Assembly (NCBI RefSeq): GCF_042453785.1
Contig: NC_091663.1
Coordinates: forward strand, 37,345,001 to 37,409,000
Reading direction: 5' to 3'
DNA length: 64,000 bases
Source: Malus domestica
Lineage: Eukaryota; Streptophyta; Magnoliopsida; Rosales; Rosaceae
Below the pieces are notes generated by a model, which did not search any database, was not told where the DNA came from, and worked only from the letters and a program-made list of their open reading frames with translations. Of the stretch, positions 1 through 64,000 are shown in pieces. A program made the translations under genes and the position numbers. Each line of letters starts with the position of its first letter. The first letter of the stretch is position 1.

Positions 1-3000
1 CGACTTCGAAGACACGGCCGCAACACATACTACTACAATTGCATTTGGATCATTCGATCCCGTGCCTCTCCAAGCGACACCTGACCATTCTTATCAATGT
101 TCAAGTTACACAAAACCTTCTGCGCAACCATCGCCGGGGCAAACGAACAAGATGCACATACCGATGATGAAGAAGGATGGACATTGGTGACCTACAAAAA
201 AACAAGTAAACCAAAACCACAAGCCACAAGACCAAAGGTGGAACAAAGGAGAAAGCACCGTTGCCGCAACAGTAGGAAACCCAAAAGGAATGTAAAAACT
301 GCTAAGCCAACTTATGCTAGGGAATCTATGAAGTAAGAGCCACGCATTCCTATCTCCTTGCACGAGTACTTCCCAGAGGATTTCTTCCAACAGTGCACTA
401 TCGCTACATGTCACATGGTCGAAGTAGAAATGGAAGAGCCATCAAAAGGCAAAGTTATCAGCACTGAGGGAGAAAAAACTTTCACGCTCAAAGAAGGTCT
501 GCCAACACACTTTAGCATCGAGGAAACGTTACAATCACCAAAGAAGATGCGAAGAGAACTGGCAGCAGTCTTGGCAAGTCCTGACGATCACGAAGTGCAA
601 GAAAGCAAGAACGAAGTCTTGAAGGTTCGACCATATGAATGTGCCACATGCTGTGCCATCGAGGACCCAATCTACTTCACCGACGAAGACTTACTGCTAG
701 GATCCAAGCCTCACAACCATCATCTCTTCGTTTCTAGGTACGTAAGGGAGCACAAAGTCAACCGCATGCTTGTGGATGGTGGATCAACCATAAACATCAT
801 GCCAAAGTCAACAATGACTACAATCGGCATCAAGGTGGATGAACTGTCCCTAAGTCGTCTACTAATCCAAGGTTTAATCAAAGAGGACAAAGAGCGATGG
901 GCATGATCTGAGTGGAGATGACTATTGGTGAACTCAAATCAAGTATGATATTCCACGTGATTGATGCAAGAATTTCCTACGGCTTGCTCTTAGGAAGGCC
1001 TTGGATCCATGCGAATGGAGTAGTACCGTCCACTCTTCACCAATGCTTAAAATTCTACCGAGAAGGAGTAAAGGTGGTATATGGTGACACCAAACCATTC
1101 ACTGAAGCCGAATCACATTTCGCAGACGCCAAGTTCTACATGGATGAAGACATGGTGCCCGAAGCTCTTCTAAAATAGATCAAATCCACGGGCAAAGCAA
1201 CACCTAAAAAGTAGGAGTGGCAAGCCATGCCCAAAAAGCAAGAAGAAGAAGCTATGCCGTCTTCAAGTAAGAACGATGATGAGCTTGCTAAACCTGCAAC
1301 AACTAAAAGGAGCAATATACCCTCAAATGGACCAAACACACCCGTCTTCCGATACATCCCAATGTCGAGAAGAAAGAATGGTCAATCTCCGTTCGAAACT
1401 AGAGCAAGCAAAGCTGATGCACAGCAGCACAGGGATAATGTAAAGTTGCTCAAGACAAATGCACTTTTTCCTCTGACACGGCTAGGCGACGCTAAGGTTG
1501 CAAGACTACCACAAGGCCTCATAAAAGCTCTACCAAAGGGGATGGAACCAAGCTTTCTCCTAACCAAGAGGACCGAAGAAGGTTTTGATCAAAACGCCTA
1601 TAAACTCATGTCGAAAGCTGGGTACGACTTCGCTTCTTCTTCGAATCTTGGAAAGAATGTTTCAAACACCGTCAACAATAAAGAACGTGACCTCACGGAG
1701 ACCCAAAAGAAGTTGAAGAAGCATGGTTACAGAGTTAACAATAACAAAGCTGGACTTGGCTTCACACCAAATGCACCCGTGAAGATTTCAAGCAAAGCGA
1801 AAAATGCTAGCACCCAACACATCAGTGTGAGCATTGAACAAGATTAAGCGGAGCCTAAATCCGCCCCTCGGACGTCAGTCTTTGATAGGATGAATCGTTC
1901 AAGACCTAGAACATCAACACTTAATCGTATTGGTGGTCAAAACCGAACCTCTGTCTTCAAGAGGCTTAACATGCCAACATCTCAAAGCTCTGTTTTTGAA
2001 AGGTTGTCAAAACCTAAGAAGCAAAGCAACATGGCTAGCTCTCCTCCTCATCGGTCAGCTTTGGATAGGCTTGAAGAAACCAAGAAGCCTTCTAGAAAGA
2101 GGAAGACAACGCCAAATGAAGAAAAGCTCGACAGTCTAGCAGGAAAAGATGATGTTCAAAGCTTGATTCCTTCAAGGATGAAGCGCCAAGCAACTTTAGA
2201 GGTTGACACAAAAGGACCACTGAAGGTAAAAAGGCGCACCATCATCTACACCAACCAATCTTCGTGCCAACAAACCCAAGAGAACGGCACTGAAAATGAG
2301 GCCCAAGAAGACAAAGAAGACGAAATCCCAAAAAAAGACGTCACTTCTGGCTCTGTCAACTCAAAATCTTCATCGCAATCGCTGAGGGCATGCTCTAAAA
2401 CCATGGCAGTCAAGCCGAGTGAAGTTGAAGGATGGACTCATGTCACTCCAAAGAAACTACACAAGAAGCATATGTCTTCTCCACAAGTGCACCAATCGGA
2501 AAATGGGCAAAACAGCTTTCACCAACCTCCAAAGCAATGTGAAAGTGTTGAAGATCAGGAAATTTCGACACAAAGATCGACCATGCGTGATCTCTTCTTC
2601 CTCAGAAAATTATTCAGCCACTCGGTCAAGGCTCCTTGCAATAAAGATTGCAAGGAACGCCTCTCCAGGTAGCAACCATCTCTTCCACAAGTTCACCATT
2701 GGGAAAGGGGGCAAAACAGCTCATGTCAACCTCCAGAATAATGTGAAAGTGTTGGAGATAATGAAACTTTGACACGAAGATCATCCATCCCCATCGCGAT
2801 GCGTGACCTCTTCCCAGAAGACTTCTTCAACTACTTAGTCAAGGCTCCTTGCTATGAAGATTGCGAGGGACTCTCCCAGATCGCTTGACAAACTAACACG
2901 ACAGCTCCTCGCCTGCATGAGCCTAAACTGTACATGGCACCAATGCTCCTTATTCGCACGAGCCTAAACTGCATGAACCAAAGCTCCTAGCCCGCAAGAG

Positions 3001-3149
3001 CATAAATTGTGTACTGCAAAACCATCATCAAAATCACTGTTAAAACCATCACTCATTTGAACTACGTTTTGACTTGATCTCTTCTTCGAAGGGTACGTAG
3101 GCAACTCGAACATTTAACTTCGAGTTCAGTCACATCAAATTAAAAAAAA

Positions 3150-3245
3150 AAAATATATATATATATATATATTTAAATGTTTTACTAATGAAAGTCAATT
3201 TCATTACCAAAAATAAATAATATATATATATATATATATATATAC
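3150..3245. repeat. AT dinucleotide microsatellites
   Basis: Two runs of alternating AT/TA lie about 30 bp apart inside the non-coding part of the gypsy fossil. Simple sequence; no function is inferred. Confidence 0.9.
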
Positions 3246-6200
3246 ATAAATAAAATAAAGAAAACAAATGTATACATGTTAGAGCGGGTCTTTCTACACT
3301 TAAGACCCATGCCAAACCAAAGAAAACAGAAGTCAAGATCCTAAAAAAGATGAACCCAAATGCCAGGCCCATCCCTTGTCAAACACACAATCGTTTTGAG
3401 CTTGTTGTGCAAAGAGCTTTGCTTTTTCTCCTTCCAGGCCCATGCTCGGCTCTCAAAGCCCAATCCATGTTTTCTCCTCCATCCATGCCTTCAACTTGTA
3501 GCTCACCACACACCTCAGGCCTGCCCTTCAATACACAGGCCACAGCCCATTCTTCCAGCCCACGTTCCTCTTCAACGTCTTCACCAAAAAAAAAAAAAGA
3601 CCTCCAGATAGCATAGAATGAAGAAACCCACTCTCAGCAATCCCTTGGGCCGCGCAGCCAGCGACGGACAAGCAGTCTCTGAGAATAGCCATCGCCATCT
3701 CTCTTCTCTATCAAAATTTCTCCAAGATTAAGTTTGTCCCCCAGAACTTCTTCCTCCTTTACAATTTGATCAGGTTCACCGCCCGCATCTCCTTCAACAT
3801 GACTTGCTGCGACACCGACTGCTCTGCCTCATTGTCGAGAAGCTGCCGCTGACAAGGAGCTTGGACATGGCTTTAAGGATGTTCATAGGAGCAATGAGGT
3901 TGCCAAGGTAGTTAATGGGTATGGTGACAGCCGTGACAGATGTGAATAAAGTGGTATAGCCAACCAAGGGCGACAGAGATTTGCTGAGGATATTCTCTCG
4001 GTCAGAGCTCTGCAAAGCCTTCAAAGAAAATGGTAGATCTGATTTCGTCTTCTCTTGTCCACTTTCATGTCCTTCCGCGACTCAGATCAAGCTCATCGAA
4101 ATCTTCCATCTGCACATCATCCGCTTCTTACTCACCCAAAGTTACAATTTGCAGTTTTAGAGATTTGGCCAGCTTCAGAGCATAATTAACCATTGTTGGT
4201 TTCTCGTCAAATAGATTGTACAATTGAAGCATGAAGTTCGCATCCAAGGCCTCGTCCGGTTCCAATTGGAAGCACGACTCGTCAAGCTCATTTGCTGGAG
4301 TCAGAATCAATTCGAACTCGAAGTGTAGCTCCAGAAGCTTTGCGAACTCTTGGAGTTGATTTCCAATGGTGAATAATGAGGTCAACAGAGAAATACCCAA
4401 GATCACAAGCTTCCTGAATTCAGAAGATGTGAAAACGTGAGTAATGGCGATGGTCTGCATTATCGAAATCAGGTACTTCGGGTGGAAAGGGGGGCCGTTG
4501 ATGCGATGCTAGATGAGGGTTTTGATTAAGAAGCTTATGGATTTGCAGAGGTCGAAGCACGGCGACGATTTGATGAGGGATATCGTGAGGGTCTTCTGAT
4601 GCTTCCAACTGACAAGGCTCTTCTATATGACCCTGTCTTCCGTCCTTTTATGAAAAGATATGTTGCGGGTGTGATGATTGAATTCGTTGATCGAACGGAG
4701 GAGGCGGAGTCTGTGGCTGTGCTCAGTGGTGGTGTTTGGTGGTGTTAGTGGTGGAGCTTCTTCTTCTGTCTCCTCACCTCCTTCTTCGGCCCTCAGCACA
4801 CTTCCCCCGATGCTCCAAATATCTGCTTCATCTTCTGAGTTCAGCCCTCATTCTTAGCATCCACCAACTTCAGTGACCGCCGTCAAACGACTAGCCGGTC
4901 ATGAAGCTCGACGCCTTACATTTTGCCTCAAGCTCCAGTTGCTTCTGCACCTCCGTCATGGCTGCTGCCTTTGAATGTGATCAACAAAACCAAAGTTTAT
5001 CAACTCACAACCAAAGACCTCCCCCGTCTTCTTGCCTCTGCTACTGCATTTGAATCGGAGAAGAACTTCAACGACCGCTGTCAAACGACTAACCGATCGT
5101 GAAACTCGACGCTTTGCACCACCTCAGTACCTCTAACTTCACCTTTCCGGCTGTAGGTGGCCGCATTTCATCCGATGCAGCGCATATATATATATATATA
5201 TAAATCATAAAAAATAAATAAATAAAATTGGTGCAGTAACTGTGCAAATGATGGTCTCCAGAGAAGCAAATGAAAATGGCCCGCATGCGGAGAATGCAGT
5301 ACAGCGAGGAAGCCCACTGAGGAATCCAGCCATGCCATCTTCAAGCCACTATTCACAAGTGCATGCTACTATTAGCAAGTCAAGAATGAAAAGGGAAATA
5401 GGTCGTGGCGACAGAATGATGCTTCTAGTCACCATCTAAAAGGAAATGGTGCACTAGTCACCATCTAAAAGGAAATGGGTGCATGAGGCACCGTCTAAAA
5501 AAAATTAAAAAAAAAAGAAGTAACACATCTTAGTCAAATATATATTTTAGCACAACATATTGGATAAAATAAAGCATGTCCATTGATATCTCAGAGAAAT
5601 TACAAGTGCGTAAAAAAAAAGGAAAAGAAAAGCAAAAGAAAAAAAAGAGGGAGCCTTCACAAAGGTCACTTATGTGAAGCCTCAGTACTTAAACCTTTGT
5701 ACTCAGCGGAATCCTAGAAGAGGGAGGCATTGAAGATATATTATTTTGCGGAATCCAGATGACGAAGGCAAAAAGTACGTCTGGAATGCATCCACAAACT
5801 TCCGATGGTCATTTTGAATCCAACCTTCGGAGTCCAGCAACTGATTAAGCTTACTCTTCATGCCCAACGAATAACTATTTGCAAGCACATGCAACTCTCT
5901 ATTCTCGAGCTTGAGCTGTCTGATCTCTTGATTAAGAGCTACCACATCGGCTGTTAATGATTCAACTTGGCGAGTTCGAACAAGTAAGCGTTAACCCGTG
6001 TTGGAAACAGAGTTCGCACATTGGACACTGAGAGCCTGGGAATCTTGAACAGCTAACTCATCGGACCGTCATGAAAGTATCCTATTATCTCTAGGAGTGA
6101 TGAGATTCCTAGCTACAACCGCAGCCGTTGTTGCATCCCTCATCACAGAGTCTTCAACTGTAAGAGAGCCATTAGAAGAAAAGAAGGACGAGCGCCATAT

Positions 6201-6701
6201 ATTACCCTGATGCGATGCACTTGTGTCACTGCTGAGACTCAAATCTAAGCAAATGTTAGACAGGTTAACCATTTCCAAAAAGATGGTAAAAGAAAAGGGT
6301 TAGGGTGAGTAAAATCTCATAAATACAGCAAAGACAATTTTCAAGGGCGGGCAATCTTCAAAGTGTGCATGTTGAATACAATTGACACCTCTTTAAAAAG
6401 AAGAAGCAACACAACCATTTGTTCAAAAAAAAAATCGAAGAGACACCACTTTTCGAATTTCAAAACCCAGATTTTCCTACGTAAAGTCCATCAACACTTT
6501 TCAGACGCAGTCTCAGCTTTCGGCTATCACGTGCAACTTTGTCAGAGATCACTGACAAAGTTGAAAACATGTGAAGTCCATTATTCCAACTACCACACTT
6601 TTGGTCGACAAGCGTGGGTGACAAGGCCACATCCACACTGTCACTTGCTATCAGGAAATCACCATATAATTCAACCTCCATCAAGGCACACATCCAAAAT
6701 G

Positions 6702-7800
6702 CTTGACTCTTCTCCCTTGCCGAATGCATTTGCAACCAACCCTTCAACATACTCAGTTTTCTTCCTCCTTGAAAATATAAACGCATGACTCTTCTTCCTT
6801 GCCAAGAATACATCTGCAACTAAAACCTCTCAACATACTCAGTTTTCTTCCTCCTTGGAAATACCTCTTCAACCAAGTCACACAAGAACAAAGGTATCTC
6901 ATATCACTGGGGTTGAGAGTAAGAGTATCTCATATCATGCTTTCTCCCTATCCTTTTCTTTGTCCTCCCTCTTCACTGCAGGACAATGAGAAAGAGAGCA
7001 ATCAACCGGCACTTGGAGTCAACCTTCCGATTTGGAACCGACTGCTTGGAAACCCCTTCCCTGGTTGCTTACCTAGCATTGCCTTCAACTTATCTTCAAC
7101 CATTGATGTACTTCCAAGGAAGACACCACATATGCCTGGAAAACAGATGATGCAAGTGAAGATGGTACATCGAAGCATGTGGAGACAAGCGCAACAAAAT
7201 ACGTGCTGGTTCATCCGCTACTTCTTAAAAAGCAAGAGTATCTCACATCATGCAATCTCTCTGTCCTTTCCTTTGTCCTTGTTCTTACCTGCAAAGACAA
7301 GGATAAAGAAAACAATATGTCAGAACCTCCACTCAAGCTCCTGATAAGGAACCGACTGCCTGGAACCTTTCTGATTGCTCACCCAGCACTGCTCTCAAAG
7401 TACCCATTGTCTCAAGATCTTATGCTTCCAAAGAAGATACCACATCCGCCTGGAGAACAGAAAAGGCAAGTGAAAATGATGTATCAAAGTATGTGGAGAC
7501 AAGCGCAACAAATACATATGCTGATCATCCGATACTTCTTCAAAAGTAAAAGTATCTCATATCATCAGGGTCGAAAGCAAAGGTATCTCATATCATGCTT
7601 TTCCCCTATCATTTCCTTTGCCCTTACTCTTGCCTGCAGAACAAAGAGAAAGGAAGCAATCAGTCGAAGCCTGAAATTAAACGTCCGATCAGGAACTGAT
7701 TGCCTGGAACCTTTGCCTGGTTGCTTACCTAGCATTGCTCTTGAGTGATCATCTTCAACTGTTGACGGGTCTCGAATTTCCTCAGCAAATACTTCAAGAC
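6702..7800 (+). repeat. Imperfect tandem repeats inside the gypsy fossil
   Basis: A pair of roughly 90-bp imperfect repeats (6702-6860; shared words CAACATACTCAG and TTTTCTTCCTCCTTG) is followed by about three diverged copies of a 315-340-bp unit. Marker words recur: GTGGAGACAAGCGCAACAAA at about 7179 and 7494, GTATCTCATATCA at about 6893, 6926, 7550 and 7581, and GGTTGCTTACCTAGCATTG at about 7063 and 7719. They belong to the untranslated internal part of the element. Confidence 0.7.
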
Positions 7801-8329
7801 AGTTGATATGGTGCTGGCTCTTTACACTAAAGCTGCCAAGCATGGATAAGTGGCTGAAAAGTGATGCTCTGAAGGACCATTTAAAGGCAAATGTTTGCGC
7901 ACCACTCCGGCTACGCAAAAGAAACAAGCAGAGAAGAATACAGCACGATGAGCTGGAACAAATCGTTATGGCAGGACACCATTCTCAGCAAAACTGCATA
8001 ATCCAGACGGAGGAGTCTAAGTCAAATCCAAGCCCACCATTGTTGCTATAATCAAAGAGCTCGAAAAGCTTCAACAACCTTTCGTTGGTACTGTCGCCGA
8101 AGAGCAAAATCTCGACAACCCTTGAAGATCATACCGTTAACCAAACTGCTCAGGGTTCATATGAAAATGCTGCAAACTTCCTTGATCTTTCAAAGCAAAT
8201 TCTTTGCAACATCTGACCTTATCCCCTGATCTTCTTCAATATGAATGAAAAAAAAAATTGAACAAAGAAACAAGCCATCACCTCCCCCTCATGCATACCT
8301 GCCAGGTGTTCAAACCCTGAAAACTACTC

Positions 8330-8710
8330 AAGATCAATCCCCAACGGCCCTTGAAGAAATCACAAGTCTGATTCAAGATCAAGTATCCACCACCCTTGAA
8401 TCAAATCCAGTTCAAGATTAAGTCTGTGGAAAGTCCTTTGGAGGAAACCAAAAAACCCTCTAACCTAGTTCAAGATCAAAGTTGTGGAAAGTCAACAAGC
8501 GCAACAAAATACGTGCCAATTCATCCATTACCAAAGCCAAAGATCACCTATCACATGAAGCTCCTTGTGGTCCAAATTTCATCCAAGATCAAGCCTCAAC
8601 GGCCCTTGAAGAAATTTCAAACAAAATTCAAGAACAAGCTTCAACGGCACTTGAAGAAACACCCAGCCCAATTCAAGATCAAGCCTCAACGGCCCTTGGA
8701 TCGACACCTA
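8330..8710 (+). repeat. Array of ~40-bp repeats upstream of the 3' LTR
   Basis: About seven degenerate copies of a unit built around TTCAAGATCAAGC and CAACGGCCCTTGAAGAAA lie here. Two further copies of the same unit sit inside the LTR at about 9171-9245. Sharing between the internal region and the LTR suggests local slippage or template switching during past replication of the family (inference). Confidence 0.75.
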
Positions 8711-8785
8711 CATTAAGGGACTTCAAAACACATCTTTTACACGTGACAAGCACATGTATGCGACGCGCCTTGAAGTGGGGGCATT

Positions 8786-9392
8786 TGTAGACATCGAAAT
8801 TTCGGTGAAATAAATGTTGATCAATAATTAAAATTTCAATGTTCACGTGTCACATAAATTTTACACATAGCATGTGACTCAACAAAAAATCGAGAATCAT
8901 CAGAAAAGCCATCAAACATGACACGTGTCAACACTTGACAAAAATGATTTATTTCATCTGATTATTTAAATCCAAAAAATCAAGTTTTGGAATTCTATAA
9001 ATAGGAAGCCAAGGCATTCATTTTGGGGGGAATTCACATACATTTTCTCTACTTCCAAATTAGAAGAGAATTCATACCACACCAAAGCCTTGAAGCCTCG
9101 AAATTCTAAAGCTCTCAAGCAAATCCCGAAGAATCAAGAAAGCCCTCTTTGTTCTTCGTCAAAATCCTCCTTCAAGATCAAGCCCCAACGGCCCTTGAAG
9201 AAACTTCCACTAATTCAAGATCAAGCCCCGACGGCCCTTTGGATCAACAACATCAAATCTACCCATTACAAAGATAGAATCAGATGCTAAATTTGTAGAA
9301 GAGATTGTAACCCTTAAATCATTAATACAAAATATTATTTTGTACACGTGTTTACACCCATTTCATTCATCGCACAAATTCCCGTGTTTACA
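8786..9392 (+). repeat. 3' LTR of the gypsy fossil
   Basis: It begins TGTAGACATCG directly after a polypurine tract, contains a TATAAATAGG box near 8997, and ends at TGTTTACA near 9392, giving short inverted ends (TGTAGACA / TGTTTACA). An 18-bp end-like sequence with CGTGTTTACACCC occurs twice, at about 9348 and 9383, so the exact end could also be about 9357. The 5' LTR lies outside the window, so neither target duplication nor age can be read. Confidence 0.7.
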
Positions 9393-10652
9393 CCCATTTC
9401 TATTAACCCAAGCCTTGCGGCCCAAATGACCCAAACCCTTTGAACCTAGGGCCTTCGGCCCACTAAACCCTTTAACCTAAACCTAACCCTAAGCCCAACC
9501 CGGTGGAATATTCCATGGAAAAATACCCGGGACCCTTCTAAGGGTAATTTGACGTCCTGAACCCGTTTCCGACGTCCGTTTTTCCAAATTCAATTGTTAT
9601 AATATAGTTTTAATAATTGGACCCTTTATGTGCTTAAGGGCAATTATTGTGGTGTTTCCGTGTTCGCTAGTTTGCGTGGCTCTTCAGCGGCTAAATATCT
9701 GTGAGTGGACCCCTTCTAAAAATGCATGTTTTAATAGTAGAAATGCATGCATGGAAAAGCATGATTTACAATTATGTACTATGAAACGCTTTGAGATAAC
9801 ATGCTTACTGAAGCTATTTTGAATTATTAGTATTTTTCCTATAACCCGTGTTCTTATAAAATATCTGATGGATGACGAAATGATATTTAGAACATGTTTA
9901 GAACACCTCTTTATAGTATAGATGATGGATGACTTTATACTATGAAGTTGTTTTTCAAATGTATATATGTTCAATGGTTTTGTACTTACCTAGTGGTCCC
10001 TATTCCGCTACAGGACAAAGGGATAGATTATGGTCCGTCCCGGGCGATTGTTATGGTGTTGGCATAGGGCCTGAAGTGTTTTTCCTCTGGCTATTAGCAC
10101 AGGGACAGGGAACCGGCATGGGGCCTGGAGAGTTATCGGACATTCACTAGTTATTATTATATATACAAGTTATGATTTGAGACATTGCACGACATGCTAG
10201 GTTTCGGAAAACCTATGTTTATCATGATATATGTGTGTTTTCATAAAACCTGGGAGTTAGTACGTTGATAACTGTTTTAGTGTGTGTGTATATATATATA
10301 TATATATATCAACTTGGTCCACTCATGTTTGTTTTGTGCCCCCTTCAGGATTTAGAATCGAGGCATACAATCCCGACGTCAAGGCACTTCTACATCGGTA
10401 TCTTCGAGTCCTCTCGGTGTAGGACCCACTCCTTTGTTCATTCAATTTTATATTAATTATTTAAGCGTTCTAGATTAGTTGTGTGCTCTGAACAAGTTCC
10501 TGAAATGCATATTCATTATTTATATATTTATAAGTCTTATCTATCCCTTGTTTTCAGCATTTGCACTCAATAAATGGCTTTCGTCACCCTTGAGTGTCAG
10601 CCAGCACGTGCCTATCCTGGTATTCAGGGAATATCGAGATCGGGGGGTGTCA
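9393..10652 (+). mobile_element. LTR-like relic (solo or truncated LTR)
   Basis: No gene is seen. The stretch has LTR-like features: a GGGACC/GACGTCC-rich start near 9530-9580, degenerate CCTAAACC-type words near 9475-9498, the block TGGTCCGTCCCGGGCGATTG near 10030, and an end that reads CGGGGGGTGTCA at about 10641-10652. This resembles the 3' end style of plant Ty3/gypsy LTRs. No matching partner LTR or target duplication was found in the window, so the call is tentative. It appears old and non-coding. Confidence 0.4.
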
Positions 10653-11054
10653 GAGAGAGAGAGATTGTATATTTTCTGTTCATCAAATTATTCACGAGTA
10701 CTCTCTATCCGTCTCCAAGCTTTAGTAAATCTCCAAACGTCACATGTTACGCCATAATCCCAGACAGTGACATGCAATGAAAAGAATCAACATGTACAAC
10801 TGCTATAACTAATTAAGATCACCAATATTAATTAAAACTTGATTAGGAAAGAGAGACCAATTGATCATAATTTTAATCCTCCAAATTAACAAGGATAAAT
10901 ACACAAGCAAGTATTTTCTATTGCAAAAGTCGGCTTTGCCGTAAATGGATGATCATTGATGCATAAAGAAGGCATCTTCTACCACCATAATTAAAATAAA
11001 ATTTTGTTATTCTTAATTAGCATATATATGGCAATAAACTAGCCACACTGGAAG
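10653..11054. other. Intergenic, no feature recognised
   Basis: AT-rich sequence with a short GA run at its start. Nothing coding or repeated was recognised. Its right end is the sharp left breakpoint of duplication copy A. Confidence 0.5.
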
Positions 11055-11287
11055 TTCATTGGTGTAGGGTTGTGGTGAAGCCGGTGGTGGATGACAGGGT
11101 TTTAGGTGGCGCTAGAGAGGAAAAGTGGGTTGAGAAGGTGGCAATAGCTGCCAGCTTTGGTTGTTTGTGGGGGTGGAGGTTGAGGGATGACGTTGAGTCT
11201 TTGGTTGTTGTGGCTAAAGCCAAAAGAGAGCTGGCAATGAGCTTCGAAGTGGCTGACTTGGTTGGTGGCTGTATTACCTCACTGTGA
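11055..11287 (+). pseudogene. 3' fragment of uncharacterised membrane-protein gene (copy A)
   Basis: The fragment encodes a segment closely matching the C-terminal part of the gene at 15294-16085, with shared words such as RVVVKPVVDD, VAIAASFGCL and VVVAKAKREL. The 5' two thirds are absent because homology begins at the duplication breakpoint. Without start codon or N-terminal membrane segments it is a dead fragment. The biochemical role of the parent family is unknown to me. Confidence 0.8.
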
Positions 11288-11388
11288 CTATTGGTATGGT
11301 TAGGGTGGTAAGGGGTCTTGTGTGGCTTTCCATTGTTATGTAGAAGGACAGAAGCCAAACTTAGTAACGTTTGCAGAGAAGATCATGA

Positions 11389-11391
11389 TCG
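11389..11391 (+). other. Empty target site of the copy-B CACTA insertion
   Basis: The sequence GATCATGATCGTCAAGAC runs uninterrupted here. In copy B the same sequence is split, with TCG duplicated on both sides of the element at 16171-20841. This is the pre-insertion allele preserved in the paralogue. Confidence 0.85.
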
Positions 11392-11536
11392 TCAAGACAA
11401 AAAGGTTTAAATCTTATAATCTCATCTACTTAATTGATTATCGAACACAAAACTTCAAGTTCAAGAATAAATGTTCTGAGCCATCTGAGCTATAGATCCC
11501 TTATCTTGTTCGTTTCATACTTCATTTTGTCTTGTT

Positions 11537-11541
11537 GGGTA
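11537..11541 (+). other. Empty target site of the copy-B copia insertion
   Basis: TTGTTGGGTAGCTGTTCC is continuous here. In copy B GGGTA is duplicated and flanks the LTR element at 20996-26269. Confidence 0.85.
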
Positions 11542-12881
11542 GCTGTTCCAAAATTTAATTTAATTTTTCTTTTCTTTGGATCAACTTGTACCCTATTTTT
11601 AAAGCCAACGTACAACTGTATCTTAATTATTTACTTGTATTATTCTTGGCAAGATGTGCATTTATATATTATCAAATCAGCTGATAATGAAGATCAACAT
11701 TGTTGGTAACTTTGTATTGGTTCCTTTACAATGTAAAAACAAACAATTGGTGCATTAAGTTGAGAATATGAGAAGTACCATGATCAAGTAAAATGGTATC
11801 TTCTTAAGTACAAATACAGCGACAGGTTGATATATACCAATCATAACACGGCTCATTGCAAGATGGAGTCTCTGATTTCACAGATCATAACTTGAGCAAG
11901 AAGTATTGTACAATATTAACCAAAGAGTTAAAATTCTTCCGTTGTGGAACTTACCTGGCTGACACGAAATATCTCATCTTACTTCTCACGTAAGTTATAT
12001 AACATGAACAGTGAGATAAACACAATGGGTATAACCCTGTGCTAGCATGTGTTTTTCTGTCGTTACTGATCTTCTTCTGTAAATATATATAATCAATCAC
12101 AGCTAATGCAAGGTTAATTGACCCTTTATTTTATTGAACAATCGATATTATCTACACTAGGGGGGGTGGGTTTGGCCTCACAATGGGCTAGCAATAATAT
12201 GATTCAAATTCGCCTTTAGCTAGAATCGAACCTAAGACTTCTCACTTACCAGTGAAGAGGAATACCACTATTAATTGACCTAATTGGAGTTAAAAAGTTT
12301 TCTTCCGAATTTCCAATTCCATGATATTACCGAAAATGCTGGATTAAAAAGGATCAAAGTCTATAGTAATCTTCTCCAACTGAAAAAACTACAGACAGTA
12401 ATCTAATAATACGTTACTGCTTTTAGGTTTTTACTTTCCTATCCAACCCTTTTATTTGTCATGTTTCTGAGTTTTGTCTTTAACTCCCCGTACTCATCCA
12501 AGTGATTCCACATCTTCTTCCCTTAATTAAATCCCTTCGTTTAACAACCTTGTAATCTTGCGCAGAATATTTTCATTAAATATGGTGATTGGCAGTGACA
12601 TTTGTTTAACTTTTAGCTCAAATTGAGGGTTAAATACAGGTTTTTGGCATTTCATGACTTCTACCTTTGTTGAATATATCGAAATTATGTCACTATCATG
12701 GTTGCATTCCTCGCCTTAAAATGTGCTTTAGTACCCATGCTTGTGATCGTTGTTATCAACCAAACATACAAATTGATATAGATATATTCATCGATACAAA
12801 TCTGAATAATACTATTGTCATGTTCTCTTAAACTCTGAGAATATATCTGGTGAATTTGTTTGTGCATTACCCTTATCCGAC
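11542..12881. other. Spacer between membrane-gene fragment and GRAS pseudogene
   Basis: This spacer is homologous to 26275-26990 of copy B but about 600 bp longer. Part of the excess is the SINE-like insertion at 12134-12285. The last 400 bp before the GRAS start match copy B well and probably held its promoter. No other gene is seen. Confidence 0.6.
12134..12285 (-). mobile_element. SINE-like repeat, copy 1
   Basis: Read on the minus strand it contains a B-box-like GGTTCGATTC, then the conserved block CATATTATTGCTAGCCC, then GATAATATCG and an A-rich tail. The same order of blocks recurs at 48335-48552 and 59168-59312. This is consistent with a tRNA-derived SINE. It is absent from the paralogous spacer at 26275-26990. 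Confidence 0.6.
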
Positions 12882-14730
12882 ATGGCGAATGCATTCTTCT
12901 CCTTCACACCCTTTGATTTTGGAGTCCTCGGTGGCGGTGGTGGTTTGACTCCACAGCTTGAAGATTATGAGAAGGAAGATCGGGAGTTCAAAGGGAAGCC
13001 AGACCATTTGTTTGGGATACAAGAATTAGGGTTGGGAGAGAGGGAAAAATTATCTCATTTGTCCAAAGATCAACAACAATCCAAGGCAAGTTATTTGATG
13101 ATGGATAATTTCAGTTTCGATACAGTTTGTTCCAAACATGATCTCCAACGATCCAACAGCAAGTCCGAGAAAGGACGAGTTCATGTTTCCAAAGATCACG
13201 CCCACCCCCACTACCAACAACAAAACCAACATTACCAATAACAATCCAAGTCAAATTACTCTGATTTGGATAATTTCATCTTTGACCCTTCCTTCCCATC
13301 CACGCAACCGATCCAGGATGCGGGAAATCAGCTCATGTACAGCCAAATCGGAGGATCAGACATTGCGGAAACCAACAAGCAACTGCCCCATCAGTCTTCC
13401 TTAGCTGCGTTGGACCTCCTAAACAACTACGGCAGTGCGTTCAAGAAGCTGAGGGGAGACAGATTAAGCAACAGATGCACTGAAGTTGAAGCCTCCTCGT
13501 ATTCGATCCAACAAAAACTGTCAACTGAGGAGATCATGAGGGTTGCCGGAGCACGGTATGTGCAAATCTCTAATCAAGGATATGGCGATTTTTTAATGCC
13601 TTTGCACCCGTTTGGCTACGCGCTTTCCGGTTTATCTGAAGAGGAAACGAAAGATGTGGAGCTTGCTCACATCCTTTTAGCTGCAGCAGAGAAGGTAGGC
13701 TACCAACAATTCGAGCGCGCAAACCGCCTGCTTCTTCATTGCGAAGTTGACGCCTCCTTCAAGGTCAACGGTGTTCAGAGGTTTGTTTTCTATTTCACCG
13801 AGGCGCTTAGTGAGAGAATAAAAAAGGAAACTGGGAACAGCATGTATAAGGGGAATCAGATGTCTACGTATAGTCTTGGACTAGGCACAAGCCTTTCATT
13901 TCTTGCATGTTGCCAAGATATCCCTTTTATTCCAGTAATGAAGCTCCCAGCAATCCAAGTAATACTTGTAAACGTTGCCTTGGAAAGTAAGGTTCTTTTG
14001 ATTGATCTCGAAATCAGAAGTGGAGTGCAATGGACAGGGCTGATGGAAGTGCTTGCAGAGCGCGAGGAGTGCCACATTGAGCTCCTTACAATAACCGCAG
14101 TGGGAGTGACAAGCAAGCAGAAGATCGAGGAGACAGGAAGGAGACTGGCAAGGACCAGTGATTGTGGCAGACATGGAAGATGTCAAGGACCAGTTGTTTG
14201 ATGTTGAGGATGACGAAGCTGTGGTGGTTTACGCCCCTTTAATACTGAGGACAATGATTTCGAGGCCAAGTTGCTTGGAAAATCTGGTGAGGGTGATGAG
14301 AACTCTCAGCCCTTGTGTAATGGTGGTGATTGACGTGGAGGCCAACCACAATTCACCGTCACTTGTGAACCGATTCATCGATGCGCTGTTTTATTACAGT
14401 GCAATTTTCGACTGCCTTGAGACTTGCATGAAGCAGGAGATGAACAGAGTGCTGATAGAGGGGCTGTTCCATGAGGGAATACGAAACATTGTGGTGGCGG
14501 AGGGGAGTGAAAGGGTTGCAAGAAGCGTGAAGATGGAAGTGTGGAGAGCCTTTTTTGCAAGGTTTAGAATGGTGGAAATCAACTTAAGTAATGCAGCTTT
14601 GTTCCAAGCTAGTTTGGTGGCTAAAAAGTATGGAAGCCCTCCTTGCACGCTTGATAGGAATGGGAAATGTCTTACTGTTGGGTGGAAGGGAACCCCAATC
14701 CATTCGCTTTCTGCTTGGAAATTCAGTTGA
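12882..14730 (+). pseudogene. GRAS-family transcription factor pseudogene (copy A)
   Basis: Single-exon GRAS gene, the close paralogue of 26991-28874. It starts with the same MANAFFSFTPFDFG N terminus and ends with the same SAWKF terminus. Two lesions relative to copy B are visible: an in-frame TAA at 13239-13241, where copy B has CAA, and a net 35-bp deletion near 14150 that shifts the frame between the VHIID-like region and the rest of the GRAS domain. Reading resumes in a different frame at about 14158-14730. The VHLID-like motif is also altered (VLLIDLE). Neither half alone could make a complete GRAS domain, so loss of function is likely, although the N-terminal part might still be translated. 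Confidence 0.85.
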
Positions 14731-14740
14731 GGAGAAAAAC

Positions 14741-14846
14741 TTATATATATCTGTGTATACTAGAAAAGTCCTCAAAGTTTGAACTGGTCCAACGAACTAT
14801 ATATTGTATATAGACTAATAGCAAATGGCAATAAATTTTCTCTAAG

Positions 14847-14880
<34 letters not shown>

Positions 14881-15293
14881 TGCTAAGAAGACTTTCTCAA
14901 AGGTGGAACTCTCCATGAACCTTCTGTCACCTCATGTTTTTTACACAATATATTATAATATTGACACAGAAACTAATGTTAAACTGTGAGGTGATAAAGA
15001 ATCTTTGAAGAGTCTTACTTTAAAAGCCTTCTTAATTATCATTAATGATATATATCAAAGAACACTATATACATTCATTCAAGCAATTATTAGGAAGGTG
15101 GGCTTTTATAAGACCATGTCAAAAAGTCAACTATACTTGAGCGTGGCGACCACTATATATTCTTGTTGGCAACTAATTGTGATCAATTTATCAGGTATGT
15201 AGCTTAACCCTAAGCCTTTCACATTATATTCATCATTTTCTAGACAAGAAAAAAGATCGATCGATCGCTTTAATTTAGGGTTTACAACTAAAA
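14741..15293. other. Intergenic with TA microsatellite
   Basis: Holds a (TA)n run at about 14848-14874 and then the upstream region of the membrane-protein gene. No other feature is recognised. Confidence 0.5.
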
Positions 15294-16085
15294 ATGGGTC
15301 GGCAGTACAATTCGGAACAAAGTGCTAAGAAGCTCTTGATCAATTCGACTATCTTCCTAAAACAACCTTTCCATATTCTCACACTCACCCTCCTCAGTTT
15401 ATTGCTTCCCCTCTCATTCCTCCTCCTATCCAGGCTATCTTGCACCAACTGTCTCTTAAGCATAAGCTTCCCCACTCTCATCATTCCTCCTCCGGAGCCC
15501 TCGAACTACGATTCATCATGCATCTTCTATCTCTTCCTCTATGCTATCCCTTCTTTTCTCTATCTTCTTGTTTCCATCGTCACTATAGCCGCCTTTATCC
15601 ACTGCATAACAGGAAAAATCACCATCATAACCGGGTTCCCGAGTCCCATTTTCCGTCCCCGTTTGAACACTGCTTGGATATTCCTGTGCACATTGCAAGT
15701 CTGAGTCGGTTTGGGAATCAAAGGTAGCATCGCCGCTGAGGTAGATGGGCGCGCTACTTTCGGCGGTGTTGTTGATGTCAAAATATGTTTGTTGAGCAGA
15801 GCAATATTTTTCCTAAGGTTGCATGAGACCATGCTTCATTGGTGTAGGGTTGTGGTGAAGCCGGTGGTGGATGACACGATTTTCGGTGGCGCTAGAGAGA
15901 AAAAGTGGGTTGAGAGGGTGGCAATAGCTGCCAGCTTTGGTTGTTTGTGGTGGTGGAGGTTGAGGGACGAGGTTGAGTCTTTGGTTGTTGTGGCTAAAGC
16001 TAAAAGAGAGCTGGCAATGGGCTTAGGAGTGTTGGTTGGTGGCTATATTACCTCACTGTGGCTATTGGTATGGTTAGGGTGGTAA
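15294..16085 (+). pseudogene. Uncharacterised multi-pass membrane protein gene, internal stop (copy B)
   Basis: A single reading frame of about 263 codons starts MGRQYNSEQSAKKL and is broken once by an in-frame TGA at 15702-15704, in the context LCTLQV(stop)VGLGIKG; the frame is otherwise unbroken. The protein has at least three hydrophobic stretches: about residues 21-48 (leucine/serine-rich), 78-105, and the C terminus (LVGGYITSLWLLVWLGW). A charged loop, GGAREKKWVERV, lies between. I do not recognise a named family with confidence; it looks like one of the small plant-specific 'transmembrane protein' families. A single clean nonsense change suggests recent loss, a sequencing error or a null allele. 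Both transposons sit just beyond its 3' end. Confidence 0.6.
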
Positions 16086-16559
16086 AGGGTCTTATGTGGC
16101 TTTCCATGGTTTTGTTATGTAGAAGGACAGAAGCCAAACTATGTAACGATTGCGGAGAAGATCATGGTCGCACTACTACAATATTAGCTTTAGGTGTCGG
16201 ACAATTCTGGCAGTTAATAAGCCATTCTGACGGATAAAAGATATCCGACACATAATTTATTTACTGTCGGATTAAAGTTACTTTCTGTCGGATATATCCG
16301 ACAGAAATTCCTAGCGGATTTAACCCTCAGTATTTTTGAATTCTTTTTTTTTAATATTTTTAACATATTCTGGCGGTTTTTAAGTTAATGGTGGCGGTTA
16401 TAACCGACAGAAATTGACTATTTTATTATTTTAGTTTCTGGCGATTATTATTTTATTATTTTGACGGTTATAACCGATATAAATTGACTATTATATTATT
16501 TAAAATGTTATATTGATTAAAAATAAAAAAACAAATGATTTAAATATTTTTTTTTCACT

Positions 16560-18420
16560 CACGGTCCTGTTACCTAATCTCTGAATGTTTTTTTTTTTGA
16601 GACTTTTTACACATGCTATCTCGGAGTATATACAAACATATTTGACTGTTAGATCGTTGCAACTAGTTTCATAGAATGCATATCCTATCGAATTGATAGA
16701 TTTAACAAACACTTAAGAGTTAATATTATACTTCCATTAAGTATAAAAAATTATCCATTAGTGTAAATATTTTAAATTGAAGATCGAATTTGTTCAATGC
16801 ATTCTTATAGGGTCGAGGAGTGTAGCTGTAAAAAATCATCAAAATCGGAGCTAAAATAATCGTTAAATTGTGATTTTTAGTTTATAACCGTCGAAAACTT
16901 TTGTTTTGTTACCTAATCTCTGAATGTTTCTTTTTTGTGATTTTTTAGGTATGCGATCTTGGAGTATATACAAACATATTTGACGGTTGGATCATTGAAA
17001 CTAGTTTCGTAGAATGCATATCCTATCAAATTGATAGATTTAACAAACACTTAAGAGTTAATGTTATACTTCCATTAAGTATAAAAAATTATCCATTAGT
17101 GTAAATATTTTAAATTGAAGATCGAATTTGTTCCATGCATTCTTATAGGGTCGAGGAGTGTAGTTGTAAAAAATCATCAAAATTGGAACTAAAATAACCG
17201 TTAAATTATGATTTTTCGTTTATAACCGTCGAAAACTTTTGTTCTGTTACCCAATCTCTGAATGTTTGTTTTTTGTGATTTTTTAGGTATGTGATCTCGG
17301 AGTATATACAAACATATTTGACGGTTGGATCGTTGAAACTAGTTTCGTAGAATGCATATCCTATCAAATTGATAGATTTAACAAATACTTAAGAGTTAAT
17401 GTTATACTTCCATTAAATATAAAAACTTATCCACTAGTGTAAATATTTTAAATTGAAGATCGAATTTGTTCAATACATTCTTATAGGGTCGAGGAGTGTA
17501 GCTGTAAAAAATCATCAAAATCGGAGCTAAAATAACCGTTAAATTGTGATTTTTCGTTTATAACCGTCGAAAACTTTTGTTCTGTTACCTAATCTCTGAG
17601 TGTTTGTTTTTTGTGATTTTTTAGGTATGCGATCTCAGAGTATATACAAATATATTTGACGGTTGCATCGTTGAAACTAGTTTCATAGAATGCATATCCT
17701 ATCAAATTGATAGATTTAACAAACACTTAAGAGTTAATGTTATACTTCCATTAAGTTTAAAATATGATTTATCCACTAGTGTAAATATTTTAAATTGAAG
17801 ATCGAATTCATTCATTGCATTCTTATAGGATCGAGGAGTGTAGCTGCAAAAAAATCATCAACATCGGAGCTAAAATAACCGTTAAATTGTGATTTTTCGT
17901 TTATAACCATCGAAAACTTTTGTTCCATTACCTAATCTCTGAATGTTTGTTTTTTACGATTTTTTACGTATGTGATCTTGGAGTGTGTACAAACAAGTTT
18001 GACGGTTGGATTGTTGAAAAACGTTTCATAGAATGCGTATCACATCAAAACGGTAGATTAAACCAACACTTAGAGTTAATATTATACTTGTATTAAGTAT
18101 AAAATAAGATTTTGTGGTATCAGCTAGTGTAAATATTTTAAATTGAAGATCAAATTCGTTCATTGCATTCTTATAGGGTCGAGGAGTGTAGCTGTAAAAA
18201 AAATCATCAAAACCGGAGCTAAAATAACCGTTAAATTGTGATTTTTTGTTTATAACCGTCGAAAACTTTTGTTCCGTTACCTAATCTCTGAACATTTGTT
18301 TTTTGTGATTTTTTACGTAAGTGATCTCGGAGTGTGTACAAACAAGTTTGACGGTTAGATCATTGAAAAAGGTTTCGTACAATGTGTATCACATCAAAAT
18401 TGAGGAGTGTAGCAAAATTG
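16560..18420 (+). repeat. ~340-bp tandem repeat array inside the CACTA element
   Basis: About five and a half copies of a unit of 338-345 bp. Each carries the order GTTACCTAATCTCTGA, then GATTTTTTAGGTATG, then ACGGTTGGATC, then AATGCATATCCTATC, then GTCGAGGAGTGTAGC, then GTTAAATTGTGATTTTTCG. Unit starts fall near 16568, 16908, 17246, 17584, 17928 and 18275. The first four units are the most alike; the later ones have drifted (GTGTGTACAAACAAG variants). Confidence 0.9.
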
Positions 18421-19239
18421 AGTGGCATTCTATTATTTATATAATTGATTAATTTTAGTAAGATAATATTTCATTTTGTTGTTGTTGTATGGGAACAGTA
18501 AGGTGATTTCCAAACAATTTTTTTTTTTTGAAATTTTCAGATCATCATCATAATTTAAAATTTCTAAGTTTTGGATATTTGTACATCAATCTTTGTGCTT
18601 CTATATATGCAATTCAATAATATTTGGTAAATATTTTATGTAGAATTATTATACATTTTGTAGTATATCAGTATATATATATATATATTAGACAAAACAA
18701 AAAGTATGTATGTTTATAATCAATCTCACGCTCAAAATAAATAAAAATAATAATCAATCTCTCATTTTCAATAAACGAATATAAAAATAATTAACAAAAG
18801 ATATCCAATTTAACAAAGAACATGGCAAAATATAAAAAACATTTACAAGATACACACAATTAGTAAATAACAGCAAAATGTTCAATTTTTTTTGAAATAT
18901 TTTAATTGGATTATCCAAATTAACAATGAACATGACAAAAAAATTACAAGATGTAGTTAATAGTTATCTATTAAACCAAACAATTATTTATTTTCGACGA
19001 AAAAAAAATAATTATTTATTTATTTTTTAAAAACTTATTCTACTTAAATACATTTATTTATTTATTTATTAAGCCAAACAATTATTATTTTATTTTTTAA
19101 AATAGTAACAAATTTTGGGGGGAATTTAAAATTTTGGGAGGGAATTTTGGGGGGAATTTTGCCGGCATTTTTTGTACTGTCGGTTTTAACCGACAGGAAT
19201 GAAAATTTTCCGTCGGTTTTAACCGACAGTAATGAAATT

Positions 19240-20455
19240 TTTTTTATTCCCGCATCCTCAGTCCCTCTGTTTAGATTTTGTCATTTTCATTTAGATTTTC
19301 GAAGTGGGATTAACCCACTCTCGGTCCCTCTGTTTTCCTCATTCTGGAAACATTATCTCTCTTTGTAAACTCTCTCCCTCTCTTGAACTAGCTCATTCTC
19401 TCTCTCTCTCTGTCACCGAGAACCACCATCACCATCTCCACTTCTCTATGCACGAAACCAAGCCGCCACCACCACCATTTTCTACATCCTCAAGCTTTGG
19501 GTATTTTGCTGGTACCCTTGCATGTGTGATCAATGACGAAGAGGTCAAGCTCGAGAGCTCCGAGTTCCCATTTCGAGACTCAGGTGAGGCTTATGAACTC
19601 AAACCTACAAATTTACATTCTTTACTTGTTTTCGTGGTGATTGGTGACTGAATTTTAGTTGGGGTTCGAAGGTTTAACCCATGCGTCTCTCTGTGTATGC
19701 TTTCCAAATTCCAACGAGGAAATCCGACCAAATCCGGACGAGTTTGTAACTGGTGGTGCACAGACTCACCTGAGACCGATTCTATGTAACTAAATACTTC
19801 CTTGCATGCGTGTTTTAACTAGAAAACCTGGTGAAACTTACATGCCTGCTCTTTGTCCTTCGTTTTTAGAATCCGGCAAGGGTAAACAGACGAACTTCAA
19901 CGAGTTCGAGACGCATTCTCCCCCCATTTCCACTTCTCTTTACTTAAATAAGTTTTTGAGGTTTTAGTTGTGCTATGGGGTTGAAAAATAAATTAAAATT
20001 TGGGGGTAAATCAACCTCTCCGTCCTCCGCTTCACACTCGGTAACTCTCTCGCTCTTTTTCTCTCTCTTTCTCTGGACTGAGATTTCGATTGTGATGGAT
20101 TGATGGGTTTTGGGCAGGAATACCTGGGCTGGATGAATCCTATCTACCAAGATGGATTGGATATGGGTTTGGTTCGCTTTTGATTTTGAACCATTTTGTT
20201 GGTTCCACTGCAACCCCAGCACAGCTTGTAAGAGAATGAAATGTTTTTTCTTGTGTTGTGTTTGTTTCAGTTTGTGTTGGATTTTATGTTAATTTTTGTG
20301 GGTTTGTGTGTTGCTTCTTCTTCTTCTTCCCCCTTTTGCTTCCCCCCTCTTGCTTCATTTCTTCTGATATTTTCTCTCTCTCTCGCTCTCTTCAAAATCC
20401 CACAACAGGTTTCCAAGATCGAGCTCCAGCGAGGTTTCGAATGGTGAATGCAGGG
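19240..20455 (+). other. Possible captured gene fragment inside the CACTA element
   Basis: This part differs in texture from the rest of the transposon. It is CT-rich and 5'-UTR-like (19360-19415), followed by a short open stretch near 19449-19585 with proline and serine codons that ends at a donor-like CAG/GTGAGG. Further CT-rich and exon-like segments follow to about 20445. It could be host gene sequence picked up by the transposon, but the source gene is not recognised and the idea rests on composition alone. Confidence 0.35.
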
Positions 20456-20995
20456 GGCAGAAATATTTTTTTTATTATTATTAACATATTATCTGTCGGT
20501 TTTATCCGACAATAATGATTTTATTTATTTTATAATAAATTCTCTGTCGGTTTTATCCGACATAATTACTGGCGGTTTTAGTATTTTCTGTCGGTTTTAG
20601 CCGACAATAATTCTTTTATTTATTATAATACATATATATCCTGTTGGTTATAACCGATAGGATTTCTGTCGGTTTTAGAGTATTTTCTGTCGGAAAATTC
20701 ATTTCCTGACGCAGGCAATTCTGTCGCTTATTATATCCGTCACTGCCTCCATTTTCTGTCGAATTTTGCTTAAAATCCGACAGTAATATACGTTTTTTGT
20801 TGATTTTTGAACCGCCAGTTATAGATGATTTTGTAGTAGTGTCGTCAAGACAACAAGGTCTAAATCTCACAATGCTCATCCAATTAATTGACTATCGAAC
20901 ACAAAATCTTAGGTGCATAAGTAAATTTTCTGAACCATTTGAGCTACAGATCTCTTATCTTCTTCATTTCATACTTAATTTTGTATTGTTGGGTA

Positions 20996-21592
20996 TGTTG
21001 GTATATGGTCCAGCCCATGATCAATGTTCTAGATTATTCTAGTAAGCAAGTGAGGTGGCTAGAGCATGCTAGACAATTTTAGCATGTTATTAAGTTGATG
21101 GAAGAAGCTAGAGAGTGCTAGCTTCCTTGGTTGCAAATGGAAAGATCTAGAAGCTACAATTTTGTGGCTAGTCTAGAATTATCTATGCTAGAGGTTTAAG
21201 AATACACTAGAAACTAGTAGAATGTCAAACCCTCACCTATAAATATGGGTGTGATGTTGTAGTGAAGTAACCAATTAAGAACCAAGTGTGAGTAGCAAAT
21301 GATCAAGTCCAAAGCTAAAGTTCCACTCCAAGAGTGAGAGTGAGAGTGTTCCACTACACATTGTGATTGAAGTTTAGAGTGATAGAAAGTGTGTGTCATA
21401 CTTTCTTGTATCCTCAAGCCTTGTCTTTGGCTTGGTAAGACTACTCTTGTTGTACTCATCTTTTTCATATAGTGAAGATTGATCATTGTTTCGTGGACGT
21501 AGGCATAAATTGTTGAACCACATAAATTCTTGGTGTCCATTTTCTACTTTACATTGTGCATTCTCTATCTTGTAGTACCGACATTCCTAACA
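20996..21592 (+). repeat. 5' LTR of the copia fossil
   Basis: 597 bp, TG...CA ended, immediately followed by the primer-binding site. It contains the repeated word CTAGA/TCTAG near its start and a TATAAATATGG box near 21238. Confidence 0.95.
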
Positions 21593-24500
21593 AGTGGTAT
21601 CAGAGCCAGGTTGGCTTGTACTACGAGATGAAAAAAAGTGGCACTATGATCAAACTCACCAACTCCAATTGGGTAACATGGAAGCCAAGGATGGAGGACA
21701 TTCTCTATTGTAAGGATCTGCATGAGCCAATTGAAGGAGATGCCGCTAAGCCTGAGAGCATGTCCGATGCCGAGTGGAAGAAGATGAATCGCAAGGCTAT
21801 TGGCACAATTAGACAATGGGTAGACAATAGTGTTTTTCACCATGTGTTTAATGAAACCAATGCCCGCGAGTTTTGGATGAAGCTTGAGTCCTTGTTCGAG
21901 AAGAAGACCCCAGCCAAGAAAGCCTTCTTAATCAAAGAGCGCATCAATGTGAAGTACAATGATGGTTTAAGTGTAGCAGAACACTTGAACAATTTACAAA
22001 ATATCATCAACCAGTTGGCTACTATGAAAATGATGATTGAGGACGAGCTGCAAGCGCTATTGCTACTTGGATCCTTGCCAGACAATTGGGAGACCTTTGT
22101 GGTGAGTATAAGTAACTCTGCTTCTAATGGTGTTCTTACTCTTGATAATGTTAAAAATAGCATGCTCAATGAAGAAACAAGGAAAAAGACTTCTGGCACA
22201 GATAGCAGCCAAGTATTTGTCACAGAGAACCGCGGAAGAAGTAAGAATAGAGGGCCTAGAGGTCATGGCAAGAGTCCTAGCCGATCCAACTCAAGGTTCA
22301 GGGGTGCATGCCACCATTGTGGCCTCATATGAAGAAAAATTGTCGAGTTTGGAAGAGAGAGCAAATGGAAGGAAACAATCAGAAGAAAGATGATACTGGC
22401 AATACCACCGCTGTCATATGTGGTGATGTACCAGAAATATTGTCTGTTGGTGAATGTCTGCATATGGGCAACTCTGACAAAGATATTGAATGGATCTTTG
22501 ACAATGGAGCTTCCTTCCATGCTACGTCCAAACGGGAGTTCTTCAGTACATACAAAGAAGGTGACTTTGGCATAGTGAAGATGGGGAATGAAAGCTATTC
22601 CAAAATTCTTGGAATTGGTGATATTTGCCTAAAAACTAATCTCGACTGCTAGTTGATGTTGAAATATGTGAGACATATTCCTGATATACGTCTCAATCTG
22701 ATATCCATCGGTACCCTTGATCGACAAGGTTATTATCACCATATTGGCGAAGGAAAATTGAAGCTTACTAAAGGCTTAATGGTGGTAGCAAGAGCACGAC
22801 TTTGTTGTACGTTGTACCGGTCAAATGCCAAGGTTTTGAAAGGTGAGTTGAATGTTGTGGATGACTCATCTCTAGACTTGTGGCATAAGAGGCTAGGCCA
22901 CATGAGCGAGAAAAGCCTACAAGTTTTGGCAAAGAAGTCTCACATTCTCTTTGCCAAATGTACGTCGTTAAACTCTTGTGAGCATTGTTTATTTGGAAAA
23001 CAAAGAAGAGTTAGTTTTTTCTGTTCCATCTACAAAGAAAGGAAATTTATTATATCTTGTTTATTCAGATGCGTGTGGTCCCATGGAAGTCGAGTCACTT
23101 GGAAGAAATAAATATTTTGTTACTTATATTGATGATGCTTCACGAAGGGTCTGGGTGTATTTGTTGAAATCCAAAGACAAGGTGTTTCAGACATTCAAGG
23201 AGTTTCATGCCATGGTGGAGAGGGAAATTGGGAAACCTCTCAAGTGCCTTCGTAGCGACAACGGTGGCGAGTACACATCTCACCAGTTTAGAGAGTATTG
23301 TGTGAAACATGGCATACGCCATGAGAAGACAGTTCCTGGAACTCCACAACATAACGGTGTTGCTGAAAGAATGAACCGAACCATCATGGAGAAAGTCATG
23401 TGTATGCTGAGGACTGCAAAGTTATCCAAAGCAATTCTGGTGTGAAGCTGTAAGGACAGCCTGCTATTTGATCAACTGATCTCCATCAGTACCATTAGGT
23501 CTTAATGTTCCAGAGAGAGTATGGACTGGTAATGATGTGTCTTACTCTCATCTGAAGTTGTTTGGTTGCAAAGCTTTTGTGCATGTGCCCAAAGAGCAGA
23601 GATCGAAGTTAGACTACAAAGCTACACCGTGTATCTTTCTTAGTTATAGCGGTGAAGATTTTGGTTATAGATTATGAGACCCATACTAAAAGAAGTTTAT
23701 CAGAAGTAGAGATGTGATCTTTTATGAAGACCAAACAATTAGAGATTCGAGTAAAGAGGCACAACTAAATGATGCAGTCAGAAGAGTTGATCCATTAGCT
23801 TCAGATGAAGAAAGTCACGGTGATATCCCTGAAGCAGCTGTCAATGAAGTGCCTGCAGAACCAGATAATGTTGATCAGATGGAGCCTAATCAAGATGTGT
23901 CAGACCATGAGATTGCTGATCAGGGAGAGCCTAGTCAAGAAGAGCAGATTCAAGGAGAACCTAATCAGGGGGAGCCTCCAGCCCTGCAAAAGAATTAAGA
24001 TCAGGTCAGAAGATCCAGCAGAAGTCAAATACCGTCTACCAAGTATTCTTCGTCAGAGTTTATCATGTTGACTAATTATGGAGAGCCTGAAACTTATGAG
24101 GAGGCCAGAGCCCATAACGACAGTGATAAATGGAGTCAGAGATGGATTCCTTATTAAAGAATGATACCTATGAGCTGATGGAGCTTCCAAAGGGCAGAAA
24201 AGAGTTGAAAAACAAGTAGGTGTTCAAATTGAAAAGGGACGACAACATGACAAGGTACAAAGCTCGTTTGGTTGTCAAAGGTTTTGGTCAAAAGAAAAGA
24301 GTTGACTTTGATGAGATTTTCTCACCGGTGGTGAAGATGACTTCCATTCGAGTTATCCTTGGTATGGCAGTAAGCATGGATCTTGAGCTCAAGCAGTTAG
24401 ACGTTAAAACTGCATTTCTCCACGGCAACTTAGAAGATGAGATATACATGGAGCAACCCAAAGGCTTTGAAGTCAAAGGTAAAGAAAATTTGGTATGCAA

Positions 24501-25670
24501 GCTCAAGAAAAGCTTATATGGTTTTAAGTAGGCTCCGAGACAGTGGAATAAGAAGTTCAACTCATTCATGGTGAGTAATGGGTACAAGAGAACTCATGCT
24601 GACTCTTGTGTCTATATCAACAATTTTCTGGAGGTAAATTCATCATTTTATTGCTTTATGTTGATGACATGTTAATTGTCGGTCAAGATGCTTCTATGAT
24701 TAAAAAGCTCAAGGAAGAGTTATCTAAGTCCTTTGACATGAAGGACTAAAGGCCAGCCAAGTAGATTTTGGGCATGGAGATAATTCGTGATAGAAAATCC
24801 AAGAAGTTGTGGTTGTCACAAGAAAAGTATGTTGAACGGGTGCTTGAAAGGTTCAACATGAAAGCAGCGAAATCAGTAAGCTCACCTTTAGCCAATCATA
24901 TCAAGTTTAGCAAAGAGTCGTGTCCAAAAACATATGAAGAAAAGGAGAAAATGGCAGTTGTTTCCTACTCTTCAGCAGTAGGAAGTATCATGTATGCAAT
25001 GGTGTGCACACGGCCAAATATTGCTCATGCAGTAGGTGTGGTGAGCAGGTTTCTCTCTAATCCAGGGAAGGACTACTAGGAAGCTGTTAAGTGGATTCTC
25101 ATATATTTGAAGGGGACTTCTAAGATGTGCTTGTGCTTTGACAATTCCAAACCAATCTTGGAAGGATTTACAAATGCTAACATGGAAGGTGACCTGGATG
25201 GTAGAAAATCTACGTCTGGGTACTTGTTTACTTTTGCAAGGGGAGCCGTGTCTTGTCAATCTAAGTTGCAAAAATGTGTTGCTTTGTCCACAACCGAGGC
25301 TGAATACATAGCCGCTACAGAAGCATGCAAAGAGTTGTTGTGGTTGAAGAGGTTTCTCCAAGAGTTGGGTTTGAAGCAAAGTGATTATGGCGTTTATTGT
25401 GATAGTCAAAGTGCTCTGGATTTGAGCAAGAACACTACATATCATTCACACACTAAGCACATTGATATTCGTTATCACTGGATTAAAGATGCTATCGAGT
25501 ACAAGTTGCTACAGCTGAAGAAGATTCATATCGATAATAATTCTTCAGACATGTTGACAAAGGTAGTCACAAAATCAAAGTTGGAATTCTGCATTAAGGC
25601 TACTGGGATGGACTCCAGGTAACTTGGAGTCATGATCGGAATTCCTCCCTCATGGACTGGAGGGGGAGAT

Positions 25671-26269
25671 TGTTGGTATATGGTCCTGCTCATGATCAAC
25701 GTTCTAGATTATTCTAGTAAGCAAGTGAGGTGGCTAGAGCATGCTAGACAATTCTAGCATGTTATTAAGTTGATGGAAGAAGCTAGAGAGTACTAGCTTC
25801 CTTGGTTGCAAATAGAAAGATCTAGAAGCTACAATTTTGTGGCTAGTCTAGAATTATCTATGCTAGAGGTTTGAAGAATACACTATAAACTAGTAGAATG
25901 CCAAACCCTCACCTATAAATATGGGTGTGAGGTTGTAGTGAAGTAACCAATTAAGAACCAAGTGTGAGTAGCAAAGGATCAAGTCCAAAGCTAGAGTTCC
26001 ACTCCAAGAGTGAGAGTGAGAGTGTTCCACTACACATTGTGAGTGAAGTTTAGAGTGATAGAAAGTGTGTGTCATACTTTCTTGTATCCATCAAGCCTTG
26101 TCTTTAGCTTGGCAAGACTACTCTTGTTGTACTCATCTTTTTCATATAGTGAAGATTGATCCTTGTTTCGTGGACGTAGGCATAAATTGCCGAACCACAT
26201 AAATTCTTGGTGTCCATTTTCTACTTTACCTTGTGCATTCTCTATCTTGTAATACCGACATTCCTAACA
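25671..26269 (+). repeat. 3' LTR of the copia fossil
   Basis: 599 bp and about 97 percent identical to the 5' LTR by visual comparison. It is preceded by the purine tract CTGGAGGGGGAGA. Confidence 0.95.
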
Positions 26270-26274
26270 GGGTA

Positions 26275-26990
26275 AGCTGTTCCAAAATTGTAATTTCATT
26301 TGTCTTTTCTTTGGATGAACCCAACGTACAACAACTGTATCTTAATTATTTAATTGTATTATTCTTGGCAAGACGTGCATTTATATATTATCAATCAGAT
26401 AATGAAGATTAACATAGTTAGTATCTTGTTATTGGTCCCTTTATAATGTAAAAACAAAAAATTGGTGCATTAAGTTGAGACTACGAGAAGTACTGTATAT
26501 ATGGTCAAGCTAAATGGTATCTTCTCAAGTTAAATGGTAGGTTATACCTACATGTTTCTGAGCTTGTCTTTTAACTCTCTGTACTCATCCAAGCCAGTCC
26601 ACATCTTCTTCCTTTAATTAATCCCATCGTTTAATCAACCTTGTAATTTTGCGCAGAATATTTTGATTAAATATGGTAATTAGCAATGACGTTTGTTTAA
26701 TTTTTAGCTCAAATAGAGGATTAAATGGTTTTTATTTGGACAAGTTTTTGGCATTTCATGGCTGCTGGCTTTGTTGACAATATCGGAATTATGTCACTAT
26801 CGTGGTTGCATTCCTCGCCTTAAACTGTGCTTTATTATTCATGCGTGCGATCGTTGTTATCAACCAAACATACAAACTGATACAGATATATTCGTCGATA
26901 CGAATCCGAATAATCTTACTGTCTCACTTGAGGTTCACTTGAGCTCTGAGAATATATTTGGTGAATTTGTTTGTTCATATATAATCCGGC
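26275..26990 (+). other. Upstream region of the intact GRAS gene
   Basis: This continues the duplication unit after the copia insertion and matches 11542-12881 in patches, especially the 400 bp before the start codon. It presumably contains the promoter. The copia 3' LTR now lies only about 720 bp upstream of the start codon. No separate gene is seen. Confidence 0.6.
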
Positions 26991-28874
26991 ATGGCGAATG
27001 CATTCTTCTCCTTCACACCCTTTGATTTTGGAGTCCTCGGCGGCGGCAGTGGTTTGACTTCCCAGCTGGAAAATTATGAGAAGGAAGATCAGGAGCTCAA
27101 GGGGAAGCCAGACCATTTGTTTGGGATAGAAGAATTAGGGCTGGGAGAGATGGAAAAGTTATCTCATTTGTCCAAAGATCAACAACAATCCAAGGCAAGT
27201 TATTTGATGTTGGATAATTTCAGTTTCGATACAGGTTGTTCCGAACATGATCTCCAACGTTCCAGCAGCAAGTGCGAGAAAGCACGATCTCATGTTTCCA
27301 AAGATCACGACCACCGCCACTACCAACAACAAAATCAACATTACCAACAACCATCCAAGTCAAATTACTCCGATTGGGATAATTTCACCTTTGATTCTGC
27401 CTTCCCATCCACGCAACCAATCCAGGACGCGACAAATGAGCTCACGTACAGCCAAATAGGAGAATCAGACATTGCGGAGACCAACAAGCAAATGCCCCAT
27501 CAGTCTTCCTTAGCTGTGTTGGAGCTCCTAAACAACTACGGCAGTGCGTTCAAGAATCTGAGGGGAGACAGATTAAGCAACAGATGCAATGAAGCTGAAG
27601 CCTCCTCGTTTTCGATCCAACAAAAATTGTCAACCGAGGAGATCATGAGGGTTGCCGGAGCAAGGTATGTGCAATTCTCTAATCAAGGATATGGCGATTT
27701 TTTCATGCCTTTGCACCCGTTTGGCTACGCGCTTTCGGGTCTATCTGAAGAAGAAACGAAAGATGTGGAGCTTGCTCACATCTTTTTAGCTGCAGCAGAG
27801 AAGGTAGGCTACCAACAATTTGAGCGCGCAAACCGCCTGCTTCTTCGTTGCGAATTTGCTGCCTCCTTCAAAGTCAACCCTGTCCAGAGGGTTGTTTTCT
27901 ATTTTGCCAAGGCGCTTCGTGAGAGGATCGACAAGGAAACGGGGAACAGCATGTATAAGGGGAATGAAATGTCTACTTATAGTAATGGACTAAGCACAAA
28001 CCTTACAACTCTTGCATTCTACCAAGATACCCCTTTTCATTCAGTTATGCAGTACCCAGGAATCCAAGTAATACTCGAAAGCGTAGTCTTGGAAAGCAAG
28101 GTTCATTTGATTGATCTCGAAATCAGAAGCGGAGTGCACTGGTCAGGGCTGATGGAAGTGCTTGTAGGGCGCGAGGAGTGCCCCATTGAGCTCCTTACAA
28201 TAACTGCAGTGGGAGTGACGGGCAAGCAGAAGATCGAGGAGACAGGAAGGAGGCTGGCAAGCGTCGCAGAGGCCTTGAACTTACCCTTTCAATTCAAGGC
28301 AGTGATTGTGACAGACATGGAAGATGTCAAGGACCAATTGTTTGATGTCAAGGATGACGAAGCTGTGGTGGTTTACGCGCCTTTAATACTAAGGACAATG
28401 ATTTCGAGGTCAAGTTGCTTGGAAAATCTGATGAGGGTGGTGAGAAATCTCACCCCTTGTGTAATAGTGGTGATTGAGGTGGAGGCCAACCACAATTCAC
28501 CGTCATTTGTGAACCGATTCATCGATGCGCTGTTTTATTACAGTGCATTTTTCGACTGCCTAGAGACTTGCGTGAAGCAGGAGAAGAACAGAGTGCTGAT
28601 GGAGGAGTTGTTACATGAGGGAATACGAAACATTGTGGTGGCGGAGGGGAGTGAAAGGGTTGTGAGAAGCGTGACGATGGAGGTGTGGAGAGCCTTCTTT
28701 GCAAGGTTTAGAATGGTGGAAATCAACTTAAGTAATGCAGCTTTGTACCAAGCTAGGTTGGTGGCTAAAAAGTTTGGAAGCCCTCCTTGCACACTTGATA
28801 GGAATGGGAAATGTCTTATTGTTGGGTGGAAAGGAACCCCAATCCATTCACTTTCGGCTTGGAAGTTTACTTGA
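26991..28874 (+). CDS. GRAS-family transcriptional regulator (copy B, intact)
   Basis: Intronless gene for a 627-residue protein. Residues 1 to about 175 form a variable, low-complexity N terminus (MANAFFSFTPFDFG start; QQQ/HYQQQ tract near 105-120). It lacks the DELLA and TVHYNP motifs, so it is not a true gibberellin-responsive DELLA even though databases often label such proteins RGL1-like. The GRAS domain follows: leucine-rich region I from about 176 (LELLNNYGSAF), the VHIID core as VHLIDLE at about 372, leucine-rich II and PFYRE-type regions, and a C-terminal SAW motif (HSLSAWKF). GRAS proteins are nuclear co-regulators that work through partner transcription factors. The start is chosen because the N terminus is conserved with the pseudogene at 12882. 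The exact subfamily is not resolved. Confidence 0.93.
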   Translation: MANAFFSFTPFDFGVLGGGSGLTSQLENYEKEDQELKGKPDHLFGIEELGLGEMEKLSHLSKDQQQSKASYLMLDNFSFDTGCSEHDLQRSSSKCEKARSHVSKDHDHRHYQQQNQHYQQPSKSNYSDWDNFTFDSAFPSTQPIQDATNELTYSQIGESDIAETNKQMPHQSSLAVLELLNNYGSAFKNLRGDRLSNRCNEAEASSFSIQQKLSTEEIMRVAGARYVQFSNQGYGDFFMPLHPFGYALSGLSEEETKDVELAHIFLAAAEKVGYQQFERANRLLLRCEFAASFKVNPVQRVVFYFAKALRERIDKETGNSMYKGNEMSTYSNGLSTNLTTLAFYQDTPFHSVMQYPGIQVILESVVLESKVHLIDLEIRSGVHWSGLMEVLVGREECPIELLTITAVGVTGKQKIEETGRRLASVAEALNLPFQFKAVIVTDMEDVKDQLFDVKDDEAVVVYAPLILRTMISRSSCLENLMRVVRNLTPCVIVVIEVEANHNSPSFVNRFIDALFYYSAFFDCLETCVKQEKNRVLMEELLHEGIRNIVVAEGSERVVRSVTMEVWRAFFARFRMVEINLSNAALYQARLVAKKFGSPPCTLDRNGKCLIVGWKGTPIHSLSAWKFT

Positions 28875-29813
28875 GAAGAAAAACTTGGATTTTGGGACAT
28901 ACAGATTAAGTCATCCATACGACATTTCTTACAAAAGTATAGAAGTCTCTCTATATTTAATCTCACTCCTTATAAAAGATACCTTAGTAGTGTAGAAATA
29001 TCAAACTTGCACTCTCTTCGTCGAGAGATGGTGGAGAAAGAGTATTTTTTAGAGTTGAAAACAATGTAATATATGATTGTTGAGTTGATCTTATATTTTC
29101 TATCCAAAACGTCGTCGTTTTAATCAAACGATATTCAAATTTAAATTAATTTATTTCTTATAAATTTAAAATTAGTTGCATTGGAGAGAGCACAATGACA
29201 TAATTTTAACCAGAGCACAATGACGAACATAGAAAATATAAACATCAAATTGTATCCGTTTTGAATTCTCATTAGTGCTTGAATTTATCCAAATTTAGAA
29301 ATGTTTGAGGGTTTCTAATTGGGTAGAGAACCCCTAATTCCAACCAATAAAAGAAGAGGATATAGTCCTACGTATGTAGGCCAAGCGCTAACCCCTAATT
29401 ATGGGGTACAAAATCTATGCTTGCTATCTATCAATTTTGAATTTCACATCATTAAGTCTTTGAAATAGTCTGGTGTAAGTTTTAGATTATCATATCGTTT
29501 GTTAAAAGAACTAATAGAAGAAGAGAAAATAGTAAAATCGACACATACAATATTTTTTCCTTCAAAGCGTAAACACATCATTAATCTTCCAACGCATATA
29601 CTAGTCTTTCATTCGTGTCAAATTTTACACACGTAAGACATAAGTTATATATAACCGACGCACACAATGATGGCCGCTTCGGCATGTAGGCCATGTCATC
29701 TTTCGGGCGTGTATGCCACAACAGCAATCCGTACACGTGTCAGTCACTAAATGGTTTATTACCTTCATTTTCTTAGTCATTTCTTTGTTGAGTCGCACAG
29801 GTACACAGCAGAG
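28875..29813. other. GRAS 3' flank and SWN upstream region
   Basis: AT-rich sequence without recognised repeats. A TATATATAA box at 29646-29654 lies about 160 bp upstream of the SWN start codon and is a plausible core promoter, but the transcription start is unknown. Confidence 0.45.
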
Positions 29814-32800
29814 ATGAGCAGAACAGGGACGATGCTGTCCCAAGCTTCCAACTCTGCAACTGAACTCACAGTCAGTCTCTCTCTCTAAACTCTCTCTATC
29901 TCTCTCACCTCATCGATCCCTGAATTCTCTGTTTCTTCTCGCGACTTTGGTTCCTGCTTTCTTTTTCTTCCTGTTAAAAACAAAATTTCGATGCTTTTTT
30001 TTTTATCAGAATTGTAATTGTTGTGATCAAACAGGGATGAGAATTTATCTTCGGATATCCGGATTGCATTTTTGATATCAAAGCAATGAAATTTCAGAAC
30101 TTTGTGAGATTAGAAGTCGTAGCTTCTTGTACAGTAGTTGTACATTTTCTCTGCAGCCAAACAGAAAATAGAATCTGATTGTGTTTGATATTGAATTCAC
30201 GATATGTGTGTACTCTGTGATTTATATGGGCAGAAATTCCATGGAGAAGATCCGAGTGATGGCATCGGAAGTTTGGAGCAGAAGATGCACCAGCTCAAGT
30301 TGCAAATTCAAGCAGAGAGGGTGATATCAGTAAAAGTATGTTTTTTCACATACATTTCAATGCCTTGTTTATTTATTCGAAATCGGAATTGTTTAAGAAT
30401 TGAGTTTAGGAGGAATTGAATTGAGGAGAATCAGAATCCGAGTTCCCATAGAAGCTGTTTGCTAGATTATCTGGAAATGTATAACCGTAATGATTTCACG
30501 TTTAGTAAAAGTAAGTTTTGGCATACATTTGTTATACATTTCAGGAAAAAGTTAAGAAGAACAGGGAGAAGGTAGAAGGTTATGTTTCGAAAATTATATC
30601 GGAGACATCAAGAGCGAATTTGAATGCTTCGTCATCAGAGCAAAATGGGAGCTTTAAATTGTTTTCTTCAAGAATTGAACAGCCTCTCTGCAAAATCAGT
30701 GGATTTGCGCAGGGATATGGTGAGAAAAACTGGATTGAGAATCAAGAGGTGTTATTCTCATCCAGTACCAAGCTCCCACTTGTTGACAAGATACCGCCTT
30801 ATACAACTTGGATCTTCTTGGACAGGTTTGATTACCCGTTTGCTTAAACGCTTTATGGGGTTTAAAATTTGGACTTGTGACATAATGCAAATCGTAGATT
30901 TTTGTGTATGTTTTTGTCCCTGCTTTCTTATGTTGTTAATGTGAAAATTGTTGCTGTTGTGTTTCTCCCATCTCAAATTTTTCTTTCACAGCACAGAAAT
31001 CAAAGAATGGCTGAAGACCAATCAGTAGTTGGGAGGAGGCGTATTTACTACGATGAAGATGGCAGTGAAGCTCTTGTCTACAGTGGCAGTGATGATGAGG
31101 CAGAAGAACCCGAAAAAGTAAAACATGAATTTTCTGCGGGCGAAGATCGAATTCTGTTGTAAGTTCAAATGAGATGTTAGATTTTTAAAGAATCACATCG
31201 ACTTTTAGAGAATCACATCGACTATGGCTGCTTATGAACTTGCGTAGTCCAATTTTTTTGTAGGAATAAATGAAGGTTTTAAATTTTTCGTATTGAATTT
31301 GTAGGATGGCCTTTCAGGAGCATGGCCTAGGCGAGGAAGTAGTGGAAGTTGTGAGGGAGTTTATTGGAGTCCCCATTTTGGAAATCCTGGTAGCTGGCAT
31401 TAACGTGTGTTTACATTGTTGTTTGGGAGGATTTTGGTGCCTAAATTTTGTGGAATTCTACACTTGCAGGACCGTTATAACACAATCAAGGAAAGGAACC
31501 GCGAGAAACGTGAACCCGATGGGTGCATTTCTCTTGATAAGAGTCTTAGTGCTGCCTTAGATTCTTTCGATAACCTTTTCTGTCGCCGTTGCTTGGTATG
31601 CGGGTGTCATCTTGCTTGAATTGTTAAATGAAATTACTGGTTTTGCATTTTCTGATATAACTCTCAACTGCTTCTATCTAACAGGTGTTTGATTGTCGTT
31701 TGCATGGATGTTCTCAACCTTTAATATATCCTGTAAGCAGCAGTGTTGCTTATATGTGCCAGCTTGCTTGAACTCCATTAATTTATGTCTATTGTGGTAT
31801 TCTTTCTTTTTCAGAGTGAAAAGTCGCAGTGGTCCGGTCATGACGAGAACCAGGAACCTTGCAGTGATCAATGTTACCTCAGGGTATGGAATTTCCTTTC
31901 TTTATTAAAGTTCTGTTACTACTTGAGTCTATTTAGTTAAATTAGTTTCTTTTGTTCTCCTTGAATTTAGTAGTCGGACACTGTTAATCTGATAGATTTT
32001 CTTATCATGAACTTGTACAAGTTAAACTTTTTCACCCTCTCTAGGGTTTTGGTGGTGAATTAAGTTAAATGCCGAAATCTCACTAGTTCGGAGCCTGACT
32101 ACGCTTTTGTTTTCATTCTTTTGTTCAAATCTGAGGCTCACTGAACCTTTCTTTTTTCTTTTCTCCTGATGGACTATAGGGCATATTCATCATGACAATT
32201 ATGTTTTGTACACTCCATATTTACTTTGGCTTTTGCCACCAGTCATAGGATTTTTAATTCTGACCTCCAGGTTCTTCTTGCAGTTGAGTATAGTAACATC
32301 TGAGAGAGAAAGTGCTCCAGGATCATCCATTAGTGCCGAGCGACCAAGTTCTCATGGCTATACAGACCTCACACACAACGAAAGAAGCATTCCTGGAGAT
32401 GCTGAGACTACAACTTCAGAAACCATTCAGTGTTCTCATATCCTGAAGATGCACAATGAAAATACAGGGAAGCGCAAGGTCATGAAGCATACAGATAAAG
32501 TGGCAAAGGACCTAACTATAGTACCTGATGATTTCCACGGTTCTTCTAAGAAACAAAAGAGATTGGATGCTTTGGATTTGGTAACTGCAACTAGTGAACC
32601 TATCCCTGTTCGGGTTCACATTTCCAGAGGTGAACCAAGAGATGTAGCCGAAGTGCCCGAACTGAGGCAAACATCCAATTCTACACGTGGACAAGTTGAG
32701 GGGATGTGTAGCAGCTCTGAGTGGAAACCAGTGGAGAAAGATTTATACATGAAGGGACTACAGATATTTGGGAGAAACAGGTACTTATTTTTGAATTCGA

Positions 32801-33064
32801 AATGCCTTACACGGATCGTCATTACACCATTCCGTATCTTTGTACTTAATTGGTAACTTGCGTTCTGCAGTTGCCTCATAGCGAGGAACTTACTCTCCGG
32901 ATTGAGGACGTGTAAGGAAGTGTCTAGTTACATGCATAATTCTGGATCTTCAATGCCTAACAGATCTGTGGTTGAACCATCGTCATTTATGGAAGACAAT
33001 GTGAAAGCTGATTTGGATCAGACAGTAGCATCATAGAACTTATCCTCCCTATTTCTTTTTTTAC

Positions 33065-33107
<43 letters not shown>

Positions 33108-35346
33108 TAAAAAAGGTTAATTTTATTGTACTCGTACTAGGAACAAGAGATGTCGTCAAAGCCACGGTTACTTCGTAGAAGGGGAAAAGCACGGAGGCTG
33201 AAGTATTCTTGGAAGTCTGCTGGGCACCCAACAATGTGGAAAAGGATTGCTGATGGCAAAAACGATTCACTTAAACTGTATACGCCATGTGAATGCCAGT
33301 CTATGTGTGGAAAGGAATGTTCTTGTATGAGTAATGGAACCTGCTGTGAAAAATACTGTGGGTATGTCTGACTTATCCTAAAAGTAAATTGAATGAAATG
33401 CACAGAACCAGTGATTAACTCTTTCAATTTTAGGTGCTCAAAGAGTTGCAAAAATAGGTTCAGGGGATGTCACTGTGCAAAGAGTCAGTGTAGAAGTCGG
33501 CAGTGCCCATGCTTTGCTGCTGGGCGCGAATGTGACCCGGATGTCTGTCGTCATTGTTGGATTAGGTAATGAGCTCCATGATGGACCAGCTGATCGAGCT
33601 GTTTGAATCATGCACAGAGTGTTCATCATAGAGAGTTTGTTATTTCTTTAGTGGTGATTGTTTTAATTCAAATATAAATGTTTTTTGCAGTTGTGGGGAT
33701 GGTTCACTAGGCGAGCCACCGAAACAGGGAGATAGTCAGTGTGGTAACATGAGGCTTCTTCTAAGACAACAACAGAGGGTGAGCCATTCCTAGTATTTAG
33801 TTAATAAATTACTTCTGTGGTCTGCAAATTTACTTTATGATTTTTTATTGCATACACTGTCTTTTTTTTTCTTCAGATTCTCCTGGGCAAGTCTGATGTT
33901 GCTGGTTGGGGAGCCTTCTTAAAGGTTGGAAGATTTCGATGTTTTTGTATGTGGCATCCTATAACTTGAAGTTGATTTTTCTTTTCTCACCATATTAAAC
34001 CATGTGATTTCAGAACCCCGTAAACAAGAATGATTATCTTGGAGAATATACTGGTGAAATCATCTCGCATCAGGAAGCAGACAAGCGGGGGAAGATTTAT
34101 GATCGTGTAAACTCATCATTCCTTTTCGACTTGAATGAACAGGCAAGGGAAAATTAATGATTGGCCGCTTTTACATTTGTATTTTAATTTTCTTCGCAAA
34201 TATGTGATAGAGTATTTATCAAATATAACAAAAAATTAACCATTAATTTCAAAAATGTCACTTTTTATAAAAATTTTCAAATATATCTAAAATTCCATCT
34301 AAATAGACACAAATACTCTCAAATTTAACAATCAAATAAATTAAAGGCTTTTTAGGCATAATAATTCGTGATATTGACATAACTCCTTAATCTGGTCATT
34401 AATAATTAATGATAATCAATAGTATTGTTCTTGAATTTGTCCATCGTAATTATTTTAGTTTTTTCGTGAAAAATCTGTCCATTACTCTGTTAGTGTGATG
34501 ATATGGCGCCATGTGAGTCTTACAAATACAATCATACAACGACATGTGGATTAACTTTAAAAACTAGTTTTATATTTAAAACTAAAAATGATATTAGTAA
34601 GAAAAAGGACGTTGAAAGCACGATTGAAATTCTACTACTCCCACTTGCGGTAACCGTGGGGATAGGGTTGTGGTGGTAGAGTGTAGAAGTGAAGGTGAGT
34701 TGGATCAAAGTTTGAGGCAATGGTAGCTAAAAAGCCTTTAATTTATTTAATTTTAAAATTTTAGGATATTTGTGTCTATTTAAGTGAAATTTTGGATATA
34801 TTTGAAAGTTTTTATAAAAAGTGACATTTTTTAAATCAACGGTTAATTTTTGGGTATATTTGATAAATACTCTATGTGATACCTATAGGATATAGCTTTA
34901 CACTGGCATTACGCCTGTTTACTGCAGTATGTCCTAGATGCTTACCGAAAGGGAGACAAGCTTAAATTTGCAAACCACTCATCAAATCCTAACTGCCATG
35001 CAAAGGTGATTAAGTAGTCTGTAATTCTCTTGTTTGATGGTTACAATGGTGTGTACTAATACATGTTTGCATATAGGTAATGCTGGTCGCGGGTGTGTGC
35101 TAATACATGTTTGATTAGTTATAATGGTGTGTGCTATTACATGTTTGTGTATAGGTAATGCTGGTTGCGGGTGATCATCGAGTTGGCATATTTGCCAAGG
35201 AGCATATTGATGCCGGTGAGGAGCTCTTCTACGATTATTGTTATCTATCAGAGGCAGCACCTGTATGGGCTCAAAAACCGGAGGGTTCTAAGAGGGACGA
35301 TTCATCTGTCTCCCGAGGCAGAGCGAAAAAGCACCAAGCCCTTTGA
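29814..35346 (+). CDS. SWN: Histone H3K27 methyltransferase, E(z) homologue SWINGER/EZA1
   Basis: Seventeen coding exons: 29814-29870, 30234-30335, 30545-30825, 30997-31158, 31305-31389, 31470-31595, 31685-31732, 31815-31883, 32284-32780, 32871-33024, 33141-33361, 33434-33565, 33691-33778, 33877-33924, 34014-34142, 34928-35005, 35155-35346. They give 822 residues in unbroken phase. The family's Arabidopsis SWN is of similar length. This is the catalytic subunit of Polycomb repressive complex 2, which trimethylates H3K27 in chromatin. Motifs in order: [20 protein letters not shown] (about 138-157), [18 protein letters not shown], a variable middle, the cysteine-rich CXC region (about 545-650, [19 protein letters not shown]), and a SET domain (about 675-800) with GWGAFLK, FANHS and the catalytic-pocket YDY. 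The tail KPEGSKRDD and overall wording match SWN rather than CLF. Exon 15 ends in a GC donor. The first exon (19 residues) is the least certain. Gene model inferred from splice signals. Confidence 0.93.
34143..34927 (+). other. GC-AG intron 15 of SWN
   Basis: Exon 15 ends GAACAG and the intron starts GCAAGG; it ends CTGCAG. Phase and protein continuity (DLNEQ then [10 protein letters not shown], as in the family) require this boundary, and no GT donor fits nearby. AG/GCAAG is the usual strong context for GC donors. Confidence 0.85.
34210..34872. mobile_element. Mutator-like MITE inside SWN intron 15
   Basis: 663-bp element that begins GAGTATTTATCAAATATA and ends with the reverse complement. 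Long terminal inverted repeats of about 120 bp lie at 34210-34330 and 34750-34872. It is flanked by a perfect 9-bp target duplication, TATGTGATA (34201-34209 and 34873-34881), the length typical of Mutator-like elements. No coding capacity. It makes up most of the intron. Confidence 0.92.
35057..35100 (+). repeat. Duplicated acceptor of SWN exon 17 (decoy splice site)
   Basis: The segment ATATAGGTAATGCTGG..GCGGGTG occurs at 35071 and again, as the real exon start, at about 35149 (78 bp later). The upstream copy has a usable AG at 35075-35076. Splicing there would read VMLVAGVC and then stop, cutting off the last part of the SET domain. Confidence 0.75.
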
Positions 35347-35720
35347 ATGGATAGTTAGCGTGGATGGAGATGTACCTAAGTATCAAGTGTGGCGCATAGC
35401 TCGACTCTGGAGGGTTTATCCATGACAACATCCGGGACAAGAATTGTCCTTCTAGGTCAATAAGGCTGTATTGGAAATAAGGTTTTTTTTTTTTTATGGA
35501 TTTATAGACAATAAGTTTGAATTCTTCTAGCAGTTCGGTATTGTAGTTTGTGTTCGGGAATGCTATCGCAAAGAGGCATGTTGTGATGGTAATAACCGGA
35601 AATTCTATGTAAAACATTTCTCGAGATGAAAAAAGGGTTGAATTGATTTATTTTATCTTTTGATAAGATTCTGTACTTATTGAATGAATTTGATAAACAG
35701 ACAGTGGTTTGCAGTGTGAG
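35347..35720. other. Convergent intergenic gap, SWN / TBL gene 1
   Basis: This 374-bp gap holds the 3' ends of two convergent genes. A T run lies at about 35483-35494. Nothing else is recognised. Confidence 0.5.
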
Positions 35721-38509
35721 TTACTGCAGCAAATGAAAATACAGCAATTCATTCCACATATCAGGAACGCCAGGAAGACACCAATGGCTGCAATCCTGAA
35801 CCCCTGAAGCATAAGAATTACCATAGACAGATGGATGACCATCTACTCTATATTCTGACAAGCCAGTTATGTTCAACAAAGTCACACGAGTCTTCATCTG
35901 CTTAACGACCTGCTCTGCAATTATGTTTCTCTCGTCTGCAATTCGCAAAAGTTCGAGGAGGGGTTCAGTAGCTTCTGTACAGCTCCCGCCTGTATTCCAT
36001 TGACCTCCCCTGTTCAATGAAGAATTACAAATTAAACACTCTGCGATGCAACTAGTTATATGAAGTTTATATGTGCAGGCAGCATGATCGAAGACAGGAG
36101 GAAATGCAAGTTAACCTGAAATGCGTGGGTGATAAACTTCGAAAGAAAACTCGGGTTTTACGCGGATTGATGTTTTTATCAACCCATGACCCCCAGGTCA
36201 TCATAGCTTTTCTGAGAGCTGTGGAAACATCAAGGTGTGGATGGATTTTGCCACCTTCCTGGTAGAAATTCATCCTGCAAGCTCCAAATTAAGGTCAGGA
36301 TATTGCGGTTGATGAAATTCAAGTTAATTAACTATAGCATGTATCACTTGCACAAATTCTGTGACTAGACTGACCCAGCATTAGTTTTGTGATCATTCCA
36401 CCAATGTCCGGTGTCAAATATCAAAATATCAGCTCCTCTCCACCTTGATGAAGCACGATCAATTGCATCGATTTGCAAGGTCTGCACCTGCCTCTGCCCT
36501 ACTCTTGCTATGCCTTTGTCAACCAAGAAAGGGGACGTATAAAATTCGACTGTACACTTGTAATCCTGTGACAAATTGAACTACTTCAGGTAATGAAATA
36601 CAAATACGCATGTTAAGGAGTAAATAATGTTGAAGAAGAATAATACCACAAAGGTGAAAGTATATCCCCTCTTTCCTTTGGTGACTCTGAGCCCTCTTAT
36701 AGCTCCCATTAGCATGCAAACCATGGATTGGCATTGATTCCTATTGAGTGAATCCCCCACGAAAACGAGCCTTTTCCCTCTCATCAGTTCCAGCATTTTC
36801 CTTGCATTGAACCTTGGAATGCCACAATCTTCTGGTTGCCACCTCCACTTCATGAAATCTGTGTCTAATCTCCCATTACCTTCACAATTAAAACCTTTTT
36901 CGATGAAAGAACAAGAACGATATGTGTACAAAGGATAGCTGTTGTTATCTTTGATCCACCTCCCTTTTGTACTATAATCACATGATCCCCCTAATTTTGT
37001 TATGCTCATGTCTTCTTCGACCAGCAGCCCGCCGCTACTGGAAATTTGAGAAGTTTGATCAAGTGAAGTTGTTCTGGTCTTCTTCTTCGTTTTCTTCCTT
37101 CCAACCATCCTTTTCCTACTTTTGTCTGCTTCAATCCTGTCTTCAGTCTCGTTCATCAAGTGTGCATTTTGTTGCTCTTCAGTCTTTTTCATCGATGGCA
37201 TTGGCGTGGCTTCCTCTTCAATCTTCTTGTCACTCAATGCAGCATTTTTCTCTTCAACCTCATTCAACAATGGTGCATTTTTCTCTTCTGTCGCTCTCAT
37301 CGCTGGCCGTTGTTTCTCTTCAATCTTGTTCTCATTCAATGCAGCATTTTGCTCTTCAGTCTCGTTCAATGATAGCGTTTGCTCTTCAGTCTCGTTCTTC
37401 AGTTGCACATTATTCTCTTCACTCTTGTTCAACAACGGCGCATTTTTCCCTTCAGTCTTGTTCATCAGTGTCGTGTCCTGCACTTCAAACTTGTTTACGC
37501 TTAACGAAGCATTTTTCTCTTCAACCTCGTTCAACAAAGTCGCATTTTTCTCTTCAATCTCTTTCATCACAGGCCATTGTTGCTCTTCAATCTTTTTTTC
37601 GCTCAATTCAGCATTTTGGTCTTCAGTCTTGTTTAACAACGGCATATTTTGCTCAACAGTCCCGTTCAGCAACGATGCAGTATTTCCTTCAGTCTTGTCC
37701 AACAATGGCGCATTTTTATCTTCAGTCTCTTTCATTAATGGCCATTGTTGCTCTTCAACCTTGCTTTCGCTCAACGTAGCATTTTGCTCTTCAACCTCGT
37801 TCAACAATTGCACATTTTTCTCTTCAGTCTCATTCGTCAGTGGCCATTGTTGCCGTTCAATCTGTTTTTCACTCAATGCAGCATTTTGCTCTTCAGTCTC
37901 ATTCGTCAATGGAACATTTTTCCCTTTAACCCCATTCGTCAATGCGGCATTTTGCTCTTCGGACTTGTTCCATGGTGTAATATTTTGCTCCACAGCCACA
38001 GCTGCTGCACTTTGTTCCTCTGTTTTGAGCTCGTTACCATCTAATTCACCACCACCTCTGTCTTGTTCATCATCATCTGTCTCATTCTCCTTCCTCTGCA
38101 TCCCGCTAACAAGTGAATTAGTCCCAGAAAAGCTAGAAGCATTTTCAGGTGCACTCAAAGGGTTAGCCGCCAACTTCAAGGTTGAATCTTTCGGAGGAAG
38201 ACTATCATCTGACGTAACTGCAGAAATATTGCTATTTGAATTACCAGTAGTCAAATTAGTCTCAGCAGATGATGGAACAGGTGGAACAACAGCAGCTATG
38301 AAACTCGAAACGGGTGAGGATGTAGTGTTGAACCGGAGACATCTGCTGGTTTCTTGAACCGGCAATGAATTGGGAGGAGCGGTTTTGTTAACCCAAATGA
38401 TAACGAAAGAGAGAAAGAAGATAGAAAAAGGGATGCTAAAATAAAACACCAACGGTCTAGTTATTCTAGTGGCTGATGATTTAGATGAGAAACTCAGCTG
38501 CCTCTTCAT
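35721..38509 (-). CDS. TRICHOME BIREFRINGENCE-LIKE protein with sequon-repeat stem (TBL gene 1)
   Basis: Four exons in minus order: 38509-36647, 36565-36375, 36274-36116, 36009-35721; they encode about 833 residues. It is a predicted type II Golgi membrane protein: short cytosolic N terminus, one membrane segment at about 22-45 ([20 protein letters not shown]), and a stem of about 450 residues. The catalytic region has a PMR5N domain ([10 protein letters not shown]...[12 protein letters not shown]), the GDS motif ([11 protein letters not shown]) and the DxxH motif (DCSHWCLPG). Known TBL proteins are O-acetyltransferases of wall polysaccharides; the substrate here is unknown. The stem is a tandem array of roughly 11-residue units such as [12 protein letters not shown], most with an N-x-T sequon. 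Unlike its neighbours it has no intron between the CGIPR and FNAR codons: the sequence is joined exactly where the other copies splice. Confidence 0.9.
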
Positions 38510-39419
38510 GACTACTACTTCTAGGTTTTGTAGTTCTGCTCGCCTAATCCCTCATTTCCCTCGCTGCTGTCGTTAAAAAATGAAAAATAAATACTCTTCT
38601 TGAAGAAGAAGAACACAATTCATCAGAAGAAGTAGCAAGACATGTGCAGCATACTTGCAGAAAGCAGTCTTTGGATATTCATGTATTTTGGACCATTTGT
38701 TCCATGCAATTGCTGGTTGAATTCTAACCACTTATGAATTTTCTACAAACAACTTGGAGAATGTTGAGGCGTTCGTATTCCACGAAAATGAAAATAAAAA
38801 CGATAAAAATATACCAAAAAACAAAAGAGATATATGCAGTAGAACATTAAGGTTGTGGTCCGAACTTCTCATGGTCTAGTGGGCGAATGCAGCACAATCC
38901 CTAATTTGTAACTTAGCTACCCTTTTGTTTTTCGTTTTGATTTCTTTCGATAATGTTTTCATTGCTAATTAATCAGAAGCTCTAAGGAAAGGGCACATTG
39001 ATCTTGCTCTTAACGAGGGTTATACGTACTCAAATCAGAGTCTAAGGAGAATCAAAGCTTCTTGTCGATTCCTTCTTTTTTTTTTACACTAGTTCTTTAC
39101 TTCTTTCCAAAGCATTCAATTTCATCATGTGCTTTCATAACGCAAATTTCTTGACGGATGTTTGCGAAATTGGTTACTACTGATTGTTCTTCTCAAACTT
39201 GGAGACGTTTGCTTCCATTGTCAAGCTTTCAGGCTTTAACTTTGATCAGTTCGTTTGATAATCGTTTTAATTTTTAGTTTTTAAAGTGTGCTCTTTTTAC
39301 TTTTCTCATAAAAACATGTACAGTCAAGAAATTTTCACTCGCATTTCTAGGTGGCCAAAATGTGATTTATTTTTTGTTATCATATAACAGAGTGACCAAA
39401 TATACTCGGTGTATTTTGG
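38510..39419. other. Gap between TBL gene 1 promoter and the TBL fusion gene 3' end
   Basis: About 900 bp, AT-rich. It should contain the promoter of TBL gene 1 (minus strand). No repeat or gene is recognised. Confidence 0.45.
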
Positions 39420-42400
39420 TCATGAGTCACTGAGCAAATGCAGAAACAACAATTCATTCCAGGCATCAGGCAGGCCAGGAAGACACCAATGGCTGCAGTC
39501 TTTGATGGCTGTTGGATGAGCATCTATTCTATATTCTGACAGGCTTGTTATGTTCAACAATGTCACATGAGTTTTCATCTGCTTTACGACCTCCTCTAGG
39601 ACTACATCTTTCTTGTTTGCCATTCCTGAAGGTTTGGGGAGGGGTTCAGTAGCTCCTATACAACTCCGGCTCAATTTCCACTCACCTCCGCTGTTCAATG
39701 AAGAATTACAAATTAGAGAACTATGTACTCAGAAAATCATCATAACGTGCACAAGTTGATTGACGTCGCCACACAAATATAAATCATGGAGCAGGATAGA
39801 TAGTGTACTTGTATTGACTGCTTCATGAACTCGTATTAACCATAAGAACGTACACATAATATTCCAGGAGGCAAAACTAATTACCTGAAATGCGTTGGTG
39901 ATGAAGTTCGAAAGAAAACTTGGGTTTGGTGTGGATTGATACTTTTATCAACCCATGCTGCCCAGGTCATCAAACCTTTTCTGAGAGCTGTGTGAACATC
40001 AAGATATGGATGAATTTTTCCCCCTTCCTGGTAAAAATTCTTCCTGCATGCCTTCATTTGTTAGCTCCAAATTATGTATTTTTCTTTGATCGAACATCAA
40101 CAAGCATGGTATACGTAGCTACTACTACTCATTATCGAACTCACCCAGAGTTAGTTTTGGAATCGGTCCACCAATGTTCAGTGTCGAATACCAAAATATC
40201 AGCTCCTCTCCATCTAGATGAACCCTGATCAATGGCATCAATTCGCAAGGACGTTTGCACCTGCTTCTGCCCTACTCTTTTTGTGCCTTTCTCAACCAAG
40301 AAAACGGATGGAGAAAACTCGACTGTAAACTTGTAATCCTGTGCGAAATTTGCAGCATCAGAAATTTAATACATATGGAAAACAACTTGAAAGAGATAAT
40401 TGGGCATGAGACTCTGAATTTGGCCTGAACTAGATTTCTAGTCCAAAGACCTAAGATCCAATTTGGCCAAATTCAGGGACTAGCTAGTGCTCCAATTTTC
40501 TCTAACCTGAAACGAAATGATCGACAATGTAGAGAGAAAGAATTACCACAAAGTAAAAACTGTAAGTCCCCTTGGCATGGGAGATTCTGGGCCTATTGGG
40601 ATCTCTTATATCTCCCATTAGCATGCACACCATGGATTCAAATTGATTTCTGTTGATTGAATCCCCCACATAAAGTAGTCGTTTACCTCTCATCAGTTCC
40701 AGCATTTTTGTTGCATTGAACCTATATATAGATACATCGCACACCAAAATTAAACATAGTAAGTTGAGATTAATCATTGATGTAGGAACACATTAGCAAG
40801 ATGAAATCTGGCATGAATAGTGATTATGCAGTGAATTGTGTATTTTGAGTCTGCCCTTCCAGTACTACGTCAACCATTGTCGAAATGCAATAACTATGTA
40901 CATTAATGGAAAACAAATTCGATACCAAGTTTTGAAGAAGGAAATAATTAATTAGCTTGGCCTATGTACTTACCTTGGAATTTCACAATCTTGTGGTTGC
41001 CACCTCCACTTGGTGAAGTTTTTATCTATTCTCCCACTGCCTTGACAATCAAAACCTTCATAAATGAAGGGACAGGATCGACGTGTGTACAACGGATAGC
41101 TTTCATCATAGACCCACCTCCCTCTTGTACTAAAATCACATCCTCCTAATTTTGTTGTTCTCTTCTTGTTTTCTTCAATGTCTTGCATCCCGCCGCTACT
41201 TGAAATTTGAGTAGTACTACTCTTTTGATCAAATGATGTTGCTATGCTCTTCTTCTTCTTCCTCTTTCCCGCCATCCTCTTTTTTATCGGTTTTTCAACC
41301 AATACAGCGTTTTTCTCGTCAGTAGTCTTGTTCATCAATGTTGGAGGGTTTTGCTCTTGATCAGCCTTATTCATCAATATTGGAGCATTTTGGACTACAC
41401 TCTCCCTCTCAATCTTGTTCATCAATGCAGCAGTTTGCTCTTGATCAGTCCTGTTTTCCGATATTGGCGCACTTTGCTCTTGATCGGTCTTGTTCATTAA
41501 TGACGTCGGTTCATTTTGCTCTTTTGTCATGTTCACCAACGGAACATTGTGGTTCTCAATCTTGTCAAATAAGGTTGCAGCTGGTGCACTTTGAGCAGGG
41601 ACTATCGTGACGTTAGTAAAAATGTCTGACTCACTGGCGCCTCCGTCTTCATTTTTGACATGTAAATCATTTTGTGCGCCCACTGCTTGGGATACCCTCA
41701 AATGAAGATATAACAATTCATTCCATACATCAGGAATGCCAGGAAGGCACCAATGGCTGCAATCTCTGATGTCGGATGGATGAGCATCCATTCGATACTC
41801 CGACAAGCTCGTTGTGTTCAACAAAGTGACTCGAGTCTTCATCTGCCTTAGGACCTCCTCTACAATTACATCTTTCTCGTTTACAATTCCTGAAGGTTGG
41901 AGGAGGGGCTCACTAACTCCTACACAACTCTGCCGTAAATTCCATTTTCCTCCGCTGTGATCAATCAACAATTTTACAAATTAACCACTCATTAATAAAT
42001 TGTCATGTAAGAACACCAATACACGTACTACTTCAATCAACATTAAATAATTAGATAACCTGAAGTGCGTTGGCGATGAAGTTCGAAAGAAAACTTGAGT
42101 TTTTCTTGGATTGATGTAATTATCAACCCATGATGCCCACGTCATCAAACCCTTTCTGAGAGCTGTGAGAACATCAAGATATGGATGAATTTTTTCACCT
42201 TCCTGGAAGAAATTAACCCTGCAAATGCAATGCATGCAGTCATAAGTACTTAAGCTCCAAATGTCAGGATAATCCCAATTAAGAAATTTAATTTAATTAT
42301 CAGACACAATTAAAACGATCGAGTTAACATAGCTCAGTTGTTCTAAGGGGTGGGTACAACTAAAAGTCATTCATATATTATTGGAGCTTACCCGGCATTA

Positions 42401-45400
42401 GTTTTGAATTCGACCCACCAATGTTCGGTGTTGAATACCAAAATATCAGCTTCTCTCCATCGATGTGAACCGTGATCAATGGAATCAATTCGCAAGGACG
42501 TTTGCTCCTGCTTCTGGTCTACTCTTGTCATGACTTGTTCAACCAAGAAAACGGACGGATAGAATTCAACTTTACACTGGTAATCCTGTGAAAAAAAAAG
42601 TACGTACATCAGAAATTTAAATACATACAACATTCTAAATATTTATTAACCTTAAATGAAACAGCAATGTAAATATAGCAATACAGCATAGAGAAGAGAA
42701 GAATATACAAAGAAGGGAAAGTGAAATATTTTCCGCACATTCATTTTCCGTTCTTCACACACTAGTTTATTTTGTCCCTTGATTATCCTCTAATTTATTC
42801 AATCCAAGTGTCAGAAATAAACATGGGAGTGCATGGGGAGAAAATAGGTTTGCGGGAATCAATTCCCTGTGAAGAATTACCACAAAGACGACACTATAGC
42901 TTCCTCTCTTTCTGATGAATCTGGGCTTATTTGGATTTCTTTTATCTCCGACAAGCATGCACACCATAGATTGCCATTGATTCTTATTGATTGAATCGCC
43001 CACAAACACTAGCCTCTTCCCTCTGATAAATTCTAGCATTTTTCTTGCGTCGAACCTATACATGCATACATAATTAAAATCCCAATTAGCTAGCTAGCTT
43101 AATCAAATTGAAATAGTGATGAAGAACTAATTAGAAGGTTACCTTGGAATGTCACAATCTTGTGGTTGCCATCTCCACTTAGTGAAGTTTTTGTCTAATC
43201 TCCCATTACAACTAAAACCTTCTTCTATGAACGGACATGAACGACTTGTGTACAACGGATAGCTCTCGTCTTCGACCCACCTCCCTCTTGTACTAAAATC
43301 ACATCCTCCTAATTTAGCTATTTTCTTGTCTTCTTCGACCAACAGCGGTCCGCTACTTGAAATTTGAGTCATCTGATCAAATGAAGTTGCTCTGGCCTTC
43401 TTCTTCTTTCTACTCTTAGCTTGAACCGTTTTTTCACTCAATGCAGCTGCATTTTGCTCGTCCGTCTTGTTCATCAAAATTGGAGCATTTTGCTCTTCAG
43501 TCTTGTTCATCAACGGTGCATTTTGCTCCTCGGTTGTGTTTGCCAACGGCGCAGTTTGCTCTTCATGAGTGCGGTTCAATGGAGCATTTTGCTCTACAGT
43601 CGTGTTCAAGGATGGAACATTTTGGTCTTCATGAGTATTTGTCTCAATCTTGTCAATTAAGATTGCAGCTGATGGAATTTGTTGTGCCGGCACTGCTGTG
43701 AAGTTACTATCAATAATAATATCAGACTCGCTGGCGCCTCCGTCTTCATTTTTGACATGTAAATCATTTTGTGCGCCCACTGCTTGGGATACCCTCAAAT
43801 GAAGATATAACAATTCATTCCATACATCAGGAATGCCAGGAAGGCACCAATGGCTGCAATCTCTGATGTCGGATGGATGAGCATCCATTCGATACTCTGA
43901 CAAGCTCGTTGTGTTCAACAAAGTGACTCGAGTCTTCATCTGCTTTAGGACCTCCTCTACAATTACATCTTTCTCGTTTACAATTCCTGAAGGTTGGAGG
44001 AGGGGCTCACTAACTCCTACACAACTCTGCCGTAAATTCCATTTTCCTCCTCTGTGATCAATCAACAATTTTACAAATTAACCACTCATTAATAAATTGT
44101 CATGTAAGAACACCAATACACGTACTACTTCGATCAACATTAAATAATTAGATAACCTGAAGTGCGTTGGCGATGAAGTTCGAAAGAAAACTTGAGTTTT
44201 TCTTGGATTGATGTAATTATCAACCCATGATGCCCACGTCATCAAACCCTTTCTGAGAGCTGTGAGAACATCAAGATATGGATGAATTTTTTCACCTTCC
44301 TGGAAGAAATTAACCCTGCAAATGCAATGCATGCAGTCATAAGTACTTAAGCTCCAAATGTCAGGATAATCCCAATTAAGAAATTTAATTTAATTATCAG
44401 ACACAATTAAAACGATCGAGTTAACATAGCTCAGTTGTTCTAAGGGGTGGGCACAACTAAAAGTCATTCATATATTAGTGGAGCTTACCCGGCATTAGTT
44501 TTGAATTCGACCCACCAATGTTCGGTGTTGAATACCAAAATATCAGCTTCTCTCCATCGATGTGAACCGTGATCAATGGAATCAATTCGCAAGGACGTTT
44601 GCTCCTGCTTCTGGTCTACTCTTGTCATGACTTTTTCAACCAAGAAAACGGACGGATAGAATTCAACTTTACACTGGTAATCCTGTGAAAAAAAGAAAGT
44701 ACGTACATCAGAAATTTAAATACATACAACATTCTAAATATTTATTAACCTTAAATGAAACGGCAATGTAAATATAGCAATACAGCATAGAGAAGAGAAG
44801 AATATACAAAGAAGGGAAAGTGAAATATTTTCCGCACATTCATTTTCCCGTTCTTCACACACTTGTTTAATTTGTCCCTTGATTATCCTCTAATTTATTC
44901 AATCCAAGTGTCAGAAATAAACATGGGAGTGCATGGGGGGAAAATAGGTTTGCGGGAATCAATTCCCTGTGAAGAATTACCACAAAGACGACACTATAGC
45001 CTCCTCTCTTTCTGATGAATCTGGGCTTATTTGGATTTCTTTTATCTCCGACAAGCATGCACACCATAGATTGCCATTGATTCTTATTGATTGAATCGCC
45101 CACAAACACTAGCCTCTTCCCTCTGATAAATTCAAGCATTTTTCTTGCGTCGAACCTATACATGCATACATAATTAATTAAAATCCCAATTAGCTAGCTA
45201 GCTTAATCAAATTGAAATACATAATTAAAATCCCAATTAGCTAACTAGCTTAATCAAATTGAATAGTGATGAAGAACTAATTAGAAAGTTACCTTGGAAT
45301 GTCACAATCTTGTGGTTGCCATCTCCACATTGTGAAGTTTTTGTCTAATCTCCCATTACAACTAAAACCTTCTTCTATGAACGGACATGAACGACTTGTG

Positions 45401-46383
45401 TACAACGGATAGCTCTCGTCTTCAACCCACCTCCCTCTTGTACTAAAATCACATCCTCCTAATTTAGCTATTTTCTTGTCTTCTTCGACCAACAGCGGTC
45501 CGCTACTTGAAATTTGAGTCATCTGATCAAATGAAGTTGCTCTGGCCTTCTTCTTCTTTCTACTCTTAGCTTGAACCGTTTTTTCACTCAATGCAGCTGC
45601 ATTTTGCTCTTCCGTCTTGTTCATCAAAATTGGAGCATTTTGCTCTTCAGTCTTGTTCATCAACGGTGCATTTTGCTCCTCGGTTGTGTTTGCCAACGGC
45701 GCAGTTTGCTCTTCATGAGTGCGGTTCAATGGAGCATTTTGCTCTACAGTCGTGTTCACCGATGGAACATTTTGGTCGTCATGAGTATTTGTCTCAATCT
45801 TGTCAATTAAGATTGCAGCTGGTGGAATTTGTTGTGCCGGCACTGCTGTGAAGTTACTATCAAAAATAATATCTAACTCACGGCTGCCGCTGTCTTCTTC
45901 TTCTTCTTCTTCTTCTTCTTCTTCTTCTTCTTCGTCATGTAACTCATGTTGCAGTACTGCCACTGCTTGGGCTTCGTTCTCAAAATAGCTAGAAGAAGCA
46001 TTTTCAGGTGTACTGGAAGGGGTGTCCGTCAACTTCAAGACTGATAAATCTTTCGAAGGACTATTTTCTGTAACGGAAACATTATTTTTATCGATAAAAT
46101 CATCTCCGGTAGTTAAATTAGTTGGATGATCAGCAGCTGGAAGAGGTGGAACTGTGGCGGCTAAGGGTGATGGTGTGAAACCGAAAACGATGGAGGATGT
46201 GTTGAAATACTCGAGACAATTGGTGGTTGGTTGGGCGGGCAATGGAATGTTGGAAGGAGAGGATATGTTGACCCAAATGAGAACGAAAGAGAGAAAGATG
46301 ATAGAGGAAGCGATGCTAAAATAAAAAACTAAGGATGTAGTTGGTAATGTAATGGAAAAAATGCTCAGCTGCGGCCTCTTCAT
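39420..46383 (-). CDS. Three-module TRICHOME BIREFRINGENCE-LIKE fusion gene
   Basis: Thirteen exons in minus order: 46383-45293, 45155-44981, 44682-44489, 44315-44157, 44051-43143, 43055-42881, 42585-42392, 42218-42060, 41954-40974, 40721-40547, 40338-40145, 40043-39885, 39690-39420. All phases agree, giving about 1,611 residues with a single stop. Module 1 (to about 625) has the start codon, one membrane segment (about 16-38), a poly-Glu run, a sequon-rich stem, PMR5[12 protein letters not shown] and DCSHWCLPG. In exon 5 (44051-43143) the C terminus of module 1 ([13 protein letters not shown]) continues without stop into the stem and PMR5N of module 2. Exon 9 (41954-40974) does the same for modules 2 and 3. 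All three modules keep GDS and DxxH. Modules 1 and 2 are almost identical, introns included; module 3 is more diverged. It could be one Golgi protein with three acyltransferase modules. Alternatives are an assembly error, or shorter transcripts from internal promoters. Confidence 0.8.
40974..41954 (-). other. Fusion exon joining TBL modules 2 and 3
   Basis: Same architecture as 43143-44051, with the same junction words [13 protein letters not shown] near 41695. The stem downstream differs (MNKTDQEQ-type units) and ends QDCEIPR. 981 bp, open throughout. The shared junction means the fusion arose once and was then copied. Confidence 0.88.
41960..45290. repeat. ~2.1-kb tandem duplication of a TBL module
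   Basis: 42060-43060 and 44157-45160 are nearly identical, introns included, with an offset of about 2,097 bp. The offset grows to about 2,150 bp near the donor end because of small indels, including a repeated 50-bp piece at 45170-45260. Intron identity shows that the duplication is recent. Confidence 0.9.
43143..44051 (-). other. Fusion exon joining TBL modules 1 and 2
   Basis: The exon opens with acceptor CACAG and [11 protein letters not shown], the normal start of a last TBL exon, and carries DCSHWCLPG near 43847-43861. It passes the place where the neighbours end (HLLQ or HLLSDS plus stop) as [13 protein letters not shown] near 43790, and runs on through a sequon-rich stem to QDCDIPR at a normal exon-1 donor. 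909 bp, open throughout, correct phase at both ends. Confidence 0.88.
45891..45935. repeat. (TTC)n microsatellite coding a poly-Glu run
   Basis: About 14 CTT/TTC repeats lie in exon 1 of the TBL fusion gene. On the coding strand they give a run of glutamates in the stem. Modules 2 and 3 lack it because their stems start downstream of this point. Confidence 0.9.
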
Positions 46384-48334
46384 AACTAAACGTACGTACT
46401 CTCCTCAGCTTTTTTCTTCAATGGAGAAAAGGAGTCAATGGGAAGGAGGTCTTCAGTGAGATTTCGTAGGTGTCTGTCTGTGTGTGTTTGATCAATGTCC
46501 CTACTAGCTATAGAGGAAGACACAAATAATTCAGAAAAAAAATTCTTCTAGTATGCTGAGTTGCTGAATGTGAGTTGTTCATGAAAAACCATCTCGTCAC
46601 TTGAGTTGTAAAAGACGTTAGGCGCAAATTGGGTGGCAGACTGGAGCCTAGCGCCTAGGTGACTAGGTGGCCTAGACGGATTTAAATAAACTTATTATAT
46701 GTCAAATAAATAATTATGTTGGGATACATAAATTGAAAAATAGAATGAAATATATATTAGAAAGTATTAGAACATATTGAAAACATGGGGAATTAGAATA
46801 CAATGAGTGTTCATCGAAGTATTTAACAAGTATCTTACAATTTATTTATAAAAAATGCAAAATAAAAGTTATGTATTTTATATCTTAGTGAGAGTGACGA
46901 CCTAAGTGGGTGCCTAGGGGGGTTGCTAAACGGGTCTAGTTTGATGCTTAAGTAAGTCTAAGTACCATTTTTTAATTTTCAAATACATAAGAATTAATCG
47001 GAATTGTAGCCGGCCGTCTAGCGCTGTTATATGTAAGAAGGGCTTGGGATTTAGAGATAGCGTTGTAGGTAAGGTAAGGTAAGGTATTGGCTATAGCGGA
47101 TGAGGTGCGAGTGTTGTTGCGTGCATTGGAATGTTGTGGCATGCATGAAATGGCTTCTTTTGGCGCCATTTCTCTTGACGTTGGTGAATAGTGAAAGGAA
47201 CACGTCCGTCTGCATGTTGGAGTTGGACCATTTGTCCCATATGTGACCACTTGTTAATTAACCACAGACGACATAGAATATATTTTCTACAAGGCATTTT
47301 CATCCTCACAAAATTAAAAAAGGAAGAACTAAAAGACATAATTGTATAGTTAAAAACAATTCGGAAGGAAGAATTAAAAGACATAATTGTATAGTTACAA
47401 ACAACTCAGAGTAAATTTTTGTATGAAATTTATGTTCACTATTAGAATATGAGCACCAAACGCAAGTTCAATTTGTAATTTATGTTCACTACTACTATGT
47501 GAACATCGAACACAAACTCAATTCATAACAGAAGAAAGATTATCAATATTACTGCCAAAGCAAAACTTTTTTTTCGATGTGAAACAACTCTCAATATCCA
47601 TAACCACGGCTCCACCGTTCACAAATAAATAGGTTGAAAAATGAATTGAATTAGATTGAAATTTCTATCCTCGATGGAGTCGGTGTTTGTGTTGGGAATA
47701 ATATCAATATTCACCACGAGATGTATGGATCATAACCCTATTGTCTAATGTTTTATGGACAAAAACATTGAGCATGCCGGAATTTGGGAGTGATCTGGTG
47801 GCCCAAGGGAGCAACACCAACACCTAGTCTGTAGTTTAGTGAATTATTATTTTGTTTATTGTTTTGTTTGATGCCCATTTCTATTCATGGGCACGTAGAA
47901 TGTTCAACTCTGACAAAACTGAACGACAAGGGCATGTAAGGCGGAATTTAAGATATGATTTGTCATTTGATTTGGAGAATGAACCCGTCAACATGTACTC
48001 CTATTTTTATCCTTCTCATACAAACTTTTTCGCATGCAATCAATATTTAGTCCAGTGGAAATACGGTAGAATTCTAAGTCAGATTTGCTCTCTGATCTTA
48101 AATTCGAGGCATGAAGCTAGCAAAAACACTGATGATTCCCTGGTTAAAAGCCTTAAAAAGACGTGCAATTTGAATGTGGTTAGGTGACCAAAATTTCATT
48201 TTTTCATAAATATTTGACGCGTGTTAAAATGATGATATAAGAAAATTTATTCGTACTTAGAGTATAGTAGTTAGAATAACTTTATTAAACAAGGGCAGTA
48301 AAAGCCCAAAACAACTTTTAGGTAAAAGTCCAGC
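46384..48334. other. Intergenic, with one MITE-like patch
   Basis: It includes the promoter side of the TBL fusion gene. At about 46617-46970 an AT-rich core is flanked by GCCTAGG-rich ends in opposite orientation (GCGCCTAGGTG...; GGGTGCCTAGGGGGG), which looks like a degenerate MITE. A 111-codon open frame at 47852-48187 resembles nothing I know and is not called as a gene. Confidence 0.4.
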
Positions 48335-48552
48335 CCAACTTAATATATGCCAACTCAACGTTCTAAGACCTTGGTTGAGACATTTAGTATTACAGTCTAA
48401 TAATATTACTCTTCATTTGTAAGTGAGAGGTCTTAGATTCGATTATTGTCAAAGGAAAATTTGTATCACATTATTGCTAGTCAATTGTGAGGCTAAGCTC
48501 ACCCTCTTCTTCCTTAGTATAGATAATATCGTTTATTCAAAAAATAAACACC
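48335..48552 (+). mobile_element. SINE-like repeat, copy 2
   Basis: Plus orientation: CCAACTCAACGTTCTAAGACC (A-box-like region), B-box-like TTAGATTCGATTATTG, the conserved ATTATTGCTAGTC and GATAATATCG blocks, and an A-rich tail TTCAAAAAATAAA. It shows the same block order as copies 1 and 3. Confidence 0.6.
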
Positions 48553-48595
48553 TTCTTGGTCGAAAGGCAGCAAGATAAATCTACTATTTACTTAG

Positions 48596-48933
48596 GAGTA
48601 ATGCTAGGTACAATAAATTTGTAGACTAAATTTGCAAACTAAATAATGCGTTAGCACCAAAAAATAAGGTAATGATATGGAGACTTAATTTGATGACTAA
48701 AATTTGTAAATTAAATGACATGGAAGTTAATGATTGGATTATTACTTAAAGCGTTGATAAACGTACTCATTTTTTATCAGCAATACATCATTTAGTTTAT
48801 ATGTTTTATCTACAAATTTAGTCCACCTAATATTACTCTAAAAAAATGGGCACGATAATCAACAATTAAATAATAATCTAATTATTATTTTTTGTTATTT
48901 AGTTTACAAAATTTAATCTTCCTAACATTACTC
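48596..48933. mobile_element. Mutator-like MITE
   Basis: 338 bp, starting GAGTAATGCTAGG and ending CCTAACATTACTC. It is flanked by a perfect 9-bp duplication, TTTACTTAG (48587-48595 and 48934-48942). An additional internal copy of the end (CACCTAATATTACTC at about 48824) suggests a nested or rearranged terminus. Non-coding. Confidence 0.85.
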
Positions 48934-48942
48934 TTTACTTAG

Positions 48943-49272
48943 GGTTCCTCCTTCGCATTCAAGGGACCAAAAGGCCAAGTGTGAGACACAACGGAAGAAA
49001 AAAAAAAATCAATAGCCCCTTTATGACAGAAGATGGAAACCAAAATTACAAGCTACCTAGTCAGCCATGCAGCAAAGTGAACAAATTTATAACATGTTTA
49101 CTTCTCACACATTTCTTTTAACTTTTGATCGTCGGATCGAATGAATTAAAAGCTCAATGGCTAAAAATAACAATGAGTGTGTGGGAGGTAAAAATGAGTG
49201 TGAATAGCAATATATCCTTGAAAGGAAGAATTATATACAAGTCAGATGAAACAAAAACCGGTTTAGCCTCAA
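48943..49272. other. Gap downstream of TBL gene 3
   Basis: 330 bp with an A run at about 48999 and otherwise no recognised feature. It lies just beyond the 3' end of the TBL gene on the minus strand. Confidence 0.4.
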
Positions 49273-51372
49273 TTACTGCAGCAAATGAAGAAACAACAAT
49301 TCATTCCATGCATCAGGAATGCCAGGAAGACACCAATGACTGCAGTCTTGAATCCCCGACTTTCTAGAATTTCTTCCATATATAGACGGATGACCATCGA
49401 TTCTGTATTCGGACAAGCCGGTTATGTTCAAGAATTTCACAGGAGTTCTCATCTGCTTTATGACCTCTTCTGCAATTGTATTCTTCTCAGAGTAAGAAGA
49501 GCTCGAAGTTTGGAGGGGTTGGGTTGCTTCCTTACAACTCCCACCCGAATTCCATTGACCTCCCCTGTTCAATGAGTTATAAATTAATCAGCAACTGACT
49601 TGCACAAGTTTAGCATTGCTGCAATTTGAACACAAGCTAACCTGAAATGGGATGGTGCTGAACTTCGAAAGAAAACTTGGGTTTTGCGATTGAAGTGTTT
49701 ATCAACCCATGATCCCCAAGTCATCAAAGCTTTTCTGAAAGCCGCGGAAACATCAAGCTGCGGATGAATTTGGCCCGCTTCCTGGTAGTAATTAATCCTG
49801 TTACAAGATTCAAAGATCAGGTTTCCCATTCAAGATACTTAATAGATGTATCACTTGCATACTGTAAACATGTCATTTTTCAGTTTTAACCCATCATCAG
49901 ATTTCAAGACGAGTACAATCTCCCAACAACGAGCATGGTACCCTAGATCCTGAAAAGCTTGATAATAGTTCGGTAATGGAACTGACCCGGCTTTAGTTTT
50001 GTAATGGGTCCACCAATGAGCAGTGTTGAATACCAAAATATTAGCTCCTCTCCATCTAGATGATCCATGATCGATGGAATCAATTCGCAAGGTTTGCACC
50101 CGCTTCTGACCTACTCTTCCCTTGCCTTCATGAACCAAGAAATGGGACGCATAATATTCAACTGTGCACTTGTAATCCTATATAAAGAACACTACTTCAG
50201 AAACAAAACACATAATAATAACCTGCAAATTAAACAGCAGAGAACAATCTGAAGAATTACCACAAATTTGAAACTGTAATTCCCCTTCTCTTTGGTTATT
50301 CTACGCCTATGCGTCTCATAGACCCTAGTTGGATCTCTTACAGCTGACATCAACATGCACATCATGGATTCCCATTGATTCCTATTGATCGAATCCCCCA
50401 CGAAAACTAGTCTTTTCCCTCTCATCAATTCCAGCATTTTCGTAGCATTGAACCTAGGGCACGTGCAAGCATACACTACTTCAACAATCATGATTGCAGT
50501 TTATCTAACTACATTGTTATGTCCAGGCCAAAATACCAAAGCTTAAACAATCAATTCATCGTATATTTCTCGGGAAAAAAAAAATTGCTTTTCTTTCAAG
50601 TAAATTAAAGGACTGGAGATAGAAACTACCTTGGAATGTCACAATCTTGCGGTTGCCACCTCCACTTCATGTAGTCTTTATCTTTTCTCCCATTGGCCTG
50701 ACAATTAAAACCTTCATCTATCAAAGGACAGGACACATTTGTGTACAGAGGATAGCTCTCATCATATACCCACCTCCCTCTTGTAAAATCACACCCTCTC
50801 ACTCTCTTCTCTTCAACCACTCCATCACTTGAAATTTCAATCTTTTTCAGTGCAGCATTTTGCCCTCCAGTCCTATTCAATTCGGCATTTTGCCCTCCAG
50901 TCCTATTTAATTCAGCATTTTTCCCTCCAGTCCTATTCAATTCAGCATTTGGCTCTTCAGTACTCTCAATCTTCAGAAACAGGATTGCCGGAGCACTTTT
51001 CTCCATCGATGTGAAGTTACCATTTAGCCCACCGCCTGCTCCGTCTTCGTGTTCTGCAACTTGGGATTCGTTCTTCTTCTTCTGCAAATCAACTGTAAGT
51101 GAAGCCCCAGAAAACCCAGATGCATTTTCCGGTTTACTCAAATGGGCACCTTCCAAGATCGAATCTTTCAGAGCATTTACTGATAAATTTCCACTGAAGT
51201 CGGTCATAGTCTGAATAGCTACGGACGGGAAGTGGGTTTCTTGGGGGATTGAAGGGGTGGATTTAGTAAGCCAGATGGTAAAGAAAGTGAGAAAGATTAG
51301 AGATGAAGAGATGGTGAAAGAAAACACCAAGAATCTGGTGGGTTTGAAAGAGAAACTTCTCTGCCTTTCCAT
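49273..51372 (-). CDS. TRICHOME BIREFRINGENCE-LIKE protein (TBL gene 3)
   Basis: Five exons in minus order: 51372-50630, 50453-50261, 50177-49987, 49797-49642, 49564-49273; about 524 residues, all phases consistent. N-terminal membrane anchor at about 14-36 ([20 protein letters not shown]), and a short stem with four copies of a 10-residue unit, [10 protein letters not shown], each with an NRT sequon (50860-50960). PMR5N domain ([10 protein letters not shown]...[12 protein letters not shown]), GDS ([15 protein letters not shown]), a HWW region and DxxH (DCSHWCLPG). This is the usual family length and intron layout, so it is the best local reference for the ancestral single-module gene. Exon 2 has about six extra residues (RVYETHRR region), also known in the TBR branch. 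Likely a Golgi polysaccharide O-acetyltransferase; substrate not predictable. Confidence 0.93.
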
Positions 51373-52894
51373 AATTTCTGAATTTCTCAGTGGGACTGAG
51401 GAGTCATTGGGAGAGTGTTGGGAGATTTTTGGTAGATTTGGGATGCGGGAAAAGGAAAAGAATTAGGAAATGAAATTAGTGAAGGAAAATGCATGTGCAG
51501 AGAAGTTTGCAGATTTGAGAGCGTGAGAAGTTAGTGTGCTGAGAGCAAAGGAGCAGTTGCTAATTGGGAAAGTGGGGTGGTTAATTACTTGTGAAAAAAA
51601 TAGTTTTATGAAATTGACAACATAACTACATTTCTACGTGTGAAATAACATGTATAGCCTCGTCTGATATCGGTTAGTAGTACGTGTCACTCGATTTTAA
51701 ATGCATGGTCAGAGGAGCGTACTATGTCTTTTTAACAAACATCATTTTTTTAGTTAGGAGGGAGAATGAGCGGTAGAAATCTACATTCGTTAGAGTAGTT
51801 AGGTATAATTGTTTTTTATCACTGCGTTATATTATATGTTTTGCAATCTACTCAATTTGTTTAATTTATAGAACACATATGAAAGGGGAAAGTGATCAAG
51901 CTTCAAAAAGTTGCAAATCATAACACTTCTAGCTCATGTTAACAAGATGTCAAAATCAGAGCATTAGACTCTCATTTTCTGGTTGGAAAGTGATTTTTAT
52001 ACACTATTATCCTCTTGATTTCACCTTGTTGTAAATGTCATCGGAAAATCTGAAAATCGCCAAATACATACACAATGCCTACAGTTATCTTTCATAAGTC
52101 GTCTCGTATTCACGAGAGATTTTTCAGTGTATTGAGTACATGGTCCGTACATCAAATTTCATAATACAAGTAGTTGGATATTTAAAAATAAATTAAAAAT
52201 TAAAAAATCAACCACTTGTATAATAACACTTAATCAACCACTTATACAGTGACATTTGATCAACCACTTGTACAATGACACTTGATCAACCATTTATACA
52301 ATGACATTTGATGAATCGAATGGTGTTCTGTATTTACAATAAATGCAGATATGGATTGAGTTGATATTCCTGATGAGATTGTCCATTTCCTACCACGTGA
52401 GTCATGAGTCGTGACAATGTTTTTTTGTTGGGATTAACAGCTGTATGGGTCGTAGCCCTTAATGGCTTTTGGACCCAAACACATTGTCGTGTAGCAAAAG
52501 GAGGCGACGCTTTGTTTTCTACTTTAAAAAGGAAAAGAAAAAGAATTTTAAATACAGGCCCACAAGAAGCCCAAACATCTCATTTATAAACCAGGCCCGT
52601 TTATGTTCAACCCACGAGAAGAACAAGGGAAAGTAGGAAGCCCAACCCAAATACAAGGATCGTTTACGGTAGGAATAAAACAAACCAAAAGAGAGAATGG
52701 GAGACAATGGAAGCCGGGAATCCCCCTCTCGGATGATTCCAAAGTTACAGAGGCTATTCATGGACGACGCGCCTATCCGCTCAAAACGTAGAAATGTGGT
52801 TTACTGATGTAGAAATCAAATTGAAACTCCGTAGACAACATCTAATCTACATATGAATACGATGGCGGTTGTGGAGTTGAGACAAGTCCAGCTT
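51373..52894. other. Intergenic, TBL gene 3 promoter side
   Basis: Contains the divergent upstream region of TBL gene 3 and a 26-bp minisatellite at 52206-52312. No gene is recognised; short open frames near 52404-52791 lack any family resemblance. Confidence 0.5.
52206..52312 (+). repeat. 26-bp minisatellite, about four copies
   Basis: The unit ATCAACCACTTGTACAATGA + CACTTG is repeated about four times, with alternating variants (CACTT / CATTT; ACTTG / TTTATA). Confidence 0.85.
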
Positions 52895-55492
52895 TCAGGC
52901 AGAAAAGACTGCCTCAACGAGGGCATGCGTCTTCTTGGGGTATCCCATGCCAACCATGTGGCTGAGATACACCTTCCCGTCCTTCACGGTTGCTGCTGTG
53001 GCCAACCGATGCCTTGGGCCTGAGAATTTTCCCACAACGGAAGCTGTCTCCCACCCGTCAGAGCTCTCCACTAATCTACCAGAAGGGTTGCCGGCAACTA
53101 CAACCTTGGTGGGAGATAGGAGCTCTAGACCATCCCCAAATGTTAGCGGTCCTCCAGCTACCTCAATGAGCTTCACTTCCTCTCCCTTTGCTAGATCAAT
53201 CTTCAACAATTTACCACTGAAAGTGTGAATAACTATCAAGTAGCCATCTGGGTGGTAAACGATTCCGTTTAGGCCAACCAAGTTTTTGTACCACTCCTTT
53301 GCTTTGAAGAGAGGGTTTCTAATTGTAGAGAGGAGCTTCCCGTCAGCTCCAACCTTCCAAATTTTACTGGCTGTGCAATCTGTCACATATGCATTACCTT
53401 CTGCATCAACTGCAACATCATCTGCGAATGATTTCTCATCACCTACATCAACAGAAAAAACGGAGAATGGGATGTGAATCATATCTATAAACTGTAATAA
53501 CGATTTTGACAATAAACATTAATCCACACCAATCAAAGGATGCAAGAATGTGTCGACATGGATAAAAAATGCTTGAACAATTTCAAGCTTCAAGGGGTCT
53601 ACATAGTTTACTTCGTCCATATTTTTCAAATCTCAATACATGACTAATAAACAAACTTGGCCACATTGTACTTAGTTTAGTCTCTTTAAACTGCCAACTT
53701 AGTGGGTGAGCCATCCAAAGAGGACCTTAGAAGAAACTTTTTTATATCTTAGTCCAGTTTTCATCTTTGGGTGGTGTTAGATAGAGTCCACTCACAAATA
53801 TTTGACCTACAGTCAAAAGTGAACAGCTTCAATAAATCGAATCTCTCTTGATTAGTCATTTAAACACCAATTAGCGCTTGAGTAATTGACAGGTATACTA
53901 CATTTGCTAACCACATCACCAACCACATCTTGCGAGTCTATTGTGAACTGTACCGCTGATAGATATGTCTCATGTTGTGTGTGAGAGATGAGGTAACCAA
54001 TATTTGTAGTAAAAATGGTACGAATAGTTTTAGTAGTGGTGCTTACAATTAGTGGAATAACAAAAGTACATAAATACACTTCGACTAATACTAACACGTA
54101 ACAACCCCATGTCTCTCGTCTCTTTCAAGTAATGCGGTGCCTACGGCAATAACTCACCGATTCCTTGTAGTCTACCCATCTGTCTCTATTCTTACATAAC
54201 TTAGGATTTGTTTGGAAGTGCTTTTAAAATGACTAAAACCGTTTTTAGAGAAAATGTTTTTGAGTTCCACAAGTACTTTAAGTGCTTCTTAGAAGAAAAC
54301 ACTTCAAGTGCGTGTCCAGGATTCACTTGCATTTTTACTAAGAATTAGTTCCAAAACAATTTTCATCAAAAACATTTTCAATCATTTTAAAAACACTTCC
54401 AACGAGGCCTTAAATAACCCCCCAACCACATCTACGATTGTTTAAAATAAAATAAAAATGATAACAGGTGGACCTGCCTATGTGTAAAGATTCATTAGTT
54501 TGATCAACAACCATTAGTCTCACTACCACCAACCAAAATATTTAAAGAAGACAAACAATAGCGCACCAACCACTTCTATCGCAAAAATAAAAGCATACCA
54601 TAACCAGATTTAATCAGAACTTACCAGACAACACCATAAAAGTTATTGTTCAGAAATAAATCCTACCAATCTATGCTTTTACATTCAAACATACTTGACC
54701 ACTAATCGGATAGATAGGTTTAGCTACTTTTGTGGCTGCTACCTGAATTGAAGCAAATGTCCCCTGGTGGATGGCATACCAAAACTCAAAGGCGCGTATG
54801 GAAAAGCACTTGATCATAAGCGTTTTCACTAAAAGCGCTTATATTAGAAGCAAATCGACCTTTTTTAATAATAATTCAACTATATTTCCAAATTTTCAAG
54901 GCAAAAATACAAGCTTTAGTAAGTGAAATTTAATCCAGACCGTCCGTTGACGTGGGGTTTACCCACCATCAACCAGAGAAAGCGGTAAAAATGAAAGTAA
55001 AACAAACGGGTAACGGGCCAGATGAAGATCAACGATCAAAAAGAGGAACTTACTTGGGCCGCTGAGTTGAGTGAGAAACACCCGTTCCCACGTGGACAAG
55101 TCGTAGGCCGCCAGCGCACTATATAAGTTGCCCTTGACGTCAGCAGTGGCAACGAGGAGGCGATTCCTGGGCCGGTCGATGAGGAGTCCGAGCGAAGCAT
55201 TTCCGGCCAAGTCAACGTGTTTGACCACGGGGACTTCCACCAGAACCGCATCGGGATCGTCGTTGGGCACCGTTACTTGGCCGATTCCGCCGTCTATGAA
55301 GGAGACAAGGAAGCGACGGTTGAGATCGTCCCACTTGGCGCACTCGCGGAACCAGCTGGTGCTGTGGTAGTGGTAGACGTGGGTGGCGGGTTTGGCGACC
55401 TCGAGGGAGATGAGGTAGGCGATGGGGACGGCGGAGAGGAGGAGGAAGAGGAGGAGGAATTTGGGGGAGCAGAGGGCGGAGCAGCAAGCCAT
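52895..55492 (-). CDS. SMP-30/gluconolactonase-like (strictosidine-synthase-like) membrane-anchored protein
   Basis: Two exons in minus order: 55492-55054 and 53442-52895, giving about 328 residues. The intron (53443-55053) is large and GT-AG. An N-terminal hydrophobic anchor or signal peptide (about residues 8-27, FLLLFLLLSAVPIAYLI) suggests the secretory pathway. The rest is a six-bladed beta-propeller of the SMP-30/calcium-dependent phosphotriesterase superfamily: WDDLNRRFLVSF, GLLIDRPRNRLLV, DDVAVDAEGNAYVTD, LNGIVYHPDGYLIV, GDGLELLSPTKVVV. Conserved acidic positions fit a metal site, but the reaction is unknown and many plant members have no proven activity. The start is placed at the methionine just before the hydrophobic segment; an upstream in-frame methionine at 55570 would add 26 residues. 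Exon joining restores LSGPSDEKSFADD. Confidence 0.88.
54204..54409. mobile_element. MITE (Harbinger-like) in the intron of the SMP-30-like gene
   Basis: 206 bp with imperfect inverted ends (GTTTGGAAGTGCTTTTAAAATGA against the reverse complement of TCATTTTAAAAACACTTCCAAC). TTA flanks both sides (54201-54203 and 54410-54412), fitting a 3-bp TWA target duplication. The short duplication makes the exact ends uncertain. Confidence 0.55.
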
Positions 55493-55687
55493 GTTTGAAT
55501 TCCTTGAAAGTGTTGACTGCTGCTGGGGTTTTTGGGTGAAGGAGTGATGTCGCTTTGTGTTCCTTTTCAAATAAAAAGAAGATGATGAAATGCAAATTGC
55601 AAAGGGTGAAAAGAACGAGGTGAGTGATTTTTTACTAGAAACATTGTGGTCCCCACCGTGAACATTTTCTTTTTAACGAAACAATAA

Positions 55688-55836
55688 GGGAAATTATATT
55701 CACACGCATCAAATTATTTCTCTCACATTTTTTTAATTTTTTTAATATTTTTTACACATCACTAATATTTGATAAAAAAATATTTAAAAATTAAAAAAGT
55801 GTGAAAGTAACTTATAATGTATGAATATAATATCCC
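55688..55836. mobile_element. Small hAT-like MITE
   Basis: 149 bp, starting GGGAAATTATATTCACAC and ending GTATGAATATAATATCCC, almost palindromic over its whole length. It is flanked by a perfect 8-bp duplication, AACAATAA (55680-55687 and 55837-55844), as in hAT elements. Confidence 0.85.
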
Positions 55837-55860
55837 AACAATAATACGTGCGAGGAAAAG

Positions 55861-56472
55861 ATGAGGGAAAGAAAAATAATACATAGAAAATCATGAATCC
55901 AGAAAGTAATATCAGAAAATGAATGGAAATGAGATCAAGAATTTGTTACAGTCAATCAAATTTTTTTTGTTTCTCCGGTGTTTGCATCGGGAAGTGATAA
56001 ATCGGGTAAAGAATAAGATCGAAATTAGCAAAGACATTTTTCCTAATAAGGTGAGGATGTCCTCATTAGATGGGCAGGTCTACAAATATTCTTAGACGTA
56101 GCCTAACATCATGAAGGTTTGAGCAACTGATTACAACATCATTAAGCTCTTCCGTTCGTGGTAAAGATGAGGAAAAGAAAAATAATACATAGAAAATCAT
56201 GAATCCAAAAAGTAATATCAGAAAATGAATGGAAATGAGATCAAGAATTTGTTACAGTCAATCAAATTTTTTTTGTTTCTCCGGTGTTTGCATCGGGAAG
56301 TGATAAATCGGGTAAAGAATAAGATCGAAATTAGCAAAGACATTTTTCCTAATAAGGTGAGGATGTCCTCATTAGATGGGCAGGTCTACAAATATTCTTA
56401 GACGCAGCCTAACATCATGAAGGTTTGAGCAACTGATTACAACATCATTAAGCTCTTCCGTTCGTGGTAAAG
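55861..56472 (+). repeat. 306-bp tandem duplication (two copies)
   Basis: Two adjacent copies with a period of 306 bp, e.g. GAAAAATAATACATAG at 55871 and 56177, ending at TTCCGTTCGTGG.. near 56166 and 56468. Only a handful of differences are seen (CCAGAAAG/CCAAAAAG, ACGTAGCC/ACGCAGCC). Recent and non-coding. Confidence 0.92.
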
Positions 56473-56480
56473 AAGAAAAA

Positions 56481-58558
56481 TCAAAGGCATTAAAGATATG
56501 ATTACTTGTCAAATTATATCTCTAATACTCTCATAAATTTAAGATCAGCTCAAACAAGTAAGGAATATTCATCACATTCAATTAAGAATGTCACTATGAT
56601 CATCTCAAGATATTATCTCGTAATTAAAATCTTTGAGATTATTCTTTCCTCACCTTCGCCAATGGAAGACAAAACCCTACACCTAGACCGACCATCTCCC
56701 TTTAAATACCCTATTTCCACCAAATTCTGTTAAGCTTGTGTTACGCGCTTAAGCTCCAAAACTCACTCTTTTAGAAAAAACTAACTTAGGCATCGGATAT
56801 CCATTGGCCAAACTCTTTACCTCGTGGGGTGAGGAAGTGGGGTGGGGTGAGGCTTTGGCCTTGATCAAATTTTGTAGGCACAATTTTGTTAAGACTGAAG
56901 ACAACGAAATTATGCTACCACACAAATCACTTTTTCTTAGGCATTAGGAAATGCAAAGGTAGTCGAGAATGAAAGTAATTCTTATATTATATATTACTAA
57001 ACACGAAGATAGTAGAATTTTCAATACCCGTCAACGTATTTCAAATAAGCAAACATTTCTTAAAAGGGATAGAAATCAAATTTCCTTTTGTGCCTTTTGA
57101 ATTAATTGTATTACAATCAACTTTATATATGTGCATGTTGGTATTATTAACCATGAATGATTAGGTTAGGGGAAAGATACATAAAGGGGAAAACAAAAGC
57201 TCAATCAAAGCATGGTGGTTTGTCCATATGTCGATATATAGTCCAAAACAATAAAACAAATTAGAGAAATAAAGAGATTTTTTTCAAAGTGGAAATCTTC
57301 ATGGATTCAGTATCACTTTATAATTTAACGTCAATTTCTGTGTCAATATTATAAAATATTATGCTAAAAACACGAGGTGATCGAGAGAATCTCACTTTTC
57401 AAGAATTCTCTTTAGCATTTCTCACTAAATTATTACAAATTACTAGAAGATTCTTTTTTCTAGTACATTGATTTTTTTATACTAAGGGAGCTCGGCTAAG
57501 CCACATAATATATAGTCTAATTTGGTAGCGAATTCACCATCAACGATATTCGAACCTAAGCCCTCTCATTTCTAAATAAAAAAAATATTATCAAACCATA
57601 GTACTGAGTGGCAAAAATATTCTTTCTTTTCGTTTGTGTGGTTAAGACTTGAGGGAGTTGGAGAAGTAGCTGCATGGCTGGTAGTGCTAATATATTAAAG
57701 TCTCGCCAGATTGTTCCCATTTTTAATCTTTTGACTTGCTCACCACTTACGACCATTGACTCAAATTTGGCATCTAATTTTCAAAAATAATTCCAATTAT
57801 TTATTTCATAACATGGGAAATGATGCAATTTTTATATTTCCAAATATAAATTCCAAACTTCACTCAATTTCTTCACCTAAAACAAAACAAAATCACTGGT
57901 TTTAAAAGATAGATCAATCAACATCGCTTGTATAAAGATGTTTCAAATTACAGATGTTTATGTTTATGATCAAAATCGTTCATATTATGAATCATTCTGT
58001 AAAAATTATCTTCGCAAAGAATAAATTAAACTTTCTATAACCTGGCAACGAACAGTTTTGATTAGGAATGTGTACTTATTTTTTAAGTAGCCAAGTATTG
58101 AGTATCCAGTGGGTTGAGCAAGCCGACTGGATTTTTGTGTTTGAGAGTTTTGGGCAACTCAAATTGCTATTTGTACACAACAAACACAATCCAAAGACTC
58201 TAACTTGAACTCACTAGATAACTACAATAACGTAGTGTGGCTACATAATACTTAATGCTACGAGTATTTACTTGTTAGATTGATTTAAATAGCTATTAGA
58301 TTCTCTATTTTCTATATCAGCAAATTCATTTTTCGTATCATTCAATGATACGTACTATCAAGAAAAAATACATATTATAATAAAAAGACTGAATAGAACT
58401 ACCGAGGTTCACTTTAATCGAAAATAATTGGCCATCAAACAAAAAAATAGGAGACTAAATGCAAAATACTAATACTTCTTTTTAATATTAGCTAAAAGCA
58501 GGGATAAAAAGGTAACTCCAATATGAAACACTGCTAAGATTTTAAAGGCCAGTCTCAA
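56481..58558. other. Intergenic, AT-rich
   Basis: No gene is recognised. A SINE-like copy lies at about 57465-57605. The rest is AT-rich and without clear repeats. Confidence 0.5.
57465..57605 (-). mobile_element. SINE-like repeat, copy 4 (diverged)
   Basis: The minus strand reads GAGAGGGCTTAGGTTCGAAT (B-box-like), then a block ending in TAGTCTATATATTATGTGGC and TAGTAT before an A-rich tail. It is a more distant relative of copies 1-3. Confidence 0.45.
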
Positions 58559-58623
58559 GGCCCAATAAAACGATTACCCAATCCGGCTAATTCCAATCTA
58601 AGCCCAAAGGGATAAGAAGCCCA
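58559..58623 (+). promoter_or_regulatory. Site II motif cluster upstream of COX5C
   Basis: Three TGGGCY elements in inverted orientation: GGCCCA at 58559-58564, AGCCCA at 58601-58606 and AGCCCA at 58618-58623. Site II elements are known to coordinate nuclear genes for respiratory-chain subunits in plants, which matches the gene downstream. Confidence 0.7.
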
Positions 58624-58762
58624 CGATCTCGGAACTCGGAAGAGCCTAGATTTTCTTCGAGAGGGAAGGGGAGGCTCACAGGAGGCCGATCGGTTGAAAA
58701 GGAACGAAGCCCCAATTTCGAATTCGCAGTCTCTCTCTCTCGTCGCAGCCCTTCGTTCTCAG

Positions 58763-59788
58763 GTAAAAACCCTAACAAACAATTCGATCTCGCTTCTCTC
58801 TTTTATTTGATTCGTATTTATTGGTTTGTGGAAACGATTTCTTATTCTAAGCAACTATTTGAATCCGGTTATTGACGTTTCTAGTATATTCGACTTCGAT
58901 CACTATTTTCATATTTTATTTTTCTGTTCGGTTAGTTGTTTAATTGCTCTGTAAATATGTGATAAATGATGGAAAAATTGGATATTGGGATGATGGGATT
59001 GGAGAAAATCAATCTCTGGTTCACTGCACCCCGAAAGCATAAAACACTCCGGAAAATTTCATGGATTTTACAGACAAAAGTCTTTTCATTTTTATCCTGA
59101 AAGTGTTCGGTGGGTTTAAAATTTCTAGGCATCCTATCGAAAGGTTCAATTTTTGGGCATAAAGTGTTTTTTTTTTTTTTTTAACAAGTGATATTATCTA
59201 CACTAAGGGGAGGGGTGAGGGGTGGGCGCCTTAGCCTCACAATGGGCTAGCAATAATATGGTTCAAACTTGCATTTGGTGAGAATCGAACCTAAGATCTC
59301 TAATTTTTGGGCATAAAGTTAGATGCCATAGTCTGATTGTGGTAACCTCCCAGGGATAAAATTTATAGCATGCTTTTATATCTGTTCTTCGTTACATTCT
59401 ACTTTGCAGACAGCCTATTGATTACTTGACCTAAATCCTAGGCCTCTCGTTTTATTTTACAGTTTATTCTGTTAGGAGTATATGGAGTACCTAAATCCAA
59501 GGCCTCCTGTTTTGGGGTTCAATCTGTTAGAGTATATAGAGTTAAGGTGATGCCAAGCGTCACAGGATTAGTCTATATGTTTGTGAGGGTCAATGTCATA
59601 TGAAGATGATGACATGTAACACAGATTAAACCATCTGATCACTGATCAGTGTATTGTTAGGATGCTGTTAGTGAGTCGGTTATGTTAGAGAGATATAATC
59701 CTCACTTGATTGTAATGTACGACTAACCTGAGATGATACAGAATCATATCTGTATGAAATGGATAAAATGACGCTTTCCTAATTGCAG
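58763..59788 (+). other. 5'-leader intron of COX5C
   Basis: Donor CTCAG/GTAAAA and acceptor AATTGCAG lie ahead of the start codon at 59799. The non-coding first exon is the CT-rich stretch ending CGTTCTCAG. Leader introns are known in plant COX5c genes and can raise expression. This intron has since received a SINE-like insertion. Confidence 0.8.
59168..59312 (-). mobile_element. SINE-like repeat, copy 3, in the COX5C leader intron
   Basis: The minus strand reads AGATCTTAGGTTCGATTCTC (B-box-like), CATATTATTGCTAGCCCATTGTG in short form, GATAATATCAC, and an A tail of about 16 (the T run at 59167-59182 on plus). The tail placement fits target-primed retroposition. Confidence 0.65.
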
Positions 59789-59798
59789 ATCAAGCGAA

Positions 59799-59990
59799 AT
59801 GGCGGGTCACAAGATTGCTCATGCCACATTGAAAGGTCCAAGTGTTGTCAAGGAGATATTGTATGGATCGGTGCTTGCCTTGGCTTGCGGAAGTCTGTGG
59901 AAAATGCATCACTGGAATGAGCAGAGGAAAGTGAGGGCGTTCTACGACTTGCTCGAGAAGGGTGAAATCAGTGTTGTCGTTGAAGAATAG
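59799..59990 (+). CDS. COX5C: Cytochrome c oxidase subunit 5C
   Basis: A 63-residue protein of the length usual for plant COX5C. It is a nuclear-encoded small subunit of respiratory complex IV in the mitochondrial inner membrane. It matches the family almost throughout: MAGHKIAHATLKGPSVVKEI start, a membrane segment at about residues 20-37 (ILYGSVLALACGSLWKM), then HHWNEQRKVRAFYDLLEKGE and a short acidic end. No cleavable presequence is expected for this subunit. The coding region is one exon, preceded by a leader intron. The start is fixed by family conservation. Site II promoter motifs fit co-regulation with other respiratory genes. Confidence 0.97.
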   Translation: MAGHKIAHATLKGPSVVKEILYGSVLALACGSLWKMHHWNEQRKVRAFYDLLEKGEISVVVEE

Positions 59991-61532
59991 CTATTCGCAG
60001 TTCCGACCATGAATCCAACACCCAGTTAATCATTCTCCCTTTCCATTTAGTTTGGTCTTGAAATTATCAAGTTTATCGACTGTTATGGATTACAGTATTA
60101 CTTCAAAAATCAAACTATGTCATTGATATTCTCTTCCTTGTGATTGCATTTATGATTGCTCTACCTCTGTTTTGTACAATTGAATCGAGCGTGATAAGTT
60201 TCATGAGGATGGTACAATTCTCTTAAACATTTCCATTGTCGGTCAGAGTACATTTTATTTTTAAGTCAAAGTCATCCAACCAACCGCTTTTCTTCATCGA
60301 ATTACTAGCATTTGTCAACACGAACACATTTTTTTTAGAAAATGAGGAGAGAGGGAGAGAGAAAATGTGTTTTTTTTTGGGGGGGGGGGGGGGAAGTGGG
60401 AGGTTTTTGGTTTTTTTTTTTTAATTTTTTTAATATTGTAGGTAGACCTGACATTTTGAACTCGATCTGTGGACCCGACCCGACCGTTAATATTAGTATT
60501 TGGGTGGATGCTTAACGAGTCGGGTCGCAAACTGGTGAATCCGTTAACAACCCGTTAAATAACGGGTCACTTTGGGTCAACCCGTTAGACCTGTTAGCAT
60601 CCGTTAGTTGATGATATTTTAGTAATTTCAATAAAGTCTTAACAACAAAAAATAAAATCTATGCAAAAAAAAAAAATAATAATAATAATTGTTAACGGAT
60701 GACCGGTTAAGCTAACGGATCAGGTTCGGATGACCTGTTAACTTAACGGGTCGGATTGAATCCAACCCAAACCTGATAAACCCGACCTGTTTACAAGTTT
60801 AATTGTAGGTAAGGTTTCAATAAAAAACAGTAAAATTTAAACTTGTAAAATTACATTATTGCCCATTATTTTTTTTTGTGTGATAGAAGACTAAACAGTA
60901 TTTTCACCATCTCTTGGTTGACAAATAAGGTTTCATTAATTAATAGAGATAACTTAATACCAAATTAGCTCTTCAATATTACAACTGGATTGTCTGTGTA
61001 ACGTTATTTTTCGTTCAAGAGCTTTATGACATTAAAAGCAACAGATGGAAGTTATGGAACACGTATAAGTTTATAACCCCAACCCCCTCTCCCAGATTTT
61101 GGCTGCTCAACATCCATCAACTGGAAGGATTTTGGAGCCAAAGAAGTTTGGGATACAATTACAAATGATACATCGCAATTGTGACAAATACGAATTGCAG
61201 TTCAACGAGGAAGAATCGTTGCCATCGCACTCTGACAGGGCAATCTTGTGCCATCAATTTTGTACACCACATTGATGTGCGAACTAGTTCTCAGAAGCCA
61301 CGATCTGCAATTTTTTCTACAGGATAATCATTCGACAAATACGTAAGTAGAAAACCCAAGATTTAAGAAAAGGAATTTATGGTAACGAATAGAGGAGGAA
61401 AACTGAGACTCCAAGGTTCGGATCCTTTCAGAGGATAGATGGTGTAAAGAGATTTTGAAATAATTATCTTGCTTCTATTTTTTTTCAGAGTTAATTTAGT
61501 TATGTCCCTCTATTTCTGCAAGATTAAAGAAA
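59991..61532. other. Intergenic between COX5C and CGEP
   Basis: Contains the COX5C 3' region, a T8-G15 homopolymer at 60371-60393, the repeat-like element at 60445-60801 and the 3' flank of the CGEP gene. No gene. Confidence 0.5.
60445..60801. mobile_element. Palindromic ACCCGTTA-rich repeat element
   Basis: About 357 bp packed with GGGTC/GACCC and CCGTTA/TAACGG words in both orientations. The 10-bp direct repeat ATTGTAGGTA stands on both sides (60435-60444 and 60802-60811). Clear terminal inverted repeats are not seen, so the superfamily is open; a target duplication of 8-10 bp would fit hAT or Mutator-like elements. Confidence 0.55.
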
Positions 61533-63797
61533 TTACCATAACGATGACCTTGGCAATGAGTCAAATCCTTCATGCTCAGAATTTGACACCTCTGGACCAC
61601 CGCCTCCACTAGCAGCCACCGATTTGCTTTCAGAAACTGTAGATCCTGGGCTTAAGTTCTCTTTACTTGCATCGGAATCTGCATTTACATTGGAAGTGTT
61701 TGACACGCAATATTTCTGAAGCCATCTATCACTTTCCCATAGCACGTGCATGATGCTCTCTCTTGCTGCATATCCATGGCTCTCAAATGGAAGAATCACG
61801 AGGCGGGACAGAGCACCATGACCTTTCAGAGCATTAAAGAAGCGATCCGACTGTATAACACACAAACATAAATGAAATCACATGTCGACAGCTCACAAAC
61901 AAGAAGAAACTCATCATGCAAGTCAGCATTAAAGGGGTGAAGGACATCTGTACCTGCATTGTCAAAGTTCCAGAATTATTGTCTTCTTCTCCATGGATAA
62001 GCAAGATTGGCTTCTTAATTTTATTAGCGGACATGAAGGGACTCATCTCTACATAAGTACTGGTAGCCTCCCAAAGAGTTCTATCCTCGTTCTGCACCGA
62101 TAAACCAAGGAGTCAGGCCATTAAAACAAAAGGTCAAGTAATTACCTAGGTCTTATGGCATGGAAAGAGAAAATATCAGAACACATATGTTTATATATTT
62201 AAATCAACTTCTCATAAGCTACCTGAAAACCAAAAGGAGTAAGTGTTCTGTTGTAAGCACCAGAACGAGCAATTCCACAAGAAAAAAGATGAGGGGCATG
62301 TGCCAAGAGGTTTGCAGTCATGAATGCCCCATATGAATGTCCCCCAACAGCAATTTTGTCTGGATGAGCCACCTTAATGAGGGTAGCACCAGAAGAGGTT
62401 CAGGTCAACATTATTAAGTCAGAATCTAAAAAGATTCATACTGCAAAAGTGGAGAAGCTTACCCCGCGTCGAACAACTTCCTCCACAGCAGCCTCTGCAC
62501 TTGCAACCAATTGCTCCACATAGCTGGTCAAAATATATACATTATAACTCGTAGAAAAACACTAAAGCATTAGTGGCACGTTGGGAGTATCTAATCCATT
62601 TTTTACCCAGTTAACAATTCGATGGATTTATGATATACGAATCATCTTCTGTCACTAACCTTACGAGAAATGCTACTGAGTTCATACAGAAAATTATAAT
62701 TAATTTTGGCTGGAAGCAGAAACCCAGGTTATTACATATGCAAAAACAAGTTACCTATCATTTGCTTCTTTATCACCCTCACCAATAATAGGAATTGTTG
62801 GTCCAGACAGAATAGCAAACCTGCACGATTCCGAGCAATAAAAAATTGGTCAACATGTTTAAAACAATCCGGACACCAAAAAGGTTCTAAACAAAGACTA
62901 TTACACACAGAAACACCAAAACATAGTAATAAAACAATGGGAAGAGGTAATGCATGCCTTCGAGCCAGCCAGAGGAGGGCTGATGTGGGACCTATGCCAG
63001 CAAATTCATTAGGAGAACCACGAACTTGTCCAGCAGCATCTTTGCTCTTGAATTCTCCAGGGTAAGACCAGAACAGACATGGAAGAGGGCCATCTCTGGC
63101 TGGATCATAACCTGGTGGAAGGTATAGCGTTGCAGTTAGTTGAACCCCATCCTTCCTCTGGTACTTGACCAGCTCTTTCTGCAATGATGCCAGCTGTGGA
63201 TATGGATGAGGAAAATTTGTAATTTGGACTGCTTTCTTTTCTGGCCAGCTTAGGATAGAATACTGGGTGTTTTCAGTTTTTGACTCTTTGGAAGTCAATA
63301 CTTTCAGGTGATCAATGAGCAGATCCCCTTCTTCCTCATCAGACATTAAAGCAACAACAGTCTCGTAATACTTTTCTTTGTCACTCTTCCATATTCTTTC
63401 TTTGTTTCCTGTATTTCTGAAAGAATTTGGTTTAGGACACCAAACACACATGAGCACTTGAGAACGCAATAGAAACAAGAAATTATAAAAAACGTACATG
63501 TCAAACAAGTCGAGGAAGGGGATATCTCCCTCTGGTGTAGCACCATTTCCATTCAGCAGTAAATAAGTGCCTTCCTCATTTTCTTTCTTTACTTTTGCTA
63601 ACACATATGTCCCAGCAGGAGTTCTCCGCAGCATAGGAGAGCCAGGATCAGAATACACATCTTCTGACGATCTATCAAACAGGATGCGTGGACTGACATC
63701 ATTTGATCCAGGAGAAATTACCCAGGTTCTCGTTCTCCGTGTTTTGTACCAAGACTCGTAAACTAGAGCCAGTGAATCATCTGACCAAGAAATCCCT
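61533..63797 (-). CDS. CGEP: Chloroplast glutamyl endopeptidase (S9D), 3' part, runs off the window
   Basis: Seven exons in minus order: 63797-63498, 63416-62958, 62820-62755, 62523-62463, 62372-62223, 62091-61954, 61850-61533; the 5' exons lie beyond 64000. It is a serine protease of the prolyl-oligopeptidase clan that cleaves after glutamate in the plastid stroma. Visible parts: end of the beta-propeller (GSNDVSPRILFDRSSED), then the alpha/beta-hydrolase domain (QRKDGVQLTATLYLPPGYDP). The catalytic triad is complete: Ser in GGHSYGAF, Asp in the LLIHGEEDNN region, His in PFESHGYAARES. The C-terminal serine/glycine-rich tail ends at RSSLW, stop at 61533. The intron after LLWLARR starts with GC rather than GT. 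Plastid transit peptide not in view. Confidence 0.92.
62821..62957 (-). other. GC-AG intron in CGEP
   Basis: On the minus strand the exon ends CTCGAAG and the intron begins GCATGC and ends CGTGCAG. Protein continuity (WLARR then FAILSGP) needs this boundary, and no GT donor fits. The context after GC is weaker than in the SWN case. Confidence 0.7.
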
Positions 63798-64000
63798 CTG
63801 TGAAATTGAAAATTTCAAATGCATAAAACAAGTATGGTTAGTGTTGGGACCACCATGAAGCTTCTTAAGCGTAGCACAGTTTTAGAAGTCTTCTGGAGAA
63901 AAGAGAAAAAGTTCCCTTGGAAAATAATTCTTCCAAAAACCCCAATAAAACAGAAATATCATTGATGCCAATAGATGATAAAAAATATAATAACAGTTCA

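Follow-up and report, generated by a model that had tools for sequence, protein, structure and literature searches.

A TBL gene on the minus strand of the Malus domestica DNA analysed here (a 64-kb stretch, the window) carries three complete TBL modules in a single open frame, and this is a real and unusual architecture within the TBL family. We propose that it probably represents a real, recently fused member of a tandem TBL cluster, and that its product would be one type II Golgi membrane protein in which three wall-polysaccharide O-acetyltransferase modules are strung on long linkers that are hydrophilic and rich in sequons. Its features, and those of the two single-module TBL genes that flank it (A and C), are collected in Table 1; T1, T2 and T3 denote modules 1, 2 and 3.

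Table 1. Coordinates of the triple-module TBL gene, its parts and its neighbours in the window.
Feature	Position	Strand	Basis or use
Triple-module TBL gene, entire coding region, ATG to stop	39420..46383	-	spliced frame, Pfam
Exon 1, carries start codon, membrane anchor, stem rich in sequons and module 1 PMR5N	45293..46383	-	
Exon 2, carries module 1 GDS	44981..45155	-	
Exon 3	44489..44682	-	
Exon 4	44157..44315	-	
Exon 5, fusion exon: module 1 DxxH end, linker 1-2, module 2 PMR5N	43143..44051	-	
Exon 6, carries module 2 GDS	42881..43055	-	
Exon 7	42392..42585	-	
Exon 8	42060..42218	-	
Exon 9, fusion exon: module 2 DxxH end, linker 2-3, module 3 PMR5N	40974..41954	-	
Exon 10, carries module 3 GDS	40547..40721	-	
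Exon 11	40145..40338	-	
Exon 12	39885..40043	-	
Exon 13, module 3 DxxH and stop	39420..39690	-	
Only strongly hydrophobic segment, residues 18-38	46270..46332	-	hydropathy
Polybasic stretch before module 1 PMR5N, KSRKKKKAR	45541..45567	-	
Polybasic stretch before module 2 PMR5N, KSRKKKKAR	43391..43417	-	
Polybasic stretch before module 3 PMR5N, different 12-residue sequence	41249..41284	-	
Linker 1-2, 162 residues, 6 N-X-S/T sequons	43310..43795	-	
Linker 2-3, 184 residues, 5 N-X-S/T sequons	41147..41698	-	
Duplicated unit copy 1 as compared, module 1 stem to linker 1-2 start	43718..45861	-	
Second copy of the duplicated unit (compared extent), from linker 1-2 to linker 2-3 start	41621..43711	-	
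Neighbour C, single-module TBL, 5 exons, 524 aa	49273..51372	-	comparator
Neighbour A, single-module TBL, 4 exons, 833 aa, long repeat stem	35721..38509	-	comparator

Read from 46383 to 39420, the gene splices into 13 exons with a 4,836-base coding sequence, which translates into 1,611 residues followed by one terminal stop. All 12 introns are bounded by GT-AG and measure 87 to 298 bases, and the exon-entry phases 2,0,2,2 recur module by module. No internal stop, frameshift or lost splice site was found in the 4,836 coding bases and 12 introns checked. Thus, the single open 13-exon frame with 12 phase-matched introns described by the first-pass annotation was borne out, as were its two stop-free fusion exons, 43,143-44,051 (exon 5) and 40,974-41,954 (exon 9), each of which doubles as the final exon of one module and the opening exon of the next. 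Module 1 intron 1 (45156-45292) is 137 bases long versus 87 in the module 2 copy, the additional 50 bases being mainly an internal repeat. An AATAAA hexamer lies 49 bases 3' of the stop.

We scanned the 1,611-residue product with Pfam, the domain search proposed by the first-pass annotation, and obtained PMR5N (PF14416) and PC-Esterase (PF13839) three times each with scores above the cut-offs; scanned separately, each of the three modules gave one PMR5N and then one PC-Esterase. GDS lies at residues 383, 862 and 1365 and DCSH at residues 604, 1083 and 1586, and a fourth DxxH string (DTEH, residue 1456) is away from the catalytic place. A weaker match to NXPE4_C (35.8 bits, best at 1337-1390, no single stretch passing) overlaps module 3 and most likely reflects cross-matching of a related fold. 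In structure matching, ESK1/XOAT1 (6CCI) was the sole solved relative returned for either module searched, with E 2.3e-61 for module 1 and 8.5e-64 for module 3. ESK1 (TBL29) shows the same PMR5N and then PC-Esterase, the same GDS and DxxH motifs and an N-terminal anchor, but it has one module, whereas the triple gene places three in one chain, separated by linkers of 162 and 184 residues.

Alignment with 6CCI located counterparts of the catalytic triad Ser216, Asp462 and His465 (the GDS serine and the DxxH aspartate and histidine) in all three modules. The same is true of Asp215, Asn220 and His437, which contribute to the XOAT1 active site according to a passage of PMC9487903. The residue next to Asn220 is Lys in modules 1 and 2 and Arg in ESK1 and module 3. 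Each module also keeps the eight cysteines of the compared ESK1 region (8/8), a likeness judged by alignment position. Pfam, motif positions and the 6CCI alignment therefore all recovered the three PMR5N-GDS-DxxH modules noticed at first pass. Identity between the modules and ESK1 is only 38–39% over the compared region, from which ESK1 residues 440-452 are absent, so xylan is not to be assumed as the substrate.

What would bring modules 2 and 3 into the Golgi lumen? Hydropathy of the triple protein peaks at residues 18-38 (best 19-residue mean 2.44) and reaches a maximum of 1.10 beyond residue 60. No strongly hydrophobic segment was detected by hydropathy in either linker, nor one that could serve modules 2 or 3. 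This agrees with the single N-terminal anchor proposed earlier, one segment for the whole chain. Because the hydrophobic stretch is limited to residues 18-38, modules 2 and 3 themselves lack an evident entry signal; they would enter the Golgi lumen solely through their fusion to the module 1 anchor. Hydrophobic residues (ILMFVWYC) make up 21–22% of the linkers versus 35–38% of the modules, and N-X-S/T sequons number 3.7 (linker 1-2) and 2.7 (linker 2-3) per 100 residues versus 0.6–0.9 in the modules.

What might such a chain do? TBL enzymes are described in a passage of PMC11360243 as acting by double displacement with an acetyl-serine intermediate. By analogy with the family, each module would load acetyl on its GDS serine and pass it to a polysaccharide hydroxyl in the manner of XOAT1. 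The tethered trimer suggested at first pass stands as regards its one anchor, three complete modules and one open frame, but processive action found no support, since independent sites on tethers would offer no more than local clustering or dosage. Any advantage would lie in dosage together with local clustering of three sites per chain, not in strict processivity. We also considered the modules as three diverged activities and rejected the idea because modules 1 and 2 have almost the same sequence.

Alternatively, the triple chain could be delivered by one anchor and then cut at the polybasic run before each PMR5N, releasing single-module enzymes. A polybasic run does stand ahead of every module in hydrophilic, sequon-rich surroundings, and there is precedent in plant pectin methylesterases, which are processed at basic sites in the secretory pathway. 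However, single-module neighbour A has a similar basic run, so the run is not tied to the fusion, and neighbour C is without one; we consider cleavage of this kind improbable. Judging from sequence, we suggest only tentatively that the gene provides either a natural three-site enzyme, Golgi-anchored and with its sites on flexible, glycosylated tethers, that clusters acetyl groups along one polymer, unlike single-module TBLs, or a plant polyprotein cut into three enzymes. In a passage of PMC11360243, the fit of xylan to cellulose is proposed to depend critically on even spacing of its acetyl groups. With two near-identical sites and one diverged site per chain, the triple protein would let clustering be tested across one, two and three modules.

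One module per protein is the usual form of the TBL (DUF231) family, although not a strictly defining one; the triple gene has three modules, and neighbours A and C have one each. Consistent with the earlier remark that no triple-module TBL had been described, no doubled or tripled TBL was found in open-licence PMC text among the matches listed. Protein databases may well include TBL entries with several modules. Oversized TBL annotations from cotton and potato (PMC11217346, PMC12884326, PMC10050746) likewise exceed the usual length or exon number, and the passages concerned give sizes and exons and are silent on repeated modules. Among them are a cotton range of up to '1,422 aa/99.13 kDa', a mutually inconsistent pair of values, potato StTBL30 with 846 residues and 15 exons, and GbTBL139 with 16 exons, said to carry a DAP2 domain. 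In passages on rose and Eucalyptus, the longest TBLs are given as 630 and 520 residues, respectively. The PC-Esterase fusions of Anantharaman and Aravind 2010 (PMC2824669) also combine PC-Esterase with further domains in one secreted protein, but the partners named in the passages concerned are different (10TM acyltransferase, ATP-grasp, EGF and filamin-like domains), and the strings 'tandem' and 'duplicat' are absent from the main text. When we searched prokaryote and viral contigs for relatives of module 3, 34 and 7 pattern matches, respectively, were returned and none was confirmed; being non-plant, these collections are uninformative on orthologues.

How did three modules come to share one frame? 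Neighbour C has the exon phases found in each module of the triple gene, and in both neighbours the stem bears sequons and the core is 66–70% identical to the modules in amino acids. They differ in having one module each, with the stop codon coming two residues beyond the conserved HL end; past the corresponding end of modules 1 and 2, by contrast, the reading frame stays open and, about 7 bases on, enters DNA that resembles the module 1 exon-1 stem (shared CCCAAGCAGTGG, by eye). Both linkers open with identical DNA immediately after the last TBL residues, and in protein alignment the linkers match the exon-1 stems of T1, C and A. They look like exon-1 stems cut downstream of the anchor and deprived of the start codon.

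The stems themselves vary. In neighbour A, where intron 1 is missing and exons 1 and 2 form one exon, a stem of about 465 residues separates the anchor from PMR5N, and 33-base repeats with many N-X-S/T sequons account for much of its length. Shorter arrays of similar 33- or 30-base stem repeats are present in the triple gene (45599-45781 and 43449-43631) and in neighbour C (50846-50961). Across the cluster, stems thus seem to be longer or shorter according to repeat number.

In a protein tree with ESK1 (6CCI) as outgroup, T1, T2 and T3 were split from A and C with an ultrafast bootstrap of 99, and the same split was obtained in a DNA tree without 6CCI (ultrafast bootstrap 93). T1, T2 and T3 also have in common a one-residue insertion and a deletion, of eight residues versus A and nine versus C. 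Within the triple gene, the coding DNA of module 1 and that of module 2 are 98.8% identical (17 of 1,431 bases different; unit size 2.1 kb), and module 3 has 74% amino-acid identity to them. Core dS is 0.02 for T1-T2 and 0.48 for T1-T3; on sequence divergence, the module 3 split is older than the split between modules 1 and 2. Linker 1-2 is a mosaic, module-3-type through GASESD and module-1-type thereafter, with a switch near 43,720, which matches the expectation for a crossover between stems.

We infer a two-step history: (i) an illegitimate, in-frame deletion between two adjacent TBL genes would have fused one of them, broken in its last exon shortly ahead of the stop, to the middle of exon 1 of the next, removing the stop, the intergenic DNA, the promoter, the start and the anchor while keeping the frame; and (ii) later, an unequal crossover between two similar stems would have duplicated module 1 to give module 2. 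Such a locus would document a readable route from a tandem array to a multi-domain enzyme.

Is the fused frame under selection? Between copies 1 and 2, the 1,431 coding bases show no indel and the 660 intronic bases four gap events (Fisher p 0.010), a contrast that is flattered by the position of some of the intron gaps, which by eye fall within base runs or next to a local repeat. Exons and introns of the two copies have diverged by substitution at the same rate (8 of 660 aligned intronic bases different, p 1.0); an apparent stronger constraint on exons (17/659, p 0.025) was obtained with a misaligned intron 1 and was discarded after realignment. dN/dS between the two copies is 0.29 (8 synonymous and 9 nonsynonymous changes, p 0.012), but without three changes that lie at the edge of the crossover p rises to 0.18. 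In simulations, a neutral copy 2 kept its frame open in 3.5% of cases (15% when the indel rate was halved), and in 0.12% two neutral copies were both open; with substitutions alone, a neutral copy stayed open in 64%. Signs of selection after the fusion thus appear thin.

These values bear on the possibility that the fusion is young and functionless, either because the locus is silent or because of premature transcript ends or faulty splicing, with module 1 alone or nothing being made. With copies 1 and 2 just 1.2% apart, an open frame demands little selection if indels are rare, as the substitution-only simulations illustrate, and the equal exon and intron substitution rates fit this reading as well. 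Moreover, five of the six AATAAA hexamers in 39,000-46,600 are intronic, so early transcript ends are possible. The absence of coding indels in the face of four intronic ones argues the other way, as does module 3, which is fully open despite missing its own start and anchor. dN/dS among T1/T2, T3, A and C, including module 3 versus the other four modules, is 0.30–0.41, although most of the time covered may lie before the fusion. On balance we give little credence to a functionless locus and favour a real fusion gene that encodes the triple protein.

Could the tandem instead have been created by the assembly, with two haplotypes or array copies set in tandem where there is truly a double-module gene or separate genes? 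The 1.2% between copies 1 and 2 is within the range of allelic difference, and the window contains a second, very young tandem duplication at 55857-56473, where a 306-base unit occurs twice at 99%. Yet a false haplotype tandem alone yields no in-frame chimeric junction such as that of the mosaic linker 1-2, the 2-3 fusion is independent of the repeat, and there is not one N in the 64 kb; we regard an artefact as very improbable. Separate genes with their own promoters inside the fusion exons are unlikely because the modules abut, with no intergenic DNA and no second anchor; no TATA-like hexamer was found in 43,100-44,100 or 40,900-42,000, and promoters need not have one.

Elsewhere in the window, we noted a pair of GRAS-family genes, 26991-28868 (+) and 12810-14727 (+), one of which is a single frame with a complete GRAS domain match; in the other the domain is split over two frames and the gene is probably broken. 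Pieces of a Copia-type LTR retroelement lie between them (21526-25619, +), with gag and integrase frames identified by Pfam and a frame at 25080-25619 that resembles, by eye only, the RNase H end of a Copia-type element. Finally, 16567-18368 consists of a satellite-like array in which a 338-base unit is repeated 5.3 times at 91%.
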